From the NCBI GenBank assembly GCA_038503075.1, contig JBCAML010000003.1:2914001-2978000 (forward strand): a stretch of 64,000 nucleotides of DNA, in the 5' to 3' direction. Each line of letters starts with the position of its first letter. The first letter of the stretch is position 1. Source of the stretch: Gyromitra esculenta (Eukaryota; Ascomycota; Pezizomycetes; Pezizales; Discinaceae). A program made the translations under genes and the position numbers. Below are positions 1-64,000 of this stretch, piece by piece. A model generated the notes under the pieces. It made no database searches. It was not told the origin of the DNA and saw only the letters and a program-made list of their open reading frames with translations.

Positions 1-193
1 GGTATCACTGGAGATATATCATTGGCTCGTCAGCTAATGTTATTCTCGCTGGTTCCACTCCATCCGAACAGCAGGGTAGCAGGTATCCTCTGACATGTGG
101 TAGCTACACCACTCATGTTGATCCTTACTACCTCTCTGCTTGCCTGGTACTATTATGCTTCACTGCAGGTAACGGTATTTTAGATCCATTACA
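1..193 (+). repeat. Ty1/copia LTR, 3' end (truncated by window)
   Basis: The segment ends in GATCCATTACA and is the reverse complement of the matching part of the complete copia solo LTR at 32414-33150. The LTR was inserted into the integrase region of the gypsy element that resumes at 194. Its 5' part lies outside the window. Confidence 0.75.
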
Positions 194-542
194 TGAGATT
201 GATCATCCATCTTCGGTGAAGTATCATCTTGTCTTCCACGTTTCCTTAATGAAACCCGCTGCCAAAGATCCTTTCCCAGGACAAGTCATACCTCCTCCTT
301 CCCCGGTTATAGTTAATGAACAGGAAGAGTACTTCATCGAAAAAATCCTCGAACAAAGGACATATCTTGGACGGTTGCAATACCTCGTTGAATGGACCGG
401 ATATGCCCATCCTACCTGGGAACCCGCTGAAGACCTTCAAGATACTTCGGCGCTTGATACCTTTCTGGCTACTATGACTCCTGTTATTCCTAGTGTTCGC
501 AGGAGCTCACACTTGAAGGGGGGAGCTACTTTCACGGATTAA
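194..542 (+). CDS. Ty3/gypsy polyprotein C-terminus with chromodomain (partial)
   Basis: This is the end of a gypsy (chromovirus) pol gene. The frame opens directly after the copia LTR at GAG 195 and reads through the conserved integrase tail motif VFHVSLMKP. A chromodomain follows (EEYFIEKIL, then LQYLVEWTGY and WEPAEDL), which in this family targets integration to chromatin. A purine-rich AAGGGGGGAG tract, the likely polypurine tract for plus-strand priming, lies near 516-525. The TAA stop at 540-542 falls inside the 3' LTR, so coding overlaps the LTR by about 13 bp. Everything upstream (gag, protease, RT, RNase H, most of integrase) lies outside the window or is cut off by the copia insertion. 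The element is interrupted and not autonomous here. Confidence 0.85.
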
Positions 543-941
543 GATTGGATATGGGGTTAGGGTTTGGTTTGATGGTTGCGATGGATTTTGGGTTTCTTCT
601 TGATAATGTCTTTATGTTTCGGTTGTTGTCAGGTATTGATTGTGGTGGGAAAAGCGGGGTATTTAAACGATGGATTTTGATTGTTCTTTGTCTCTTTCTT
701 CTCTTTTCCTAAAGCAACATTCTCGTTTACCTTCTTCTGAATTGTTTGAATACTATCTCGGTTCTACCTCAGAATCCTCGCTGTTGCTGCCTGCAGTCAC
801 TGCACTTATCTTGCCTTGAGATAGATCCCATGTACAACTTGTATAATCCTCGCACTCCTCACACGTGTTGGCACCTCGCTTAAGTAGCACTGCTCACCTT
901 CAGGGATACTGAAGGGCTTAATGAGAGACTGAACCGTGAGA
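530..941 (+). repeat. gypsy 3' LTR (TTTCACGG...CCGTGAGA)
   Basis: It directly follows the polypurine tract and chromodomain frame, which assigns the whole TTTCACGG...CCGTGAGA repeat family in this window to the chromodomain gypsy element. It contains a TATA-like GTATTTAAAC at about 659-668, a pyrimidine-rich stretch ending TAAGCAAC, and a 17-nt hairpin at 898-914 (CTTCAG-GGATA-CTGAAG). About ten other copies occur in the window. Confidence 0.85.
898..914 (+). promoter_or_regulatory. Conserved LTR hairpin with GGATA loop
   Basis: A perfect 6-bp stem CTTCAG/CTGAAG closes a 5-nt loop GGATA, roughly 30 nt before the LTR 3' end. The same position in other copies keeps pairing while the stem changes: CTTCTG/CAGAAG at 36568-36584 and CTTTGG/CCAAAG at 15145-15161. 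Function is unknown; RNA packaging, 3' processing or priming are possibilities. Confidence 0.6.
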
Positions 942-1340
942 TTATGGTTGAAAAAAATCCAGATATCTCAAGGATTGAGTTTAATGCCCTTGGGTCTATT
1001 GGGGGAGCTGGTGGAACTTCATGTATTTTTGGGTGTTGAGGTATTTTTATTTATTTATTGGGTGGACTATATTGTCCTTTTGTTTTTTTTTATCTCGGGG
1101 CTATCGTAGGGCAGTATCTATTTATTTCTTATGTATCTGGGGCATATTAGGGGTTAGGGTGCATGTGAACATTGGGCTGGGAGGAATTGGGATTATTTTT
1201 AGTCTTACCAATCAATCAATATTGACAAGCTATCACTGCCCGCACAAGTAATCAGCCCCAAATAATGTGCTTGGTATCCAAACGTGATACTGTAAGTTAT
1301 TAGGATATCCAAATGAAAGTTGGTGTTACCAAGAATATAG
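942..1340. other. No recognisable feature
   Basis: AT-rich sequence between a 3' LTR and a solo LTR. The short open frame at 1021-1251 is hydrophobic and T-rich and looks like chance. No gene is supported. Confidence 0.5.
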
Positions 1341-1345
1341 AGCAG

Positions 1346-1771
1346 TCTCACGGTTTGATCCCTCGTTAAGCCCTTCAGTATCCCTGAAGGTGAGCAGTGC
1401 TACTTAAGCGAGAGGCCAAGCGACAAGAGTCGCAATGTTTCTACAGGTCCTACGTGGGTCTAACTCAAGGTGAGTTAAGTGTAAAGGTTTTCACAGCGAT
1501 GGCGACCGCGAGGATTCTGAGATAGAATCGAGGTAGTATTAAGATAATACAGTAGAAGTAAAGTAAGAACGTTGCTTAAGGAAAGAAGAAGAAGAAGATA
1601 TGAGAGAACGAAATCCATCCCTTAAATACCCCACTTTCCAACCATCATGACTCATAACCGAAAGCAACCGAAACACTAATCAAAACACAAAGACATTATA
1701 ACCCTTGACCGAGATTCCGACCACAACCCCTAAAATATCCCTGACTTGTTTACTCCTTCATATCCGTGAAA
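1346..1771 (-). repeat. gypsy solo LTR with TSD AGCAG
   Basis: It runs TCTCACGG...CCGTGAAA, the reverse complement of the family consensus, and is flanked by a perfect 5-bp target duplication AGCAG at 1341-1345 and 1772-1776. The GGATA-loop hairpin is intact. Confidence 0.85.
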
Positions 1772-1776
1772 AGCAG

Positions 1777-1939
1777 TTTTGAAAAGATTACTGTCGTTAC
1801 AATTCAAATATCGTTACAATTCAAATTAAGCATGAATGTGTGCTATCAAGACAATATTGTTACAATTCATATCTACATACTAAGCATGAGTATCTGCTAT
1901 CAAGATTATTGTTCGTTACAATGTGGGTTGAATGACCAT
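1777..1939. other. Degenerate short repeats, host flank of Helitron copy 1
   Basis: Imperfect repeats built on GTTACAATTCA and AGCATGA...TGCTATCAAGA occur two to three times. No gene is seen. This is the sequence into which the left Helitron inserted. Confidence 0.4.
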
Positions 1940-1987
1940 ATTAAACATTAAAAAAATTGAGTAGGTGTGTTGATCCTACTGTTTAAT
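1940..1987 (+). other. Helitron 5'-terminal hairpin
   Basis: ATTAAAC at 1940-1946 pairs with GTTTAAT at 1981-1987. Nested inside, AGTAGG (1960-1965) pairs with CCTACT (1975-1980) around a 9-nt loop. The first base is the host A. The end starts TT, not the canonical TC. The same structure is present at the right copy's 5' end. Confidence 0.65.
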
Positions 1988-2942
1988 ATAACGCTAAACC
2001 AGATTAGACACTTTTTGCCAGATTTGGAAGCACATCAATTTTCTTGATATTTAGATTTTATATATGATATCGCTATATGTATCAAAACACATGTTATTGT
2101 TATAATTACTTTTATAAGGTATCGTGAATAGTACATCATCCAAATAGTTTGCTTTACAAATATTCAAATTCACTTTTGAACCTTTTCCCTTCATGTTCTT
2201 TCTTCGAGCCAATCCTAACATAAAATTTTAGTGTTTTTGTCTTCTCACTTCAATACTTCAACGCTAATTATTGCTCGATTCACCATTCTCAACAACATTC
2301 AAAAACCCTAACCCTTCTTGATGTCATTCCCCAAACCTTCACAAATATCATTCGTATGCTTGGATACACAATCATACTAAACATTAGATTGTGTTGCTTT
2401 TTCAGCCTACGTCACCTACAACTTTGTTGTTGTATGAATAGTGTTGGACATCGTACATTTTGAACCAGATCGCTTCTTATTCTTTCCTTTTGCTCTGAAT
2501 CAGCTGATTCACCTCATTCTTAGTTTGAGCTATCAACTCTCACCATGTGCCTTTCCGCATTCAATTTCCTATTTTAGCCCGTGGCAAGTTATTTCCTGCT
2601 CGATTAAACCTGTTTGGTATGTAGTACGTGTGATCTTAGAGCAGTTGTTAAGCTCAATTGCACAGACTTCTTTGATATCTGTACAGAATCGGCATAATTT
2701 TTGGTTTCTCTTGATTTCGCTTATTTCTTCTCTTTTGGTGTGTATGTTATAATTAGTTCCTGTGTTATAGCTTTGGACATGACGTGTTAAATACCCCATG
2801 ATTCCCACCTGGGTTTTCATTCTCCGCTTTCTTCTTCTTCTTTCAAACATTCGGGGTTTACTTCAGTCACCCTTACCTTTACCAACTCACACTTTTGGAT
2901 GAACATTTTTCACACAGTATCAATTGTAAGTATTATTTCCAC

Positions 2943-4190
2943 ATGCCTATTTATTATTCTTTCGTTGGCAGAATCTCCTCAATTTCTGGTGTGGGTGGAT
3001 TCAAATCGGCAAAAGTCCTTCATCATGATGCAGATGGTGCATCCCGTGAGGTGTCTGTGAAGTACTACCAAAACACCGACAACACTCTCTATCCTGATCG
3101 AGTATACCTATTTTATGGCACTGTTATCTTTTTCGCTGGAAACACTCCAAAGGTTGGCTACCATCTATCATCCTTTTGTATGCCTCATACTTTTTGATTA
3201 TGCTAATAACACAAGTAGTACTCATTGATCCGTAATGTCGAGCTTATGAACAACGCACCTGCAGACAAATTTATTTCCAATGATCCATTCTGTACATCAA
3301 CTGTCACTATGCTCTCGGATCTTGAAGATATGCCCAATACAACGTATTCTCACTTTCAAGGTCAGATGTATCAGTATAATAGTGAGGCTAAAGAAGATGT
3401 GCTGGTAAGAGCTTAAATTATTCCACCTGTTAAAACAAATTTGACAAAGCTAATTTGAATCTTGTAGTGCGCTCTCACCTTTTTGATTGACACCAAAGTC
3501 CTATTGTTCGCAAAGTTGGTTAAATATTTGCATTCGGGGAAAGTACTGGATATAGCTTTCAGGTATATTTATGAGAGTGATATAGATAGAGGTAAGATCA
3601 CATCAATTACTCAACACCAATTTTTTAGCTCTCAATTTACTAAATATTTGACATTATAGCATATGGGATAACTCACGCTATAAATTTCTCACGTGATGGT
3701 GTTCCCAAAGATGACAAAGCCTCCATATTCCAAACTCCGAAGTCCAAACGCAAGGTTTTATTGGGCCCACTCAATACCTCGCCAAGTCCAATGAAGATAA
3801 TTAAGCCAGATCCAGACAGTGGTCCTGCAACACCTACAAAATCAGGAGTGTCTTCAAGCACAATACCAGGATCGCCAGGTCAGTTTCACATATAACAAGT
3901 ATTGTGGATTTTAATACTCACTACTCCTATTAGTAGGGCCCATTCGAGCTAAGCTGAACTTTGGACGAGATGCTGATAGAAGCAATCTGTTCAAACGACC
4001 GGAAGCAAGAGCGAGTCGTACTCCTTTTCATAGTCCAGAGCGTTCCGATGATCAGCCATTACCTATGGAAACTATTGATATGGTTGAGTCTTCTTCGGAC
4101 GAGGATGAATTGTCTGCTGCAGTGTCCATCCAGTCTTCAAAGTCTAAACGTGGTGGTAAAGGACAAGGGAAAGGAAAGGATAAAATGTAA
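2943..4190 (+). CDS. Helitron accessory protein, left copy (OB-fold-like, unknown function)
   Basis: Five exons give one frame of 331 residues: 2943-3152, 3219-3404, 3468-3591, 3660-3878, 3934-4190. All junctions are GT-AG and phases agree. The N-terminal half (GRISSISG, then strand-like stretches up to YLFYGTVIF) looks like an OB-fold, which would match the RPA-type single-strand-binding proteins carried by some plant Helitrons; this is inference from pattern only. The C-terminal third is disordered, with SPSP and TPTK motifs, an acidic ESSSDEDE patch and a KSKRGGKGQGKGKDK tail suggesting nuclear or nucleic-acid binding. The start is uncertain: an ATG 44 bp upstream followed by a good donor does not keep frame. 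It lies 110 bp upstream of the Rep-helicase gene on the same strand. No disabling change was seen. Confidence 0.6.
3931..3936 (+). other. Tandem splice acceptor TAGTAG
   Basis: Two consecutive TAG acceptors precede exon 5 of the accessory gene. Both keep frame and would differ by a single valine codon. The same arrangement is in the right copy at 26484-26489. Confidence 0.4.
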
Positions 4191-4299
4191 CAATAGAAGG
4201 ATTGGATACTGTATCTTTTTATATATTTTTTATATTTTCAATTTTGTCATGGTGGAATAATATAAGGGCTTTACTGATAGAGAAACTCAGTAAACCAAA

Positions 4300-7200
4300 A
4301 TGTCAATTCGCTTTCGCTCATATGTCCCTCATCGTACAACTAGCACCCAAATAGCAGGTGATATGACGAATATATCACAATCCATTGCATTGACAGCTGT
4401 ACCATCAGATGATATCCTGATGGATTCTGGTGGCCTGTTTTCTACTTTTAGTTTTGTTCAACATAGTAATCAACAATCTCGCCAATACGCAGAGTCTACC
4501 AGTAATAGAAGACCTCGATTGGACAACACTAGAAAGGAATCCTCACCAAAAACCAACATCCACAGCTCCATCCAAAGCATCTTTAGCCCTGATGTACCTT
4601 TTCAACGACTTCTTTCTAGGTTTCGAACCACTTATGACACATATTTCCCTGACTGTCCATGTTCTTTTTGTGGCATATTGATGCTTCCACGTCACGTCAA
4701 CTGGATCAATAAGGATAATAACAAAATTTATCCTCTTGTAGCTGTTTTAGGCTTTTCAGTATCCGAGAGAATGAAAAGTGGATCACCACAAATCGCTGTC
4801 TGTACTCATTGCAAGACAACTCCCAGGGAACCACCAGCTGCAGGCCCATGGCCTGACGTTCTTATCAGTTTGTCTCAACGCTCTAGGATTTTCCTAAGTC
4901 CTGTTTCTCTGCAGACAAGCTTGGGCCGCACACAAAGTCACTCTCAGACAATTAATCCTTATGCTACCTACCGCACTGTCACTGGTAAGATTTCCATCTC
5001 GTGTTCCAAATACATTGAGTGCTGAAATTAGGTAGGGAAGATGTCATTATCGAATAATGAACGTGCTGTTGCATTGTTTAGTGGCTGTATTGGTGCTTTT
5101 TTGGAAAGTTCCAATAACTCGGTTGATCAAGGTCATGATATTCAACATCTGCAACACTGCCGTGACTGGCTATTAGCAAACAATCCACTATATCACAGAT
5201 ATGATGTTCGTACTCACTTGCAACGTCATCCAGTTCCCACTGCTTCTATCTCATCATTAGCTCCACCAGAAGAGTCACGTCCAATGAATCGTCCAGATCT
5301 TGTCCTCCATCCCTTTGACTATACATCAGCAACAGCAAACGAAGATCATCGTGGATTCAGACTGCCTGTTGGATCTTTACCAGGTCCATCTTCAAGCCCT
5401 GAACATCATCATATAGGTCTCACACGATCTGATCCTGCCTTAGAACCTCTTTTGTTTCCTGTTCTCTATCCATGGGGTCAGGGTCACTGGCAGTTGGCTT
5501 CACGACAAGAAAGGATCCCTTATCACAACACTCGGTTGGCGGACACCAAGACAAAGTTAAACTCCATTGTTTCACATTATCGGGATGACCACTACTGGCC
5601 TGCATGGACTTACATGGAAATTGAAGCCTCTCGCATCTTCCAAAATAATTGCAGATTAATCAAAGGCCAAGCTCAACGATCAGCAGATCAACGATATACT
5701 GCTTCTCAACTACTCCAACCCAGTCAATATGGTTCTTGGTCCATCCTCAACGAAGAACTCACTACCACGATTCCCAAGTTTATTCGAACTGGTGATACCT
5801 TTTTCAGTACTGCTGAGGCCAAGATTCGTTGTATGCTTCAAACATTTGGGGTTCCAACACTATTTGTCACAACAACCTTCTCAGAACGTTGGCCAAAGTA
5901 TCAGCAAATTCTCCTTCAAACTGGCAACCATGATACCTTACCCTCCAATCGCCCATGGGATGCTATTCAATACTACTATGAACGTTGGCACTGGATCAAA
6001 ACAACCTATTTTCGTGGATCAACTGTCTCAGGCTTTGGTCAGTTGCGGGAGCTGGTGGAACGTCATGAATTTCAACTGCGTGGCGCTATTCACACTCATT
6101 CACTTCTTTGGACAGAATTTGATCAATCAGAGTTAATTGGCAAAGCCTTTATCCGTGCAGATATTCCTGATCCAGAAATGGAATCTGAGTTGTATGAGCT
6201 GGTCTTGATGCATCAAATACATCACTGCCATATCCATCTTTGTGGGCGTGATGATACAATGACAGGCCCATGCCGTAAAGGCTTTCCTGCAGAATTGTCA
6301 CCAATCACGTTCCAAAAGCCAGGAGAAGTCAGATACACATACCGCAGGCTGACTGAAGCTGATCAGTATGTTGTTCCGTACTGCCCACAACTTCTTCTCC
6401 TGTGGCAGGCTCATTGCAATGTCCAGTACTGCACTTCCGGAGGTCTGGCAAAATACATTTCAAAGTATGTCACAAAAGCTGAACCAAAATCTTTGGTTGA
6501 TATCAGGAGTGAGAATCATACCACATCACATCTTCTTTCGTAGGATGGGTTCAATGGAGTGCATGGTTTTGTTATTGAGCTTTCCCATCTTTCAAATGTC
6601 GAGTGGCTGTTTGTATCTTCCAACCTCTATTCCTGCTGAACGAACATCAGTTGTCAAACCTGCTTGGCTTCTCGAACAGCAAGCTGACGATGACACACCC
6701 TACTATCCCGATGCATTAGAAAAGTATTTTGCTCGACCAGCACATCCCATGTTTGAGAGACTTACATATTTCCACTATCATTCTTATTATAAGCTGGAAC
6801 GGAGAAAAAGGAGAAGTGAAGGCAATTATTGGCCTGACAAAAATGGAAACTTTGTATATGCCCGTAAAAAGGTAAAGTTGTGTCAAAGGTTTGCTTGAAT
6901 ATTTGTTAACATGGAATATAGCCTGTCCTGATCCGTACTGTTCATCGTCGGTCAGCTGATGGTGATTCATTCTTTTTCGTCAAACTTCTTCAACTGAAGC
7001 CATGGAGATCTGACGAAGAGATCTTTGGTAACGGCAACTTCACTACTTACAAAGATCACATGTTAGCTCAGTTTCCAAATCTCTATCATGATTTGATGTC
7101 AACATACCGGTCAGGAATCCATCAACATTCACTTCAGCAAGCAGATATTTACCTGGAGCTCCTTGATACGATTGTCGATGGTCATTGCGTATCTGTGAAG

Positions 7201-8619
7201 TCAGTAATTCAAGACCAGTTAATTATGATGCAACGTTCTCCACTCCCAGTCCCCAACTCAATGGCAATATTTGATCTTCGTGGAGATCAATACACGGCAT
7301 ACTGTAACATTACTCAAGCAGTAGCTCAAGCTCGCTTAGGCAGCCCTGGAGTGAAATTGTTTATTACTGGCCCTGCAGGTACTGGCAAGTCCTATTTGCT
7401 TCGTGCCTTACAGCAATGGTTTTCAAGTCAGCGTATGGAGTTCCTGTTACTTGCACCTACTGGAATAGCTGCCAACAACATAAATGGTCAAACGATTCAC
7501 TGTGCCCTTCACATTGGTGGTCATGGAGATGGTGGTGGACTGAAATCGAACATCTTTCAGTCAACGGAAAAGCTTCACCAACTCAAAAAAGTCAGGGTTC
7601 TGATTATTGATGAGATATCCATGGTTAACTCTGACCTATTTGAATTCATATCCTCTCTCTTTGCTCACCTTCACAACAATATCAAGCCTTTTGGTAACCT
7701 CCATGTATTGTGTTTGGGCGATTTGTTGCAATTGCCTCCTGTCACCGGAAAGAAGATTTTCTTTTCACCAATATGGAGGCTTTTCAGTCCAATATTTCTG
7801 CGGAATCAATGCGTCAACGTGAGGATCCTGCCTTTTTTAACCTATTAAACGATCTGCGCTTTGGCAACATCAGTCCTGCCAGCAGTGAAATAATTCAACA
7901 AAATGTTCAAGCCTTTCACGCCCCTGCAAAAACCTACCTAACAACTTATTTGGTCTCTTTTCGCCAAACAGCCAACAAAATCAACAATCTTCTTCTTGAT
8001 ACCCTACCTGACACTATGAGACATGTCTTCCATGCAATTGATCGAGAGGAAGGACAACTTCTATCAAAGGAATCACATGAACGTACCTTCAAAAAAGGTA
8101 CCAACTATCCTGTGGAGGTTGTCTGTGTACTTGAAGCAAAAGTAATGTTTTTAAATAACACATTACTCTCTGTTGAGTATCCAATGGGCCCTGTGGGGTG
8201 ATTGTTGCCATTCGAGAAGAAAGACTACCGACTGTAGCATTCCCTACTATTGAGGGTATACGGGTAAGATGAAAATATGCATTGTTTAGTAAACAGTCAG
8301 TAACTAACATGCAATGTAGATGGTGGAAATACAACTTGATACAGTCCACTTTCGCAGCTATGGAATCCTATATTCCAGGACTCAGTTGCCAATTCAAAAT
8401 GCTTTCGCACTCACGATCCACAAAACACAAGGGCTCTCCTTGAACAATATTTGCGTTGCATTAGATCAAACCCTTTTTAGTGCTGGTCAGGCGTATACTG
8501 CATTAAGTAGGGCCAAACGCTGGGAAGATGTCAGTATCTCCTGTTTTGATTCATTAGCAGTAAAATTTGACATTGAGGCTGTGAAAGAATATGAGAGATT
8601 GGCGGTGTTGGTATCATAA
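4300..8619 (+). pseudogene. Helitron Rep-helicase, left copy (frameshifted)
   Basis: Exons correspond to 4300-4984, 5036-6871, 6922-8264 and 8320-8619 by comparison with the right copy. Against that copy there is a 2-bp deletion near 6538 (TTTCTCG to TTTCG), a 1-bp deletion near 7802 (GGG to GG), a 1-bp deletion near 8176 (GAAG to GAG) and a 1-bp insertion near 8221 (AAA to AAAA). The protein therefore breaks after the Rep tyrosine motif and again after the helicase Walker motifs. The Rep HUH motif (AIHTHSLLW), the YISKYVTK tyrosine motif and the GPAGTGKS P-loop are all still readable in separate frames. All indels fall in short runs, so recent decay or consensus error are both possible. Confidence 0.88.
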
Positions 8620-9220
8620 ATCATAGTAGTGTGTTCAGTGCTGGTGCCAATTGTCATGAATATTTGATGTCAAAAAAATTAAGAGATCGAGAAGTGGAAA
8701 GTAGATGGTTATACTGTAGCTAATTAGTGGTAACGAGGAAAATAAGGTCGGGAGAGTTTAATAAACTAAGGGGTGATTAGTCTCAAGAGAATGGTAAATT
8801 GTTCCGGGACTGTTAAAATGATTGTGGTGGTAACAAGGTAACAGTCTCAAAGAAAGTAGAAAAACAGTATTTAGTAACGAGGAAGTAAATAGTGGTAGCC
8901 AGGATGCTGCATGTGGCAGTTGAAAAATTTGTAGTAAGGTAAAACCATGCAGATAATGCTGTTTGATGTTCTTGCTAAAACATTGGTAACAGTAATCGTA
9001 ATTATATTAGTAGTAGTAGTTGGAGATATAGAACACTGGCATAAAAGATATTCATTTTCTTGATCGTTAGTAGAGTAAACCTGTTCGAACAGCATCTAAA
9101 TATAGAGGGTTAGTACTTACTGCCTAGTGCCATGCAATATAACACACAAATGACCTGTTAACATTCCATACCGTAAAGACACTCAACTCGTAAATCACAC
9201 ATGAATACAAAGAAAATCCA
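8620..9220. other. Helitron internal non-coding segment
   Basis: Spacer between the convergent 3' ends of the helicase and dioxygenase genes, near-identical in both Helitron copies (21195-21795 in the right copy). AT-rich, with TAGTAGTAGTAG-like runs. No gene is supported; it presumably holds both transcripts' 3' ends. Confidence 0.5.
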
Positions 9221-10773
9221 CTAATTATTACATCTTGGCTTTTCCTGCCTCATACCCTTTTGCCTTTCCCTCTTTGCTTCTCGTAGCTCAGCTCTATGAC
9301 TCTTTCTGTCCTTTTTTTTCTTTGCCAATCCTTTTTCCATTCTCTTTTTCCCTTTACTCTTACCGTACTTTTGATTTCCTACCTTTTCATTGTATCTATC
9401 AAGTTTGTCAAAATTGCCTTTTGCAGTAAAAAGATCAATAGAGTTCCTTGTCCCCTCTGTGATCTCTGTCACCTTGTGAGCAATTAGAGTTCCCAAAAAC
9501 ATAAAGCATTCACCAACGCCAACCTGAATCTTCATTTTCAGTTGCCATAAAACCAAATCTCCACCTTTGAATCCTGTCCCATATGGTGCCATTGCATTAA
9601 AACAAGTAGGCAGGTCCATCCAATCCTGATGTGTAGCTGATACATCTCCTTGCTGCCCTCTATTGATACAAACCCCATGCCAGGCACCTGCAGCAGGTGT
9701 TAATGCCTTCCCCGCTTTGGTTTTGTATGTTGCCATATGTTTAACAACAGGGCCCGTGAACTTCACCCACTGTTCTGGTGCTTGCATTCTCAGTTCGTAG
9801 GAGATTGCCTCAAATAGTTCCTGATTTTCCTTCAACCATTTATCAGCAATAGGCTGATCCCTTTTTGTCTCTGCTGTCTCCATCATTCTCTTATTGTAAT
9901 GAGCCCACACACCATAATGCCTTGTGTCATATACACCCCGTGCAAGTGAATCTCCACCTCCTCCCCTTTTCCTGGTAGTGCGATCAGGCAGCAATGCATC
10001 AGATTCTGTCAAAGTTTGCACCTGTGATTTTGCAAGCTTGAATCTGTATCCCAATAAAACTCCTTCCTGATCACGGACTTCCAAATCTCCCATGCTAGAA
10101 GGGTAGAATGCAAAGGTATGAATGGCTTCTGTGTGCTCTGTGATGCTTGCCATCAACTTTTGTTCTCCATGATACCTTTCTTTCAAAAGTGTGTAGGAAA
10201 TTGGAGAGCGAACAACAAAAATATTTTGGATCGCTTTCCATGACTGGTAGATGGTAGTAACTTCTGTCTCAACAGTGCTGCCCTTAGGAATTTGATATGG
10301 GAAGTTGCTGTATTTGAATGCTTTGCTGTCCATCAAGTGACGGATTCTGGATAGTGTATCATTCGAAGCGGAAGCGGAAAGGGATTTGGAAGCGGAGGCG
10401 GAGGCGAGAGCGGAGCGGAAGCTACGGAAGCGGAAAGGGATTTGGAAGCGGAGGTTGAGGCGGAGGCGGAAGCGGAGGCGGAAGCGGAACCTATGGAAGC
10501 GGAAGTGGAAGTGGAAGTGGAAGCGGAAGCGGAAGTGGGGGTGGAGGCGGAGGCGGGAGAAGTGGAAGAGGTGGAAGCGGGGGTGGAGGCAGTAGAAGTG
10601 GAGGAAGTTGAAGCAGAGGCTGAGGCGGAAGCGGAAGCAGGAGCAGTGGAAGAGGAAGCGGAGGCGGAAGCGGAGGCGGAGGTGGAAGCGGAAGCTGTGG
10701 AAGCGGGAGCTGTGGACGCGGGAGCTGTGGAAGTGGGAGCTGTGGAAGCGGAAGCGGAAGCGGAAAAAGGCAT
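9221..10773 (-). pseudogene. TET/JBP-like dioxygenase, left copy (frameshifted)
   Basis: This is the left copy of the gene intact at 19641-21194. It is antisense to the Rep-helicase. One A is missing near 10414 relative to the right copy, inside the Ser-Ala hexanucleotide repeat. The 146-residue N-terminal frame therefore runs out of phase before the catalytic domain. The catalytic part (9221-10336) is open and keeps the iron-binding THQDW motif, the distal AHKVTEI histidine and the GTRNS arginine. It could be translated from the internal methionine just after the repeat, giving 370 residues without the low-complexity region. Identity to the other copy is very high, so the break is recent or an error. 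Confidence 0.8.
10360..10770 (-). repeat. (TCCGCT)n-like coding microsatellite
   Basis: A long imperfect hexanucleotide array encodes alternating Ser-Ala/Ser-Thr in the dioxygenase N-terminus. The complementary strand gives open Glu-Ala and Arg-Lys frames that are artefacts of the repeat. Matching array: 19645-20050. Confidence 0.8.
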
Positions 10774-11234
10774 TTTAAATCTATTGGTCTCCTGTCAGCT
10801 TAATGCTGACGGTTGAATGCGGTATTGATGAGTAGCGAGTTTTTGCATGTTTGCCTCCTGCGCGAGGGTTCTTTTGCATGTTTGCCTCCTGCGAGAGGGT
10901 TCTTTGCCTTGACCTCGTGCACAGGAATTTTACCCTCTTTATTGAGCAGCGAGAAGTGGGGCCGGGAAGCCTTACACCCAGGCGGACCGTATTGCCACGC
11001 GTCACCGTCAAAAATTGACGTTGTAGTAGCCAGGTCCCTGACCAACAGTACGTATACCATTGGTGCGGTCATAGGAATTCTCAACTAGCTTGCTACACAA
11101 AGAACGCGAATGGAACTAGTACCAAGGCCGAAGCCAAAGCCATACAGGGACAGGGACAGGGACAGGAACGAGGTTGCGAGCGAAGAAACTGACAGGAGAA
11201 CGTTAAACGAACCTTGAAGTATAATAAAAGCAGT

Positions 11235-11320
11235 TGGTAGGCAGAGAATAGAAGGCAGGCGGAGCGCGGTAGGCAGGCGGAGCGCGGTAGGCAGGCGGAG
11301 CGTTGTAGGCAGGCAGGCTG
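11235..11320. repeat. 18-bp tandem repeat, about 3 units
   Basis: Units of GGCGGAGCGCGGTAGGCA lie in the Helitron 3' subterminal region. The right copy has about five units (19075-19165), so the array differs between otherwise near-identical arms. Confidence 0.7.
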
Positions 11321-11593
11321 AGAGTCGTTTGGTGGGAACTGTGGGGTTAAGGTTTTGGGGTGGGCTGCTCGACCAGAGTGCTTGGGCGGGTGCTGCTAGG
11401 GTGGGGGCTGCTTGGGTGGAGGCTGCTCAGGCGGGGGCTGTTAGAGAAGAGCTTGAGGCGTAGGAGAAAAGCTTTGGATCGAGAGTTGATGGGCGGGCAT
11501 AAGATGTGGTGATGTATAGGCGAGGTGTTGACTTCGTTAGGGGTGGCTGGAGCAAACAGAAAATCGAAGGACGGGTAACACGCCAAGGATAGT

Positions 11594-11641
11594 TACCCTG
11601 CCCTGGCCCAGCGGTCCCACAAATAGGGTATCAAAAACTAG
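11594..11641 (+). other. Helitron 3' terminus: hairpin and CTAG
   Basis: TACCCT (11594-11599) can pair with AGGGTA (11625-11630). Seven bases later the element ends in CTAG (11638-11641), followed by host T. The matching end of the right copy starts at 18752. Confidence 0.75.
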
Positions 11642-11678
11642 TTGTGAACTAAAGTCTTTGAAACCCCAAAATGATGAG

Positions 11679-12098
11679 TCTCACGGTTGAGTCCCTCGTT
11701 AAGCCCTTCAGTATCCCTGAAGGTGAGCAGTGCTACTTAATGAGGTATCAACGCGTTCAAAGAGTGCAGCGTTTCTACAGGTTCTACAATAGGTCTATCT
11801 CAAGGCGAGATAAGTGCAGCGAAGTGAACAGCGACAGCGAGGATTCTAAGATAGAATCGAGATAATATTTCCGACAAGTACAGGAGAAGGTAAACGAGAA
11901 CGTTGCTTAAGGAAAGAAAGGAAAGAGAAACAAGAGCGACCAAAATCCTTCCTTAAATACCCCGCTTTTCTGTAACATCAACAACAACCCGGCAACAACC
12001 GAAACACAAAGACATTATTCCAACGACCCAAACATAACCGAACAACAAAGAAATTATACAACCAAACCACGATTCACTCTCTAAGTCAATCCATGAAA
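11679..12098 (-). repeat. gypsy solo LTR with TSD ATGAG
   Basis: It runs TCTCACGG...CCATGAAA, with ATGAG at 11674-11678 and 12099-12103. The hairpin CTTCAG/CTGAAG is intact. It lies just outside the left Helitron's 3' end. Confidence 0.85.
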
Positions 12099-12103
12099 AT
12101 GAG

Positions 12104-12289
12104 CCATATAACTCGTAACGGGAAAAATCAGAGCAATAGATTGCGATAAGTAACAAGGAAAAACACTATTATAATTGGAATAATTGTAACTGTCCATGTA
12201 ATAGAAATTTTACAAGCAATAGATTTGTCAACGGGTTGGAAAATCCCGGCCCAGGATTCCCAGTGGGACGGGACGAAAGCCCATCCCAG
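12104..12289. other. Unassigned spacer
   Basis: Sequence between two solo LTRs of the same family in opposite orientation. It may belong to the older transposon interrupted by both. No gene is supported. Confidence 0.4.
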
Positions 12290-12694
12290 TTTCATGGATT
12301 GACTTAGGTAATGAATCGTGGTCTGGTCGCTGGTTGTATTGTTGTCTGAATGGTTGTACAATCTCTTTGTTGTTCGGTTATCTTTCGGTTATAGGTTTTA
12401 CTAAGGAAAGCGGGGTATTTAAGCGATGGATTTCGGTCGTTCTTGTTCTTTTTGTTCTTCTTTCCTTAAGCAACGTTCTCGTTTTACTTCTGCTGTATTC
12501 GTCAAATACTATCTCGGTTCTACTTCCGAACCTTCGCTGTCGCTGTGAAACATCGTCAATACTTCGCCTTGAAGTTTACTCATCGTAGAACTTGTAGAAA
12601 CATTGCACTCTTCGAACGAGTTAGGATCTCGCTTAAGTAGCACTGCTTACCTTCAGGGATACTAAAGGGCTTAATGGGAGACTGAACCGTGAGA
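12290..12694 (+). repeat. gypsy solo LTR with TSD CCCAG
   Basis: It runs TTTCATGG...CCGTGAGA, with CCCAG at 12285-12289 and 12695-12699. One stem mismatch is present in the GGATA-loop hairpin. It has a TATA-like GTATTTAAG. Confidence 0.85.
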
Positions 12695-12731
12695 CCCAGC
12701 CCTTCCCAACCGCGCAACCTAAGGTAAGGAG

Positions 12732-14522
12732 ATGAGAAACCTCGGAAGGTTTCTTCTAGTGTCAATGATGATTGCTCTGAGGACGCCAACGGCCCTTGAA
12801 AGGCCAGCATTCAAAAGAGCTCTGAGATGTATCCAAGCTTTGATTGATTTCCACTTAATGGCTCAGTACCGCAGCCACACAGAACAGACTGTTGAGTATA
12901 TGGAAGAGTATTTGAAGAGCTTCCACGATACTAAAGATATCTTTCTCGAATTCCGTAAATTGAAGTCAACTGAAGCGAGAGCAAAGCAAGCAGATAAGGA
13001 TTTAAGAACAACCCAGAAGGAGTCGCTACCGGCCTCCCAGAGTACGGCAAGAAAACGAAAGCTAGCGGCAAAGGATAGATTGGAAAGAGAAGAACAACAG
13101 CAGAATATCTACCATCAAGAGTCTCATTTTAACTTCATCAAAATGCACCTTTTGACCCACTTCACCGCACATATCAAGCAATTCGGCAATGTGCCTGCCT
13201 ACTCCACAGAAGTTAGCGAAGCTTCGCATCGAGAGCAGATTAAGGTTGGTTACCTTTCTTCCAATAAGATTGATGTGACGAAACAGATACTAGAACACCA
13301 CGCTCGCCGTCATACAATGTCCATGCGCATGGTATCTATTGGGGAAATGGCTCATGGAAGGTTGGCAGGAAGTTTGTCAGAAGAGGTGATCAATTTGTTG
13401 GAAAACGAGGAAACACCAGTCTAGCATGTGCTGGGAATGGTATCACAAACAAAACCGCCACATATATTACATGGGCATATTCACACTAAAATAACTCAGT
13501 GCTTAAAAGATGTGATGGTAGATATTGGTATTTCATGGATCGAAGTAAAGAAACGGATTAGGATGGAGTGTGATGGTTGCAGAGGGATTTCGGTTATTGA
13601 GTATAATGTCTTTGTGTTTCGGTTGTTGTCGGATGTTGGTTGTAATATGGGAAAGCGGGGTATTTAAGCAATGGATTTCGTTCATTCTTTGTCTTCTTCT
13701 TCTTCTCTCCTTAAGCAACGTTCTCGTTTACCTTCTCTTGTAATCGCTGGAATACTATCTCGGTTCTACCTCTGAACCCTTGCTGTTGCTGTTTACTTCG
13801 CTGCACTTATCTCGCCTGGAGATATTCCCCCCGTAGAACTTGTAGAAACGTTGCACTCTTCAAAACGTGTGATTACCTCGCTTAAGTAGCACTGCTCACC
13901 TTCAGGGATACTGAAGGGCTTAACGAGGGACTCAACCGTGAGATGGTAATACTAAGTGCCAACTGCTACAGAAAGTACTACGGTATAGCAACAGGAGCTT
14001 GCAGGACTCCACAAGGCTGACAGTGGACTGCCAGAAGTTGGAACTGTATCATGCAGAGTGATTCTCCCAGCTTCAGGTCCCTACGCTTTAATTTCAAGAA
14101 ACCGATGTATATACCTTACATCACCTTATTTGTACGATCGGCATCTCCTTCCGGGGGGGGGGGCAGAGAAAAATGATTGGGTATGGGTTAGGGCAGGTGA
14201 TGATACTGACTTTGGTGCCCTGTGGGGTTGTTAACCTGCCAAACTGTGGTGTCTATTTAAACTTCGGGACCCTACAACAAAAGGAACCCATCGATTAGCA
14301 CTTGTACAAATGCTTCGAGTGGAGGATGTCGAACTCCTGGAGGCCAACAGTAGCTTGGTGAAAGTTGGTCTTCGGAAGGTAAAGATTTTGGGAAATGATG
14401 AATGGGTAGTCAATGTGTCTTGGATTATGGGTATGGCACATCTCGTGCAAAATCAGGTGGATGAAGGGCATTGGTATGTAAATAGTAGAATAGATTTAGA
14501 AACATTCAATGAAATATACTAG
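12732..14522 (+). pseudogene. Plavaka-like (CACTA-related) DNA transposase C-terminal relic
   Basis: The open part 12732-13424 has the layout of the C-terminal region of fungal Plavaka transposases: a helical, Lys/Arg/Glu-rich stretch followed by HLLTHFTAHIKQFG, AYSTEVSEASHREQIK and a Y-SSNK-D motif. After a solo LTR insertion (13531-13943), a second piece at 14310-14522 ends with AHLVQ...WYVNSRIDLETFNEIY, resembling the same proteins' extreme C-terminus. Stops and frameshifts lie between the pieces, and the N-terminal catalytic part is missing. The family assignment rests on remembered motif patterns. KDZ or another large fungal DNA transposon is an alternative. Confidence 0.5.
13531..13943 (+). 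repeat. gypsy solo LTR with TSD TGGTA, inside transposase relic
   Basis: It runs TTTCATGG...CCGTGAGA, with TGGTA at 13526-13530 and 13944-13948. The hairpin is intact. Confidence 0.85.
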
Positions 14523-14699
14523 AGGTGTTGGCTGTACATGGACGTTGAATACCAACCTTCTGAAGATCATCAGTAGTTTTATAATTTACATTTGCTGAAC
14601 CAGTACAATCTATCCAGGCGATAATTGATCAAAAGACAGCAAAAACTGACCTTTGTGAGTCATATTGAAAGAAGCAAGTCGCCTAACGGGATAGTATTG

Positions 14700-15190
14700 T
14701 AAGTGAGCTTCGGGAGAGGAGACGCTTTCGAACCTAATTTTATGGATGTCTGTTTCATTGGTTAGTTAGGTACATGGGTATATGGTTGTCACGTTTTGTT
14801 TTTGTTCGTTGCACTTCCTTTTGTGTCAGTTACAATGAGTCATGCATTTGTCATCGAAGAGTCAGGACTTGGGTATATAAGCAAAGGGTCTGCCCCTCTT
14901 GTTGTACTTTTCCTTCCTCTTTCTTTAAGCAACGTCTTCCATTGTCACTTTCCTTGTATCCTACAATACAATCCTGGATTCCAGTAGTCCATCCTCACCA
15001 CTGTGATTTGGATAGCATCTGGGTCCCTCCACTACATCAATGTAGTGTATTTGTCGGAGTCACCTTAACTTCTCATAGACGTAGAGCATGTGGAATCATC
15101 GCATACTTCTCATCGCTTGAGATTGTTCAAGTAGCACTGCTTACCTTTGGGGATACCAAAGGGCTTGACAAAACCTTGCCCCTTGAGACC
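14700..15190 (+). repeat. Divergent LTR related to the gypsy family
   Basis: The order of landmarks matches the gypsy LTRs: a TATA-like GTATATAAGC near 14873, a pyrimidine stretch ending TTTAAGCAACG, AGTAGCACTGCTTACC, the hairpin CTTTGG-GGATA-CCAAAG at 15145-15161, and a terminal TTGAGA. The sequence is otherwise strongly diverged. The left border and a target duplication were not found, so coordinates are approximate. Confidence 0.55.
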
Positions 15191-15347
15191 TAATCAGGCA
15201 GATGACGGACTAGTAGAGGTCATCGGAAAGGTGAGCAGGTAGAAAGGCAATCTTCCAGGTGGCACAGGGCGGCATCAATTTCAGGGGGCGGAATGTAGCC
15301 CTTCTGGTAGACAAGCTCCATCCGGGCGGAATTTTTTTTTTGCTGAT

Positions 15348-15856
15348 GCATCTGTGCATGTACCAGCGGCCCAGAGCCATTGGCGCGGCAATAGGAAATC
15401 TATTAAGTGCAGGACACCTCACATGCAACAGTAGACTGATCAGCGCCAATTCCTGCATCCAGCATAGGCATGGCATGCAGCTGGCGGATCAAGAAGGTCT
15501 AACTGGACAGAACAACCGAGGAGTACCGGAGAGCGCCAAAGTGATTAATTGCTTAATCCTGAGGTGCCCCGCCCGCAATAGCTTGGCATGTTTTCAGGGT
15601 CTTGATGGGCCCCCAGCAGAGTAGAACAGAAAGAGGACGGCGAGCCAGCAGCACTATAAAGATAGTGCATGACCCCGCCACCTGTTGCTCTTCTTCCGAG
15701 TCTCATCAGGCAGAATACTACCGAATAGAGCCCTTAAAATTATTGAGTACCTTGCACGAAAATACTCTTAACATCTCAACCTGATTTCTAGTATTTGCAA
15801 CGGCTGTATTCCTATACCTATTCCAACTACAGAGCGGTAGGACTACCCCCATTACA
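15348..15856 (-). repeat. Ty1/copia LTR (truncated)
   Basis: Read on the minus strand it starts TGTAATGGGGG and is closely similar to the solo LTR at 32414-33150 and to 61947-62333. Homology stops near 15348, so the LTR 3' part is missing. It sits inside or directly downstream of a copia integrase remnant. Confidence 0.7.
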
Positions 15857-16692
15857 GCTTTATAGTGCGAGAAGCGTGCCATGACTTCAGCTGAGGTCTT
15901 CCCAATCAAGAAATAGACCTCCACATACCTCGTGCAGTCATCTATATAATCAATATAATAGCTATAGCCACCTATGCTGTGCTTCAGGTGTCCGCAGAGA
16001 TCAGAATGGATTAGTTCAATTGGTTTCTTTGATCTCGAAACACTTGTTTGTTCCAAACTTTACCGGTGTTTGGCCTTGATGCAAGTTTAACAGAGAGTAT
16101 CGAGCTCATCAGAGAACGATTGCATAGTTCTTCTCTAGATCATCTTCATGGATGTGTGGTTCAGATGCGCGAAGGGCCTGTGCCAAAGCTGAATCGGATT
16201 TGAGCGTCTGGAAATTGAGGAGAGGTTACGGTTATCTTGTATCGATCTGACATATTTTGGTGGGGGGAGGGATGCAAATGTAGAGTTATCTGATACCTGA
16301 CGCAGAGTTGTAGAGCAAGTCGTGACTAGTGATTCGCAAGAGGTGGAGCCAAGGGATTGCACCCGGTAAAGCCCGTAAACCTGTGGGGCCAAGAGAAAGA
16401 CAACACCATCCTTAGAGATACTGCACAGGTTGTCGGAGATTATAGTATGGAATCCCAGCTTGTCTAGTTGTGTGACAGAGAGCAGAGAATTACAAAAAGT
16501 AGGTACAAAAAGAGCTTCAATTTTTACTCCATTGATAACAATTATACAGGAACTTATGGACAGACTGCGGTAATGGCCTGATAGCTGACAGGGGTTTCTT
16601 GGCTTGGCACGTCCGGATATGGGATTTACGCTGCCAAATACGGTAATTTTCGACCCCTGTCTGCCATCCACCCATAACCACTGTCCGCCCAT
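15857..16692 (-). pseudogene. Ty1/copia pol remnant (protease region, gag-pre-integrase, integrase)
   Basis: On the minus strand, 16692-16135 carries VPTFCNSLLSVTQLDKLGF, typical of the copia protease to pre-integrase segment, and LWHRPFAHLNH of the gag-pre-integrase domain. The next piece, 16056-15857, carries IELIHSDLCG and YYIDYIDDCTRYVEVY, the start of the integrase core with its first catalytic Asp. A frameshift or stop separates the pieces, and the rest of integrase, RT and RNase H are absent. Confidence 0.75.
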
Positions 16693-17039
16693 AAGTCCCT
16701 GTACCCTGTTGGAATATAGTTACCTTATTTTGGTCACCAAGCCTAACGACGGCATCAGTGTGTTGAAGGCTTCCTTCCTGAAAGGAGAGAATATTGTAAA
16801 GGGGACTCTCCTGGAGACAAGGACTCTGGAGTGTAGCTGTGCAAATGTGTATGTGTGTATAGGATAAAGATAAATGCTACAGCAGAAAGTTGTAGCTCAC
16901 CAAACTTAATATAAATAAGGTTTCGCTTCACAGGTAACTCACTATTGCTACTATTGTTAGAAGATGAGGATTCTTTACAGGTGGCCGTGATCTTGATACT
17001 TTTATACTGGTAATCCAGACCCACGGCCTTGAACCAACC
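16693..17039. other. Unassigned, probably part of the copia relic
   Basis: No conserved motif could be recognised. Its position upstream of the protease-like region on the minus strand would fit a decayed gag, but nothing in the sequence proves this. Confidence 0.3.
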
Positions 17040-18020
17040 TGTACTTACTTCGCTCAGGTTCTACTCCAGCACGTTTGCATTCCGTCGCTGAGAGAACGCT
17101 TATCTCCGACAGCTGGTCGTACCCCATGGTTGACTCAAGCCTGAGGATTACACAGACATTCCAAGTGACAGAGCCTGCTGCTAAATACTACATCGGCAGG
17201 AGGATCCGCTTCTGCGGTTTCCTCACCTCCTTACCTTCAGCCTGGGGACCTGTCATTGCTCCAAGGTGATTGGCAGGAGTCAGGGCGACAATTCAAGCAG
17301 CCAACTTCAGGAGATTATAACTCAGCTAATACTTGTCCGATTGACTTCATCTTTTCACAGGATCTCCCTCATATACCCTCCGGGCCATATTCTGCAGGAC
17401 GGTTTGGCTTGGTGACCTGGGGGATACTTTTGCCCTCTGGGATGCGCTATTTTCACCAATGTCTCCCCTTTTCCAATAATCTGGATCAGGATGGCTTTGC
17501 TGTCACAGTGGGGCTAGTAGCACCCGATAGAACTGTCTGGAGACTTCTTCTGAGCCCTCTACATGTGTTGGCTTGTGCTGGATCGCCTGCGCCAGGCGCA
17601 GTGTGCCTGCTACCTCAGTGGTTCTTACTGGGGTAACCCCAAGTGCTATCCAATCCAACTGCCATCAGTGTCTGCAATGTTATCATCAGCTAGTCACGTA
17701 CCTAGAGTTCTTGGCCTATGGAAGAGAGTTTCCACCATCCAAATCTTGCACTGGTAGTGGTTGCCCATTGGCAGAACCCCTCCTGGTGTTACCTCTAGGT
17801 CATATGCGTCATGGGGTGGTGGTGTGGCACATGGGAGCGACCTCAGGCCATACTCCACTTCTCCAACTAAAGTAGGGTAACTGGGCCATTGTGGTTACCC
17901 TGCAAGGTAGGGTAACTGGCTCCCAGCTGTTACCCTGCAGTGCCGGGCTCCAGCTGTCCACTAAGTTCTATGACTGCACACGACTAAGATAATACTGCTC
18001 ATGACATGTAACTAATGGTA
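17040..18020 (+). repeat. Diverged LTR remnant related to the TGTAAGACC family
   Basis: Between about 17340 and 17480 it matches the LTR at 36392-37760 in blocks (CATACCCTC-GGG-CCAT, GACGGTTT-GCTTG-TG, ACTTTTGCCCTC-GGGA). Repeated GGGTAACT motifs near 17870-17930 also match. Borders were not determined. Several short open frames here are not genes. Confidence 0.5.
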
Positions 18021-18751
18021 GTACTGTTACATTGGGGTCTTCAGTTCCTACCAAAACCTCTGGAATTAATTCTCAATTGGCTCTGCATCTTCCCGTCTGT
18101 GTTCCAGCTGAAGAAAGAAGGGTTTGCTTTTGTTGCCATAGGAGGGAAAAGGAGCAGGTTGGACTGCTGGATAGTAGGTATTTACCAAAGACTCAGTTGA
18201 AGTGTGAAGCCTGCAATGAACCTCTCTGCTTAACTGGGTTGCGAAATTGTTTCTAAGAGTACCACTGTACTTTTTAGTAGTTTCCTGTATTTTTTTTGAT
18301 TTTTTTTGGCCTTGTACATAGTGACAATAGTTCGCTCAATCTTGTTGCCATGCATCAAAATCACCCACAAATCATACTACGAGCAAAGGGATACCTCACA
18401 TGTACCAAAAAGCACGGGAAAGTGATGCATATTTTGGCTGAGAAGCACCCAAACAGCACCCTAACAGCACCCAAACACCCCATTGCAACACAATGCAAAA
18501 CTCAATGTAACTGAATATTTTAATTGAGAACTTTAATTAGAAACCCTATTGGATCATATATCTACTTTTACTTAATGGAAAATGAACATATTAAGCAAAG
18601 AGAATGTGAGATCATCAATTTTCAAACAAAAATCATTGTGAGGATAAGGGACAACAAGATTTATTTTGCTTTTCTTACGAGTCTTAGAAATATGTAGCCT
18701 AACTTTCCATCCAATTTTTTTCCAACTCACAAGTTGTGTATTTGTTGAGAA
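18021..18751. other. AT-rich spacer, no feature
   Basis: Host or old-element sequence up to the right Helitron's CTAG end. No gene is supported. Confidence 0.45.
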
Positions 18752-18799
18752 CTAGTTTTTGATACCCTTTTTGTGGGACCGCTAGGCCAGGGCAGGGTA
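18752..18799 (-). other. Helitron 3' terminus, right copy
   Basis: CTAG at 18752-18755, then the TACCC/GGGTA hairpin arms near 18762-18768 and 18793-18799. Structure as in the left copy, with small substitutions in the loop. Confidence 0.7.
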
Positions 18800-19074
18800 A
18801 CTATCCTTGGCGTGTTACCCGTCCTTCGATTTTCTGTTTGCTCCAGCCACCCCTAACGAAGTCAACACCTCGCCTATACATCACCACATCTTATGCCCGC
18901 CCATCAACTCTCGATCCAAAGCTTTTCTCCTACGCCTCAAGCTCTTCTCTAACAGCCCCCGCCCGAGCAGCCTCCGCCCGAGCAGCCCCCGCCCAAGCAC
19001 TCTGGTCGAGCAGCCCACCCCAAAACCTTAACCCCACAGTTCCCACCAAACGACTCTCAGCCTGCCTGCCTACA

Positions 19075-19165
19075 ACGCTCCGCCTGCCTACCGCGCTCCG
19101 CCTGCCTACCGCGCTCCGCCTGCCTACCGCGCTCCGCCTGCCTACCGCGCTCCGCCTGCCTTCTA
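19075..19165. repeat. 18-bp tandem repeat, about 5 units
   Basis: Units of CCTGCCTACCGCGCTCCG. About two more units than in the left Helitron copy. Confidence 0.75.
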
Positions 19166-19506
19166 TTCTCTGCCTACCAACTGCTTTTATTATACTTCAA
19201 GGTTCGTTTAACGTTCTCCTGTCAGTTTCTTCGCTCGCAACCTCGTTCCTGTCCCTGTCCCTGTCCCTGTATGGCTTTGGCTTCGGCCTTGGTACTAGTT
19301 CCATTCGCGTTCTTTGTGTAGCAAGCTAGTTGAGAATTCCTATGACCGCACCAATGGTATACGTACTGTTGGTCAGGGACCTGGCTACTACAACGTCAAT
19401 TTTTGACGGTGACGCGTGGCAATACGGTCCGCCTGGGTGTAAGGCTTCCCGGCCCCACTTCTCGCTGCTCAATAAAGAGGGTAAAATTCCTGTGCACGAG
19501 GTCAAG

Positions 19507-19577
19507 GCAAAGAACCCTCTCGCAGGAGGCAAACATGCAAAAGAACCCTCGCGCAGGAGGCAAACATGCAAAAACTC
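19507..19577. repeat. About 30-bp direct repeat, 2 units
   Basis: AAGAACCCTC-CGCAGGAGGCAAACATGCAAA occurs twice in tandem, 60-130 bp upstream of the dioxygenase start. Also present in the left copy (about 10830-10905). It could be a promoter element; no function is shown. Confidence 0.55.
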
Positions 19578-19640
19578 GCTACTCATCAATACCGCATTCA
19601 ACCGTCAGCATTAAGCTGACAGGAGACCAATAGATTTAAA

Positions 19641-21194
19641 ATGCCTTTTTCCGCTTCCGCTTCCGCTTCCACAGCTCCCACTTCCACAGCTCCCGCGTCC
19701 ACAGCTCCCGCTTCCACAGCTTCCGCTTCCACCTCCGCCTCCGCTTCCGCCTCCGCTTCCTCTTCCACTGCTCCTGCTTCCGCTTCCGCCTCAGCCTCTG
19801 CTTCAACTTCCTCCACTTCTACTGCCTCCACCCCCGCTTCCACCTCTTCCACTTCTCCCGCCTCCGCCTCCACCCCCACTTCCGCTTCCGCTTCCACTTC
19901 CACTTCCACTTCCGCTTCCATAGGTTCCGCTTCCGCCTCCGCTTCCGCCTCCGCCTCAACCTCCGCTTCCAAATCCCTTTCCGCTTCCGTAGCTTCCGCT
20001 TCCGCTCTCGCCTCCGCCTCCGCTTCCAAATCCCTTTCCGCTTCCGCTTCGAATGATACACTATCCAGAATCCGTCACTTGATGGACAGCAAAGCATTCA
20101 AATACAGCAACTTCCCATATCAAATTCCTAAGGGCAGCACTGTTGAGACAGAAGTTACTACCATCTACCAGTCATGGAAAGCGATCCAAAATATTTTTGT
20201 TGTTCGCTCTCCAATTTCCTACACACTTTTGAAAGAAAGGTATCATGGAGAACAAAAGTTGATGGCAAGCATCACAGAGCACACAGAAGCCATTCATACC
20301 TTTGCATTCTACCCTTCTAGCATGGGAGATTTGGAAGTCCGTGATCAGGAAGGAGTTTTATTGGGATACAGATTCAAGCTTGCAAAATCACAGGTGCAAA
20401 CTTTGACAGAATCTGATGCATTGCTGCCTGATCGCACTACCAGGAAAAGGGGGGGAGGTGGAGATCCACTTGCACGGGGTGTATATGACACAAGGCATTA
20501 TGGTGTGTGGGCTCATTACAATAAGAGAATGATGGAGACAGCAGAGACAAAAAGGGATCAGCCTATTGCTGATAAATGGTTGAAGGAAAATCAGGAACTA
20601 TTTGAGGCAATCTCCTACGAACTGAGAATGCAAGCACCAGAACAGTGGGTGAAGTTCACGGGCCCTGTTGTTAAACATATGGCAACATACAAAACCAAAG
20701 CGGGGAAGGCATTAACACCTGCTGCAGGTGCCTGGCATGGGGTTTGTATCAATAGAGGGCAGCAAGGAGATGTATCAGCTACACATCAGGATTGGATGGA
20801 CCTGCCTACTTGTTTTAATGCAATGGCACCATATGGGACAGGATTCAAAGGTGGAGATTTGGTTTTATGGCAACTGAAAATGAAGATTCAGGTTGGCGTT
20901 GGTGAATGCTTTATGTTTTTGGGAACTCTAATTGCTCACAAGGTGACAGAGATCACAGAGGGGACAAGGAACTCTATTGATCTTTTTACTGCAAAAGGCA
21001 ATTTTGACAAACTTGATAGATACAATGAAAAGGTAGGAAATCAAAAGTACGGTAAGAGTAAAGGGAAAAAGAGAATGGAAAAAGGATTGGCAAAGAAAAA
21101 AAAGGACAGAAAGAGTCATAGAGCTGAGCTACGAGAAGCAAAGAGGGAAAGGCAAAAGGGTATGAGGCAGGAAAAGCCAAGATGTAATAATTAG
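19641..21194 (+). CDS. TET/JBP-like 2-oxoglutarate/Fe(II) dioxygenase carried by Helitron
   Basis: Single-exon gene, 517 residues. Residues 1-147 are Ser/Ala/Thr/Pro low complexity from a hexanucleotide repeat. The catalytic core follows: VCINRG, then THQDW with the iron ligands H382 and D384, then YGTGFKGGDLVL, then AHKVTEI with the distal ligand H433, and GTRNSIDLF with R443 placed to bind 2-oxoglutarate. This HxD...H...R layout, with the GG-L turn and the basic neighbourhood, is that of the fungal TET/JBP family, which oxidises 5-methylcytosine or thymine in DNA. The last 50 residues are strongly Lys/Arg-rich, suggesting nuclear and DNA binding. It is convergent with the Rep-helicase gene and lies within the element borders. 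In fungi this family is known next to KDZ transposons; a Helitron host is unusual. Substrate is inferred, and another nucleic-acid oxygenase is possible. Confidence 0.8.
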   Translation: MPFSASASASTAPTSTAPASTAPASTASASTSASASASASSSTAPASASASASASTSSTSTASTPASTSSTSPASASTPTSASASTSTSTSASIGSASASASASASTSASKSLSASVASASALASASASKSLSASASNDTLSRIRHLMDSKAFKYSNFPYQIPKGSTVETEVTTIYQSWKAIQNIFVVRSPISYTLLKERYHGEQKLMASITEHTEAIHTFAFYPSSMGDLEVRDQEGVLLGYRFKLAKSQVQTLTESDALLPDRTTRKRGGGGDPLARGVYDTRHYGVWAHYNKRMMETAETKRDQPIADKWLKENQELFEAISYELRMQAPEQWVKFTGPVVKHMATYKTKAGKALTPAAGAWHGVCINRGQQGDVSATHQDWMDLPTCFNAMAPYGTGFKGGDLVLWQLKMKIQVGVGECFMFLGTLIAHKVTEITEGTRNSIDLFTAKGNFDKLDRYNEKVGNQKYGKSKGKKRMEKGLAKKKKDRKSHRAELREAKRERQKGMRQEKPRCNN

Positions 21195-21795
21195 TGGATT
21201 TTCTTTGTATTCATGTGTGATTTACGAGTTGAGTGTCTTTACGGTATGGAATGTTAACAGGTCATTTGTGTGTTATATTGCATGGCACTAGGCAGTAAGT
21301 ACTAACCCTCTATATTTAGATGCTGTTCGAACAGGTTTACTCTACTAACGATCAAGAAAATGAATATCTTTTATGCCAGTGTTCTATATCTCCAACTACT
21401 ACTACTAATATAATTACGATTACTGTTACCAATGTTTTAGCAAGAACATCAAACAGCATTATCTGCATGGTTTTACCTTACTACAAATTTTTCAACTGCC
21501 ACATGCAGCATCCTGGCTACCACTATTTACTTCCTCGTTACTAAATACTGTTTTTCTACTTTCTTTGAGACTGTTACCTTGTTACCACCACAATCATTTT
21601 AACAGTCCCGGAACAATTTACCATTCTCTTGAGACTAATCACCCCTTAGTTTATTAAACTCTCCTGACCTTATTTTCCTCGTTACCACTAATTAGCTACA
21701 GTATAACCATCTACTTTCCACTTCTCGATCTCTTAATTTTTTTGACATCAAATATTCACGACAATTGGCACCAGCACTGAACACACTACTATGAT
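21195..21795. other. Helitron internal non-coding segment, right copy
   Basis: Counterpart of 8620-9220. Spacer between convergent genes with no supported gene. Confidence 0.5.
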
Positions 21796-24700
21796 TTATG
21801 ATACCAACACCGCCAATCTCTCATATTCTTTCACAGCCTCAATGTCAAATTTTACTGCTAATGAATCAAAACAGGAGATACTGACATCTTCCCAGCGTTT
21901 GGCCCTACTTAATGCAGTATACGCCTGACCAGCACTAAAAAGGGTTTGATCTAATGCAACGCAAATATTGTTCAAGGAGAGCCCTTGTGTTTTGTGGATC
22001 GTGAGTGCGAAAGCATTTTGAATTGGCAACTGAGTCCTGGAATATAGGATTCCATAGCTGCGAAAGTGGACTGTATCAAGTTGTATTTCCACCATCTACA
22101 TTGCATGTTAGTTACTGACTGTTTACTAAACAATGCATATTTTCATCTTACCCGTATACCCTCAATAGTAGGGAATGCTACAGTCGGTAGTCTTTCTTCT
22201 CGAATGGCAACAATCACCCCACAGGTCCCATTGGATACTTCAACAGAGAGTAATGTGTTATTTAAAAACATTACTTTTGCTTCAAGTACACAGACAACCT
22301 CCACAGGATAGTTGGTACCTTTTTTGAAGGTACGTTCATGTGATTCCTTTGATAGAAGTTGTCCTTCCTCTCGATCAATTGCATGGAAGACATGTCTCAT
22401 AGTGTCAGGTAGGGTATCAAGAAGAAGATTGTTGATTTTGTTGGCTGTTTGGCGAAAAGAGACCAAATAAGTTGTTAGGTAGGTTTTTGCAGGGGCGTGA
22501 AAGGCTTGAACATTTTGTTGAATTATTTCACTGCTGGCAGGACTGATGTTGCCAAAGCGCAGATCGTTTAATAGGTTAAAAAAGGCAGGATCCTCACGTT
22601 GACGCATTGATTCCCGCAGAAATATTGGACTGAAAAGCCTCCATATTGGTGAAAAGAAAATCTTCTTTCCGGTGACAGGAGGCAATTGCAACAAATCGCC
22701 CAAACACAATACATGGAGGTTACCAAAAGGCTTGATATTGTTGTGAAGGTGAGCAAAGAGAGAGGATATGAATTCAAATAGGTCAGAGTTAACCATGGAT
22801 ATCTCATCAATAATCAGAACCCTGACTTTTTTGAGTTGGTGAAGCTTTTCCGTTGACTGAAAGATGTTCGATTTCAGTCCACCACCATCTCCATGACCAC
22901 CAATGTGAAGGGCACAGTGAATCGTTTGACCATTTATGTTGTTGGCAGCTATTCCAGTAGGTGCAAGTAACAGGAACTCCATACGCTGACTTGAAAACCA
23001 TTGCTGTAAGGCACGAAGCAAATAGGACTTGCCAGTACCTGCAGGGCCAGTAATAAACAATTTCACTCCAGGGCTGCCTAAGCGAGCTTGAGCTACTGCT
23101 TGAGTAATGTTACAGTATGCCGTGTATTGATCTCCACGAAGATCAAATATTGCCATTGAGTTGGGGACTGGGAGTGGAGAACGTTGCATCATAATTAACT
23201 GGTCTTGAATTACTGACTTCACAGATACGCAATGACCATCGACAATCGTATCAAGGAGCTCCAGGTAAATATCTGCTTGCTGAAGTGAATGTTGATGGAT
23301 TCCTGACCGGTATGTTGACATCAAATCATGATAGAGATTTGGAAACTGAGCTAACATGTGATCTTTGTAAGTAGTGAAGTTGCCGTTACCAAAGATCTCT
23401 TCGTCAGATCTCCATGGCTTCAGTTGAAGAAGTTTGACGAAAAAGAATGAATCACCATCAGCTAAGCGACGATGAACAGTACGGATCAGGACAGGCTATA
23501 TTCCATGTTAACAAATATTCAAGCAAACCTTTGACACAACTTTACCTTTTTACGGGCATATACAAAGTTTCCATTTTTGTCAGGCCAATAATTGCCTTCA
23601 CTTCTCCTTTTTCTCCGTTCCAGCTTATAATAAGAATGATAGTGGAAATATGTAAGTCTCTCAAACATGGGATGTGCTGGTCGAGCAAAATACTTTTCTA
23701 ATGCATCGGGATAGTAGGGTGTGTCATCGTCAGCTTGCTGTTCGAGAAGCCAAGCAGGTTTGACAACTGATGTTCGTTCAGCAGGAATAGAGGTTGGAAG
23801 ATACAAACAGCCACTCGACATTTGAAAGATGGGAAAGCTCAATAACAAAACCATGCACTCCATTGAACCCATCCTACGAGAAAGAAGATGTGATGTGGTA
23901 TGATTCTCACTCCTGATATCAACCAAAGATTTTGGTTCAGCTTTTGTGACATACTTTGAAATGTATTTTGCCAGACCTCCGGAAGTGCAGTACTGGACAT
24001 TGCAATGAGCCTGCCACAGGAGAAGAAGTTGTGGGCAGTACGGAACAACATACTGATCAGCTTCAGTCAGCCTGCGGTATGTGTATCTGACTTCTCCTGG
24101 CTTTTGGAACGTGATTGGTGACAATTCTGCAGGAAAGCCTTTACGGCATGGGCCTGTCATTGTATCATCACGCCCACAAAGATGGATATGGCAGTGATGT
24201 ATTTGATGCATCAAGACCAGCTCATACAACTCAGATTCCATTTCTGGATCAGGAATATCTGCACGGATAAAGGCTTTGCCAATTAACTCTGATTGATCAA
24301 ATTCTGTCCAAAGAAGTGAATGAGTGTGAATAGCGCCACGCAGTTGAAATTCATGACGTTCCACCAGCTCCCGCAACTGACCAAAGCCTGAGACAGTTGA
24401 TCCACGAAAATAGGTTGTTTTGATCCAGTGCCAACGTTCATAGTAGTATTGAATAGCATCCCATGGGCGATTGGAGGGTAAGGTATCATGGTTGCCAGTT
24501 TGAAGGAGAATTTGCTGATACTTTGGCCAACGTTCTGAGAAGGTTGTTGTGACAAATAGTGTTGGAACCCCAAATGTTTGAAGCATACAACGAATCTTGG
24601 CCTCAGCAGTACTGAAAAAGGTATCACCCGTTCGAATAAACTTGGGAATCGTGGTAGTGAGTTCTTCGTTGAGGATGGACCAAGAACCATATTGACTGGG

Positions 24701-26119
24701 TTGGAGTAGTTGAGAAGCAGTATATCGTTGATCTGCTGATCGTTGAGCTTGGCCTTTGATTAATCTGCAATTATTTTGGAAGATGTGAGAGGCTTCAATT
24801 TCCATGTAAGTCCATGCAGGCCAGTAGTGGTCATCCCGATAATGTGAAACAATGGAGTTTAACTTTGTCTTGGTGTCCGCCAACCGAGTGTTGTGATAAG
24901 GGATCCTTTCTTGTCGTGAAGCCAACTGCCAGTGACCCTGACCCCATGGATAGAGAACAGGAAACAAAAGAGGTTCTAAGGCAGGATCAGATCGTGTGAG
25001 ACCTATATGATGATGTTCAGGGCTTGAAGATGGACCTGGTAAAGATCCAACAGGCAGTCTGAATCCACGATGATCTTCGTTTGCTGTTGCTGATGTATAG
25101 TCAAAGGGATGGAGGACAAGATCTGGACGATTCATTGGACGTGACTCTTCTGGTGGAGCTAATGATGAGATAGAAGCAGTGGGAACTGGATGACGTTGCA
25201 AGTGAGTACGAACATCATATCTGTGATATAGTGGATTGTTTGCTAATAGCCAGTCACGGCAGTGTTGCAGATGTTGAATATCATGACCTTGATCAACCGA
25301 GTTATTGGAACTTTCCAAAAAAGCACCAATACAGCCACTAAACAATGCAACAGCACGTTCATTATTCGATAATGACATCTTCCCTACCTAATTTCAGCAC
25401 TCAATGTATTTGGAACACGAGATGGAAATCTTACCAGTGACAGTGCGGTAGGTAGCATAAGGATTAATTGTCTGAGAGTGACTTTGTGTGCGGCCCAAGC
25501 TTGTCTGCAGAGAAACAGGACTTAGGAAAATCCTAGAGCGTTGAGACAAACTGATAAGAACGTCAGGCCATGGGCCTGCAGCTGGTGGTTCCCTGGGAGT
25601 TGTCTTGCAATGAGTACAGACAGCGATTTGTGGTGATCCACTTTTCATTCTCTCGGATACTGAAAAGCCTAAAACAGCTACAAGAGGATAAATTTTGTTA
25701 TTATCCTTATTGATCCAGTTGACGTGACGTGGAAGCATCAATATGCCACAAAAAGAACATGGACAGTCAGGGAAATATGTGTCATAAGTGGTTCGAAACC
25801 TAGAAAGAAGTCGTTGAAAAGGTACATCAGGGCTAAAGATGCTTTGGATGGAGCTGTGGATGTTGGTTTTTGGTGAGGATTCCTTTCTAGTGTTGTCCAA
25901 TCGAGGTTTTCTATTACTGGTAGACTCTGCGTATTGGCAAGATTGTTGATTACTATGTTGAACAAAACTAAAAGTAGAAAACAGGCCACCAGAATCCATC
26001 AGGATATCATCTGATGGTACAGCTGTCAATGCAATGGATTGTGATATATTCGTCATATCACCTGCTATTTGGGTGCTAGTTGTACGATGAGGGACATATG
26101 AGCGAAAGCGAATTGACAT
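21796..26119 (-). CDS. Helitron Rep-helicase (RepHel), intact copy
   Basis: Four exons on the minus strand (25435-26119, 23546-25383, 22152-23495, 21796-22095) join in phase to 1,388 residues. This is the rolling-circle transposase: the HUH Rep nuclease nicks and joins DNA, and the PIF1-family helicase unwinds it. An N-terminal Cys pattern (C119, C121, C124, C168, C171) suggests a zinc motif. The Rep domain shows AIHTHSLLW (H581, H583) and YISKYVTK (Y702 and Y706, two candidate catalytic tyrosines). The helicase shows GPAGTGKS (991-998), IIDEIS (about 1069-1074), GDLLQLPPV (1107-1115), FALTIHKTQG (1318-1327) and YTALSRAK (1348-1355). All expected catalytic motifs are present. The accessory gene lies just upstream on the same strand. 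Intron 1 uses the second of two nearby AGs (GGTAG) to keep frame. Confidence 0.92.
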
Positions 26120-26229
26120 TTTGGTTTACTGAGTTTCTCTATCAGTAAAGCCCTTATATTATTCCACCATGACAAAATTGAAAATATAAAAAATATAAAA
26201 AAAAGATACAGTATCCAATCCTTCTATTG

Positions 26230-27477
26230 TTACATTTTATCCTTTCCTTTCCCTTGTCCTTTACCACCACGTTTAGACTTTGAAGACTGGATGGACACTG
26301 CAGCAGACAATTCATCCTCGTCCGAAGAAGACTCAACCATATCAATAGTTTCCATAGGTAATGGCTGATCATCGGAACGCTCTGGACTATGAAAAGGAGT
26401 ACGACTCGCTCTTGCTTCCGGTCGTTTGAACAGATTGCTTCTATCAGCATCTCGTCCAAAGTTCAGCTTAGCTCGAATGGGCCCTACTAATAGGAGTAGT
26501 GAGTATTAAAATCCACAATACTTGTTATATGTGAAACTGACCTGGCGATCCTGGTATTGTGCTTGAAGACACTCCTGATTTTGTAGGTGTTGCAGGACCA
26601 CTGTCTGGATCTGGCTTAATTATCTTCATTGGACTTGGCGAGGTATTGAGTGGGCCCAATAAAACCTTGCGTTTGGACTTCGGAGTTTGGAATATGGAGG
26701 CTTTGTCATCTTTGGGAACACCATCACGTGAGAAATTTATAGCGTGAGTTATCCCATATGCTATAATGTCAAATATTTAGTAAATTGAGAGCTAAAAAAT
26801 TGGTGTTGAGTAATTGATGTGATCTTACCTCTATCTATATCACTCTCATAAATATACCTGAAAGCTATATCCAGTACTTTCCCCGAATGCAAATATTTAA
26901 CCAACTTTGCGAACAATAGGACTTTGGTGTCAATCAAAAAGGTGAGAGCGCACTACAAGATTCAAATTAGCTTTGTCAAATTTGTTTTAACAGGTGGAAT
27001 AATTTAAGCTCTTACCAGCACATCTTCTTTAGCCTCACTATTATACTGATACATCTGACCTTGAAAGTGAGAATACGTTGTATTGGGCATATCTTCAAGA
27101 TCCGAGAGCATAGTGACAGTTGATGTACAGAATGGATCATTGGAAATAAATTTGTCTGCATGTGCGTTGTTCAAAAGCTCGACATTACGGATCAATGAGT
27201 ACTACTTGTGTTATTAGCATAATCAAAAAGTATGAGGCATACAAAAGGATGATAGATGGTAGCCAACCTTTGGAGTGTTTCCAGCGAAAAAGATAACAGT
27301 GCCATAAAATAGGTATACTCGATCAGGATAGAGAGTGTTGTCGGTGTTTTGGTAGTACTTCACAGACACCTCACGGGATGCACCATCTGCATCATGATGA
27401 AGGACTTTTGCCGATTTGAATCCACCCACACCAGAAATTGAGGAGATTCTGCCAACGAAAGAATAATAAATAGGCAT
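26230..27477 (-). CDS. Helitron accessory protein, intact copy (OB-fold-like, unknown function)
   Basis: Exons 27268-27477, 27016-27201, 26829-26952, 26542-26760 and 26230-26486 (minus strand) give 331 residues. Exon lengths are identical to those of the left copy, which supports the gene model. The N-terminal part resembles an OB-fold by strand pattern; a middle segment (CALTFLIDTKVLLFAKLVKY) is helical and hydrophobic. The C-terminal part is Ser/Pro-rich and ends in a basic, Gly/Lys-rich tail after an acidic cluster. No domain could be recognised with certainty. By analogy with Helitrons that carry RPA-like genes, it may bind single-stranded DNA during rolling-circle transposition. Conservation of splice sites and frame in both copies argues for a functional gene. 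The first exon is uncertain. Confidence 0.65.
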
Positions 27478-28431
27478 GTGGAAATAATACTTACAATTGA
27501 TACTGTGTGAAAAATGTTCATCCAAAAGTGTGAGTTGGTAAAGGTAAGGGTGACAGAAGTAAACCCCGAATGTTTGAAAGAAGAAGAAGAAAGCGGAGAA
27601 TGAAAACCCAGGTGGGAATCATGGGGTATTTAACACGTCATGTCCAAAGCTATAACACAGGAACTAATTATAACATACACACCAAAAGAGAAGAAATAAG
27701 CGAAATCAAGAGAAACCAAAAATTATGCTGATTCTGTACAGATATCAAAGAAGTCTGTGCAATTGAGCTTAACAACTGCTCTAAGATCACACGTACTACA
27801 TACCAAACAGGTTTAATCGAGCAGGAAATAACTTGCCACGGGCTAAAATAGGAAATTGAATGCGGAAAGGCACATGGTGAAAGTTGATAGCTCACACTAA
27901 GAATGAAGTGAATCAGCTGATTAAGAGCAAAAAGAAAGAATAAGAAGCGATCTGGTGCAAAATGTACGATGTCCAACACTATTCATACAACAACAAAGTT
28001 GTAAGTGACGTAGGCTGAAAAAGCAACACAATCTAATGTTTAGTATGATTGTGTATCCAAGCATACGAATGCTATTTGTGAAGGTTTGGGGAATGACATC
28101 AAGAAGGGTTAGGGTTTTTGAATGTTGTTGAGAATGGTGAATCGAGCAATAATTAGCGTTGAAGTATTGAAGTGAGAAGACAAAAACACTAAAATTTTAT
28201 GTTAGGATTGGCTCGAAGAAAGAACATGAAGGGAAAAGGTTCAAAAGTGAATTTGAATATTTGTAAAGCAAACTATTTGGATGATGTACTATTCACGATA
28301 CCTTATAAAAGTAATTATAACAATAACATGTGTTTTGATACATATAGCGATATCATATATAAAATCTAAATATCAAGAAAATCGATGTGCTTCCAAATCT
28401 GGCAAAAAGTGTCTAATCTGGTTTAGCGTTA

Positions 28432-28480
28432 TATTAAACAGTAGGATCAACACACCTACTCAATTTTTTTAATGTTTAAT
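28432..28480 (-). other. Helitron 5'-terminal hairpin, right copy
   Basis: Same nested pairing as at 1940-1987, read on the minus strand: ATTAAAC with GTTTAAT and AGTAGG with CCTACT. Confidence 0.6.
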
Positions 28481-29120
28481 TATCAAAATGTGCATCACTT
28501 TCCAGGACTCTTTGGGACAATCATGATAACTATGGCCCTGGAATTCTATTAAATTGATTGGGTATACCTGACACTTTGGTGATAGTTTAGATTATCTCTT
28601 ATGCTGTCACACTAGCACTGATTCTGCCAACATTAATCTGAGCCCAGAAATGTAAGGTGCAATCTAATAGATATAAGAGTGGTGATATTTATTGGAAGTC
28701 TCCTCCAAGAAAACTTTCTATCTTGTACAAGTGTATTTAATCCAATACTAATGATAAGGTTTGCCCTGATATCTTTGTCAATGTGCAAAAATCAAATCTA
28801 TTTGTTACAGATCTCTGAACCTATTACTGCTAAAGTAGTATAAGAAAGTTAATGGTGATTTGAGATAACCAGATGAGTTTCAGTGGGAGTTGCTACCAAG
28901 GCAGGTGCTACCGAGTTCATACACAGAGGTAATAACCAAACTTTACCATGCAACATCAGCAAAAACAAAATGCCATCCCGAGGCAACCACACTTCCAGAA
29001 ATGCTATATTCTGCCCAAGACAAAATTGAGAGCCCACATGTGTCAAGGCAACCTGTTAGACCTGTTACAGGTTGCCGACAGCCAGTAATTTAGCGTTTCA
29101 TGCCCACAAACTTTGCTCCA
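28481..29120. other. Unassigned spacer
   Basis: Host flank of the right Helitron's 5' end and sequence before the first LINE. A short near-palindrome CAACCTGTTA-GACC-TGTTACAGGTTG lies at about 29049-29076. No gene is supported. Confidence 0.4.
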
Positions 29121-30792
29121 CATCCTCCATCCCCACTAAAACCTCCTTGTTTGATAGTTTACTACCACCTTTTGCATTGCAACGGCATTACACACAGCCT
29201 AAGGGTTTTTGCACTTTGGCTTCATTTCATTTCCCCTCTTTTAAAAACAATTTGGGTCACTGTTTACACAATACCACACCAATCGCATGTCTTCATACTC
29301 CATCCCCACTACAACCTCTTCGATTGAAAGTTTACCACTACCTTTTGCATTGCAATGGCGTTATACACAGTCAAAAATCTTTAGCACTTCGGCTTCATTT
29401 CATTACCCGGCTCCTAAAAACAAGTTTGATCCTTGTTTTAACAATACCACTCCAATCGCATGTCTTGAGAAGATAAAGCAAAAATCTTTACACCTCTCTT
29501 CCCCTCTCTCCAAAGAGGTGAAGCTTCTACCACTCCAGCTTCCTCCACAACTGCCATGGCGGAACCCAGAACCCCCTCACCATCGAAACGGCAGAGAGCT
29601 GACACCTCTCCTACATCAGCAACAGTCTTTTCCCACCCTACAAACTGGATTAACTTAATCCTAAACAAGGACAAAGGAATCACAGGAGCCCCCATTACCT
29701 TACAGACAGTTAGCCAGTGCCTCACAAAAGCTGATTAACTGAATCTTGTCCACTACACTTCCCTCCTTAACATGATCGAGCATCTACTAAGCGAGGTCAC
29801 CCTACTGAAAGAGGCTGCTAAGAGTCCAGCACCTCTCCCAGACATGGTCCCAGAGTCTTCAACTCTGAGCAAACAAGAGCGCATGCACCTCCTCACAGTA
29901 GGGAAAGCAGCGCCCCCAGCACCACCCGCACCTTTCAGTGCTCCTCCTCCTGCACCTGCTGCTGCTATTCCAGCTCCTTCTGCCCCAAAGCCTCTGCAAT
30001 GGACACAGGTGGCCGCCAGCAAACCCAAAAGGAAACCACAACCAGCAAAGGCCAAACAGGTTGCAACTGCACCTGCTCCAAAGATTTCATCTTCCCCTTC
30101 CACCATTACTCCCACCATGTGTGCACACCGTTTGATTGTCAAACGCAACAGCACTCCCTTTACTCAAGGGACACCCATGGAACTCAGAGATAAACTTAAC
30201 TCTGCCATTGGTTCCATTACCATTCAGTCTGTGGCAATAGACACACATTCCCAGAATGTGTCATTGACAGTGATGAACAACATGTTTGCCATCACCCACT
30301 ACAGGAAAGTTGGTCAATTACTCCACCTCATTCCAGGAGCTCGCTCCCTACACCTTGACGAACCATTGCATCAACTCCAAGTTGTTGTACATGGTATTCC
30401 TACCTCTATGGAGCCCTTTGCCATCCAGCAAGAACTCTGCAATTTTAACCCTGGGCTTATTATGGATACCCCTCCCAGATGGCTCACTCTACCTGAAAAA
30501 CGAAGAGGGAAAACAGTTTCCTCTATTGTTATCACACTCTCTTGCCCCAAAGCTAACAAGATTGCCAACCACACTTGCTTATCCGCCTTTTCCACCACCA
30601 TTAGATCTGAACGCAAACTCCGCTTTGGACCCTCCACCCAGTGTTTCCAATGCCACAAATTTGGGCACCATACCAACAAATGCCCCAATCAACCATGCTG
30701 TTGCTGGTGTGTTGGACTTCATCCCACGGCTGCTCATACCTGCCCCACTCTCTCTTGCTCAATCCAAGGCCACCCCTGCTTTCACACTCTTG
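29121..30792 (+). mobile_element. ORF1-only LINE, copy 1 (truncated at 3' end)
   Basis: It starts with the family 5' end CATCCTCC...CCCC-CTACAACCTC, which is repeated as two monomers of about 170 bp (about 29121-29290 and 29293-29460). ORF1 follows. The element is cut at 30792 by the poly-T end of an opposite LINE copy. It shows no reverse transcriptase. Confidence 0.75.
29556..30790 (+). pseudogene. LINE ORF1 (gag-like, CCHC zinc knuckle), broken
   Basis: It begins at the Kozak-like GCCATGGCGG with MAEPRTPSP. An in-frame TAA occurs at about 29736, 60 codons in, and the frame then continues from 29739 to the junction with the next LINE. A Pro/Ala/Lys-rich linker (KPKRKPQPAKAKQ) is followed by an RRM-like region and zinc knuckles of the CX2CX4HX4C type (CFQCHKFGHHTNKC). 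ORF1 proteins of Tad-like LINEs bind the element's RNA. The poly-T of the next element truncates the end. Confidence 0.75.
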
Positions 30793-31343
30793 TTTTTTTT
30801 TTTTTTTGTTTAAATCATTTGATTATTGTTTCTAGGTACAAAACCACTTATGCAACAAAAAGGTTGTGAAGTCAAAAAACCTATCCCCATCAAGTAGACA
30901 CCCTTATCCGCCTGGGTAACAAAAGAGATCACAAAAGAGAAATGAAACAATTACTTCCAAAAGAACAAGAAGATGTTCCTGCGATAAAGCAACTTAAGGG
31001 TGCAGGGAAAGTTGACAGTGTCTGCCTATGAGAGTCAAGAGACTTGCAAACAACGGCCAAAAAAACAATGAGAAACCATAGAAGAAAGTCCATAGTAAAG
31101 CCACAATGGAAGCGGAGAGTAGCCAGGAAAAGATTCCAATCAAAGTTAATAGGGGTTGGGAAAGTATAGGTAAAGTGACCTAAAGGTCCATCTGGTTATC
31201 TGCTGGAGGGGGCGGTGAAGCCTTTGAAGGGTGTGATGGGCAGCTGTTCAGGTGTGACTCATGGGGTCCGTCACAGTTGACACACTTAACAAGAGTGTGA
31301 GAGCAGGGGCGGCCTTTAATTGAGCAAGTGAGGGTGGGGCAGG

Positions 31344-31640
31344 TTTTTTTTTTTTTTTTTTGTTTAAATCATTTGATTATTGTTTCTAGGTACAAAACCG
31401 CTTATGCAACACAAAAGTTATGAAGTCAAAAAACCTATCCCCACCAAGTAAACACCCTTATCCGCCTGGGTAACCAAAGAGAACACAAAGGAGAAGCGAA
31501 CCAAGTACTTCCAAAAGAACAAGACAATGTTCCTGCGATAAAATGACTTAAGGGTGCAGGGAGAGTTGACAGTGTATGCCTATGAGAGTAAAGAAACTTA
31601 TAAACAATGGCCAACGAAACAATGAGAAACCATAGAAGAA
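31344..31640 (-). mobile_element. 5'-truncated LINE insertion with 16-bp TSD
   Basis: About 300 bp of LINE 3' end with a T run (A-tail). Flanked by GTGAGGGTGGGGCAGG at 31328-31343 and 31641-31656, within the zinc-knuckle region of the surrounding LINE. A clean target-primed insertion. Confidence 0.85.
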
Positions 31641-31655
31641 GTGAGGGTGGGGCAG

Positions 31656-33600
31656 GTATGAGCTGCAGTGGGATGAAGTCCAACACACTAGTGACAGCAT
31701 GGTTGGTTAGGGCATTTGTTTGTGTGGTGTCCAAATTTGTGACATTGGGAACACTGGGTGGAGGGTCCAAAGCGAAGTTTGCGTTCAGCTTGGACGGTGG
31801 TGGAGAAGGCAGATAAGCGAGTTCGATTAGCAATCTCGTTAGCTTTGGGGCCAGAGAGTGTGATAATAATGGAGGAAACTGTTTTCCCTCTTCGTTTTTC
31901 TGGTAGTGTAAGCCATCTTGGGGGTGTATCCATGGTGAGGCCAGGGTTAAAGTTGCAGAGCTCTTGCTGAATAGCAGAGGGCTCCATGGAAGTAGAAATA
32001 CCATGTACAACAAGTTGGTGCAATGGTTCGTCAAGGTGTAGGGAGCGAGCTCCTGGGATGATGTGGAGAAATTGCCCAACTTTTCTGTAATGGGTGATGG
32101 CAAACATGTTGTTAATGACCATCAATGACACATTCTGGGAATGCGTGTCTATTGCCACAGACTGGATGGTGATGGAACCGATAGCATAGTTCAGCTTGTC
32201 CATGAGTTCCGTGGGTGTCCCTTGGGTAAGGGGAGTGCCATCGTGTTTGACAATCAAGCGGCGTGCACGCATGGTGGGAGTGATGGTGAGAGGAGAGACA
32301 TGAATCTGAGGGGCAGGTGCAGAGGCAGCCTGTTTGGTCTTTGCTGGTTGTGGTTTTCTCTTGGGTTTGCTGGCCACCACCAGAGCCCATTTCAGGGGCT
32401 TTGGGGCAGGAGGTGTAATGGATCTACAATACCATTACCTGCAGTGATGCATAATAGTACCAGACAAGCAGAGAAGTAGTAAGGATCAGCATGAGTGGCA
32501 TAGCTACCACATGCTAGAGGATACCTGCTACTCTGCTGTTTCGATGGAATGGAACCAGCGAGAATAGCATTAGTTGACGAGCCAATGATATATCTCCGGT
32601 GATACCAAATACAGGAAGCTCCTGTGGTGGCGTTCGCAATCTATCTGTGCATGTACCAGTGGCCCAGAGCCATTGGCGCGGCAATAGGGAATCTATTAAG
32701 TGCAGGACACCTCACATGCAACAGTAGACTGATCAGCACCGATTCCTGCATCCAGCATAGGCATGGCATGCAGCTGGCGGATCTAGAAGGTCTAACTGGG
32801 TAGAACAACCGAGGAGTGCCGGAGAGTGCCGAAGTGATCATTAACTGAATCCTGAGGTGCCCCCGCCTGCAATAGCTTGGCATGTTCTCAGGGTCTTGAT
32901 CGGCCCCCAGCAGAGTAGAACAGAAAGAGGACGGCGAGTCAGCAGCACTATAAAGATAGTGCATGACCCCGCCACCTGTTGCTCTTCTCCCCAGTCTCAT
33001 CAGGCAGAATACTACCGAGTAGAGCCCTTAAGATTATTAAGTACCTTGCATGAAAATACTCTTAACATCTCAACCTGATTTCTAGTATTTGCAACGGCTG
33101 TATTCCTATACCTATTCACACTACAGAGCAGTAGGACTGCCCCCGTTACAGGAGGAGGTGCTGGGATAGCAGCTGCAAGAGCAGGAGGAAGAGGAGCACT
33201 GGGTGCAGGTGGTTCTGAAGGCGCTGCCTTCCCTACTGTGAGAAGCAGGTGGTCACACTCTAGTTTGCTCATAGTCGGAGACTCCAGAAACATGTCTGGG
33301 AGAGGTGCAGGAGCTGGTTTGCTTACTGCTTCCTTAAGGGTGGTGATTTCACCTTGGAGATGCTGTATCATGTCAAGGAGTTTTTGGAAGTGGAGGAGAT
33401 TGAACTTGTCAGCTCTGGCTAGAACGTTGCAAACATCAAACCCAAAACCTGGCTCACTGCCTAGGTGAGTCTTAATGGCCTCTCCTGGTTTATTCTAGAG
33501 GCCAGCCCAGTGGGTTGGCTTTCCAAAAACAGGAGGGGATGGGGGAGAGGTGTCAGCTCTCTGTCTTTTCGATGGTGAGGGGGTTCTTGGTTCCGCCGCA
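31656..33600 (-). pseudogene. LINE ORF1 fragments (copy 2)
   Basis: The minus-strand ORF1 is split by the copia solo LTR. The zinc-knuckle half (CSQCHKFGHHTNKC, then CPNQPCC) reads from 32380 to 31688. The N-terminal half, including the segment with MIQHLQGEITTLKEA and the Ala/Pro-rich linker, reads from 33371 down to 33150. The preceding N-terminus near 33460-33610 (RTPSPSKRQRADTS-like) is in another frame. Non-functional. Confidence 0.7.
32414..33150 (-). repeat. Ty1/copia solo LTR with TSD GGAGG
   Basis: 737 bp, ending in TGTAAT...GTTACA. Perfect duplication GGAGG at 32409-32413 and 33151-33155. It provides the full-length reference for the copia LTR fragments at 1-193, 15348-15856 and 61947-62333. 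Confidence 0.88.
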
Positions 33601-33929
33601 GATGAAGAAGAGGAAGCAACGAATGGGTTTGGAGTTCCCTCAGCTTAATGATGGGGGAATATGGGTGTGAACATGTTGCCTTTACCTTTGGGGGGCATTG
33701 CGACCTTGGGTTGTTGTGTAAACGATGATCCAAATCGTTTGTAAAAGAGGGGTAATGGAATGAAGCCGAAGTGCTAAAGACTTTTGGCTGTGTGTAACGC
33801 CGTTGCAACGCAAAAGGTGGTGGTGAACTTTCAATCGACGAGGTTGTAGCAGGAATGGAGGATGGCAGCAGTCAACTGGTTTTTTTTTTTTTGTTTAAAT
33901 CATTTGATTATTGTTTCTAGGTACAAAAC

Positions 33930-34349
33930 TCTCACGGTATGACCTAGTTTAAGCCCTTCAGTATCCCTGAAGGTGAGCAGAGCTACTTAAACGAAAAGGT
34001 CAAGCGACAAGGTATACGATGTTTCTACAAGTCCTACGGGGTCTAACTCAAGGCGAGTTAAGTGGAGGGGTTTTCACAGCGACAGCGACCGCGAGGATTC
34101 TGAGATAGAATCGAGATAGTATTAAACTGATACAACAGAAGTAAAGTAAGAACGTTGCTTAAGGAAGAAAAGAGAAAGAGAACAGAAACGACCAAAATCC
34201 TCCGCTTAAATACCCCGCTTTCCCGTAACACAAATAACCATCTGACAACAACCGAAACTTAACCGAACAACAAAGCCATTATATCCAAAGAGAATCCTTC
34301 GCAACCACCCATAGTCATCCTAACCCATTACTCGATTCTATCCGTGAAA
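33930..34349 (-). repeat. gypsy solo LTR in LINE 3' region
   Basis: It runs TCTCACGG...CCGTGAAA. The flanks are AAAAC before and an A-rich AAACAC after, so the duplication is imperfect. It splits the LINE motif GTACAAAAC|CGCTTATGCAACAC. Confidence 0.8.
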
Positions 34350-35496
34350 AACACCGCTTATGCAACACAAAGGTTATGAAGTCAAAACACCTATCCCCAA
34401 CAGTAACCATCCACGCCCCAGGATAACAAAAGAAAAGGACAAAGGAAAATAAATAAACCAAACCTATAGGTGAGCCTATAGAGAAGTGACCCCAATGATC
34501 ATAACAATGATCCCGCTATAAATAACTTTAACGAGTAAGGAGATGTAGCAATTTAGGTACTAAAAAGTAAAGAAAAAGAAGATGAAGAAACAGAAACTGC
34601 AGAAGATAATTGATCTGAGGTTCCAGTGAGTGATAGGGGGTACCAGGTATTCCACTTAGGTGGATAGCCAGTCATGTTGTGTCGAATATAGTTGACGATT
34701 GGTTGCAGTTGTGTAGGATCGTTCCAGATATCCTCAACAGAGATTAGGTCAGAGATGAACTTTTCTCTGGCTTCTGCCCTAGCGGGACAGCGGAGGATGG
34801 CATGCTCAAGGTCTTCGTCTTCCTCTTGGCATCTGGGGCAGTGTTTGGAGAGGCCCTGGGAGTGCCAGGACTGGTGGGCGGCAAGGTAGCTTTTGTGGGC
34901 ATGGAATTGGTGGAGTCTCCCACTCATGAAGTGGTCTAATCTCATGAAGGTTGGTGCAACGGTGGAGAGAGGGGTGGTGTAGTAACTGGGAGGGGGGCAT
35001 GAGGTGGCCCAAAGAGTCATGGTGAGGTCTTGGACCATTTCTTGGGTGATGATGGGTGGTTCAGAAGAGGGTGTGAGGTTGGCTTGTAGTGCATTGTTGA
35101 TCAAAACACACAACTGGTCTATTGGGAATGGCTTATTGGTTTTGGCTTTGGATGTCCATGTTTTCAAGTTCGTTGAAACGCCCAGGAGTAGACAGCGATG
35201 TGATGGCGTTCTGAAGGGATCTTCAAGTGGGAAATTACTAGGGAACCTGCCTGAGACAGGGTTGTGATGTGGTGAAGCAGCCATGCTGCGAATAGCAAAC
35301 TGGAGATGGTATTTGTAGCACAGTACATTGATTGGGAGCAGTGCTGCATTTGGGCACAAGGTGAGTGAGTTGGTTGATGTAAAGCAATTGGTGACCCACT
35401 GGAGTACTTTGTCCCAAAGGCGTTGGAGGAGAGTAAGAGAGGAGTTGCTGGGGGTGAAGACAGCAGAGCCATAGAGCATTGTGGGATGAATGACGG

Positions 35497-35916
35497 TTTC
35501 ACGGATGGAACCGGGTCATGGGTTAGGATGAAGTTGTAGGTAGTCACGAAGGATTTCTTTGGGTATAATGGCTTTGTTGTTCGGTTATGTTTCGGTTGTT
35601 GTTGGATTGTTGATTGTATTACGGGAAAGCGGGGTATTTAAGCAAAGGATTTCGGTCATTCTTGTTCTCTTTCTTCTTCTTTCCTTAAGCAACGTTCTCG
35701 TTTACCTTCTACTGTAATCATTGGAATACTATCCCGGTTCTACTTCAGAACCCTCGCTATCGCTGTTTACTTCGCTGCACTTATCTCACCTTGAGATAGT
35801 CCCCCTGTAGAACTTGTAGAAACGTCGCGCACTTGAAAGTGTTGTTTACCTTGCTTAAGTAGCACTGCTCACCTTCGGAGATACTGAAGGGCTTAGCAAG
35901 GAACTCAACCATGAGA
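35497..35916 (+). repeat. gypsy solo LTR with TSD GACGG
   Basis: It runs TTTCACGG...CCATGAGA, with GACGG at 35492-35496 and 35917-35921. Hairpin stem with a G-T wobble (CTTCGG/CTGAAG) and a variant loop. Confidence 0.85.
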
Positions 35917-36391
35917 GACGGCCTGGGCCAATCTTCTGTTGTTGTATGAGGTGAGGCCTGTCCCAGCTGGGGACAGGCAGCGGAGTAGAAGAAATGTTTT
36001 GTTGGCTTTCAAAAAGCGTTGTTTGAGGTGGTGGAATGGTGACAGGTTGGCTTCAAACCAAAGGCCGATCCATTTGACAACTTTAAGAGGGAAAAAGAGA
36101 TTATTGTTGAGGGAGATGGGGAGGTTGCAGAAAGAGGATTGGTCTCTTTCTGTTCTCCAGTGGATGAAATCTGTTTTGGCGATGGAGAATGAGATGTCTA
36201 GGACTGACCCAACAGGTTGTAGGTAGTTCCAGGCACGTTGCAGTTGTTGTATGTTGGATCTTTTTGAGGAAGATGCAACAGTGAGACTGATGTCGTCAAC
36301 ATAGGAGAGGGTGATACCCTTTGCTAGTTTGACCTGGTGGAGTGGGGCGACATAGACGATGAAGAGCAGTGGGGAGATTGGGGAACCCTGG

Positions 36392-37760
36392 TGTAAGACC
36401 GGTACTTCTTACCGCACAGGAAATCTCCAAGAAGCATTAGATAACAATCTAGACGCTATAACCTGCCCGGTTGCTATCCACAACACAATACACAGGCGCA
36501 AGTCCTAACTGCTTCTTATGAACCGCTAAAAGATAACCGTTCTCACGGTTCAGTTCCAGTCTAAGCCCTTCTGTATCCCAGAAGGTGAGCAGAGCTACTT
36601 AAACGAGAACTGTTGCGATAAGAGCGACGAAGTTTTCTACAGGTCCTACGTGGGTTTTGAACTCAAGGCGAGTTAGGTGTGAGAGTGTTTTACAGCGACA
36701 GCGACCGCGAGGATTCTGAGATAGAATCGAGATGGTATTGAACGAATACAGCAGAAGTAAACTGAGAACGTTGCTTAAGGAGAAGAGAAGAAAACCATAG
36801 TAACCATCCAAAATCCATCCCTTATATACCCCGCAATTCCCCTCGTGACTCCTAACCGAAACACAGCCGAACAACAAAGACATTATATAGAAACCATCCT
36901 CCGTTGCAACCATTACTTCCCGAACCCTAATCCATCATCTCGCTTCATCCGTGAAAACCGTAGGGTTCAAAGTAGGGATCGAGCAAAGTTCCGTGAAGAA
37001 CTTCCAATAGTAAGGTTTTAATAACTAACGCTGAAGGGCCAAGGCCTTGCTAAGCGAGATAAAAGTAATTCACAAGTAAAAGAGTAAATTGCACGGAAGT
37101 AATTTTGCTAGAAACAATATAATATTGATAAGGTTCTTTCTTCGTCGCTAATGATCCGGCTCAGAGTTTACATCCACTGCAAGAGTATTTATAATGCCTC
37201 CTCTCTGCTATGTTTGGGTATAGTGTGGTGTAGAGATGCTAACTACTATGACAGCGTAAAACCACTTCACCTTATCTCCATACCCGATACCCGATTGAGT
37301 TCCCAGGCCCCGATCCGCGTTTCTCCGAGCAGTATGCATGTTGGTAACACCGGAGTTACGTATTTGTCTTCATTGTGTTTGTCTCTTCGAGACGATCATT
37401 TCGCCTATCCGAATCTTCGCATAGCATTGCATTCCCTTATCTTTGTCAGTCTGTAACTCTGCCAGTTTTGGTCCGATTCGCAATCTGTTTGAACCACAGC
37501 GAAGCCAGGCACTTCCCCTACATACCCTCTGGGTCCCATTCCGCCAGACGGTTTTGCTTGATGGCCTAGGGGTTACTTTTGCCCTCCGGGACAGGTCTTT
37601 TCTGGTGCTGTCCCCCCTTCTCCAAATACTATACCTACTGGAAGGATTGGAGGCAGGGTAACAGGCTCCAGTCCCGATCCGGAAGGTGCTAAAGTAGGGT
37701 AACTCCAAAGATAGGGTAACTCCAGGGCCAGGAACTCCTTCAAAAGGTACAGATATAACA
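36392..37760 (+). repeat. TG...CA solo LTR (TGTAAGACC family) with TSD CCTGG, carrying a nested LTR
   Basis: It starts TGTAAGACC and ends ATAACA. CCTGG is duplicated at 36387-36391 and 37761-37765, and it splits the LINE GVPQ|GSP codons. After removing the nested gypsy LTR (36541-36956 plus 5 bp) it is about 0.95 kb. No internal coding region was found, so it is called a solo LTR. The parent element is unknown. Confidence 0.85.
36541..36956 (-). repeat. gypsy solo LTR with TSD ACCGT, nested in another LTR
   Basis: It runs TCTCACGG...CCGTGAAA, with ACCGT at 36536-36540 and 36957-36961. The empty site is visible in the related LTR at about 60748 (GATAACCGTAGAG). The hairpin has a compensated stem CTTCTG/CAGAAG. 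Confidence 0.88.
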
Positions 37761-39720
37761 CCTGGGGTACACCAACGTCTATTGGTTCAAAGGTGAAAGG
37801 ACTACCTTTGAAGAGTAGGCGGCAGAATCTATTGGAGAGGAAGGAGAGGACCCAGTGAACAAGGTATTCAGGAGTGTCTTTTTTCCTCAGTTGCTTAGCG
37901 AGGGTGTTGGCTCTGATATTATCAAAGCCTTCTTTGATGTCGAGGAAGAGTGATGAAACCTTGCGTCCAGATGCCTGAAGTAGTTTGATTTCATGGAGAA
38001 GTGTTGTTCCGACATCAGAGATGCTTCTGCCTGGGAGTGATCCTAGTTGATTGGGGTGGATGAGGCCAGCAGTGAGGGCATGGTCGTAGAGGCGGAATGC
38101 AGCAATACGTTCCAAGATCTTGGAGATTGTTTCCAAGAGAACAATAATGGGGAAAGAGGATGGTTCGCTGTAGGAAGGTTTGCCGGCTTTGGGTAGGACA
38201 ATGCCGTTGGCTGCTTTGAGTGAGCTGGGGTGGATGCCATATTGTAAGAGGGGGGTGAGGAGTGATGCAATTGCTTCAGGATTAAGGGTGTGGATGTGTT
38301 TCCAGACCCCGTATGGGATTTGATCGGGGCCTGGGGTGGAGGTGTTGGAGGATTTACTGAGTGCTTTGGATACTTCTTCTGTTGTAACGGGTGGTACGTT
38401 GTGATGGAGGAAGCATGGTGGGGTGGGTGTTGGTGGTTGTGGTGGGAAAAAGTGTGAGATAAGTGCTTTATTGAATTGGATAGAGCAAGTAATGTTTGGG
38501 AAGGAGGGGAGGTTATCAGCGTCTTTAGGTTTTTTCATCCGATTGGCTGCCCAGAGGTCTTTAACACCAGCGTTGCTGATGAATTCATTCCAGTGTTTTG
38601 CTTTGGCTTTTTTAATTGCGCCAAAGTAGGCATACCTTGCTGATTTGAGTTCAAAGTTAGTTGCCATTCCCTTTTTGAGGTCTCTGGCAACGGAGTGAAA
38701 TATAGTGCGAAGTTGTGAAATGTTGGGTGTCCACCAAGCTTTTGACCATTTGGAAGGGCGTTTGGATGGGGTGCATGCAACAAATGGCTGTGTTAATATC
38801 TTAAGATTATCATTGAACCATGTTTGGATGTCGTTGGTGATGGGAGAGGTTGTGAATGCTGCAACTGTTGTTTTGAGCAGAGGCCAGGGAGTGAGAGCCC
38901 AGTTGGGTGAGGAAGATGATTGACGGAGATGTGGTTTTTTTATGGTGATTGAGATGACAGTGTGGTTGGAGCCTGAGGCTGGGAGTTTGTTCTGCCATTT
39001 GGTGATGTAGGGTGAGAGTGGTGTATTAGCAAAGGCTAAATCAATTACTCCATTTCTTCTGTTTGGGTCGGGGGAGTATCTGGTAAAAGATCCAGGGGTG
39101 TTGAGGAGTGAGTAGCCGTGTTCCGTGGCCATTTCAAAGTATGGGGAAGATAGTGAGAGGTCTGATGACTGCAGTTTCCTTTCAGGATCGGTAGCGTAGT
39201 GATGTATGTTGAAGTCCCCTAGGACAAGGGTGGGAAGTTGGGATGATGGAAATGTGGTTTCAGGCGAAACTGATCTCAAGTAATGGGATACATGACGGTT
39301 ATAGACGCAGTAAATAGCGAGAGAGGAAAGGTAACGGCTGAACACAGTGTTAACAAAAGAAATAGAGATGCCACAAAAATCATTTCTGGAAAATAAACAA
39401 GGGAACAAAGGAGACACTGGATTCAAAGCTTCGGAGGATATAAAAGCAAGCAAGTACTTTTTCGCTGGTAGTAGTAGTTGGTGTAATAAGTGAGTAGGCT
39501 GGTGCTGCCAGGGGTGTGCCAGTCTCACGATTGGTAGGAGGTTCCTGAATTGCAACTGGCACGGGTGGATTGGAACCAAAGGAGGAAAAAAGTGAGAGGA
39601 AAACACTATTGGACCCATTGCAATTGTGTTGTGTGATGGTGAGGGTGGGACAATCTGTTGGTTGTTTTGTCTTCTGCAAGGGGCGTTTGGATGCAGGGTG
39701 TTGTTGGTTTTGACTCATTA

Positions 39721-41382
39721 TTAATTTTGGGAGACAAGGCTAACTGGGTCTACCACCATGTCATCCTGGGCCGGGACTTCAATGGTGGGTGGTGAAAGAG
39801 GGCGGGGGGGGATTTTAGAGGCTCTTTGTCGTTGGGTGTCAAATGCATTTACTTTGATAGGGCATTCTGGTGAGGTGGCGGAGTGCTCATGGCTGTCACA
39901 GTTAGAGCATTTGAGGGGTTTGGTTTCGCAGCAATCAGGCACTGGTTTGGTGTTTCCACCCTTTTCGCAGCCTAAGTTGCCACAATGGTGTTGTTCTCTG
40001 GTATGGTGTTCTGCACATAGTGGGCAGGTGGGGTGTTTTTGTTTGCAAAGGGGAGCAGTATGTCCGAAGGTGTAGCAGTTGTGACATTGGGTGATGGGTG
40101 AGAAGGAGTGCATCTTTTCACATTTCCTGGAGCGTGAGAAGAGGCGGATGGAGTCCTTGAGTTTGGCAGCTTCCTCAAGTGCAAGGGAGATAACAACTGA
40201 GGTGGTGGCTTTGTTTCTATCAGAGAGGAGTGGTTTGAGGTATCTGGCACCTGCAATGATGATTTCAGAGGAGTATTTAATGTTAGCTGCCATGGTGGCA
40301 AACAACTCTCCTGTAGGGTTTGGAAGGGTGTGAACTGGAAGGTTGTGGATAACATATTCCATGTGAGTTGGAGCCAGAATGAAGTCATTGAAGTGGTTAT
40401 CATCCACTGGAAGGGCTTCGTTGATTGCTTTGGTGAGGTGGGAGAAGTAAGGGATATAGTCAATTGCGGGTGTGAAGGGTGATGCCAGGATGGAAACAGT
40501 GCCGTTGCAGTTGACAGTTGCAGTGAAAGCGAGTGAGACTTTTGCATTAACCTTTTCCAAGGCCTTTGCAATTACGGAGGGGAGGATTGCTGCATGTTGG
40601 GAGGAGAGCTCAAATTCTTCTGGGATAGTCCTGGTAGCATAGAATCTGCGTGGCGAGGCAGGGAGTGGTTTGGGTTTGTTGGTTAGGGGAGCTGGTCTGG
40701 TTGGTGCTGGAAGTTGGTTTGCAGGTAAGTTTCTGTTGAATCCAGGGCGGGAACGAGCATCCGTTATCTCTAGCTGCCATCTGGCAGTTTCAGAGGGAGA
40801 CATCCCTTCGCTGGTCAGGGGGAGAGCAGGTGGAACGTAAGAAGCTCCATTGCCTTTCCTTTTCTTATTCACCTTGGGAGGGGAAAGGGAGGAGCTGGCA
40901 GTTGCAGCAACGTTGGCGTAGGTTTGGTTGGTTTGAGGGGGTTTGGAGGGTGCAGTGAAAGTAGTTTTGGCTGCCCCGGTGGCAGCGAGTTGGTTGATGC
41001 CATTGAGTGCAGTGGTATGCAGTGCGAGGACGGAGGAAATATGGTCTGTGTTGTCAGAGATAATTCTCAGGTGATTGTTGATGAGCTTGTTCTCCTGGAT
41101 GAGAACAAGGCAAAAGGTGAGGACGGCTTGAATATCAGACTTTCCTGTAAGGAGGGAAGTGTGAATAGCGTCAAAAAGTTCTGTGTGGGGGTGGATTTGT
41201 TCACCAATCGCTTCACTGAGATCGCTGGCAACAGCGGAGTAGGGTGAGGGAATAATGGGGGTCAAGTTGGGAGGAGGGAGAGTGATTCTGGGGCTGTTGG
41301 CTCTGGAATGGTGAGTAGATTGGGGAGGAAGCATACTGCTTCTCATGGGAGTGTGGGGAGTGGGTGCGTTGAACTCTGACAT
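39721..41382 (-). CDS. LINE ORF1 (gag-like RNA-binding protein, 553 aa)
   Basis: Open frame of 553 residues from ATG at 41382. The N-terminal part is Pro/Ser-rich and disordered, with a helical segment (LIQENKLINNHLRII). A central region follows (FELSSQHAAILPSVIAKALEKVNAKV and onward). The C-terminal part has zinc knuckles: CHNCYTFGHTAPLC, then CPLCAEHHTREQHHC, then CSNCDSHEHSATSPEC. This is the layout of Tad/CRE-type LINE ORF1 proteins, which package element RNA. It ends two bases before the ORF2 start codon, consistent with coupled or reinitiated translation. It is clearly different from the ORF1 of the ORF1-only family, although both families share their untranslated ends. Confidence 0.85.
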   Translation of the reverse strand: MSEFNAPTPHTPMRSSMLPPQSTHHSRANSPRITLPPPNLTPIIPSPYSAVASDLSEAIGEQIHPHTELFDAIHTSLLTGKSDIQAVLTFCLVLIQENKLINNHLRIISDNTDHISSVLALHTTALNGINQLAATGAAKTTFTAPSKPPQTNQTYANVAATASSSLSPPKVNKKRKGNGASYVPPALPLTSEGMSPSETARWQLEITDARSRPGFNRNLPANQLPAPTRPAPLTNKPKPLPASPRRFYATRTIPEEFELSSQHAAILPSVIAKALEKVNAKVSLAFTATVNCNGTVSILASPFTPAIDYIPYFSHLTKAINEALPVDDNHFNDFILAPTHMEYVIHNLPVHTLPNPTGELFATMAANIKYSSEIIIAGARYLKPLLSDRNKATTSVVISLALEEAAKLKDSIRLFSRSRKCEKMHSFSPITQCHNCYTFGHTAPLCKQKHPTCPLCAEHHTREQHHCGNLGCEKGGNTKPVPDCCETKPLKCSNCDSHEHSATSPECPIKVNAFDTQRQRASKIPPRPLSPPTIEVPAQDDMVVDPVSLVSQN

Positions 41383-41522
41383 CTTCTCGGATCCTAAGCG
41401 AGTTGAGGTGCGGGGTAGTGAAGCCTAATTGTTAAAGACTTTTTGCTGTGTGTAACGCTGTTGCAACACAAAAAGTGGAGTTGAAATTTCAATCAGGGAT
41501 GATGTAGCGGGGACGGAGGATG

Positions 41523-41981
41523 GCAGCAGTCAACTGGTATGAGACCTATCACAACCTCATAGACCAAGGCACCGCTGATAGAGCTGCAGGAAAGCCTGTA
41601 CAACTAAACCCCCACTGGATGAACTGGTCCACTTTTACCAGTTCATTTCGATCCTCCTTTGGTGATAGGGTAACGAGAAAAGAGGCAGTAGCCACGTAGG
41701 ACAGGCTCACTCAGACCAACAGGGTTGACAGTTTCTTGGATCAGATTGTCCAGCTTATGTGGAAGACAGGCTACAACGGTGAGATTGTGGATGATAAAAT
41801 ATCCCAAGGTCTCAATGCTGAGTTAGCACTGGATTGGGCGAAGGTTGCTAGTAAACCTTCCTCTCTTTATGAGAGAAGCAAAGGGATAGTTAACTTAACC
41901 CAAAATGCGCAAGAATGTAATCTCATTCGCCAAAACCGGACGGTTATCACCTCCCACAGCGGTCATCATACGTACCAATGA
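41523..41981 (+). pseudogene. Ty3/gypsy gag remnant
   Basis: The plus-strand translation from 41523 (AAVNWYETYHNL) continues through WMNWSTFTSSFRSSFGD, then, after a frame break, FLDQIVQLMWKTGYN and KISQGLN-ELA, ending near 41960. The F-FGD spacing and a following Q-x-L-Y/W-F-GL pattern are those of retrotransposon gag (PF03732-like). The frame is interrupted near 41690 and there is no downstream pol. The LINE at 33880-41522 inserted in it. Confidence 0.6.
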
Positions 41982-42122
41982 AATTTCAGATTATTTTGTA
42001 TAATCCCTGGCTTCCCCCCGAATCCAACATATTAGCAATATTACGGGTTGCGGAAATTATACTCGGCGTCTACTCTACGCTGGATGATAAAATATATTGT
42101 GAATATTTTTATCGCCCGCTCG

Positions 42123-43254
42123 CTAGCAAGCCAGGTCGAACTTGGCCTTATAATTCTGATCCCACACACCCCAATGCTGCTCGACATCATTCCCTTTTTC
42201 GATAGGCTTGAAAACTTCATCAAATGCTTCAAACACAAAAACATTAACGCCCCAACCCAGCATTGCACATATACTGTCCTTCCAATAACTTGCTGCATTC
42301 TGAACGCTAGGAACGGAATCCTGGTAGTCTTGGCCACCCGTTGGCCAGTTAGTTTCGCCGACCCAGAAGTCGAATGACTTATCTTGCTTAACACTCTGAA
42401 CATGGGCAAGTGCCTCTGCCAAGATCAGCAAAATAACCATAGCCTCGATACAAGTGGAGAACATACGCATGATATCATCGAAGAACGAATGTGTTGCATT
42501 ATCCTGCTTCTGACCTTGCCAATAACTAAAAGCGTTTGCCAGAATAATGTCACTTGTTTCAATAACAGGGTTTGCATCACTTTCGATAAGTTTGTTCCAT
42601 GAATCGGCCGTTCCGATAGGGATTGAATCCGCGCCAAGTGACTTGAGGAGAGCCTTGACTTCATTGATCTTTGCCGCTAACCCTGTGCCATTAAATTCCT
42701 CTCTGTAGAGAGCCTCAGAACCGACGGTGATGGCATAGATGGAATCCGTTCCGTATATAGGGATGTATCTGTATGGCAAAAACTTTAGTGATATGCGTGG
42801 GCAGTAATCGGCAATATGCTTACTTCTTAAGGGCGGCTTTCTCAAGCGCGAAGTGGGCATCGTCATTCGGCCTTTTGAAATGGAATATGAGCATGAATCA
42901 AAATAACTCATACATTTATCCATCTTACCAAACGCCAAGAACAATCTTGAACCCTTTATCTACTACCGCAGGCATGATTTGCTCCATAGTGTTGCAATCG
43001 CTCACAGCGTAAACCCGGATGATCTTGCTTGTTCCAGCAATTACATCAAGATCCTTCTTAAAGTCGTCCGTATACTTGCACGTCCCGTCCTGTCACCCAT
43101 GAAAATTAGCTACACATTATACAACACAGCTTTCCCATAAACTACTCACAGGATTTTTCTTGACACCAAGCGAGAAACCCAGTTGTCCTGTCGCAGATAC
43201 AAGGGAGGGTAGCGCGAGAAGAGCACCCTTCAGAAGGGTAACTAGAGAAAGCAT
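42123..43254 (-). CDS. GH17 beta-1,3-glucanase (EglC/Scw/Bgl2 type)
   Basis: Five exons on the minus strand (43150-43254, 42929-43089, 42824-42871, 42467-42768, 42123-42415) give 302 residues. The N-terminus MLSLVTLLKGALLALPSLVS is a secretion signal. The mature protein starts GQLGFSLGVKKNPDGTC, as in fungal cell-wall GH17 enzymes. Acid/base E123 lies in TVGSEALYR and nucleophile E226 in WVGETNWPTGG, with NAFSYWQGQ between them. It should cut or transfer beta-1,3-glucan in the cell wall. No clear GPI-anchor tail is present: it ends KAKFDLAC. The 51-nt intron between exons 4 and 5 has no stop and is a multiple of three, so retention would insert 17 residues. It is the first intact host gene after the transposon block. 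Confidence 0.9.
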
Positions 43255-43542
43255 TTTGGTTTTATGGAATGCAAAGAATAAGAAAGGTAAGGAGCAATCA
43301 ATCAATCGATGGCCTTAAGAAAGAAGTAAGAAGAACAGCGGAACAGGAAAGAGGGAAGTAGACAGACCAAAGAGTGAAGGGAAGGCAACAGGGTTCTAAT
43401 GTCTCAGAAAATGAAAGGGGCAAATAATCACCCCAGAGCGCTGTTCTATTTGATTGGCACGCGCAGTAACGTTACCTAAGCAGAACAAGCTATGAAATGA
43501 TCCCCAGAATGAGCGTAGCTGGTAGAGACCCTAAAATTTAGG
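43255..43542. promoter_or_regulatory. Upstream region of the GH17 gene
   Basis: Purine-rich on the plus strand (pyrimidine-rich in the gene's direction), as is common in front of fungal start codons. No specific box could be assigned. Confidence 0.3.
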
Positions 43543-43759
43543 TACCGTATTTATTCGGATAACTGGCTTAGTCCGGTATCTCCAAGGTACTTGTAACAAC
43601 TAGCAAACTATATATAAAGTTGTTGCACTTCCGGATTTTAGATCAAAGCGTTGCAAAGGCCGCAGCCTCTAAAGTACCTGTGCACAACGTGTAGTTTGCT
43701 GGTTGCTACAAGTACATCGGAGATACTGGACTTAGCCGGTTATCCGAATAAATACGGTA
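43543..43759. mobile_element. Palindromic MITE, TA-flanked (mariner-like)
   Basis: Long inverted arms start TACCGTATTTATTCGGATAA at both ends and extend for about 60 bp. They are separated by a short centre. Total 217 bp. TA at both ends fits Tc1/mariner-type target duplication. A half copy lies at 46719-46805. Confidence 0.8.
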
Positions 43760-43848
43760 TGTATTATTATACTCGTTCCCGAGGATATGGGCCGAAAGAC
43801 AAAGAAGTGTGGCTGTGTATGATATTGAAGTGGCTTCGTATATACATG

Positions 43849-44119
43849 TATGGTCTAGGAAGTCTTGGGGGGCAAGTGTGTAAAGGTCTCCACATGTATT
43901 TTTTCACTGGATCGCCACCCCATCATCTGGCAAGTACTAGCACTAACATCAACATTAGTAGGCTTTTTTCGAGCTTCAATGGCTTCCTGATGGATGGTTG
44001 AGGTTCAGATTGAGAGCACACTATGTAGTATGCAGTAACGTCACTCTGTGTGGCAATCCAGTGAAAAAATACATGTGGAGACCTTTACATACTTGTCCCC
44101 TAAAACTTCCTCCACCATA
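43849..44119. mobile_element. MITE with long TIRs (TATGGT-AGGAAGT)
   Basis: Arms of about 60 bp, including AAAGGTCTCCACATGTATTT and TTTTCACTGGAT, occur in inverted orientation at both ends. TA flanks. 271 bp, non-coding. Confidence 0.8.
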
Positions 44120-44185
44120 GCCTGAGAATGGTGCTGTGGCGTATGGTCGGATTCCCTGTTTTCTAGTTCATATGACCAGGAACGA

Positions 44186-44430
44186 GTGCTACGGTTGTGG
44201 GGGTTAAGTCTAGCGACAAGTGGCAGTGAGTGAAAGATCTCAGTTTCTTCTCCTCCACAATCCCCCTGAGAGGTCCGATAATCATCTCTAATGAATCAAG
44301 AATGCTATATGCTAAACATCAAGTGAGACTACATAGTTAGGAACAGTATGGAATCAAAATGAAAAAAGGCTCATTGAGAAAAGAGCTGCACCGCCATCTG
44401 TCGCCAGACTTACACCTGTGCCCGTAGTAC
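44186..44430. mobile_element. MITE, GTACTACGG family
   Basis: Inverted arms: left GTGCTACGG...AAGTCTAGCGACAAGTGGC, right (reverse) GTACTACGGG...AAGTCTGGCGACAGATGGC. About 245 bp. Related sequences: 47210-47425 (partial), 48415-48465 (one end) and 52552-53005. Confidence 0.7.
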
Positions 44431-44741
44431 ATAGAACACACCTCCTTGGCAGAGTATTGATGAAACACACGCTCCGAGGTTGGCACATGGATACAATATA
44501 TTACAGATTGAATGTAGAAAGAAATGAAAGTAAAATTTACAATAAACGTGACGCTTGAAAAAAATACACAAATCCACCCACAATATCACAATGAAAGAAG
44601 AAAACCAACCAATATATAAACATAGTCAGAAATACCAAAGCTAGCCAACACCTGCTGCGAAGATGAATTATAAATCTGAAGTCGGCCCCTAAACCCACCA
44701 TAATCCCTCCGGTTCACTCATCGAATACTCCTCGCCGCTTG

Positions 44742-45644
44742 TTATATCACATGTTGTCCAGCCATTTGGTGAACGGATCCTTTGAGTTTAACCTCCTCGC
44801 AGCCATTTATTCTTGGGGATGGTCTAGGAGATGGTTCGCCCCGCTTAGCTAGTACACCCAAATTGCCCACCACTAGGTATATCTTCATCAGCTTATATTC
44901 GACTCAATACTATAAGAAGGGCAAAAGCTCACATTCCATAGCGTCTTCGAAGGCATCGTCATCCATGGCATCCATAGATGCAAATGCTTCTTCGACAGCA
45001 CCCTTAGCTACACTTCGAGCATTTTCATAGTCCCTTGTACAATCATACAGAAACGCACTATATTCCAATTTAACAGATAATCGAAGTGGATGCGATCCTG
45101 GTAGTAGACGTCTTGCAATTTCCTCGGCTTTAATGAAGGCATCGATGGTCGGTGTGATGTATGCATACGAAGTATTCAGCGAACCAACTCCATTAATGCC
45201 CATCGAGCAAGAGAGACGTGACGCTGCACCATTGGTTGACTTCGATGAAAAGCTGGGCGCCATGGTAGTTTTTGCTTGGTATGTGTGATCGAAAAGGACG
45301 AATATGTGGAGGAATGACGCATTAAGTTTGGCAACCAGTACTCGAAGTTCATTCAACAAAGTGTATTTGGAAGATGTATAGTCAACCATGGCGGGTTTGA
45401 TTTCGTTATTCAGAATCGTAAGACCTTCACGAGCCATCCAAATTATATGACGATATAAGTCTAAGGATTTGGTTGTCCGTGTGGGGTCCAACTTCCGTTG
45501 CTTTCGTGCGCGCAGAAGCTTACGAGATAGGAGAGTCGAGAGGCCCAGGAGTTTGTAAAGGCCTGCCGAGAGAGAGATGCTAAGGATTGCAGTAGACTTC
45601 GCATAAGCCCCCAGGTATTTCTGATCCACCTCAGAGCCGACCAT
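44742..45644 (-). CDS. 14-3-3 family protein (Pezizomycotina type)
   Basis: Two exons (44933-45644, 44742-44872) give 280 residues. The N-terminus MVGSEVDQKYLGAYAKS and the helices SAGLYKLLGLSTLLSRKLL, HIIWMAREGLTIL and LRVLVAKLNASFLHIFVLF match a diverged 14-3-3 fold. The second half, LPGSHPLRLSVKLEYSAF then YENARSVAKGAVEEAFASMD, is the most 14-3-3-like part. The intron is supported because joining T|TG restores ELVGNLGVLAKRGEPSPRPSP, the usual continuation in this fungal group. An unspliced message would stop nine residues after the junction. Canonical 14-3-3 proteins bind phospho-Ser/Thr partners; whether this diverged form does is unknown. The TMAPSFSSKSTNG loop in the middle is low complexity. 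Confidence 0.82.
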
Positions 45645-46718
45645 ACTCCCTGCTGCTACCGAATAGTCGTATTGTTGAGATTGGCAGAAATTAACTATCG
45701 TCGCAATTTGTAAGCGTAACTTCTAAGAGAGTCCCGGGAGGACTTGAGGATCAGCGCAATCAGTAATAATTCTAGAAATGCGCTGGGTCCATTAATGATT
45801 TGCTGAATCGAGTTTCCAGTAGACTTTCTTGAGCGTACAATCGGTGATTCTGATACCAATGGTACGAATAAAGACAAAATATAAAGCGAGAGACAAATAT
45901 TTCCTAGCGAGATAGTACAAAGGCTTCGTGAGAATTAAGTAGATACTCACCAGTTGTGATATATACCTTCCCAGGTTTGATGCGAAATGCGTAAAATAGC
46001 TGTATGCAGTCGGAAGATTCTTGAATTCACTAGAATCGCATCCTCGACAAGAGAACTTTCTCCTCTCAAGCCCATATGGCCATTTGAATCGAAGCGATGT
46101 TCCACGTGTAAGATTGAGATGCTCGGGGAACCTCGCGTCGATTAGATGAGATGCAATACTCCAGTATGTCGTATACCGTATGGTGTAGCTCAGCCTACGT
46201 CGGGTTCAGGTGCGTGGGCGAGTCGTAGAAACAACCTATGCGCGATACCAAACAGTAACGAATGTCAATTCGATGGGCTAGAAGGCTCGAGAGTAGATAA
46301 GTAGCAAACAGTGAGTGGGATGAGTGGGAGAATGAGGAAAAGGCGATATCTTGATCTGGTCTTCCTGTGTCGCCTACTTCTCTTTGGGGCGTTTCTTTTT
46401 TTTGCCGTGCATGACATGGCCATATCCATAGCAGGCGACGATCACGTTCGGGCTGCTATGTCTGTGCCTGCTTGCTGACTTGGACTTCTCACTTCCTAGC
46501 TGCCACAGCCTGCAGCTATACCACCTTGCATGCGTTGTCAGGCTGCTTCATTTTGGTGGTTAGCCAGGTCACCCCAACAAGGATTATAGCCAGGATGCGG
46601 CCAGCGGCCAGTGTCTTGGCTAACTCCTCACAGCAAAGCCGCATAACATTATTGTTATTATTGTTATTATCAGTGGGATGTAGGCAATTAGGGAGATATG
46701 GCGGAATAACTACTCGGA
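45645..46718. other. Intergenic region upstream of the 14-3-3 gene
   Basis: A short hydrophobic open frame at 45695-45877 (minus) was considered as an extra exon but does not connect in phase by an obvious intron. TTATTG repeats occur at 46648-46670. Nothing else is recognised. Confidence 0.4.
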
Positions 46719-46805
46719 TACCGTATTTATTTGGTTAATTGGCTAAGTCCGGTATCTCTGAGGTACTTTCAGCAACTAGCAAATTATATACAAAGTTGTT
46801 GTACT
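46719..46805 (+). mobile_element. Half MITE of the 43543 family
   Basis: It starts TACCGTATTTATTTGG and continues GGCTAAGTCCGGTATCTC and AGCAACTAGCAAA, as at 43543, to about 46805. The second arm is missing. Confidence 0.7.
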
Positions 46806-46812
46806 AAAGGTG

Positions 46813-47020
46813 TACTCATGTCGCCGAGTTGCTATTGCTTTCCCGATCTAGGAAATAGATCTGGATTCTTACGCAAGTAGGAAACTTTCCAGCGTGGCAA
46901 CCAACTTCTTAGCCACTCTTTCCAAGAATTAGCCTCTCATAGCGGTCTCGCTGGGTAGTTTTTGGTGGGCAGATCTACTTCTATAAAGGGGAAAGCAATA
47001 GCAACTCGGCGACATGAGTA
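46813..47020. mobile_element. MITE with perfect 33-bp TIRs (TACTCATGTCGCC)
   Basis: TACTCATGTCGCCGAGTTGC plus a further 13 bases (TATTGCTTTCCCC-type) is repeated in exact inversion at the other end. 208 bp, TA at both ends. Confidence 0.85.
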
Positions 47021-47029
47021 GGTGTAAGT

Positions 47030-47220
47030 GACGAGAACTGTGGCTTAGAAGTTGCTTTCGGTAAAATGGAGTACAAACCGCATTCCTTGCCCTATCATGA
47101 AAATTGTAAGAAAAAAGCAAGGTAAGTTCTGTTATAAATACTACATGTATGTCAACTAGAAATTGATGACTGTACCAATGTTAAGCAGATGTGATTGTTG
47201 AAAGGTCAAGAAGACGGTGC
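47030..47220. repeat. Dispersed repeat shared with 52785-52970
   Basis: Blocks ACTGTGGC-AGAAG-TGCTTTC, AAACCGCATTCCT, ATCATGAAAAT, TTGAT-ACTGTA and TGATTGTTGAAAGGTC occur in the same order and spacing as at 52785-52970. Both copies sit next to GTACTACGG-family MITE arms. Type unknown. Confidence 0.6.
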
Positions 47221-47980
47221 AGCTCTTTTCTTGGGGACTCAAACTCGCTTCAAGTTCATAGTTTTACTAACCAACTTTACCCAATGTTTAGTCCATAAAA
47301 TTCACCACCGCCTACCATTTTTATTAGGCCTCTTGAAGAGTTGTGGAGTGGGATGAAAAACTGGTGGTTCAGGCTCTTACTTGCACCGCCACCTGTCATC
47401 AGACTTATCTCCACACCCGTAATCATCAAAACAAGCACTAATTCTACCAATCAGCAACAGTGCATCGACGAGGATATCTATTGCCTCGCAGTAACTAGTT
47501 ATCAAGTGCTCAGGCATACCGATCCACGAATTTCCTGGAACAATGGAAGGTTCAACTACAACTAGCTAGCTGGATTGCTATTATGCGACAAATAAATAGC
47601 TATAAGGGCTGATATCATAAGAAGATCGAGGTCGTGTTAGCACCAGGTCGTATCAGATCAATTTATATGGTATATCGAGCTATGTGGAGGGACGAGAGGC
47701 AATATTTAGTGCCTCAAAGCGTTTTATGGAATACTGTCTCGCACGATATATAGGGATAGTAATTGAAACGTGTAGCATAATTACAGTAGTTAGCTTAGGA
47801 TCATAGCTTAGGATCCTAATCATCCCATCAAACCTCATACACTTGCGGAATATAGGAAGCACCTTGTTTGGCTGGGTATCGAAAGAGGCGTTCGAAAGGG
47901 AGGAAAAATGTTATTAAAACTCTACCTGGTATTAACTCTTTACCCACATACCGTATATACATGTATAGTGTGCGAAGCCG
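47221..47980. other. Intergenic, with a MITE remnant
   Basis: At about 47380-47425 an end of the GTACTACGG family remains (CACCGCCACCTGTCATCAGACTTAT in parts). No gene is supported. Confidence 0.4.
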
Positions 47981-48264
47981 TACTCATGTCACCAGATTTA
48001 TAACGCCGGATGACCAAATTCTGACCAAAGTCGGAATTATCATATCTGTGGTATAAGATACAGAAAAAGTAGTATTTGAGAGCGGCAGCAACTTCGGCAC
48101 ACTTTAGACAATGTATCTTAATTATTATAATTTTCTATATCCTGTGGCTGTTGAAGAATCGAGCTTTCTGTAGGGATTTCACCAGTGTCTGTGACCCGTT
48201 TTCGCGTTCTGTATCCATAGTTAGACTTTAATCATCTGGCATTATAAGTCTGGTGACATGGGTA
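47981..48264. mobile_element. MITE with TACTCATGTCACC TIRs
   Basis: Left arm TACTCATGTCACCAGATTTA-AACGCC-GATGA; inverted right arm TACCCATGTCACCAGACTTA-AATGCC-GATGA. 284 bp. The ends resemble those of the MITE at 46813. Confidence 0.75.
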
Positions 48265-49412
48265 AGAGATGTGAACTTTCCACACCTCCATAACTCCCTG
48301 AGAGACCTGAGTAAAGCCCTAGTTAATGAAATAAGAATGCTATGTATTAGATATTAAACAAAGTTAGCTCACAAAACGACGAAACCCAAACGAGCTTGAG
48401 TCCCCCAGGAAAAAAGCTGCACCGCCACCCGTCCACAGACTTACCCTGACGCCCGTAGTACCACCTAGTATCAAATTAAGCCTAACACGGGATACTCTCA
48501 GGTTGTATTTTCCTGCTACAGTACATACAGTATACGTATACATTTAGTCTTAGTTCTCACTGCCGTCAATAAATAATTACTACATGTAGTACGAGCGACC
48601 TTTCTTGATGCGTGTAGCTGTACGCAAGCTTTACAAGTGAAGCAGCATACGTGTATCTTTGTGGAAGCAAATATATAGCCTGCAATGAACTCAAATACAT
48701 ATACAGCAGATACATATCAAATAGCTAGAGTTAACCCTGTGCAACTTTACACAGCCTCATAAAGTAGTAGCCTAGATGATAAAATTAGGTGACCTTTTGC
48801 TATTGAAACATAATAGAACGCATCCCCAATATGTGAGGTAAGCTCAAAGTCTTATTAGGCTCGACTGGGTACGTTAGATAACGCCTGCCGTTAAATAATA
48901 CAGAGTTTCAAGTCAAAAGCTCCCTCCACTCACTTCTTTTTCGCACAACCACCGCTTTCTTGGGGCTGTTATAATATGTCATCCTAGAGACAGGGTGACT
49001 AGAACATTGGGAACCGAACTCTCCAATAAAAATATGAAAAGGAGGGGCAGATCGCTGAGTAACAACATCGTATTACGCAGTTAATCGCAAGCTCACCGTA
49101 GGGTTCGCACAGTAAAGAAGTCCCATAACCAAAAAAACACCTAAACACCAAAAGTTGGAAGGGAACGAAAAATAAAAGAAAAATTTAGTGGACGAAAAAT
49201 AAATAACATAGATAAAAACACTTGATGGTGTAGTAAAACCACCTAACTCACTCTCCACTCCAAGGGAGAAATGATCTTGAATACATTATATACCGCTGAT
49301 GCACAGTGCCCCTCTAAACTTTGAATATCTTTCTTCCTTCTCATCATCTTGTTCCTGCTCGTGACTTGCATGCATCTCCTTCGGCGCAAGCCGTGACTAA
49401 TATGGCTGGCCC
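48265..49412. other. Intergenic region
   Basis: Contains one end of a GTACTACGG-family MITE at about 48415-48465 (CACCGCCACCCGTC-CAGACTTACCC-CCCGTAGTA). Otherwise AT-rich with no supported gene. Confidence 0.4.
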
Positions 49413-50387
49413 TCAGCCGTATATGTCATCAAAACCATCCAAGCCCAATGGCACCGAAAAGGGACTTTTCAATGCCCGAGGCGGTCTCCGAATCACTTCT
49501 ACGAATGTTGCTGCAGAAGGAGGTGCTTCATCGTCATATGATAACCTATAAGTCCTTGTTCCAACACTTGCGGGATCAAGAAAGTGACATTCATATTTAG
49601 TATCGGGTCGAATACTGTATGCTGGGAATAATATATCGCGTAGCTGTTCCTTTGTTGGGCTTGGAGCGACAGCGGTATAGACTGTGTCGGAGGCCTCGGG
49701 GTCTGCTGGGTGGCGCCTTTCCCAGCCATCGTCTTGTTTTTGCGATCCGATCTCTCCAGGTACTGCAGTTGCTGAACGGTCGGGCATTGTCGATGCGGCC
49801 GCTGGGCCCGCTAATCGTGCATCTAAAGGTGAGTCGCTGATGCCCCTCCGTTGGCTCGTCTTGTGGATGTGTGTGGCACGGTTTATTGCCCTCATAACAC
49901 GCGCAGGTGGCGGCGGTAATGTCATCCAAGCGGTGGCAATTCTAGACCCAGGCAAAGCGGAAACAACAGGTGGATGTCTGTCATTAATGGGCGGGTGTAT
50001 CTTGGGTAGTTCAGCGACAGTTACGGTTGTAATTCGTTGGTTTTTCTGCTTTTCGGCATGCGATACAAGGTCTTCCAGTGGCTGGAGTTCAGCCCCGGGT
50101 ACAACTGAGAGGTAAAACTGGCTTGCGGCCTTCAAGGAAGAAGGGGTGCCGATTCCACGCGAAGTTTTGGTGTTTACATGTGAAGAAGCTCTTGAGGATT
50201 GCCTAGAAGTGTTGTTTCGAACGAAGGATGGTATTGGACCAGACTCAATCTCTTCCCGCCAAAGTAATTGCGATTCATTGCGAGCTTCGCGACTGGGTTT
50301 GCTGGTTTGCGAGCCATGAAAGCACGAGCATGAAAAGACGTAAAAAGCTAAGACAGATATCAAGCGATTGCAACCTGTATCTGACAT
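49413..50387 (-). CDS. Hypothetical protein, 324 aa
   Basis: Single open frame of 324 residues from ATG at 50387. The first 25 residues (ISVLAFYVFSCSCFHGS) are hydrophobic and could be a signal or anchor. The middle is Ser/Pro/Arg-rich and probably disordered, with PPPPARVMRAINRATHIHK as the most structured-looking stretch. The C-terminal 90 residues are richer in ordered residues (YECHFLDPASVGTRTYRLSY, ATFVEVIRRPP) and end SPFSVPLGLDGFDDIYG. No family was recognised. The long frame is longer than expected by chance, but the opposite strand also has shorter open frames. Introns may be missed. Confidence 0.55.
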   Translation of the reverse strand: MSDTGCNRLISVLAFYVFSCSCFHGSQTSKPSREARNESQLLWREEIESGPIPSFVRNNTSRQSSRASSHVNTKTSRGIGTPSSLKAASQFYLSVVPGAELQPLEDLVSHAEKQKNQRITTVTVAELPKIHPPINDRHPPVVSALPGSRIATAWMTLPPPPARVMRAINRATHIHKTSQRRGISDSPLDARLAGPAAASTMPDRSATAVPGEIGSQKQDDGWERRHPADPEASDTVYTAVAPSPTKEQLRDILFPAYSIRPDTKYECHFLDPASVGTRTYRLSYDDEAPPSAATFVEVIRRPPRALKSPFSVPLGLDGFDDIYG

Positions 50388-51714
50388 TGCGGGGATCTAG
50401 GAGGTAGGAGAATGAGAGAGCGCGAGGGGTATAGCGTAGGCGAGATGATATAACTAGAGGACAAACGCCAAAAGAGAAGCACGGAGCACATGAGATGGGA
50501 TAATACTTTGAATAAATTATACCTAAAGTAGATATTTAAGAAAAAAAATCCTGACATGAAAAAGAGAGAGGATGTTTGGGGGAAGAGGGCGAGGAGGGTG
50601 TACGAACAGGGGTAGAGGGACATGTATGTTCTTGTGCTTTTTGGGTGTTTCAAAGCTATTCAGGGCATCGGCGTTCTAATGGAATGAATGGCCCAAAGTC
50701 TGAAGCACGATCATTATGATACCGCATCCAGTTAATACGAATTCCTAATTTCGAGTTTCTAGTTATATGCCCCATCCTGTCCCCATTTGGCCAATAGTTA
50801 GGTTTACCACAGAGCAAGGGTAGCGTGGAGCCGCTGCTGGGGCATTGACAAAAAAGCAAAACAATATCATAAACAGATTGATTTACTGTTATTAATTTGT
50901 GTAGCTTTAGCGTGAAAATGATATCTAGATGTTCGCATGGCAGCTGCCCTTTTAACTACAGGCGATTAAGTAGTACACGCATTTATTCTCTAGGATTCTC
51001 GTTGTAACGTGTGCTTTAAGGGCAAGGGGCTGTACTTTATACGTGTGAAGTACTCGAGGCAGCCACGAATCGAGCCTGAGAACAATTTCGCTGGTAGTGA
51101 CTTCTGATTCACCTTCGCCTAACACATCGACCGATTGATTAGTCAACTAACACTTGCATGTTCAGGTTCTTTATGTCTGCCCGAGTACATTTGGTAGATT
51201 TTACTCCGAATCCTGGTCGTGCCGTACAAAAATCAGAGAGAAGGATTTGATACGACATGTATCCTATGATAGATTCCGTATAGCAGGATAGGAACGAGCT
51301 CTAAGTTGATAGAGTACACGTATAGCGTGGAAGAAGCCTGCCTGGATTCTATGCTTCTATGTAGTGAGGATGTACAATCTAGATTTCAGAGTTAGACCTA
51401 TATCTAGGACACTTGGCGAGTCTGGAAATTGTGGATCATGTAAGATACGAACAAAATGGTCTTCCCATAGCGCGTATATACCTTACTCTGTGGATGGGAT
51501 GACCGTTCAAGGTTATAGAAAATCGTTGTACTTATTTTCCCCCAGTGATTCGTTTGACTTTGCTCCTAATTGAAAAGCAAATAAATATTGACGAATGGAG
51601 CATCTTACAAAGAAAAAATCCCCAAGAGTGTTCTTCGCTCGTTTAAGAACTCCACCCATCGAACTCCAAATCTGCGCAGCAGGAAAATATTAAAATTGAC
51701 AACTGAGGCGATTA
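50388..51714. other. Intergenic region
   Basis: Between the hypothetical gene and the 3' end of the membrane-protein gene. Short frames at 50656-50859 and 51364-51573 lack recognisable features. No gene is supported. Confidence 0.4.
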
Positions 51715-52404
51715 TCACATATCAGAAGAGTCTTCAGACGCATCGACCCGGACCACATCCAGGTCACTTTTTAGACCTCTTCGCCTCCCTATTTGACCGC
51801 TCAGGAGAAATGGGAAATCTTCATCTTCTTCCTCAAGAATCGTAGGGATCGAAGTAGGGAACAACGTGCGGGATGTAGAAGAATGTGACTGTTGCCCTAA
51901 AACAGGCATTGTAGGGATGGATGCGAAAGGTCGATTCTTTGAAGTGTTTTGAGACGAGGCGGAAGATATGGTTGATGGTGCACGTGAGATTGTATCCATC
52001 TCTAATTCATCCTGAAGCCCGAGCGCACCAGCAAAGATGTAGGTTGCGAGGCCAAGAAAACCACCCATTAACACACCTAAATATGGTATTATCAGCCATG
52101 AGACGAGAGTAGCGGCATTACTCAAAATAGTTTATAGTCACCAATGATCGCTGCCGTCCCACAGAAAATATAAATTGCCTGTTGTGAGTGAGCAATCTGG
52201 CGCCTCAGAGTAAGAGGATAAACTGACCTCCAGGCGAGAGAGAAAAATATATGGCAGATGCATGAAAAAAGCTATGAGCTTGGAGACATGATATATAATA
52301 ACCATGACGGGCAGAAAGATAACCAAAACAATACGAAGTATGAGAAATAAAGGTGAGAGGAGGAGTATCTGAGATATGTACGACAATGCAGATAAGGCAT
52401 GCAT
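51715..52404 (-). CDS. Small multi-pass membrane protein, 191 aa
   Basis: Three exons (52228-52404, 52142-52178, 51715-52076) join in phase to 191 residues. Residues 1-59 contain two hydrophobic segments (QILLLSPLFLILRIVLVIFL and IIYHVSKLIAFFMHLPYIFL), followed by LEAIYIFCGTAAIIGVLMGG and GLATYIFAGALGL. Residues from about 90 are hydrophilic and Ser-rich, with an acidic EEEDEDFPF motif and a basic GRRRGLK patch. Without the second intron the protein would stop or lose the third membrane segment. The layout of an N-terminal membrane part and a disordered cytosolic tail, with LE-IYIF and the Gly-rich third segment, recalls an uncharacterised family widespread in Pezizomycotina. Role unknown; a lipid-droplet or ER assembly factor is only a guess. 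Confidence 0.72.
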
Positions 52405-52551
52405 CTAGATAGAAAGGGCTGGCAGGGGTAGGTTGATGGTACTGGGATGAGAAGCGAGTGACGGGAAGTGACTTGCCGGTGTGTCGTAATATGACTGACT
52501 AACTGGCTGTTGTGTTGTTGATGAGGTTGGCCGTATGATTACATGTAGGTA

Positions 52552-53005
52552 GTACTACGGGGTAAATCTGTCACCAGGTGGCGGTGCAGCACTTCTCTCA
52601 AGGAGCCCAAGCTTGCTTGAATCTCCTAATTCTCCCAACTAACTTAGATTGATGCTTAGTACGTAGTATCCTTATTTTATTAAAAAGTATTTACCAGGTC
52701 TCTTGGTGAGTTGTAGGCTGGGAGGGAAGGTTGTCATCTCTTACTCACGCCACCTGGTGACAGGCTTATCCCAGCAGGGAAAATGGCGATAACTGTGGCA
52801 CAGAAGCTGCTTTCGATAGCACGGAACATAAACCGCATTCCTAGGCTGATCATGAAAATAGTAATAAATGTGCAAATTAAATTTTATTCTGAATACGGTG
52901 TCGGATGGAAATTGATAACTGTATTGATGTTGAGGAGATATAATTGTCGAAAGGTCGGAGATGATACGCCATAGTTAGTCATATTTATCCCTACACCCGT
53001 AGTAC
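52552..53005. mobile_element. MITE, GTACTACGG family, interrupted
   Basis: Left arm GTACTACGGGGTAAATCTGT-ACCAGGTGGCGGTGCAGC at 52552. The inner part of the inverted arm (GCCACCTGGTGACAGGCTTATCC) is at about 52749-52772 and its end (TATCCCTACACCCGTAGTAC) is at about 52986-53005. About 205 bp separate the two, including the dispersed repeat shared with 47030-47220. Confidence 0.65.
52785..52970. repeat. Dispersed repeat shared with 47030-47220
   Basis: Same block order as the other copy. It appears to sit inside the arm of the MITE at 52552-53005. Confidence 0.55.
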
Positions 53006-53133
53006 TCGTGTACTAGGGTATGAACCTGAAAACATGGGTGGTGAATTTGTATGGCAAAATATCCGTGCACCACTCCGTCGCATACAAAGCCACACACCCC
53101 ATGTTTTCAGGTTCATACCCTGGTACACGAGTA
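53003..53133. mobile_element. Short near-palindromic MITE (TACTCGTGTAC)
   Basis: 131 bp. Arms TACTCGTGTAC-AGGGTATGAACCTGAAAACATGGG are inverted at both ends with one mismatch, and TTTGTATG/CATACAAA pairs further inside. TA ends overlap the end of the preceding MITE. Confidence 0.85.
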
Positions 53134-54162
53134 TATACCATCTCCACGCTCCTACCCCTAGTACATGATTTGACCTTGGCGCCAAGACATTTTAGAGTTG
53201 ACACATTCTACTCATCTACAGAGCTGCTGCAAACCTCAACCAAGTACGTGTACTCATCAAGCAGTCTTCTTATCCACATTACTACACATTTTCTCGTTTA
53301 CTCCTCATATCCATGCTCTTACCATGTTTACCTCAACAAAATCTGCAGCAATAATCAGTCTTTCTATGCTTCTTTTAATTCACTCGTACATCCCCCCCCC
53401 ACATCAACTAGATCATTTTTCCGTTAACTACCCCCCTACAGCTGCTACTCCGCCTACGAACATTCTCTGATATCAACCTCTACCAATAACAATCTCTCGC
53501 TAGATGTGATCCTCGAAACACTGGTGTCTGTTTTTCTTCTCTGTGTAGGCATAGTCCTCAACAATAACCAGGAACTGAAGTCAATATCATGGGCGGTCTG
53601 GAGTGGACAACTTGAGCGGGAACGCGGAAGTGGGCCATACGGGTACCTAGAGGAGAGGCTAGGGTTTCTGGATATTCGGGTTAGTTCTGCCAGGCTATCA
53701 TATTACGAGGCTATGTGAGAAAATAACTTGTGCTGATCATTTGCGTGTTACAGGGAAAGAGGGCAGAATTCGCGAAGTGGGTCAAAGAAAGTGAGAAATA
53801 GGCTTTTGGCAGGAATGCGATAGCTGATAGTTTGTTTTTTGTATGTTGTACGATGCTGGAGGTATAATTATATTTGAGAAGTTTTTTTCCTCTTAAAGAA
53901 GGCACTGACACGGGAGGACACCCTCAAATCTGGGCGACATATTCCCTTGTAAAGAAACATAATAAACCCTTATACTTCAGATATCACAATATATATTGGT
54001 CGTATTTAGGAGGATGTGCTAAAGTTCTGAAGTAGTGTGTATTTGTAAGAGCTCTTAGATTTTATCTACCGAGGCTTCACCGGAAAAAAGAGACTTTCCA
54101 AGTTTGCCTAACCATCAGAAACGTTTTGCAAACACTATTTGCTTTTTTTGATACTTTTTCGT
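53134..54162. other. Intergenic region downstream of eEF1B-alpha
   Basis: Short plus-strand frames (53020-53470, 53506-53718) are Ser/Thr/His-rich without conserved motifs. No gene is supported. Confidence 0.4.
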
Positions 54163-55560
54163 CTACACTTTTTGCATAGCCACGATCTAAGGTTTCCCAA
54201 TGCATATTTTAGTACACGCAAGATGAGAGAGCATTGATTCAAGCTTACATCGGTGCTCTGAACGTGGTCATCATCTTCCATAATTTCTTGTTGCAGATCC
54301 TCAAGAGAGATTTTCTCATCCTCGACGACCAGGTTAATCTGTAGCTTTTTGATACCATAGCCGACAGGAACTAAGGCAGAAGCGCCCCAGACAAGGCCAT
54401 CTATGAAACCTAGTGTTAGATAACAGCAATATTTTGATACACACTCGAAGAGGCCCAATATTAGGTGGATTGCAAAACCGAGACTTACCTTTCTGGATAG
54501 CCTTAACGTTCGCCTGTAATACGTTCTAGTCTAAGTTAGAATCGAGAGCTCTGTTTAGTCTTACAGTCGATGGATTGGCAAACCATATCAGTCTCATCAT
54601 CCCATGGCTTAACATCCATTGTAACCATTGACTTGGCGGCTATAAAGATATAACTGTTAGGCAAAATCTATAAAATAGTTGTAGGGGCTGTAATATCATA
54701 CCTGGTTTGACTTGGAGTGCCTATATCTTGCATTAGTGATGATTCTCAGGTAATAGTATAGTTCTATGTGAAATATACCTTTTTAGCAGCATACTCTTCC
54801 AATCTCTTTTTAGTAAGCGCCTCCTTCTCGGCATCATCCTCTTCATCGGAAGATCCGAAAATATCGACATCGTCATCGTCCTCCTCTGCCGCCGGAGCAG
54901 CAGCAGGGGTCACAGCCGAAGGGGAAGTCTCAGGGCCGTAGGTCGATGCAGCGGCGGAGGTATCACCAGGTAGGGTAGTGAACTCATCTTGGAAGGATGC
55001 TATGTGCTTACACCAACGAGCGACGTGGGGGTACTTTGCGGGCTCGGGGGTCTTTGAGACAACCCCATAGACGGCAACGTCAGCCTGGGAAGGTGAAGTT
55101 CTAGAGTATCAGGGGGTGATTAGTGTAAAGGTATATCTAAGAAGTACTAATAAAATAAAATAAAATAAAATACGACAAGCAGTTGAAAAGAAAGAATCAG
55201 AACATAATTCATTCCAGTCATAGTCTATCCTGCTAACACCAAGGAAACTTTTTATGGCTCAAACGTGAGTAAAAAAGTGAACACTTCATGTGATTTCTCC
55301 GACCATCTAATTGATCAAAGAAGTTGAACATGTATCTGCAAAGCAAACCATCCCATCTGTGAACCAAGCACTGTAACGAATGATAAATGGGAACAAGCAG
55401 AAATTTAAACATACCCGGTAATATAACTCCTAGTTTCCAACCAAGAGTTGAGAACTGAATTTTGAAAACAAATCAGGTCCTGCGTTTGGCACACAGCTCC
55501 AAATCAAAAGGAAAACACACCAGCCAAACCAGCATCAGCAGCAAGATCAGTGAAGCCCAT
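54163..55560 (-). CDS. EFB1: Translation elongation factor 1-beta (eEF1B-alpha, nucleotide exchange factor)
   Basis: Eight exons on the minus strand: 55521-55560, 55415-55454, 54779-55100, 54702-54720, 54584-54639, 54489-54525, 54249-54400, 54163-54186. They join in phase to 229 residues. The N-terminal GST-C-like part starts [20 protein letters not shown], with [11 protein letters not shown] and [12 protein letters not shown]. An acidic linker follows ([18 protein letters not shown]), then the exchange domain: [47 protein letters not shown], and the C-terminus HVQSTDIVAMQKV. It recharges eEF1A with GTP in the cytosol. The final 24-nt exon restores the conserved end (family STDV-AMQKL). Exon 7 uses ATAG|ATGGCC to give KDGLVWG. 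Intron 2 is long (314 nt), which is common for a highly expressed gene. Confidence 0.95.
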
Positions 55561-58500
55561 TTTGAAGGATAATTAAGCGATTGAAGATCAAGAAAAGAGT
55601 GCTACGGTATGTGAAGATAATAAAGGTTGATGCGCGAGGAGGGGTTGTGACGATATGTTATGTTGAAAAAGAGACAGGAGGAGGGGTAAAAAATTATGGT
55701 GGGGTCGGAGTGCCTATAGTGGGTCACTAGAGACTTTGTGCTGGATGCATCCACCGAGACGGTTGTGCGCCAAGGGACACTAAAATGAAGCTCGAGCCTC
55801 AGTTTGCCACCAAAAGTTGATCACTGTTGTAACGGATTTTGTATGGGAACAAGAATAAACACCCTAAGCCAACAATTTCTCATACAATACTGAAGCTTCC
55901 TAAAGGGTTTGTACATATGGGGAGGGGTTATTGTGGTCTTAGCTATTAATAATAAAAACTCCAACCGAAAAATCTTTTGATTTTGCTGAGCTGTAATGAC
56001 CAAAAGTGGTGGAGGTCAAATTCGGTGATTTGACATATAATGTGGAGTCAAACACTAGATGTTACAACGTATACCAAGATCATGTCGAACCCCTAGAGAG
56101 GACGCCGGATGTTGTAGCGCAAAGTCTCTACGACCGTCAATTTCTGACTAGGCACCAACCCCACTTCACATAACATACACCCGAACAGCAGGTTCTTTGC
56201 TGTAAAATCAGTGACATTCCAAAACTCATGGGAAGAAAGCTTATCCATAGCTCCGTACATTTTCTTTTCAACAGGGCATTTCCATGGACGTGACCGCTAT
56301 GCATAAATAGGCCCATCATCCCCTCATCCCACAAATCGCCGGCAAAGAGTATAAATAGTGGCTTATGAAGCCCTGCGACCATAAGGTTTGCTGGAAACTG
56401 TTATGGTTCCTATTTATTTCGTCCTTAGCTCCCTAGGATTACTTCTTTTCTCTATTCGCTAGCAGGAACCCTAATAAGATGAACAGTATCGCAAAGTTTT
56501 AGTATCGGAGACCTACTATTGAGACAGGGATCTGAGCCGAACAAAAAGTTATCTCGTAGTGCCTCAGCTTGATAGATTCCCTGTGGCCATTGCCCCGGTG
56601 TCATATTCTTTGAAATAAAGGGGTCAGACGGTAACGATATGAACGACTTGCTGACTCCCCAAAAAACTCTCACAACAAAATACTGCCAGGGCCTTACATA
56701 TAGTTCATCCCAGCTCAGCCATATTGAACCTAGTCTCTGCAGCTACATCCAAAGAAAAGTGTAGAAGAAACTACTAAAGCAACCTACATCAATTTTGCAA
56801 ATGCTCGCAACTGCTAGTCTTACTTCTGCAAAAAACTGGTATCAATCGCTTCATATGCGTTTCCAAGGACTGATTGCCGGTAATTAAAATTTAGAAAAAT
56901 CACTTCTCCATCCTTTCAGATACTTTTAAACGCCTCAAAGTTCAGTTTTTTTTATCGGGATTCTCTAGACCATCTCTCTACATGCCTTCAATCAACAGGG
57001 TCACAATCGCTATTAAGATCTACGATGGGGCACTCTCTGAGTTTGGCTATGGCGAGTTCAGCGATGGGAAGAGCTGCTACATCCCAAGTTCTGGTTGTGC
57101 TGTATGTCGAATGAACCCCTTCCCTGCAAAATTGCTAGCGTGGAGTTCTACATTGACAATCGGTGAGTCGATGCCCAATTTCTCCTCTCACGGAAGAATA
57201 CCAACATTCCAGTCATTGGCCCTATTGATTCAACGATAAGATCGTAGGAGGGGGTGGGGCGATAGACGATGAAAGGGCGGAGGTTGTTTAGAGGAGTGAG
57301 GTCTTTTTCGCTCTAATCAAACATAGAAAACGTACCGTGACCTGCCACTCAACAAAGCGTGCGTTAAGATCAGCGATGGTAAACCAATGCAGCATAATTG
57401 ATTCCAAAATATTTCGATCCGAGAGATGCCTGAATAGGCTGGTGCGATGGCGCCTGACGAGTTTGGCCATCCTTCAGCAATAATTAAATCGTTAAAGAGT
57501 CGGCGCATCAGTCGCATTGCAAGGCTCGCGGTAAGAATGGAAGCCTCCTCACAAAGCGATTCTGTGTGAAGGGTCTAGATCTAGAAGGCATACAATTGGC
57601 ATGACTCAAATTCGATTTCTGTTCGCGGGATCACCTAATAGCGAAATTTAATCTTGATTACCGTAATATCTCGGCGATACCGAACGGGGCCGGGTGGGTG
57701 TTGGAAATTGGCCCAGATCATGATTGGTTAAATGAACATCATGATCATTGAGCTATGGTTTTTGTTTTTGTTTAAATCAATTGATTATTGTTTCTACTTG
57801 TGGCGAGAATAAATTCCCACGGATGGCAACCACCAATTAATGTATAGAATATGATAAAACTGTCAAACACCTCCAGAAGTAACTTAAATGAAGGCTGTTA
57901 AAAATCAAGATATACTACTTGGTAAGGAAAGACCTTTGGACATGAAAAAAACTACAAAACAGCTGTGGATTGAGGTAGGAGGCAATCCTAGCAAGGACTA
58001 AAATATGCCTATAAGGCCCCCTCTAGGGGGGTTTAAACTCTGTTTTGAAGATGAGGAGTATTTATCAATTGTATTTGTCTACCCTTTGCTTTTATTTTTT
58101 GTTGCTAGTGTTGTGGTTGTTGTGTTTTTCAATCTTTGTTCTCTTTTTGGTATTGTGACAAAGCAGGTGTGGGAACTTATTCTTGCTGCAAGTAGGTACC
58201 GTACTATTTGGCCAGTAAGCTTGTGGGATTTTAGCAGGGTAGAGAGAAAACACCACAATGGTAATTGGCCAAAAAAGACTTGGCAGTAACAGAAAGCCAT
58301 AACAAAATGAAGAGAAATTGTCGATGTGATAAATGGGCTGTGATCTAGGAAAACCGTGCTTGTAGGGCATAACTTAAGCAAGGTTTTCCCAGATTGTCAC
58401 CCAAATGCAAATTGAAAAACTACCTTTACTGTGCTAGAATAAAAATTAAAAATTAAGTCTAAGGTGAATCATCTGAATCTATATACTTGCCTTCTTCATC

Positions 58501-58595
58501 CTCTTTGTCTAGGTCTGCAAGTTGTTTTTCAGCTTCCTCCGCAATCACAGAGTCAAATAAATCATGCCCCAAGCCCAAGCCTGAGTCCCACTTTA
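55561..58595. other. Intergenic region, no supported gene
   Basis: 55561-55700 is the eEF1B-alpha upstream region. A frame at 56982-57239 (plus) starts MPSINRVTIAIKIYDGALSEF, slightly like a DUF7918-type fungal protein, but no consistent exon structure was found. At about 57755-57800 a diverged LINE 3' tail remains (TTTGTTTAAATCAATTGATT). The rest shows nothing recognisable. Confidence 0.4.
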
Positions 58596-58706
58596 TGTAA
58601 GACCGGTACTTCTTACCGCACAGGAAATCTCCAAGAAGCTTTAGATAACAATCTATACGCTATAACCTGCCCGGTTGCTATTCGCAACACAATACACAGG
58701 CGCAAG

Positions 58707-60700
58707 CATCCTCCGTCCCCGCTACAACCTCTTCGATTGAAAGTTCACCACCACCTTTTGCATTGTAACGGCGTTACACACAGCCAAAAGTCTTTACCAC
58801 TTCGGCCTCATTTCATTACCCCGCTCCTAAAAACAAGTTGGATCCTTGTTTTAACAACACCACTCCGATTGCATGTCTTCAGAAGACACAGCAAGAATCT
58901 TCACACCTCTCTTCCCCTCTCCAAAGAGGTGAAGCCTCTACCACTCCTGCTTCCTCCGCAACTGCCATGGCGGAATCAAGAACCCCCTCACCAGCGAAAC
59001 GGCAGAGAGCCGACACCTCTCCTCCATCACCACCTGTCTTCTCCCACCCCACTAATTGGATTTCTATAGTCCAAAATAAGGATAACGGGATCACAGGAGC
59101 CCCCATGACCCTCAAGACAGTTTGTCAGTTCCTAACAAGGGCTGACGAACTGAATCTCACCCACTTCACTTCCCTCCTTAACATGATTCAGCATCTACAA
59201 AGCGAGGTCACCCTACTGAAAGAGGCTGCTAAGAGTCCAGCACCTCTCCCAGACATGTTTTCAGAGTCTCCAACTCTAAGCAAACAAGAGCGCATGCACC
59301 TTCTCACAGTAGGGAAAGCAGCGCCCCAAGCACCACCTGCACCACCAAGTGCTCCTCCTGCTCCTGCACCTGCTGCTGCAATTCCTGCTCCTCCTGCCCC
59401 AAAGCCTTTGCAATGGGCACCGGTGGCCGCCAGCAAACCCAAGAGAAAACCCCAACCAGCAAAGGCCAAACAGGCTGCAAACGCTCCTGCTCCTAAGACG
59501 TCATCTTCCTCTGCCTCAACATCTCCCACCATGTGCGCTCGTTGTTTGATCGTCAAACGCGACGGCACTCCCCTTTCTCAGGGGTCACCCACGGAACTCA
59601 GAGACAAACTCAACTCTGCCATTGGTTCCATCACCATCCAGTCTGTGGCAATAGACACACATTCCCAGAATGTGTCATTGACAGTCATGAACAACATGTT
59701 TGCCAACACCCACTACAGGAAAGTTGGCCAATTTCTTCACCTAATCCCAGGAGCTCGCTCCCTACACCTTGACGAACCATTACACCAACTTGTTGTACAT
59801 GGTATTCCCACCTCTATGGAGCCCTCTGCCATTCAGCAAGAACTCTGCAACTTCAACCCCGGCCTCATTATGGACATTCCCCCCAGATGGCTCACTCTAC
59901 CTGAAAAACGAAGAGGGAAAACAGTTTCCTCAATTGTTATCACACTCTCTGGCCCCAAAGCTAATGAGATCGCCAACCGCACTCGTTTATCTGCCTTTTC
60001 TACCACTGTTAGATCTGAACGCAAACTCCGCTTTGGACCCTCCACCCAGTGCTCCCAATGCCACAAATTTGGACACCACACAAACAAATGCCCCAATCAA
60101 CCATGCTGTTGCTGGTGTGTTGGACTTCATCCTACTGCTGCTCATAGCTGCCCCACACTCTCTTGCTCAACTAAAGGCCGCCCCTGCTCTCACACTCTTG
60201 TCAAGTGTTTTAACTGCGACTGACCCCATGAGTCACACCTGAACAGCTGCCCATCACGCCCTTATAAAGCCTCACCGCCCCCTCCGGCAGATGATCAGAT
60301 GGACCTCTAGGTCATTTTACTTATACTTGTTCAACCCCAACTACCCTTGATTGGAATCTTTTCCTGGCTGATTTTTACTTCCGCTGTGGCTTTACTGTGG
60401 ACCTACTTCTATTGTTTCTCATTGTTTTTTTAGCTGTTGTTTGCAAGTCTCTTTACTTTTACAGGCATTTGTTGTCAATTTTTCCCTGCACCGTTAAGTC
60501 GTTCATCGCAGGAACATTGTCTTGTTCTGTCGGAAGTAATTGGTTTGCTTTTCTTTTGTGTTCTCTTATGTTACCCAGGCGGATAAGGGTGTTTATTTGG
60601 TGGGGATAGGTTTTTTGACTTCATAACCTTTGTGTTGCATAAGCGGTTTTGTACCTAGAAACAATAATCAAATGATTTAAACAAAAAAAAAAAACAAAAA
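58707..60700 (+). mobile_element. ORF1-only LINE, full-length copy with 15-bp TSD
   Basis: Flanked by ATACACAGGCGCAAG (58692-58706 and 60701-60715). It begins CATCCTCCGTCCCCGCTAC and ends with GTACCTAGAAACAATAATCA, TTTAAAC and an A tail. Only 2.0 kb: ORF1 and a 3' untranslated region of about 0.45 kb, with no endonuclease or reverse transcriptase. The clean duplication shows it was mobilised as this short form. Confidence 0.88.
58967..60223 (+). CDS. LINE ORF1 of the ORF1-only family (gag-like, 418 aa)
   Basis: ATG at 58967 sits in GCCATGG. The N-terminus MAESRTPSPAKRQRADTSPP is basic and disordered, followed by a helical segment (LLNMIQHLQSEVTLLKEAAK) that may trimerise. A Pro/Ala/Lys-rich linker comes next, then an RRM-like core (MCARCLIVKRDG to RRGKTVSSIVITLSG). 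The C-terminus has zinc knuckles CSQCHKFGHHTNKC, CCWCVGLHPTAAHSC and the start of KCFNCD. The frame stops at TGA 60221-60223 in the middle of the last knuckle. The following codons would continue PHESHLNSCPS in the same frame, so this is probably a nonsense mutation about 30 codons early. It probably binds its own RNA; a reverse transcriptase must come from another element. Confidence 0.82.
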   Translation: MAESRTPSPAKRQRADTSPPSPPVFSHPTNWISIVQNKDNGITGAPMTLKTVCQFLTRADELNLTHFTSLLNMIQHLQSEVTLLKEAAKSPAPLPDMFSESPTLSKQERMHLLTVGKAAPQAPPAPPSAPPAPAPAAAIPAPPAPKPLQWAPVAASKPKRKPQPAKAKQAANAPAPKTSSSSASTSPTMCARCLIVKRDGTPLSQGSPTELRDKLNSAIGSITIQSVAIDTHSQNVSLTVMNNMFANTHYRKVGQFLHLIPGARSLHLDEPLHQLVVHGIPTSMEPSAIQQELCNFNPGLIMDIPPRWLTLPEKRRGKTVSSIVITLSGPKANEIANRTRLSAFSTTVRSERKLRFGPSTQCSQCHKFGHHTNKCPNQPCCCWCVGLHPTAAHSCPTLSCSTKGRPCSHTLVKCFNCD

Positions 60701-61524
60701 ATACACAGGCGCAAGTCCTAACTGCTTCTTATGAACCGCTAAAAGATAACCGTAGAGTTCAAAGTAGGGATCGAGCAAAGTTCCGTGAAGAACTTCTGAT
60801 AGTAAGGTTTTAATAACTAACGCTGAAGGGTCCTTGGCCCTGGGTATAGTTTAATATCACTTGCTGTGCTTGTTTGGTATCGTGTTCGTTCGAATATACT
60901 CTTCGTCTAACCAATCTGGAAGGACGAGGTCTGTTGTGGACGCGTCGTGACTTTGAGGTTCTTGTCGCGTGAAGCAACAACAAAGTCTCTTGAAGAAATA
61001 AAGGATTCTTTGCATGAAGAAAGTATTACTTGAAGATGAAACGAACGCAGGACCTTGAGAGTATGAATGAAAGTCGTATACCGCTAAGCTATACAATATA
61101 ATATTGATAAGGCTTGTTCTTCGTCGCGAATGATCAGGAAGAAGACCCTTCTCAACGGTAGAACACTGGACTACTTATAGTAGTCAAGCGTCGAATACAA
61201 AGGCTATGTAATAACATGAACTAACATGAAAAAATCCCATAGACCCTGAACGCTTTCCTTCGCTCCTACCCCTCTCATTATCGTATGGCATGATTGTCAG
61301 AATTAACTGGCGACGCAACATATAAGCGAATCGGGGAAGTGTCGATCGAAAGAGTTGGCCATTGATGACACAAGGAAACCAAACATCCAATCCGAAGCTT
61401 ATTAATAATCAATCAATATTAATATTAACAGACAGGGTCGGGGATTAAACGCTAGTCCATATGTGCGCATCGTAAGTGAACTCAAGTCGTAACCAACTAA
61501 GCAACCAATAGGTATAACACTTTA

Positions 61525-61946
61525 GTTCACCCACACCAGTCTTCGCATATTTACCTAAATTACAGTCTAAGCCCCCTTATCTCCAGTCCCAAATTTCCAA
61601 TTTCTCAAGCCTTTTAACTATAATATAAGTATCATATGAACCATCTATTGCAAGAGTAATACCAACATGACAAAAGGAATTGATAATGAGTTGGCTTTTT
61701 TCTTTGTGTAGTTAGTCCCAGGCATCTCCCACAATCCATGTCATAAGTTTTGGAATTAGGCTTTCTTGATATTGTAGGAACTAGTTTGGGTTAGCTTATT
61801 ACATGACTAAGCATGTTAGTGTGAATAGTTTTATATATATAGACTTCAACGGTCATCTATTTTGGATTGCTTGCTCTATTCAATCAATTGATTCTTGTTA
61901 CACAGTATAAGCTCTTCGTACTTCAACAGGTTATGAGCCCTCTACG
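61525..61946. other. AT-rich spacer
   Basis: No gene or repeat recognised between the LTR at 58596-61519 and the copia LTR. Confidence 0.4.
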
Positions 61947-62333
61947 TGTAACGGGGGAAGTCCTACTGCTTTGTAGTGGGAATAGGTATTGGAATACAGC
62001 CGTTGCAAATACTAGAAATCAGGTTGAGATGTCAAGAGTATTTTCATGCAAGGTACTTAATAATCTTAAGGGCTCTACTTGGTAGTATTCTGCCTGATGA
62101 GACTGGGAAGAGCAACAGGAGGCGGGGTCATGCACTATCTTTATAGTGCTGCTGGCTCGCCGTCCTCTTTCTGTTCTACTCTGCTGGGGGCCCGTCAAGA
62201 CCCTGAGAACATGCCAAGCTGTTGCGGGCGGGGCAGCTCAGGATTCAACAAATGATCACTTCGGTGCTCTCTGGCATTCCAAGGTTGTTCTGTCCAGTTA
62301 GACCTTCTAGAGCTGCCAGCTGCATGCCATCTC
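61947..62333 (+). repeat. Ty1/copia LTR, 5' part
   Basis: It starts TGTAACGGGGG and matches the solo LTR at 32414-33150 in reverse. Interrupted at 62334 by another LTR; the remaining 3' part is not seen before the window ends. Confidence 0.75.
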
Positions 62334-63134
62334 TGTATAAAACCGGTACTTCTTACCGCACAGGAAATCTCCGAGAAGCATTAGATAACAATCTAGACGC
62401 TATAACCTGCCCGGTTGCTATCCACAACACAATACACAGGCGCAAGCCCTAACTGTTTCTTATGAACCACTAAAAGATAATCATAGGGTTCAAAGTAGGG
62501 ATCGAGCAAAGTTCCGTGAAGAACTTCTGATAGTAAGGTTTAATAACTAACGCTGAAGGGTTAAGGCCTTGCTAAGCGAGATAAAAGTAATTCACAAGTA
62601 ATAGAGTCAATTGCACGGAAGTGCTTTTGCTAGAAACAATATAATATTGATAAGGCTCGTTCTTCGTCGCTAATGATCCGGCTCAGAGTTTACATCCACT
62701 GCAAGAGTATTTATAATGCCTCCTCTCTACTATGTTTGGGTATATTGTGATGTAGAGGCGCTAACTACTATGACAGCGTAAAACCACTCTGCCTTATCTC
62801 CATGCCCGATACCCCATTGAGTTCCATAGCCTCGATCCGCGATTCTCCGAGCGGTATGCATGTCAGTAAGACAGGAGTTACGTATTCGTCTTCATTGTGT
62901 TCATCTCCTCAAGACGATCATTTCGCCTAACCGAATTGTTGTGTAGAATTGCGCCCCCTTATCTTTGTCAGTCTGTAACTCTGCCAGTTTTGGTCCAATT
63001 TGCAATCTGTTTGAACCACAGCGAAGCCAGGCACTTCCCCTACATACCCTCCGGGTCCCATTCCGCCAGACGGTTTTGCTTGACGGCCTAGGGGTTACTT
63101 TTGCCCTCCGGGACAGGTCTTTTCTGGTGCTGTC
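62334..63134 (+). repeat. TGTAAGACC-family LTR, 5' part
   Basis: It starts TGTATAAAACCGGTACTTC and is closely similar to 36392-37610 without the nested gypsy LTR (62480 region reads GATAATCATAGGG), so it shows a site that was never filled. It is cut at 63134 by a gypsy LTR fragment. Confidence 0.8.
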
Positions 63135-63342
63135 TCTCACGGTTCTGTCTCTTGTTAAGCCCTTCAGTATCCCTGAAGGTGAGCAGTGCTACTTAAGCGA
63201 GATACAAACATGTTTGAGGAATGCGAGGATTCTACAAGTTCTACGTGAGATCTAACTCTAGGCAAGATAAATGCAGCGAGAGTAAACAGCGACAGCAAGG
63301 GTTCTGAGTCTCAAGGAGTGAGGTTTTCATCAAGCTCTCGGG
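63135..63342 (-). repeat. gypsy LTR fragment
   Basis: It starts TCTCACGG with an intact GGATA-loop hairpin, but homology ends near 63310, before the TATA region. Truncated by the LINE insertion that follows. Confidence 0.7.
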
Positions 63343-64000
63343 TTTTTTTTTTTTTTGTTTAAATCATTTGATTATTGTTTCTAGGTACAAAACCGCTTAT
63401 GCAACACAAAGGTTATGAAGTCAAAACACCTATCCCCAGCAGTAACCATCCACGCCCCAGGATAACAGAGAAAAGAGACAAAGAAAAATAAGTAAACCAA
63501 ACCTATTTCACGGATGAAACTGGGTAATGGGTTAAGGTGAAGTTGTTGGTAGAAACGAAGGGTCGCTAGGATATAATGGCTTTGTTGTTCGGTTGTTTCT
63601 CGGTTATTGTGAGGTTGTTGTTTGTGTTACAGGAAAGTGGGGTATTTAAGCAAAGGATTTTGGTCGTTGTGGTTTCTCTTCTTCTTTCTTTCCTTAAGCA
63701 ACGTTCTCGTTTACCTTCTCCTGTATTTGTCGGAATACTATCTCGGTTCTAACTCAGAACCCTCGCTGTCGCTGTCCACTTCGCTGCACTTATCTCGCCT
63801 TGAGATAGAACCCTCGTAGAACTTGTAGAAACACTGCACTCCTTGAACGTGTTAGTACCTCGCTTAAGTAGTACTGCTCACCTTCAGGGATACTGAAGGG
63901 CTTAACGAGGGACTGAACCGTGAGAACCTATAGGCGGGCCTATAGGGAAGTGACCCCAATGATCATAACAATGATCCCGCTATAAATAACTTTAACGAGT
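63343..64000 (-). mobile_element. LINE 3' end (same family as 33880-41522), continues beyond window
   Basis: A T run then TTTGTTTAAATCATTTGATT, with text nearly identical to 33880-34550: CCAAACCTATAGG, GTGACCCCAATGATCATAAC. Interrupted by a gypsy solo LTR at 63506-63925. Confidence 0.8.
63506..63925 (+). repeat. gypsy solo LTR with TSD ACCTA
   Basis: It runs TTTCACGG...CCGTGAGA, with ACCTA at 63501-63505 and 63926-63930. The empty site is visible at about 34463 (CCAAACCTATAGG). The hairpin and TATA-like GTATTTAAG are intact. Confidence 0.88.

Follow-up and report, generated by a model that had tools for sequence, protein, structure and literature searches.

A multi-copy Helitron of Gyromitra esculenta carries a TET-like dioxygenase gene under purifying selection that may help it to resist silencing

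TET/JBP-encoding Helitrons were described by Kojima (Biology, December 2025) in Puccinia graminis, Agaricus bisporus and five Pezizales species, as part of an account of TET-bearing transposons of eleven lineages in which escape from silencing is proposed and the Pezizales Helitrons are assigned to Helitron1 (PMC12730594). As far as the description in that paper goes, its PE type occurs in Pezizomycetes or Agaricales and has HxE as a hallmark instead of HxD. The Helitron analyzed here lies in a stretch of 64,000 nucleotides of the Gyromitra esculenta genome (contig JBCAML010000003.1, positions 2,914,001 to 2,978,000), called the window in what follows, and is a well-supported further example of the TET-bearing Helitrons described in 2025. 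A sequence-only reading of this DNA had known of no Helitron with such a cargo and had suggested counter-defence against silencing; elements of this kind had already been published, and so had the idea, since escape from silencing is proposed in the same paper. Beyond what is described there, the present locus adds evidence of independent insertions and of an empty site, a selection test, a record of CpG decay, and HxD rather than HxE. It offers a clean natural test of the idea that transposons bring along DNA methylation erasers as counter-defence, with many near-identical copies, an intact and selected gene, methyltransferase-domain genes and a CpG mutational record in the same copies.

Two copies of the element, W1 and W2, are present in the window, with the following features:

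18752..28479, minus strand in the sense of Rep-helicase: Helitron copy W2, with ends common to 12/12 copies read and an empty site known for a sister pair
28479, minus strand: 5' end of W2, starting TTAAAC; the 3' end is CTAG at 18752-18755, with host TT adjoining
28434..28479, minus strand: imperfect palindrome at the 5' terminus, TTAAACA...AGTAGG...CCTACT...TGTTTAA, folding better than most shuffles
19641..21194, plus strand: TET-like dioxygenase gene of 517 aa, intact in W2 and open from ATG to stop
19641..20054, plus strand: Ser/Ala-rich N-terminus of low complexity, encoded by a short tandem repeat and varying in length among copies
20055..21191, plus strand: catalytic part with basic C-terminal helix, 379 aa modelled, mean pLDDT 85.8
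21796..26119, minus strand: Rep-helicase of 1,388 aa, predicted from the frame and GT..AG introns, with predicted splicing
1941..11641, plus strand: Helitron copy W1, inverted with respect to W2 and 99.69% identical to it
9221..10774, minus strand: dioxygenase of W1, open in its catalytic frame but interrupted in the N-terminus when read from the original ATG
4294..8201, plus strand: Rep-helicase frames of W1, broken, with the first stop at codon 731

The element is 9.7 kb in size, and W1 and W2 are 7.1 kb apart. A DNA search of the 47.1-Mb genome gave 17 full-length matches to the dioxygenase DNA, besides partial ones, and 12 of these 17 copies (W1, W2 and ten others, with C19, C18, C12:630272, C13 and C8 left out) were read from end to end. 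The dioxygenase gene lies between identical element ends in all 12, in such a way that every copy starts with TTAAAC and finishes with CTAG in the Rep sense, followed by host TT, while the host base preceding the 5' end is A in 7/12, G in 3/12 and T in 2/12. Over the aligned bases, the divergence of the copies from W2 is 0.3-2.1%. The flanks of W1 and W2 are unrelated (best local scores of 9-17 over 150 bases), and a segmental duplication was rejected for this pair. The copies C22 and C12a are inserted in opposite orientation, 13 bases apart, in two copies of one repeat; their joined flanks align without gaps, so each shows the empty site of the other. Because the first two bases of the element are TT and the host bases next to its 3' end are TT as well, a duplication of TT is indistinguishable from none. 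C12a and C12c have identical left flanks over 100 bases and may be partly a duplication. Two groups of copies (C22/C10/C12a/C12c and C5/C16a) lie inside copies of one repeat each, so that the 12 insertions do not represent 12 unrelated sites, and among the other six copies no flank score exceeds 30. The claim that the gene sits inside two independently flanked copies of one Helitron, as cargo and not as a neighbour, is thus borne out by exact ends common to 12 copies, by independent insertions and by an empty site; related Helitrons do carry the gene, and duplication of a chance neighbour is contradicted by the flanks.

The termini were compared with the features given for the Helitron subclasses in the description of PMC5148889. 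The Rep with HUH/YxxxY motifs, the PIF1 helicase and the CTAG (CTRR) 3' end followed by host T in 12/12 copies are as in canonical Helitron1, whereas the 5' end is TT here and TC there, a 5' palindrome is present, and the preceding host base is A in just 7/12 copies. The 5' palindrome is shared with Helitron2, but the exact asymmetric terminal inverted repeat of that subclass was not found: a search for exact inverted repeats 7-14 bases long, comparing the 5' end with the final 400 bases of W2, detected none, and a diverged one would escape it. In each of four copies tried, the 5' palindrome outdid 190-194 of 200 mononucleotide shuffles in folding. Canonical Helitron1 has a hairpin 10-12 nt before its 3' end; here, ACCCT/AGGGT arms stop about 11-12 nt before the element end, and they folded no better than shuffles. 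The element termini fit neither published subclass fully.

The predicted Rep-helicase of W2 is made of four exons on the minus strand (26119-25435, 25383-23546, 23495-22152 and 22095-21796), separated by introns of 51, 50 and 56 bases, all GT..AG. Parts of the protein match PF14214 (E 2.2e-13) and PF05970 (E 1.4e-31). It contains HTH at residue 581 and YISKY at residue 702, which we take to be the HUH motif and the paired tyrosines, and the Walker A/B and later motifs of a PIF1-type helicase are in frame across the predicted introns. The Rep-helicase is open in 3/12 copies (W2, C20 and C17), and the dioxygenase is open in all three. The two genes are arranged tail to tail, with the dioxygenase nearer the 3' end of the element. 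From the ATG to the original stop, the dioxygenase is open in 6/12 copies (W2, C22, C10, C20, C16a and C17) and broken in the other six; in W1 the break is a stop at codon 147, in the repeat-rich N-terminus. In the six copies with an intact gene the protein is between 408 and 546 aa long, and the Ser/Ala-coding tandem repeat (19641-20054) varies in length among copies.

The residues named in the sequence-only reading (H382/D384, H433, R443 and the basic tail of the frame 19641-21194) are all in place, and the C-terminal tail is rich in lysine and arginine. The positions of interest, all on the plus strand, are:

20784..20792: H382-Q-D384, the iron-binding HxD, from the alignment
20799..20801: D387, three residues past the Asp of HxD, at the alignment position of TET2 N1387, NgTet1 D234 and CMD1 D350
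20937..20939: H433, distal iron ligand, in 20/20 aligned proteins
20967..20969: R443, which we presume to be the 2-oxoglutarate-binding Arg, in 20/20 aligned proteins

Homologue searches with the dioxygenase gave 11, 16 and 19 proteins, only one of them with an organism name (Tuber aestivum, 43% identity), and none carried an Agaricomycete name, as Agaricus or Laccaria proteins of the PE type would. In the alignment of 20 proteins, its own included, HxD is found in 17, RxD in three and HxE in none, a count that leaves out the fragment P0007 and the weak match P0021 (E 1e-6), both of which have HxD by eye (HQD and HYD). The full HxD...H triad and the distal Arg are present in the protein itself and in 16/19 relatives; the first iron ligand is lost (RxD) in 3/19, the mutually close P0005, P0010 and P0011, which counts against the explanation that we prefer below. 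The residue three positions past the Asp of HxD is D in 17/20 and N in 3/20. The corresponding residue of TET2, NgTet1 and CMD1 is described as bonding N4 of 5mC and blocking 6mA, and is Gly in CcTet (PMC11040006). As D387 shares the alignment position of this 5mC-bonding residue, it would argue for 5mC over 6mA as the substrate.

The window dioxygenase had no Pfam match at E up to 1, nor again up to 10, which likewise counts against the preferred explanation, and its sequence had no match in the PDB. Among ten relatives, three matched Tet_JBP and four 2OG-FeII_Oxy_3, all weakly and under the cut-offs, and three matched neither; the PF12851 values were 1.8e-4 for P0012, 3.4e-4 for P0017 and 0.0052 for P0002, all below the curated cut-off. 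A scan of IMG/VR with the protein alignment returned 49 pattern stretches and no relative. In order to compare folds, two AlphaFold models were used, one from 12 sequences (pLDDT 79.8, below 50 at the HxD loop) and another from 20 sequences (pLDDT 85.8, averaging 84 over the block at the HxD loop). TETs were at the top of the structural comparison with solved structures in both models; the second one scored 23.5 with CcTet, 20.2 with NgTET1, 17.8 with TET2 and 16.0 with CMD1, and non-TET dioxygenases followed from 13.1 downward. The models thus predict a TET-type double-stranded beta-helix, in agreement with the claim of a TET/JBP-like enzyme.

Like the PE-type TET+ Helitrons, the present element is fungal and carries the TET/JBP-like gene within its ends, and the Tuber aestivum relative belongs to the same order; it is set apart from them, by the description in PMC12730594, in having HxD and no HxE among the 20 proteins, though it might be identical with one of the families in that paper. 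CcTet of Coprinopsis cinerea (AG type, Kyakuja-related) is 12% identical to the dioxygenase and has Gly331 where D387 is found here, suggesting from the alignment that the pocket resembles those of conventional, 5mC-preferring TETs. NgTET1, human TET2 and CMD1 are 10-18% identical to it and, to our knowledge, are not transposon cargo; KDZ elements were reportedly studied by Iyer et al. in 2014. We tentatively propose, as a possibility somewhat short of even, that the dioxygenase is a fourth transposon-borne TET class beside PU, AG and PE, with HxD and a conventional 5mC-binding Asp/Asn pocket, captured independently by a Helitron, perhaps out of the lineage to which an open TET-like gene of 350 aa on contig C2 belongs, the published families being compared by description only.

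Selection was measured on all 12 copies, broken ones included, with mutation rates taken from the non-coding parts of the element. In the dioxygenase, 36 nonsynonymous changes were counted where 62.5 were expected, and 25 synonymous ones where 19.9 were expected, a ratio of 0.46 (p 0.004), and the ratios are 0.48 for Rep (p 0.002), 0.56 for the helicase (p 0.03) and 0.43 for the first ORF (p 0.03), with p-values that are approximate because sites share ancestry. The cargo is under purifying selection about as strong as that on Rep.

The copies also keep a record of cytosine decay. There are 389 private changes among them, 223 of which are C-to-T, and 112 of these are at CpG by the majority context (108 by the per-copy context), in such a way that 112/502 CpG sites are affected against 111/3,542 other C/G sites (Fisher p 1e-46). 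This excess is the mark of methylated CpG. RIP of the Neurospora type, at CpA, was rejected, as CpA accounts for 30/223 C-to-T changes, though for 1,454/4,152 C contexts. The observed/expected CpG ratio is 0.58-0.60 in W1 and W2 and 0.24 in the coding part of the dioxygenase, and rises to 0.79-0.87 in the G+C-rich 3' part of the element and its surroundings, so the depletion is not uniform. At 42001-52000 of the window, where frames with GH17 and 14-3-3 domains are found, the ratio is 0.80-0.93, and most repeat-rich parts are lower. Methyltransferase-domain matches (PF00145) are present in the genome on C11, on C14 and at two places on C2; in truffle, methylation is described as targeting transposons with a preference for CpG (PMC4165359). 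The decay per CpG site is 0.223 in the Helitron against 0.097 in a LINE family of the same islands (12 copies, 7/72; p 0.013), or 0.122 in its eight closest copies (9/74), a weak comparison since the LINE is older and CpG-poor, with a CpG excess of its own of just 2-fold (p 0.098). As Helitron CpGs decay faster than those of the LINE, lasting protection is not visible, and this counts against counter-defence. The proposal of counter-defence in the earlier reading keeps its plausibility from the methyltransferase-domain genes, the CpG decay of the copies and the selection on the cargo, with no durable effect visible.

The explanation that we prefer, and consider probable, is a recently active autonomous Helitron with a standing TET/JBP-family 2-oxoglutarate/Fe(II) dioxygenase that transiently lifts silencing by 5mC oxidation. 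It builds on the exact ends, on insertions that are independent in several cases, on a predicted Rep-helicase of full length, on a cargo under purifying selection, on copies that decay at CpG, and on a predicted TET fold with metal and 5mC-pocket residues. The element would move by rolling-circle copying through Rep nicking; the dioxygenase, made from the element, would bind DNA by its basic tail and oxidise the 5-methylcytosine put on the element by host methyltransferases, and silencing would be lifted long enough for the production of Rep-helicase and the launch of new copies. The effect would be transient or partial, as resident copies still lose CpGs. That the dioxygenase is broken in 6/12 copies also counts against this explanation. 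The TET-like cargo may in this manner help the Helitron to resist silencing. An active enzyme with another output, which leaves a lasting or different modified base (e.g., 5hmC or a CMD1-like mark) on the element or on intermediate DNA instead of erasing 5mC, appears unlikely, as no second modification enzyme was recognised among the long ORFs of the element and the sole other gene identified is the Rep-helicase.

Captured genes occur in fungal Helitrons, as described in PMC4289320, and half of the copies have a broken dioxygenase, both of which would suit a passenger carried without benefit to the element; but selection on the gene is about as strong as that on Rep, most aligned relatives, at 20-55% identity, retain its active-site residues, all three Rep-open copies have it open, and a dioxygenase match lies within about 10 kb of 18/21 main Rep loci (those on C4, C9 and C6 being without a full one), so we give this reading little weight. 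It is harder still to credit that the gene acts generally on host DNA or chromatin, with a benefit to the host or to all transposons of the same islands. In basidiomycetes, retrotransposons too are described as bearing oxidised 5mC, as is a Helitron family of Laccaria (PMC12730594, PMC8889193), and the Helitron and the LINE family do occupy the same islands here, but no host-fixed copy was identified among the dioxygenase matches of the genome, and selection at the level of the element is the simplest reading of conservation in many copies. Finally, a chance neighbour duplicated along with the Helitron, or an artefact of assembly, could be suspected from the closeness and near-identity of W1 and W2 and from the flank shared exactly over 100 bases by C12a and C12c, perhaps one partial duplication in the family; it is refuted by the same exact ends in 12 copies, the unrelated flanks of W1 and W2 and the empty site.

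Helitron copies are found near LINE copies. For the 17 Helitron match places located on contigs whose length is known, the median distance is 18 kb, and 2,000 random draws gave no value below 146 kb; on the seven contigs with several listed Helitron places these span at most 106 kb. Recent copies of both families possibly sit in one repeat island per chromosome, which might be the centromere. The window itself holds a non-LTR retrotransposon (37573-41424) with an endonuclease and reverse transcriptase frame at 37573-39714, of which there are many copies at about 86-99% identity.

Other dioxygenase relatives were observed in the genome. Degenerate and older ones are at C4:2264966, on C21 and at C7:230687. 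At C2:360655-361707 (L029:1256-2308) there is an open, intronless TET-like frame of 350 aa with HVD..D, a distal H and R, which matches once in the genome, shares 22% identity with the Helitron cargo when aligned and 28% along the stretch that matched, has P0019 and P0020 of the homologue database as relatives, and is possibly a host gene. A different Tet_JBP relict with four stops, matching PF12851 with 38.9 bits, above the cut-off, is at C17:1015945-1016316 (L042:3146-3517). About 1.7 kb from it, the frame L042:999-1403 has a CxC..CxH finger, which we would name SWIM-like, and the two together might be what is left of another class of TET-bearing DNA transposon, now dead.
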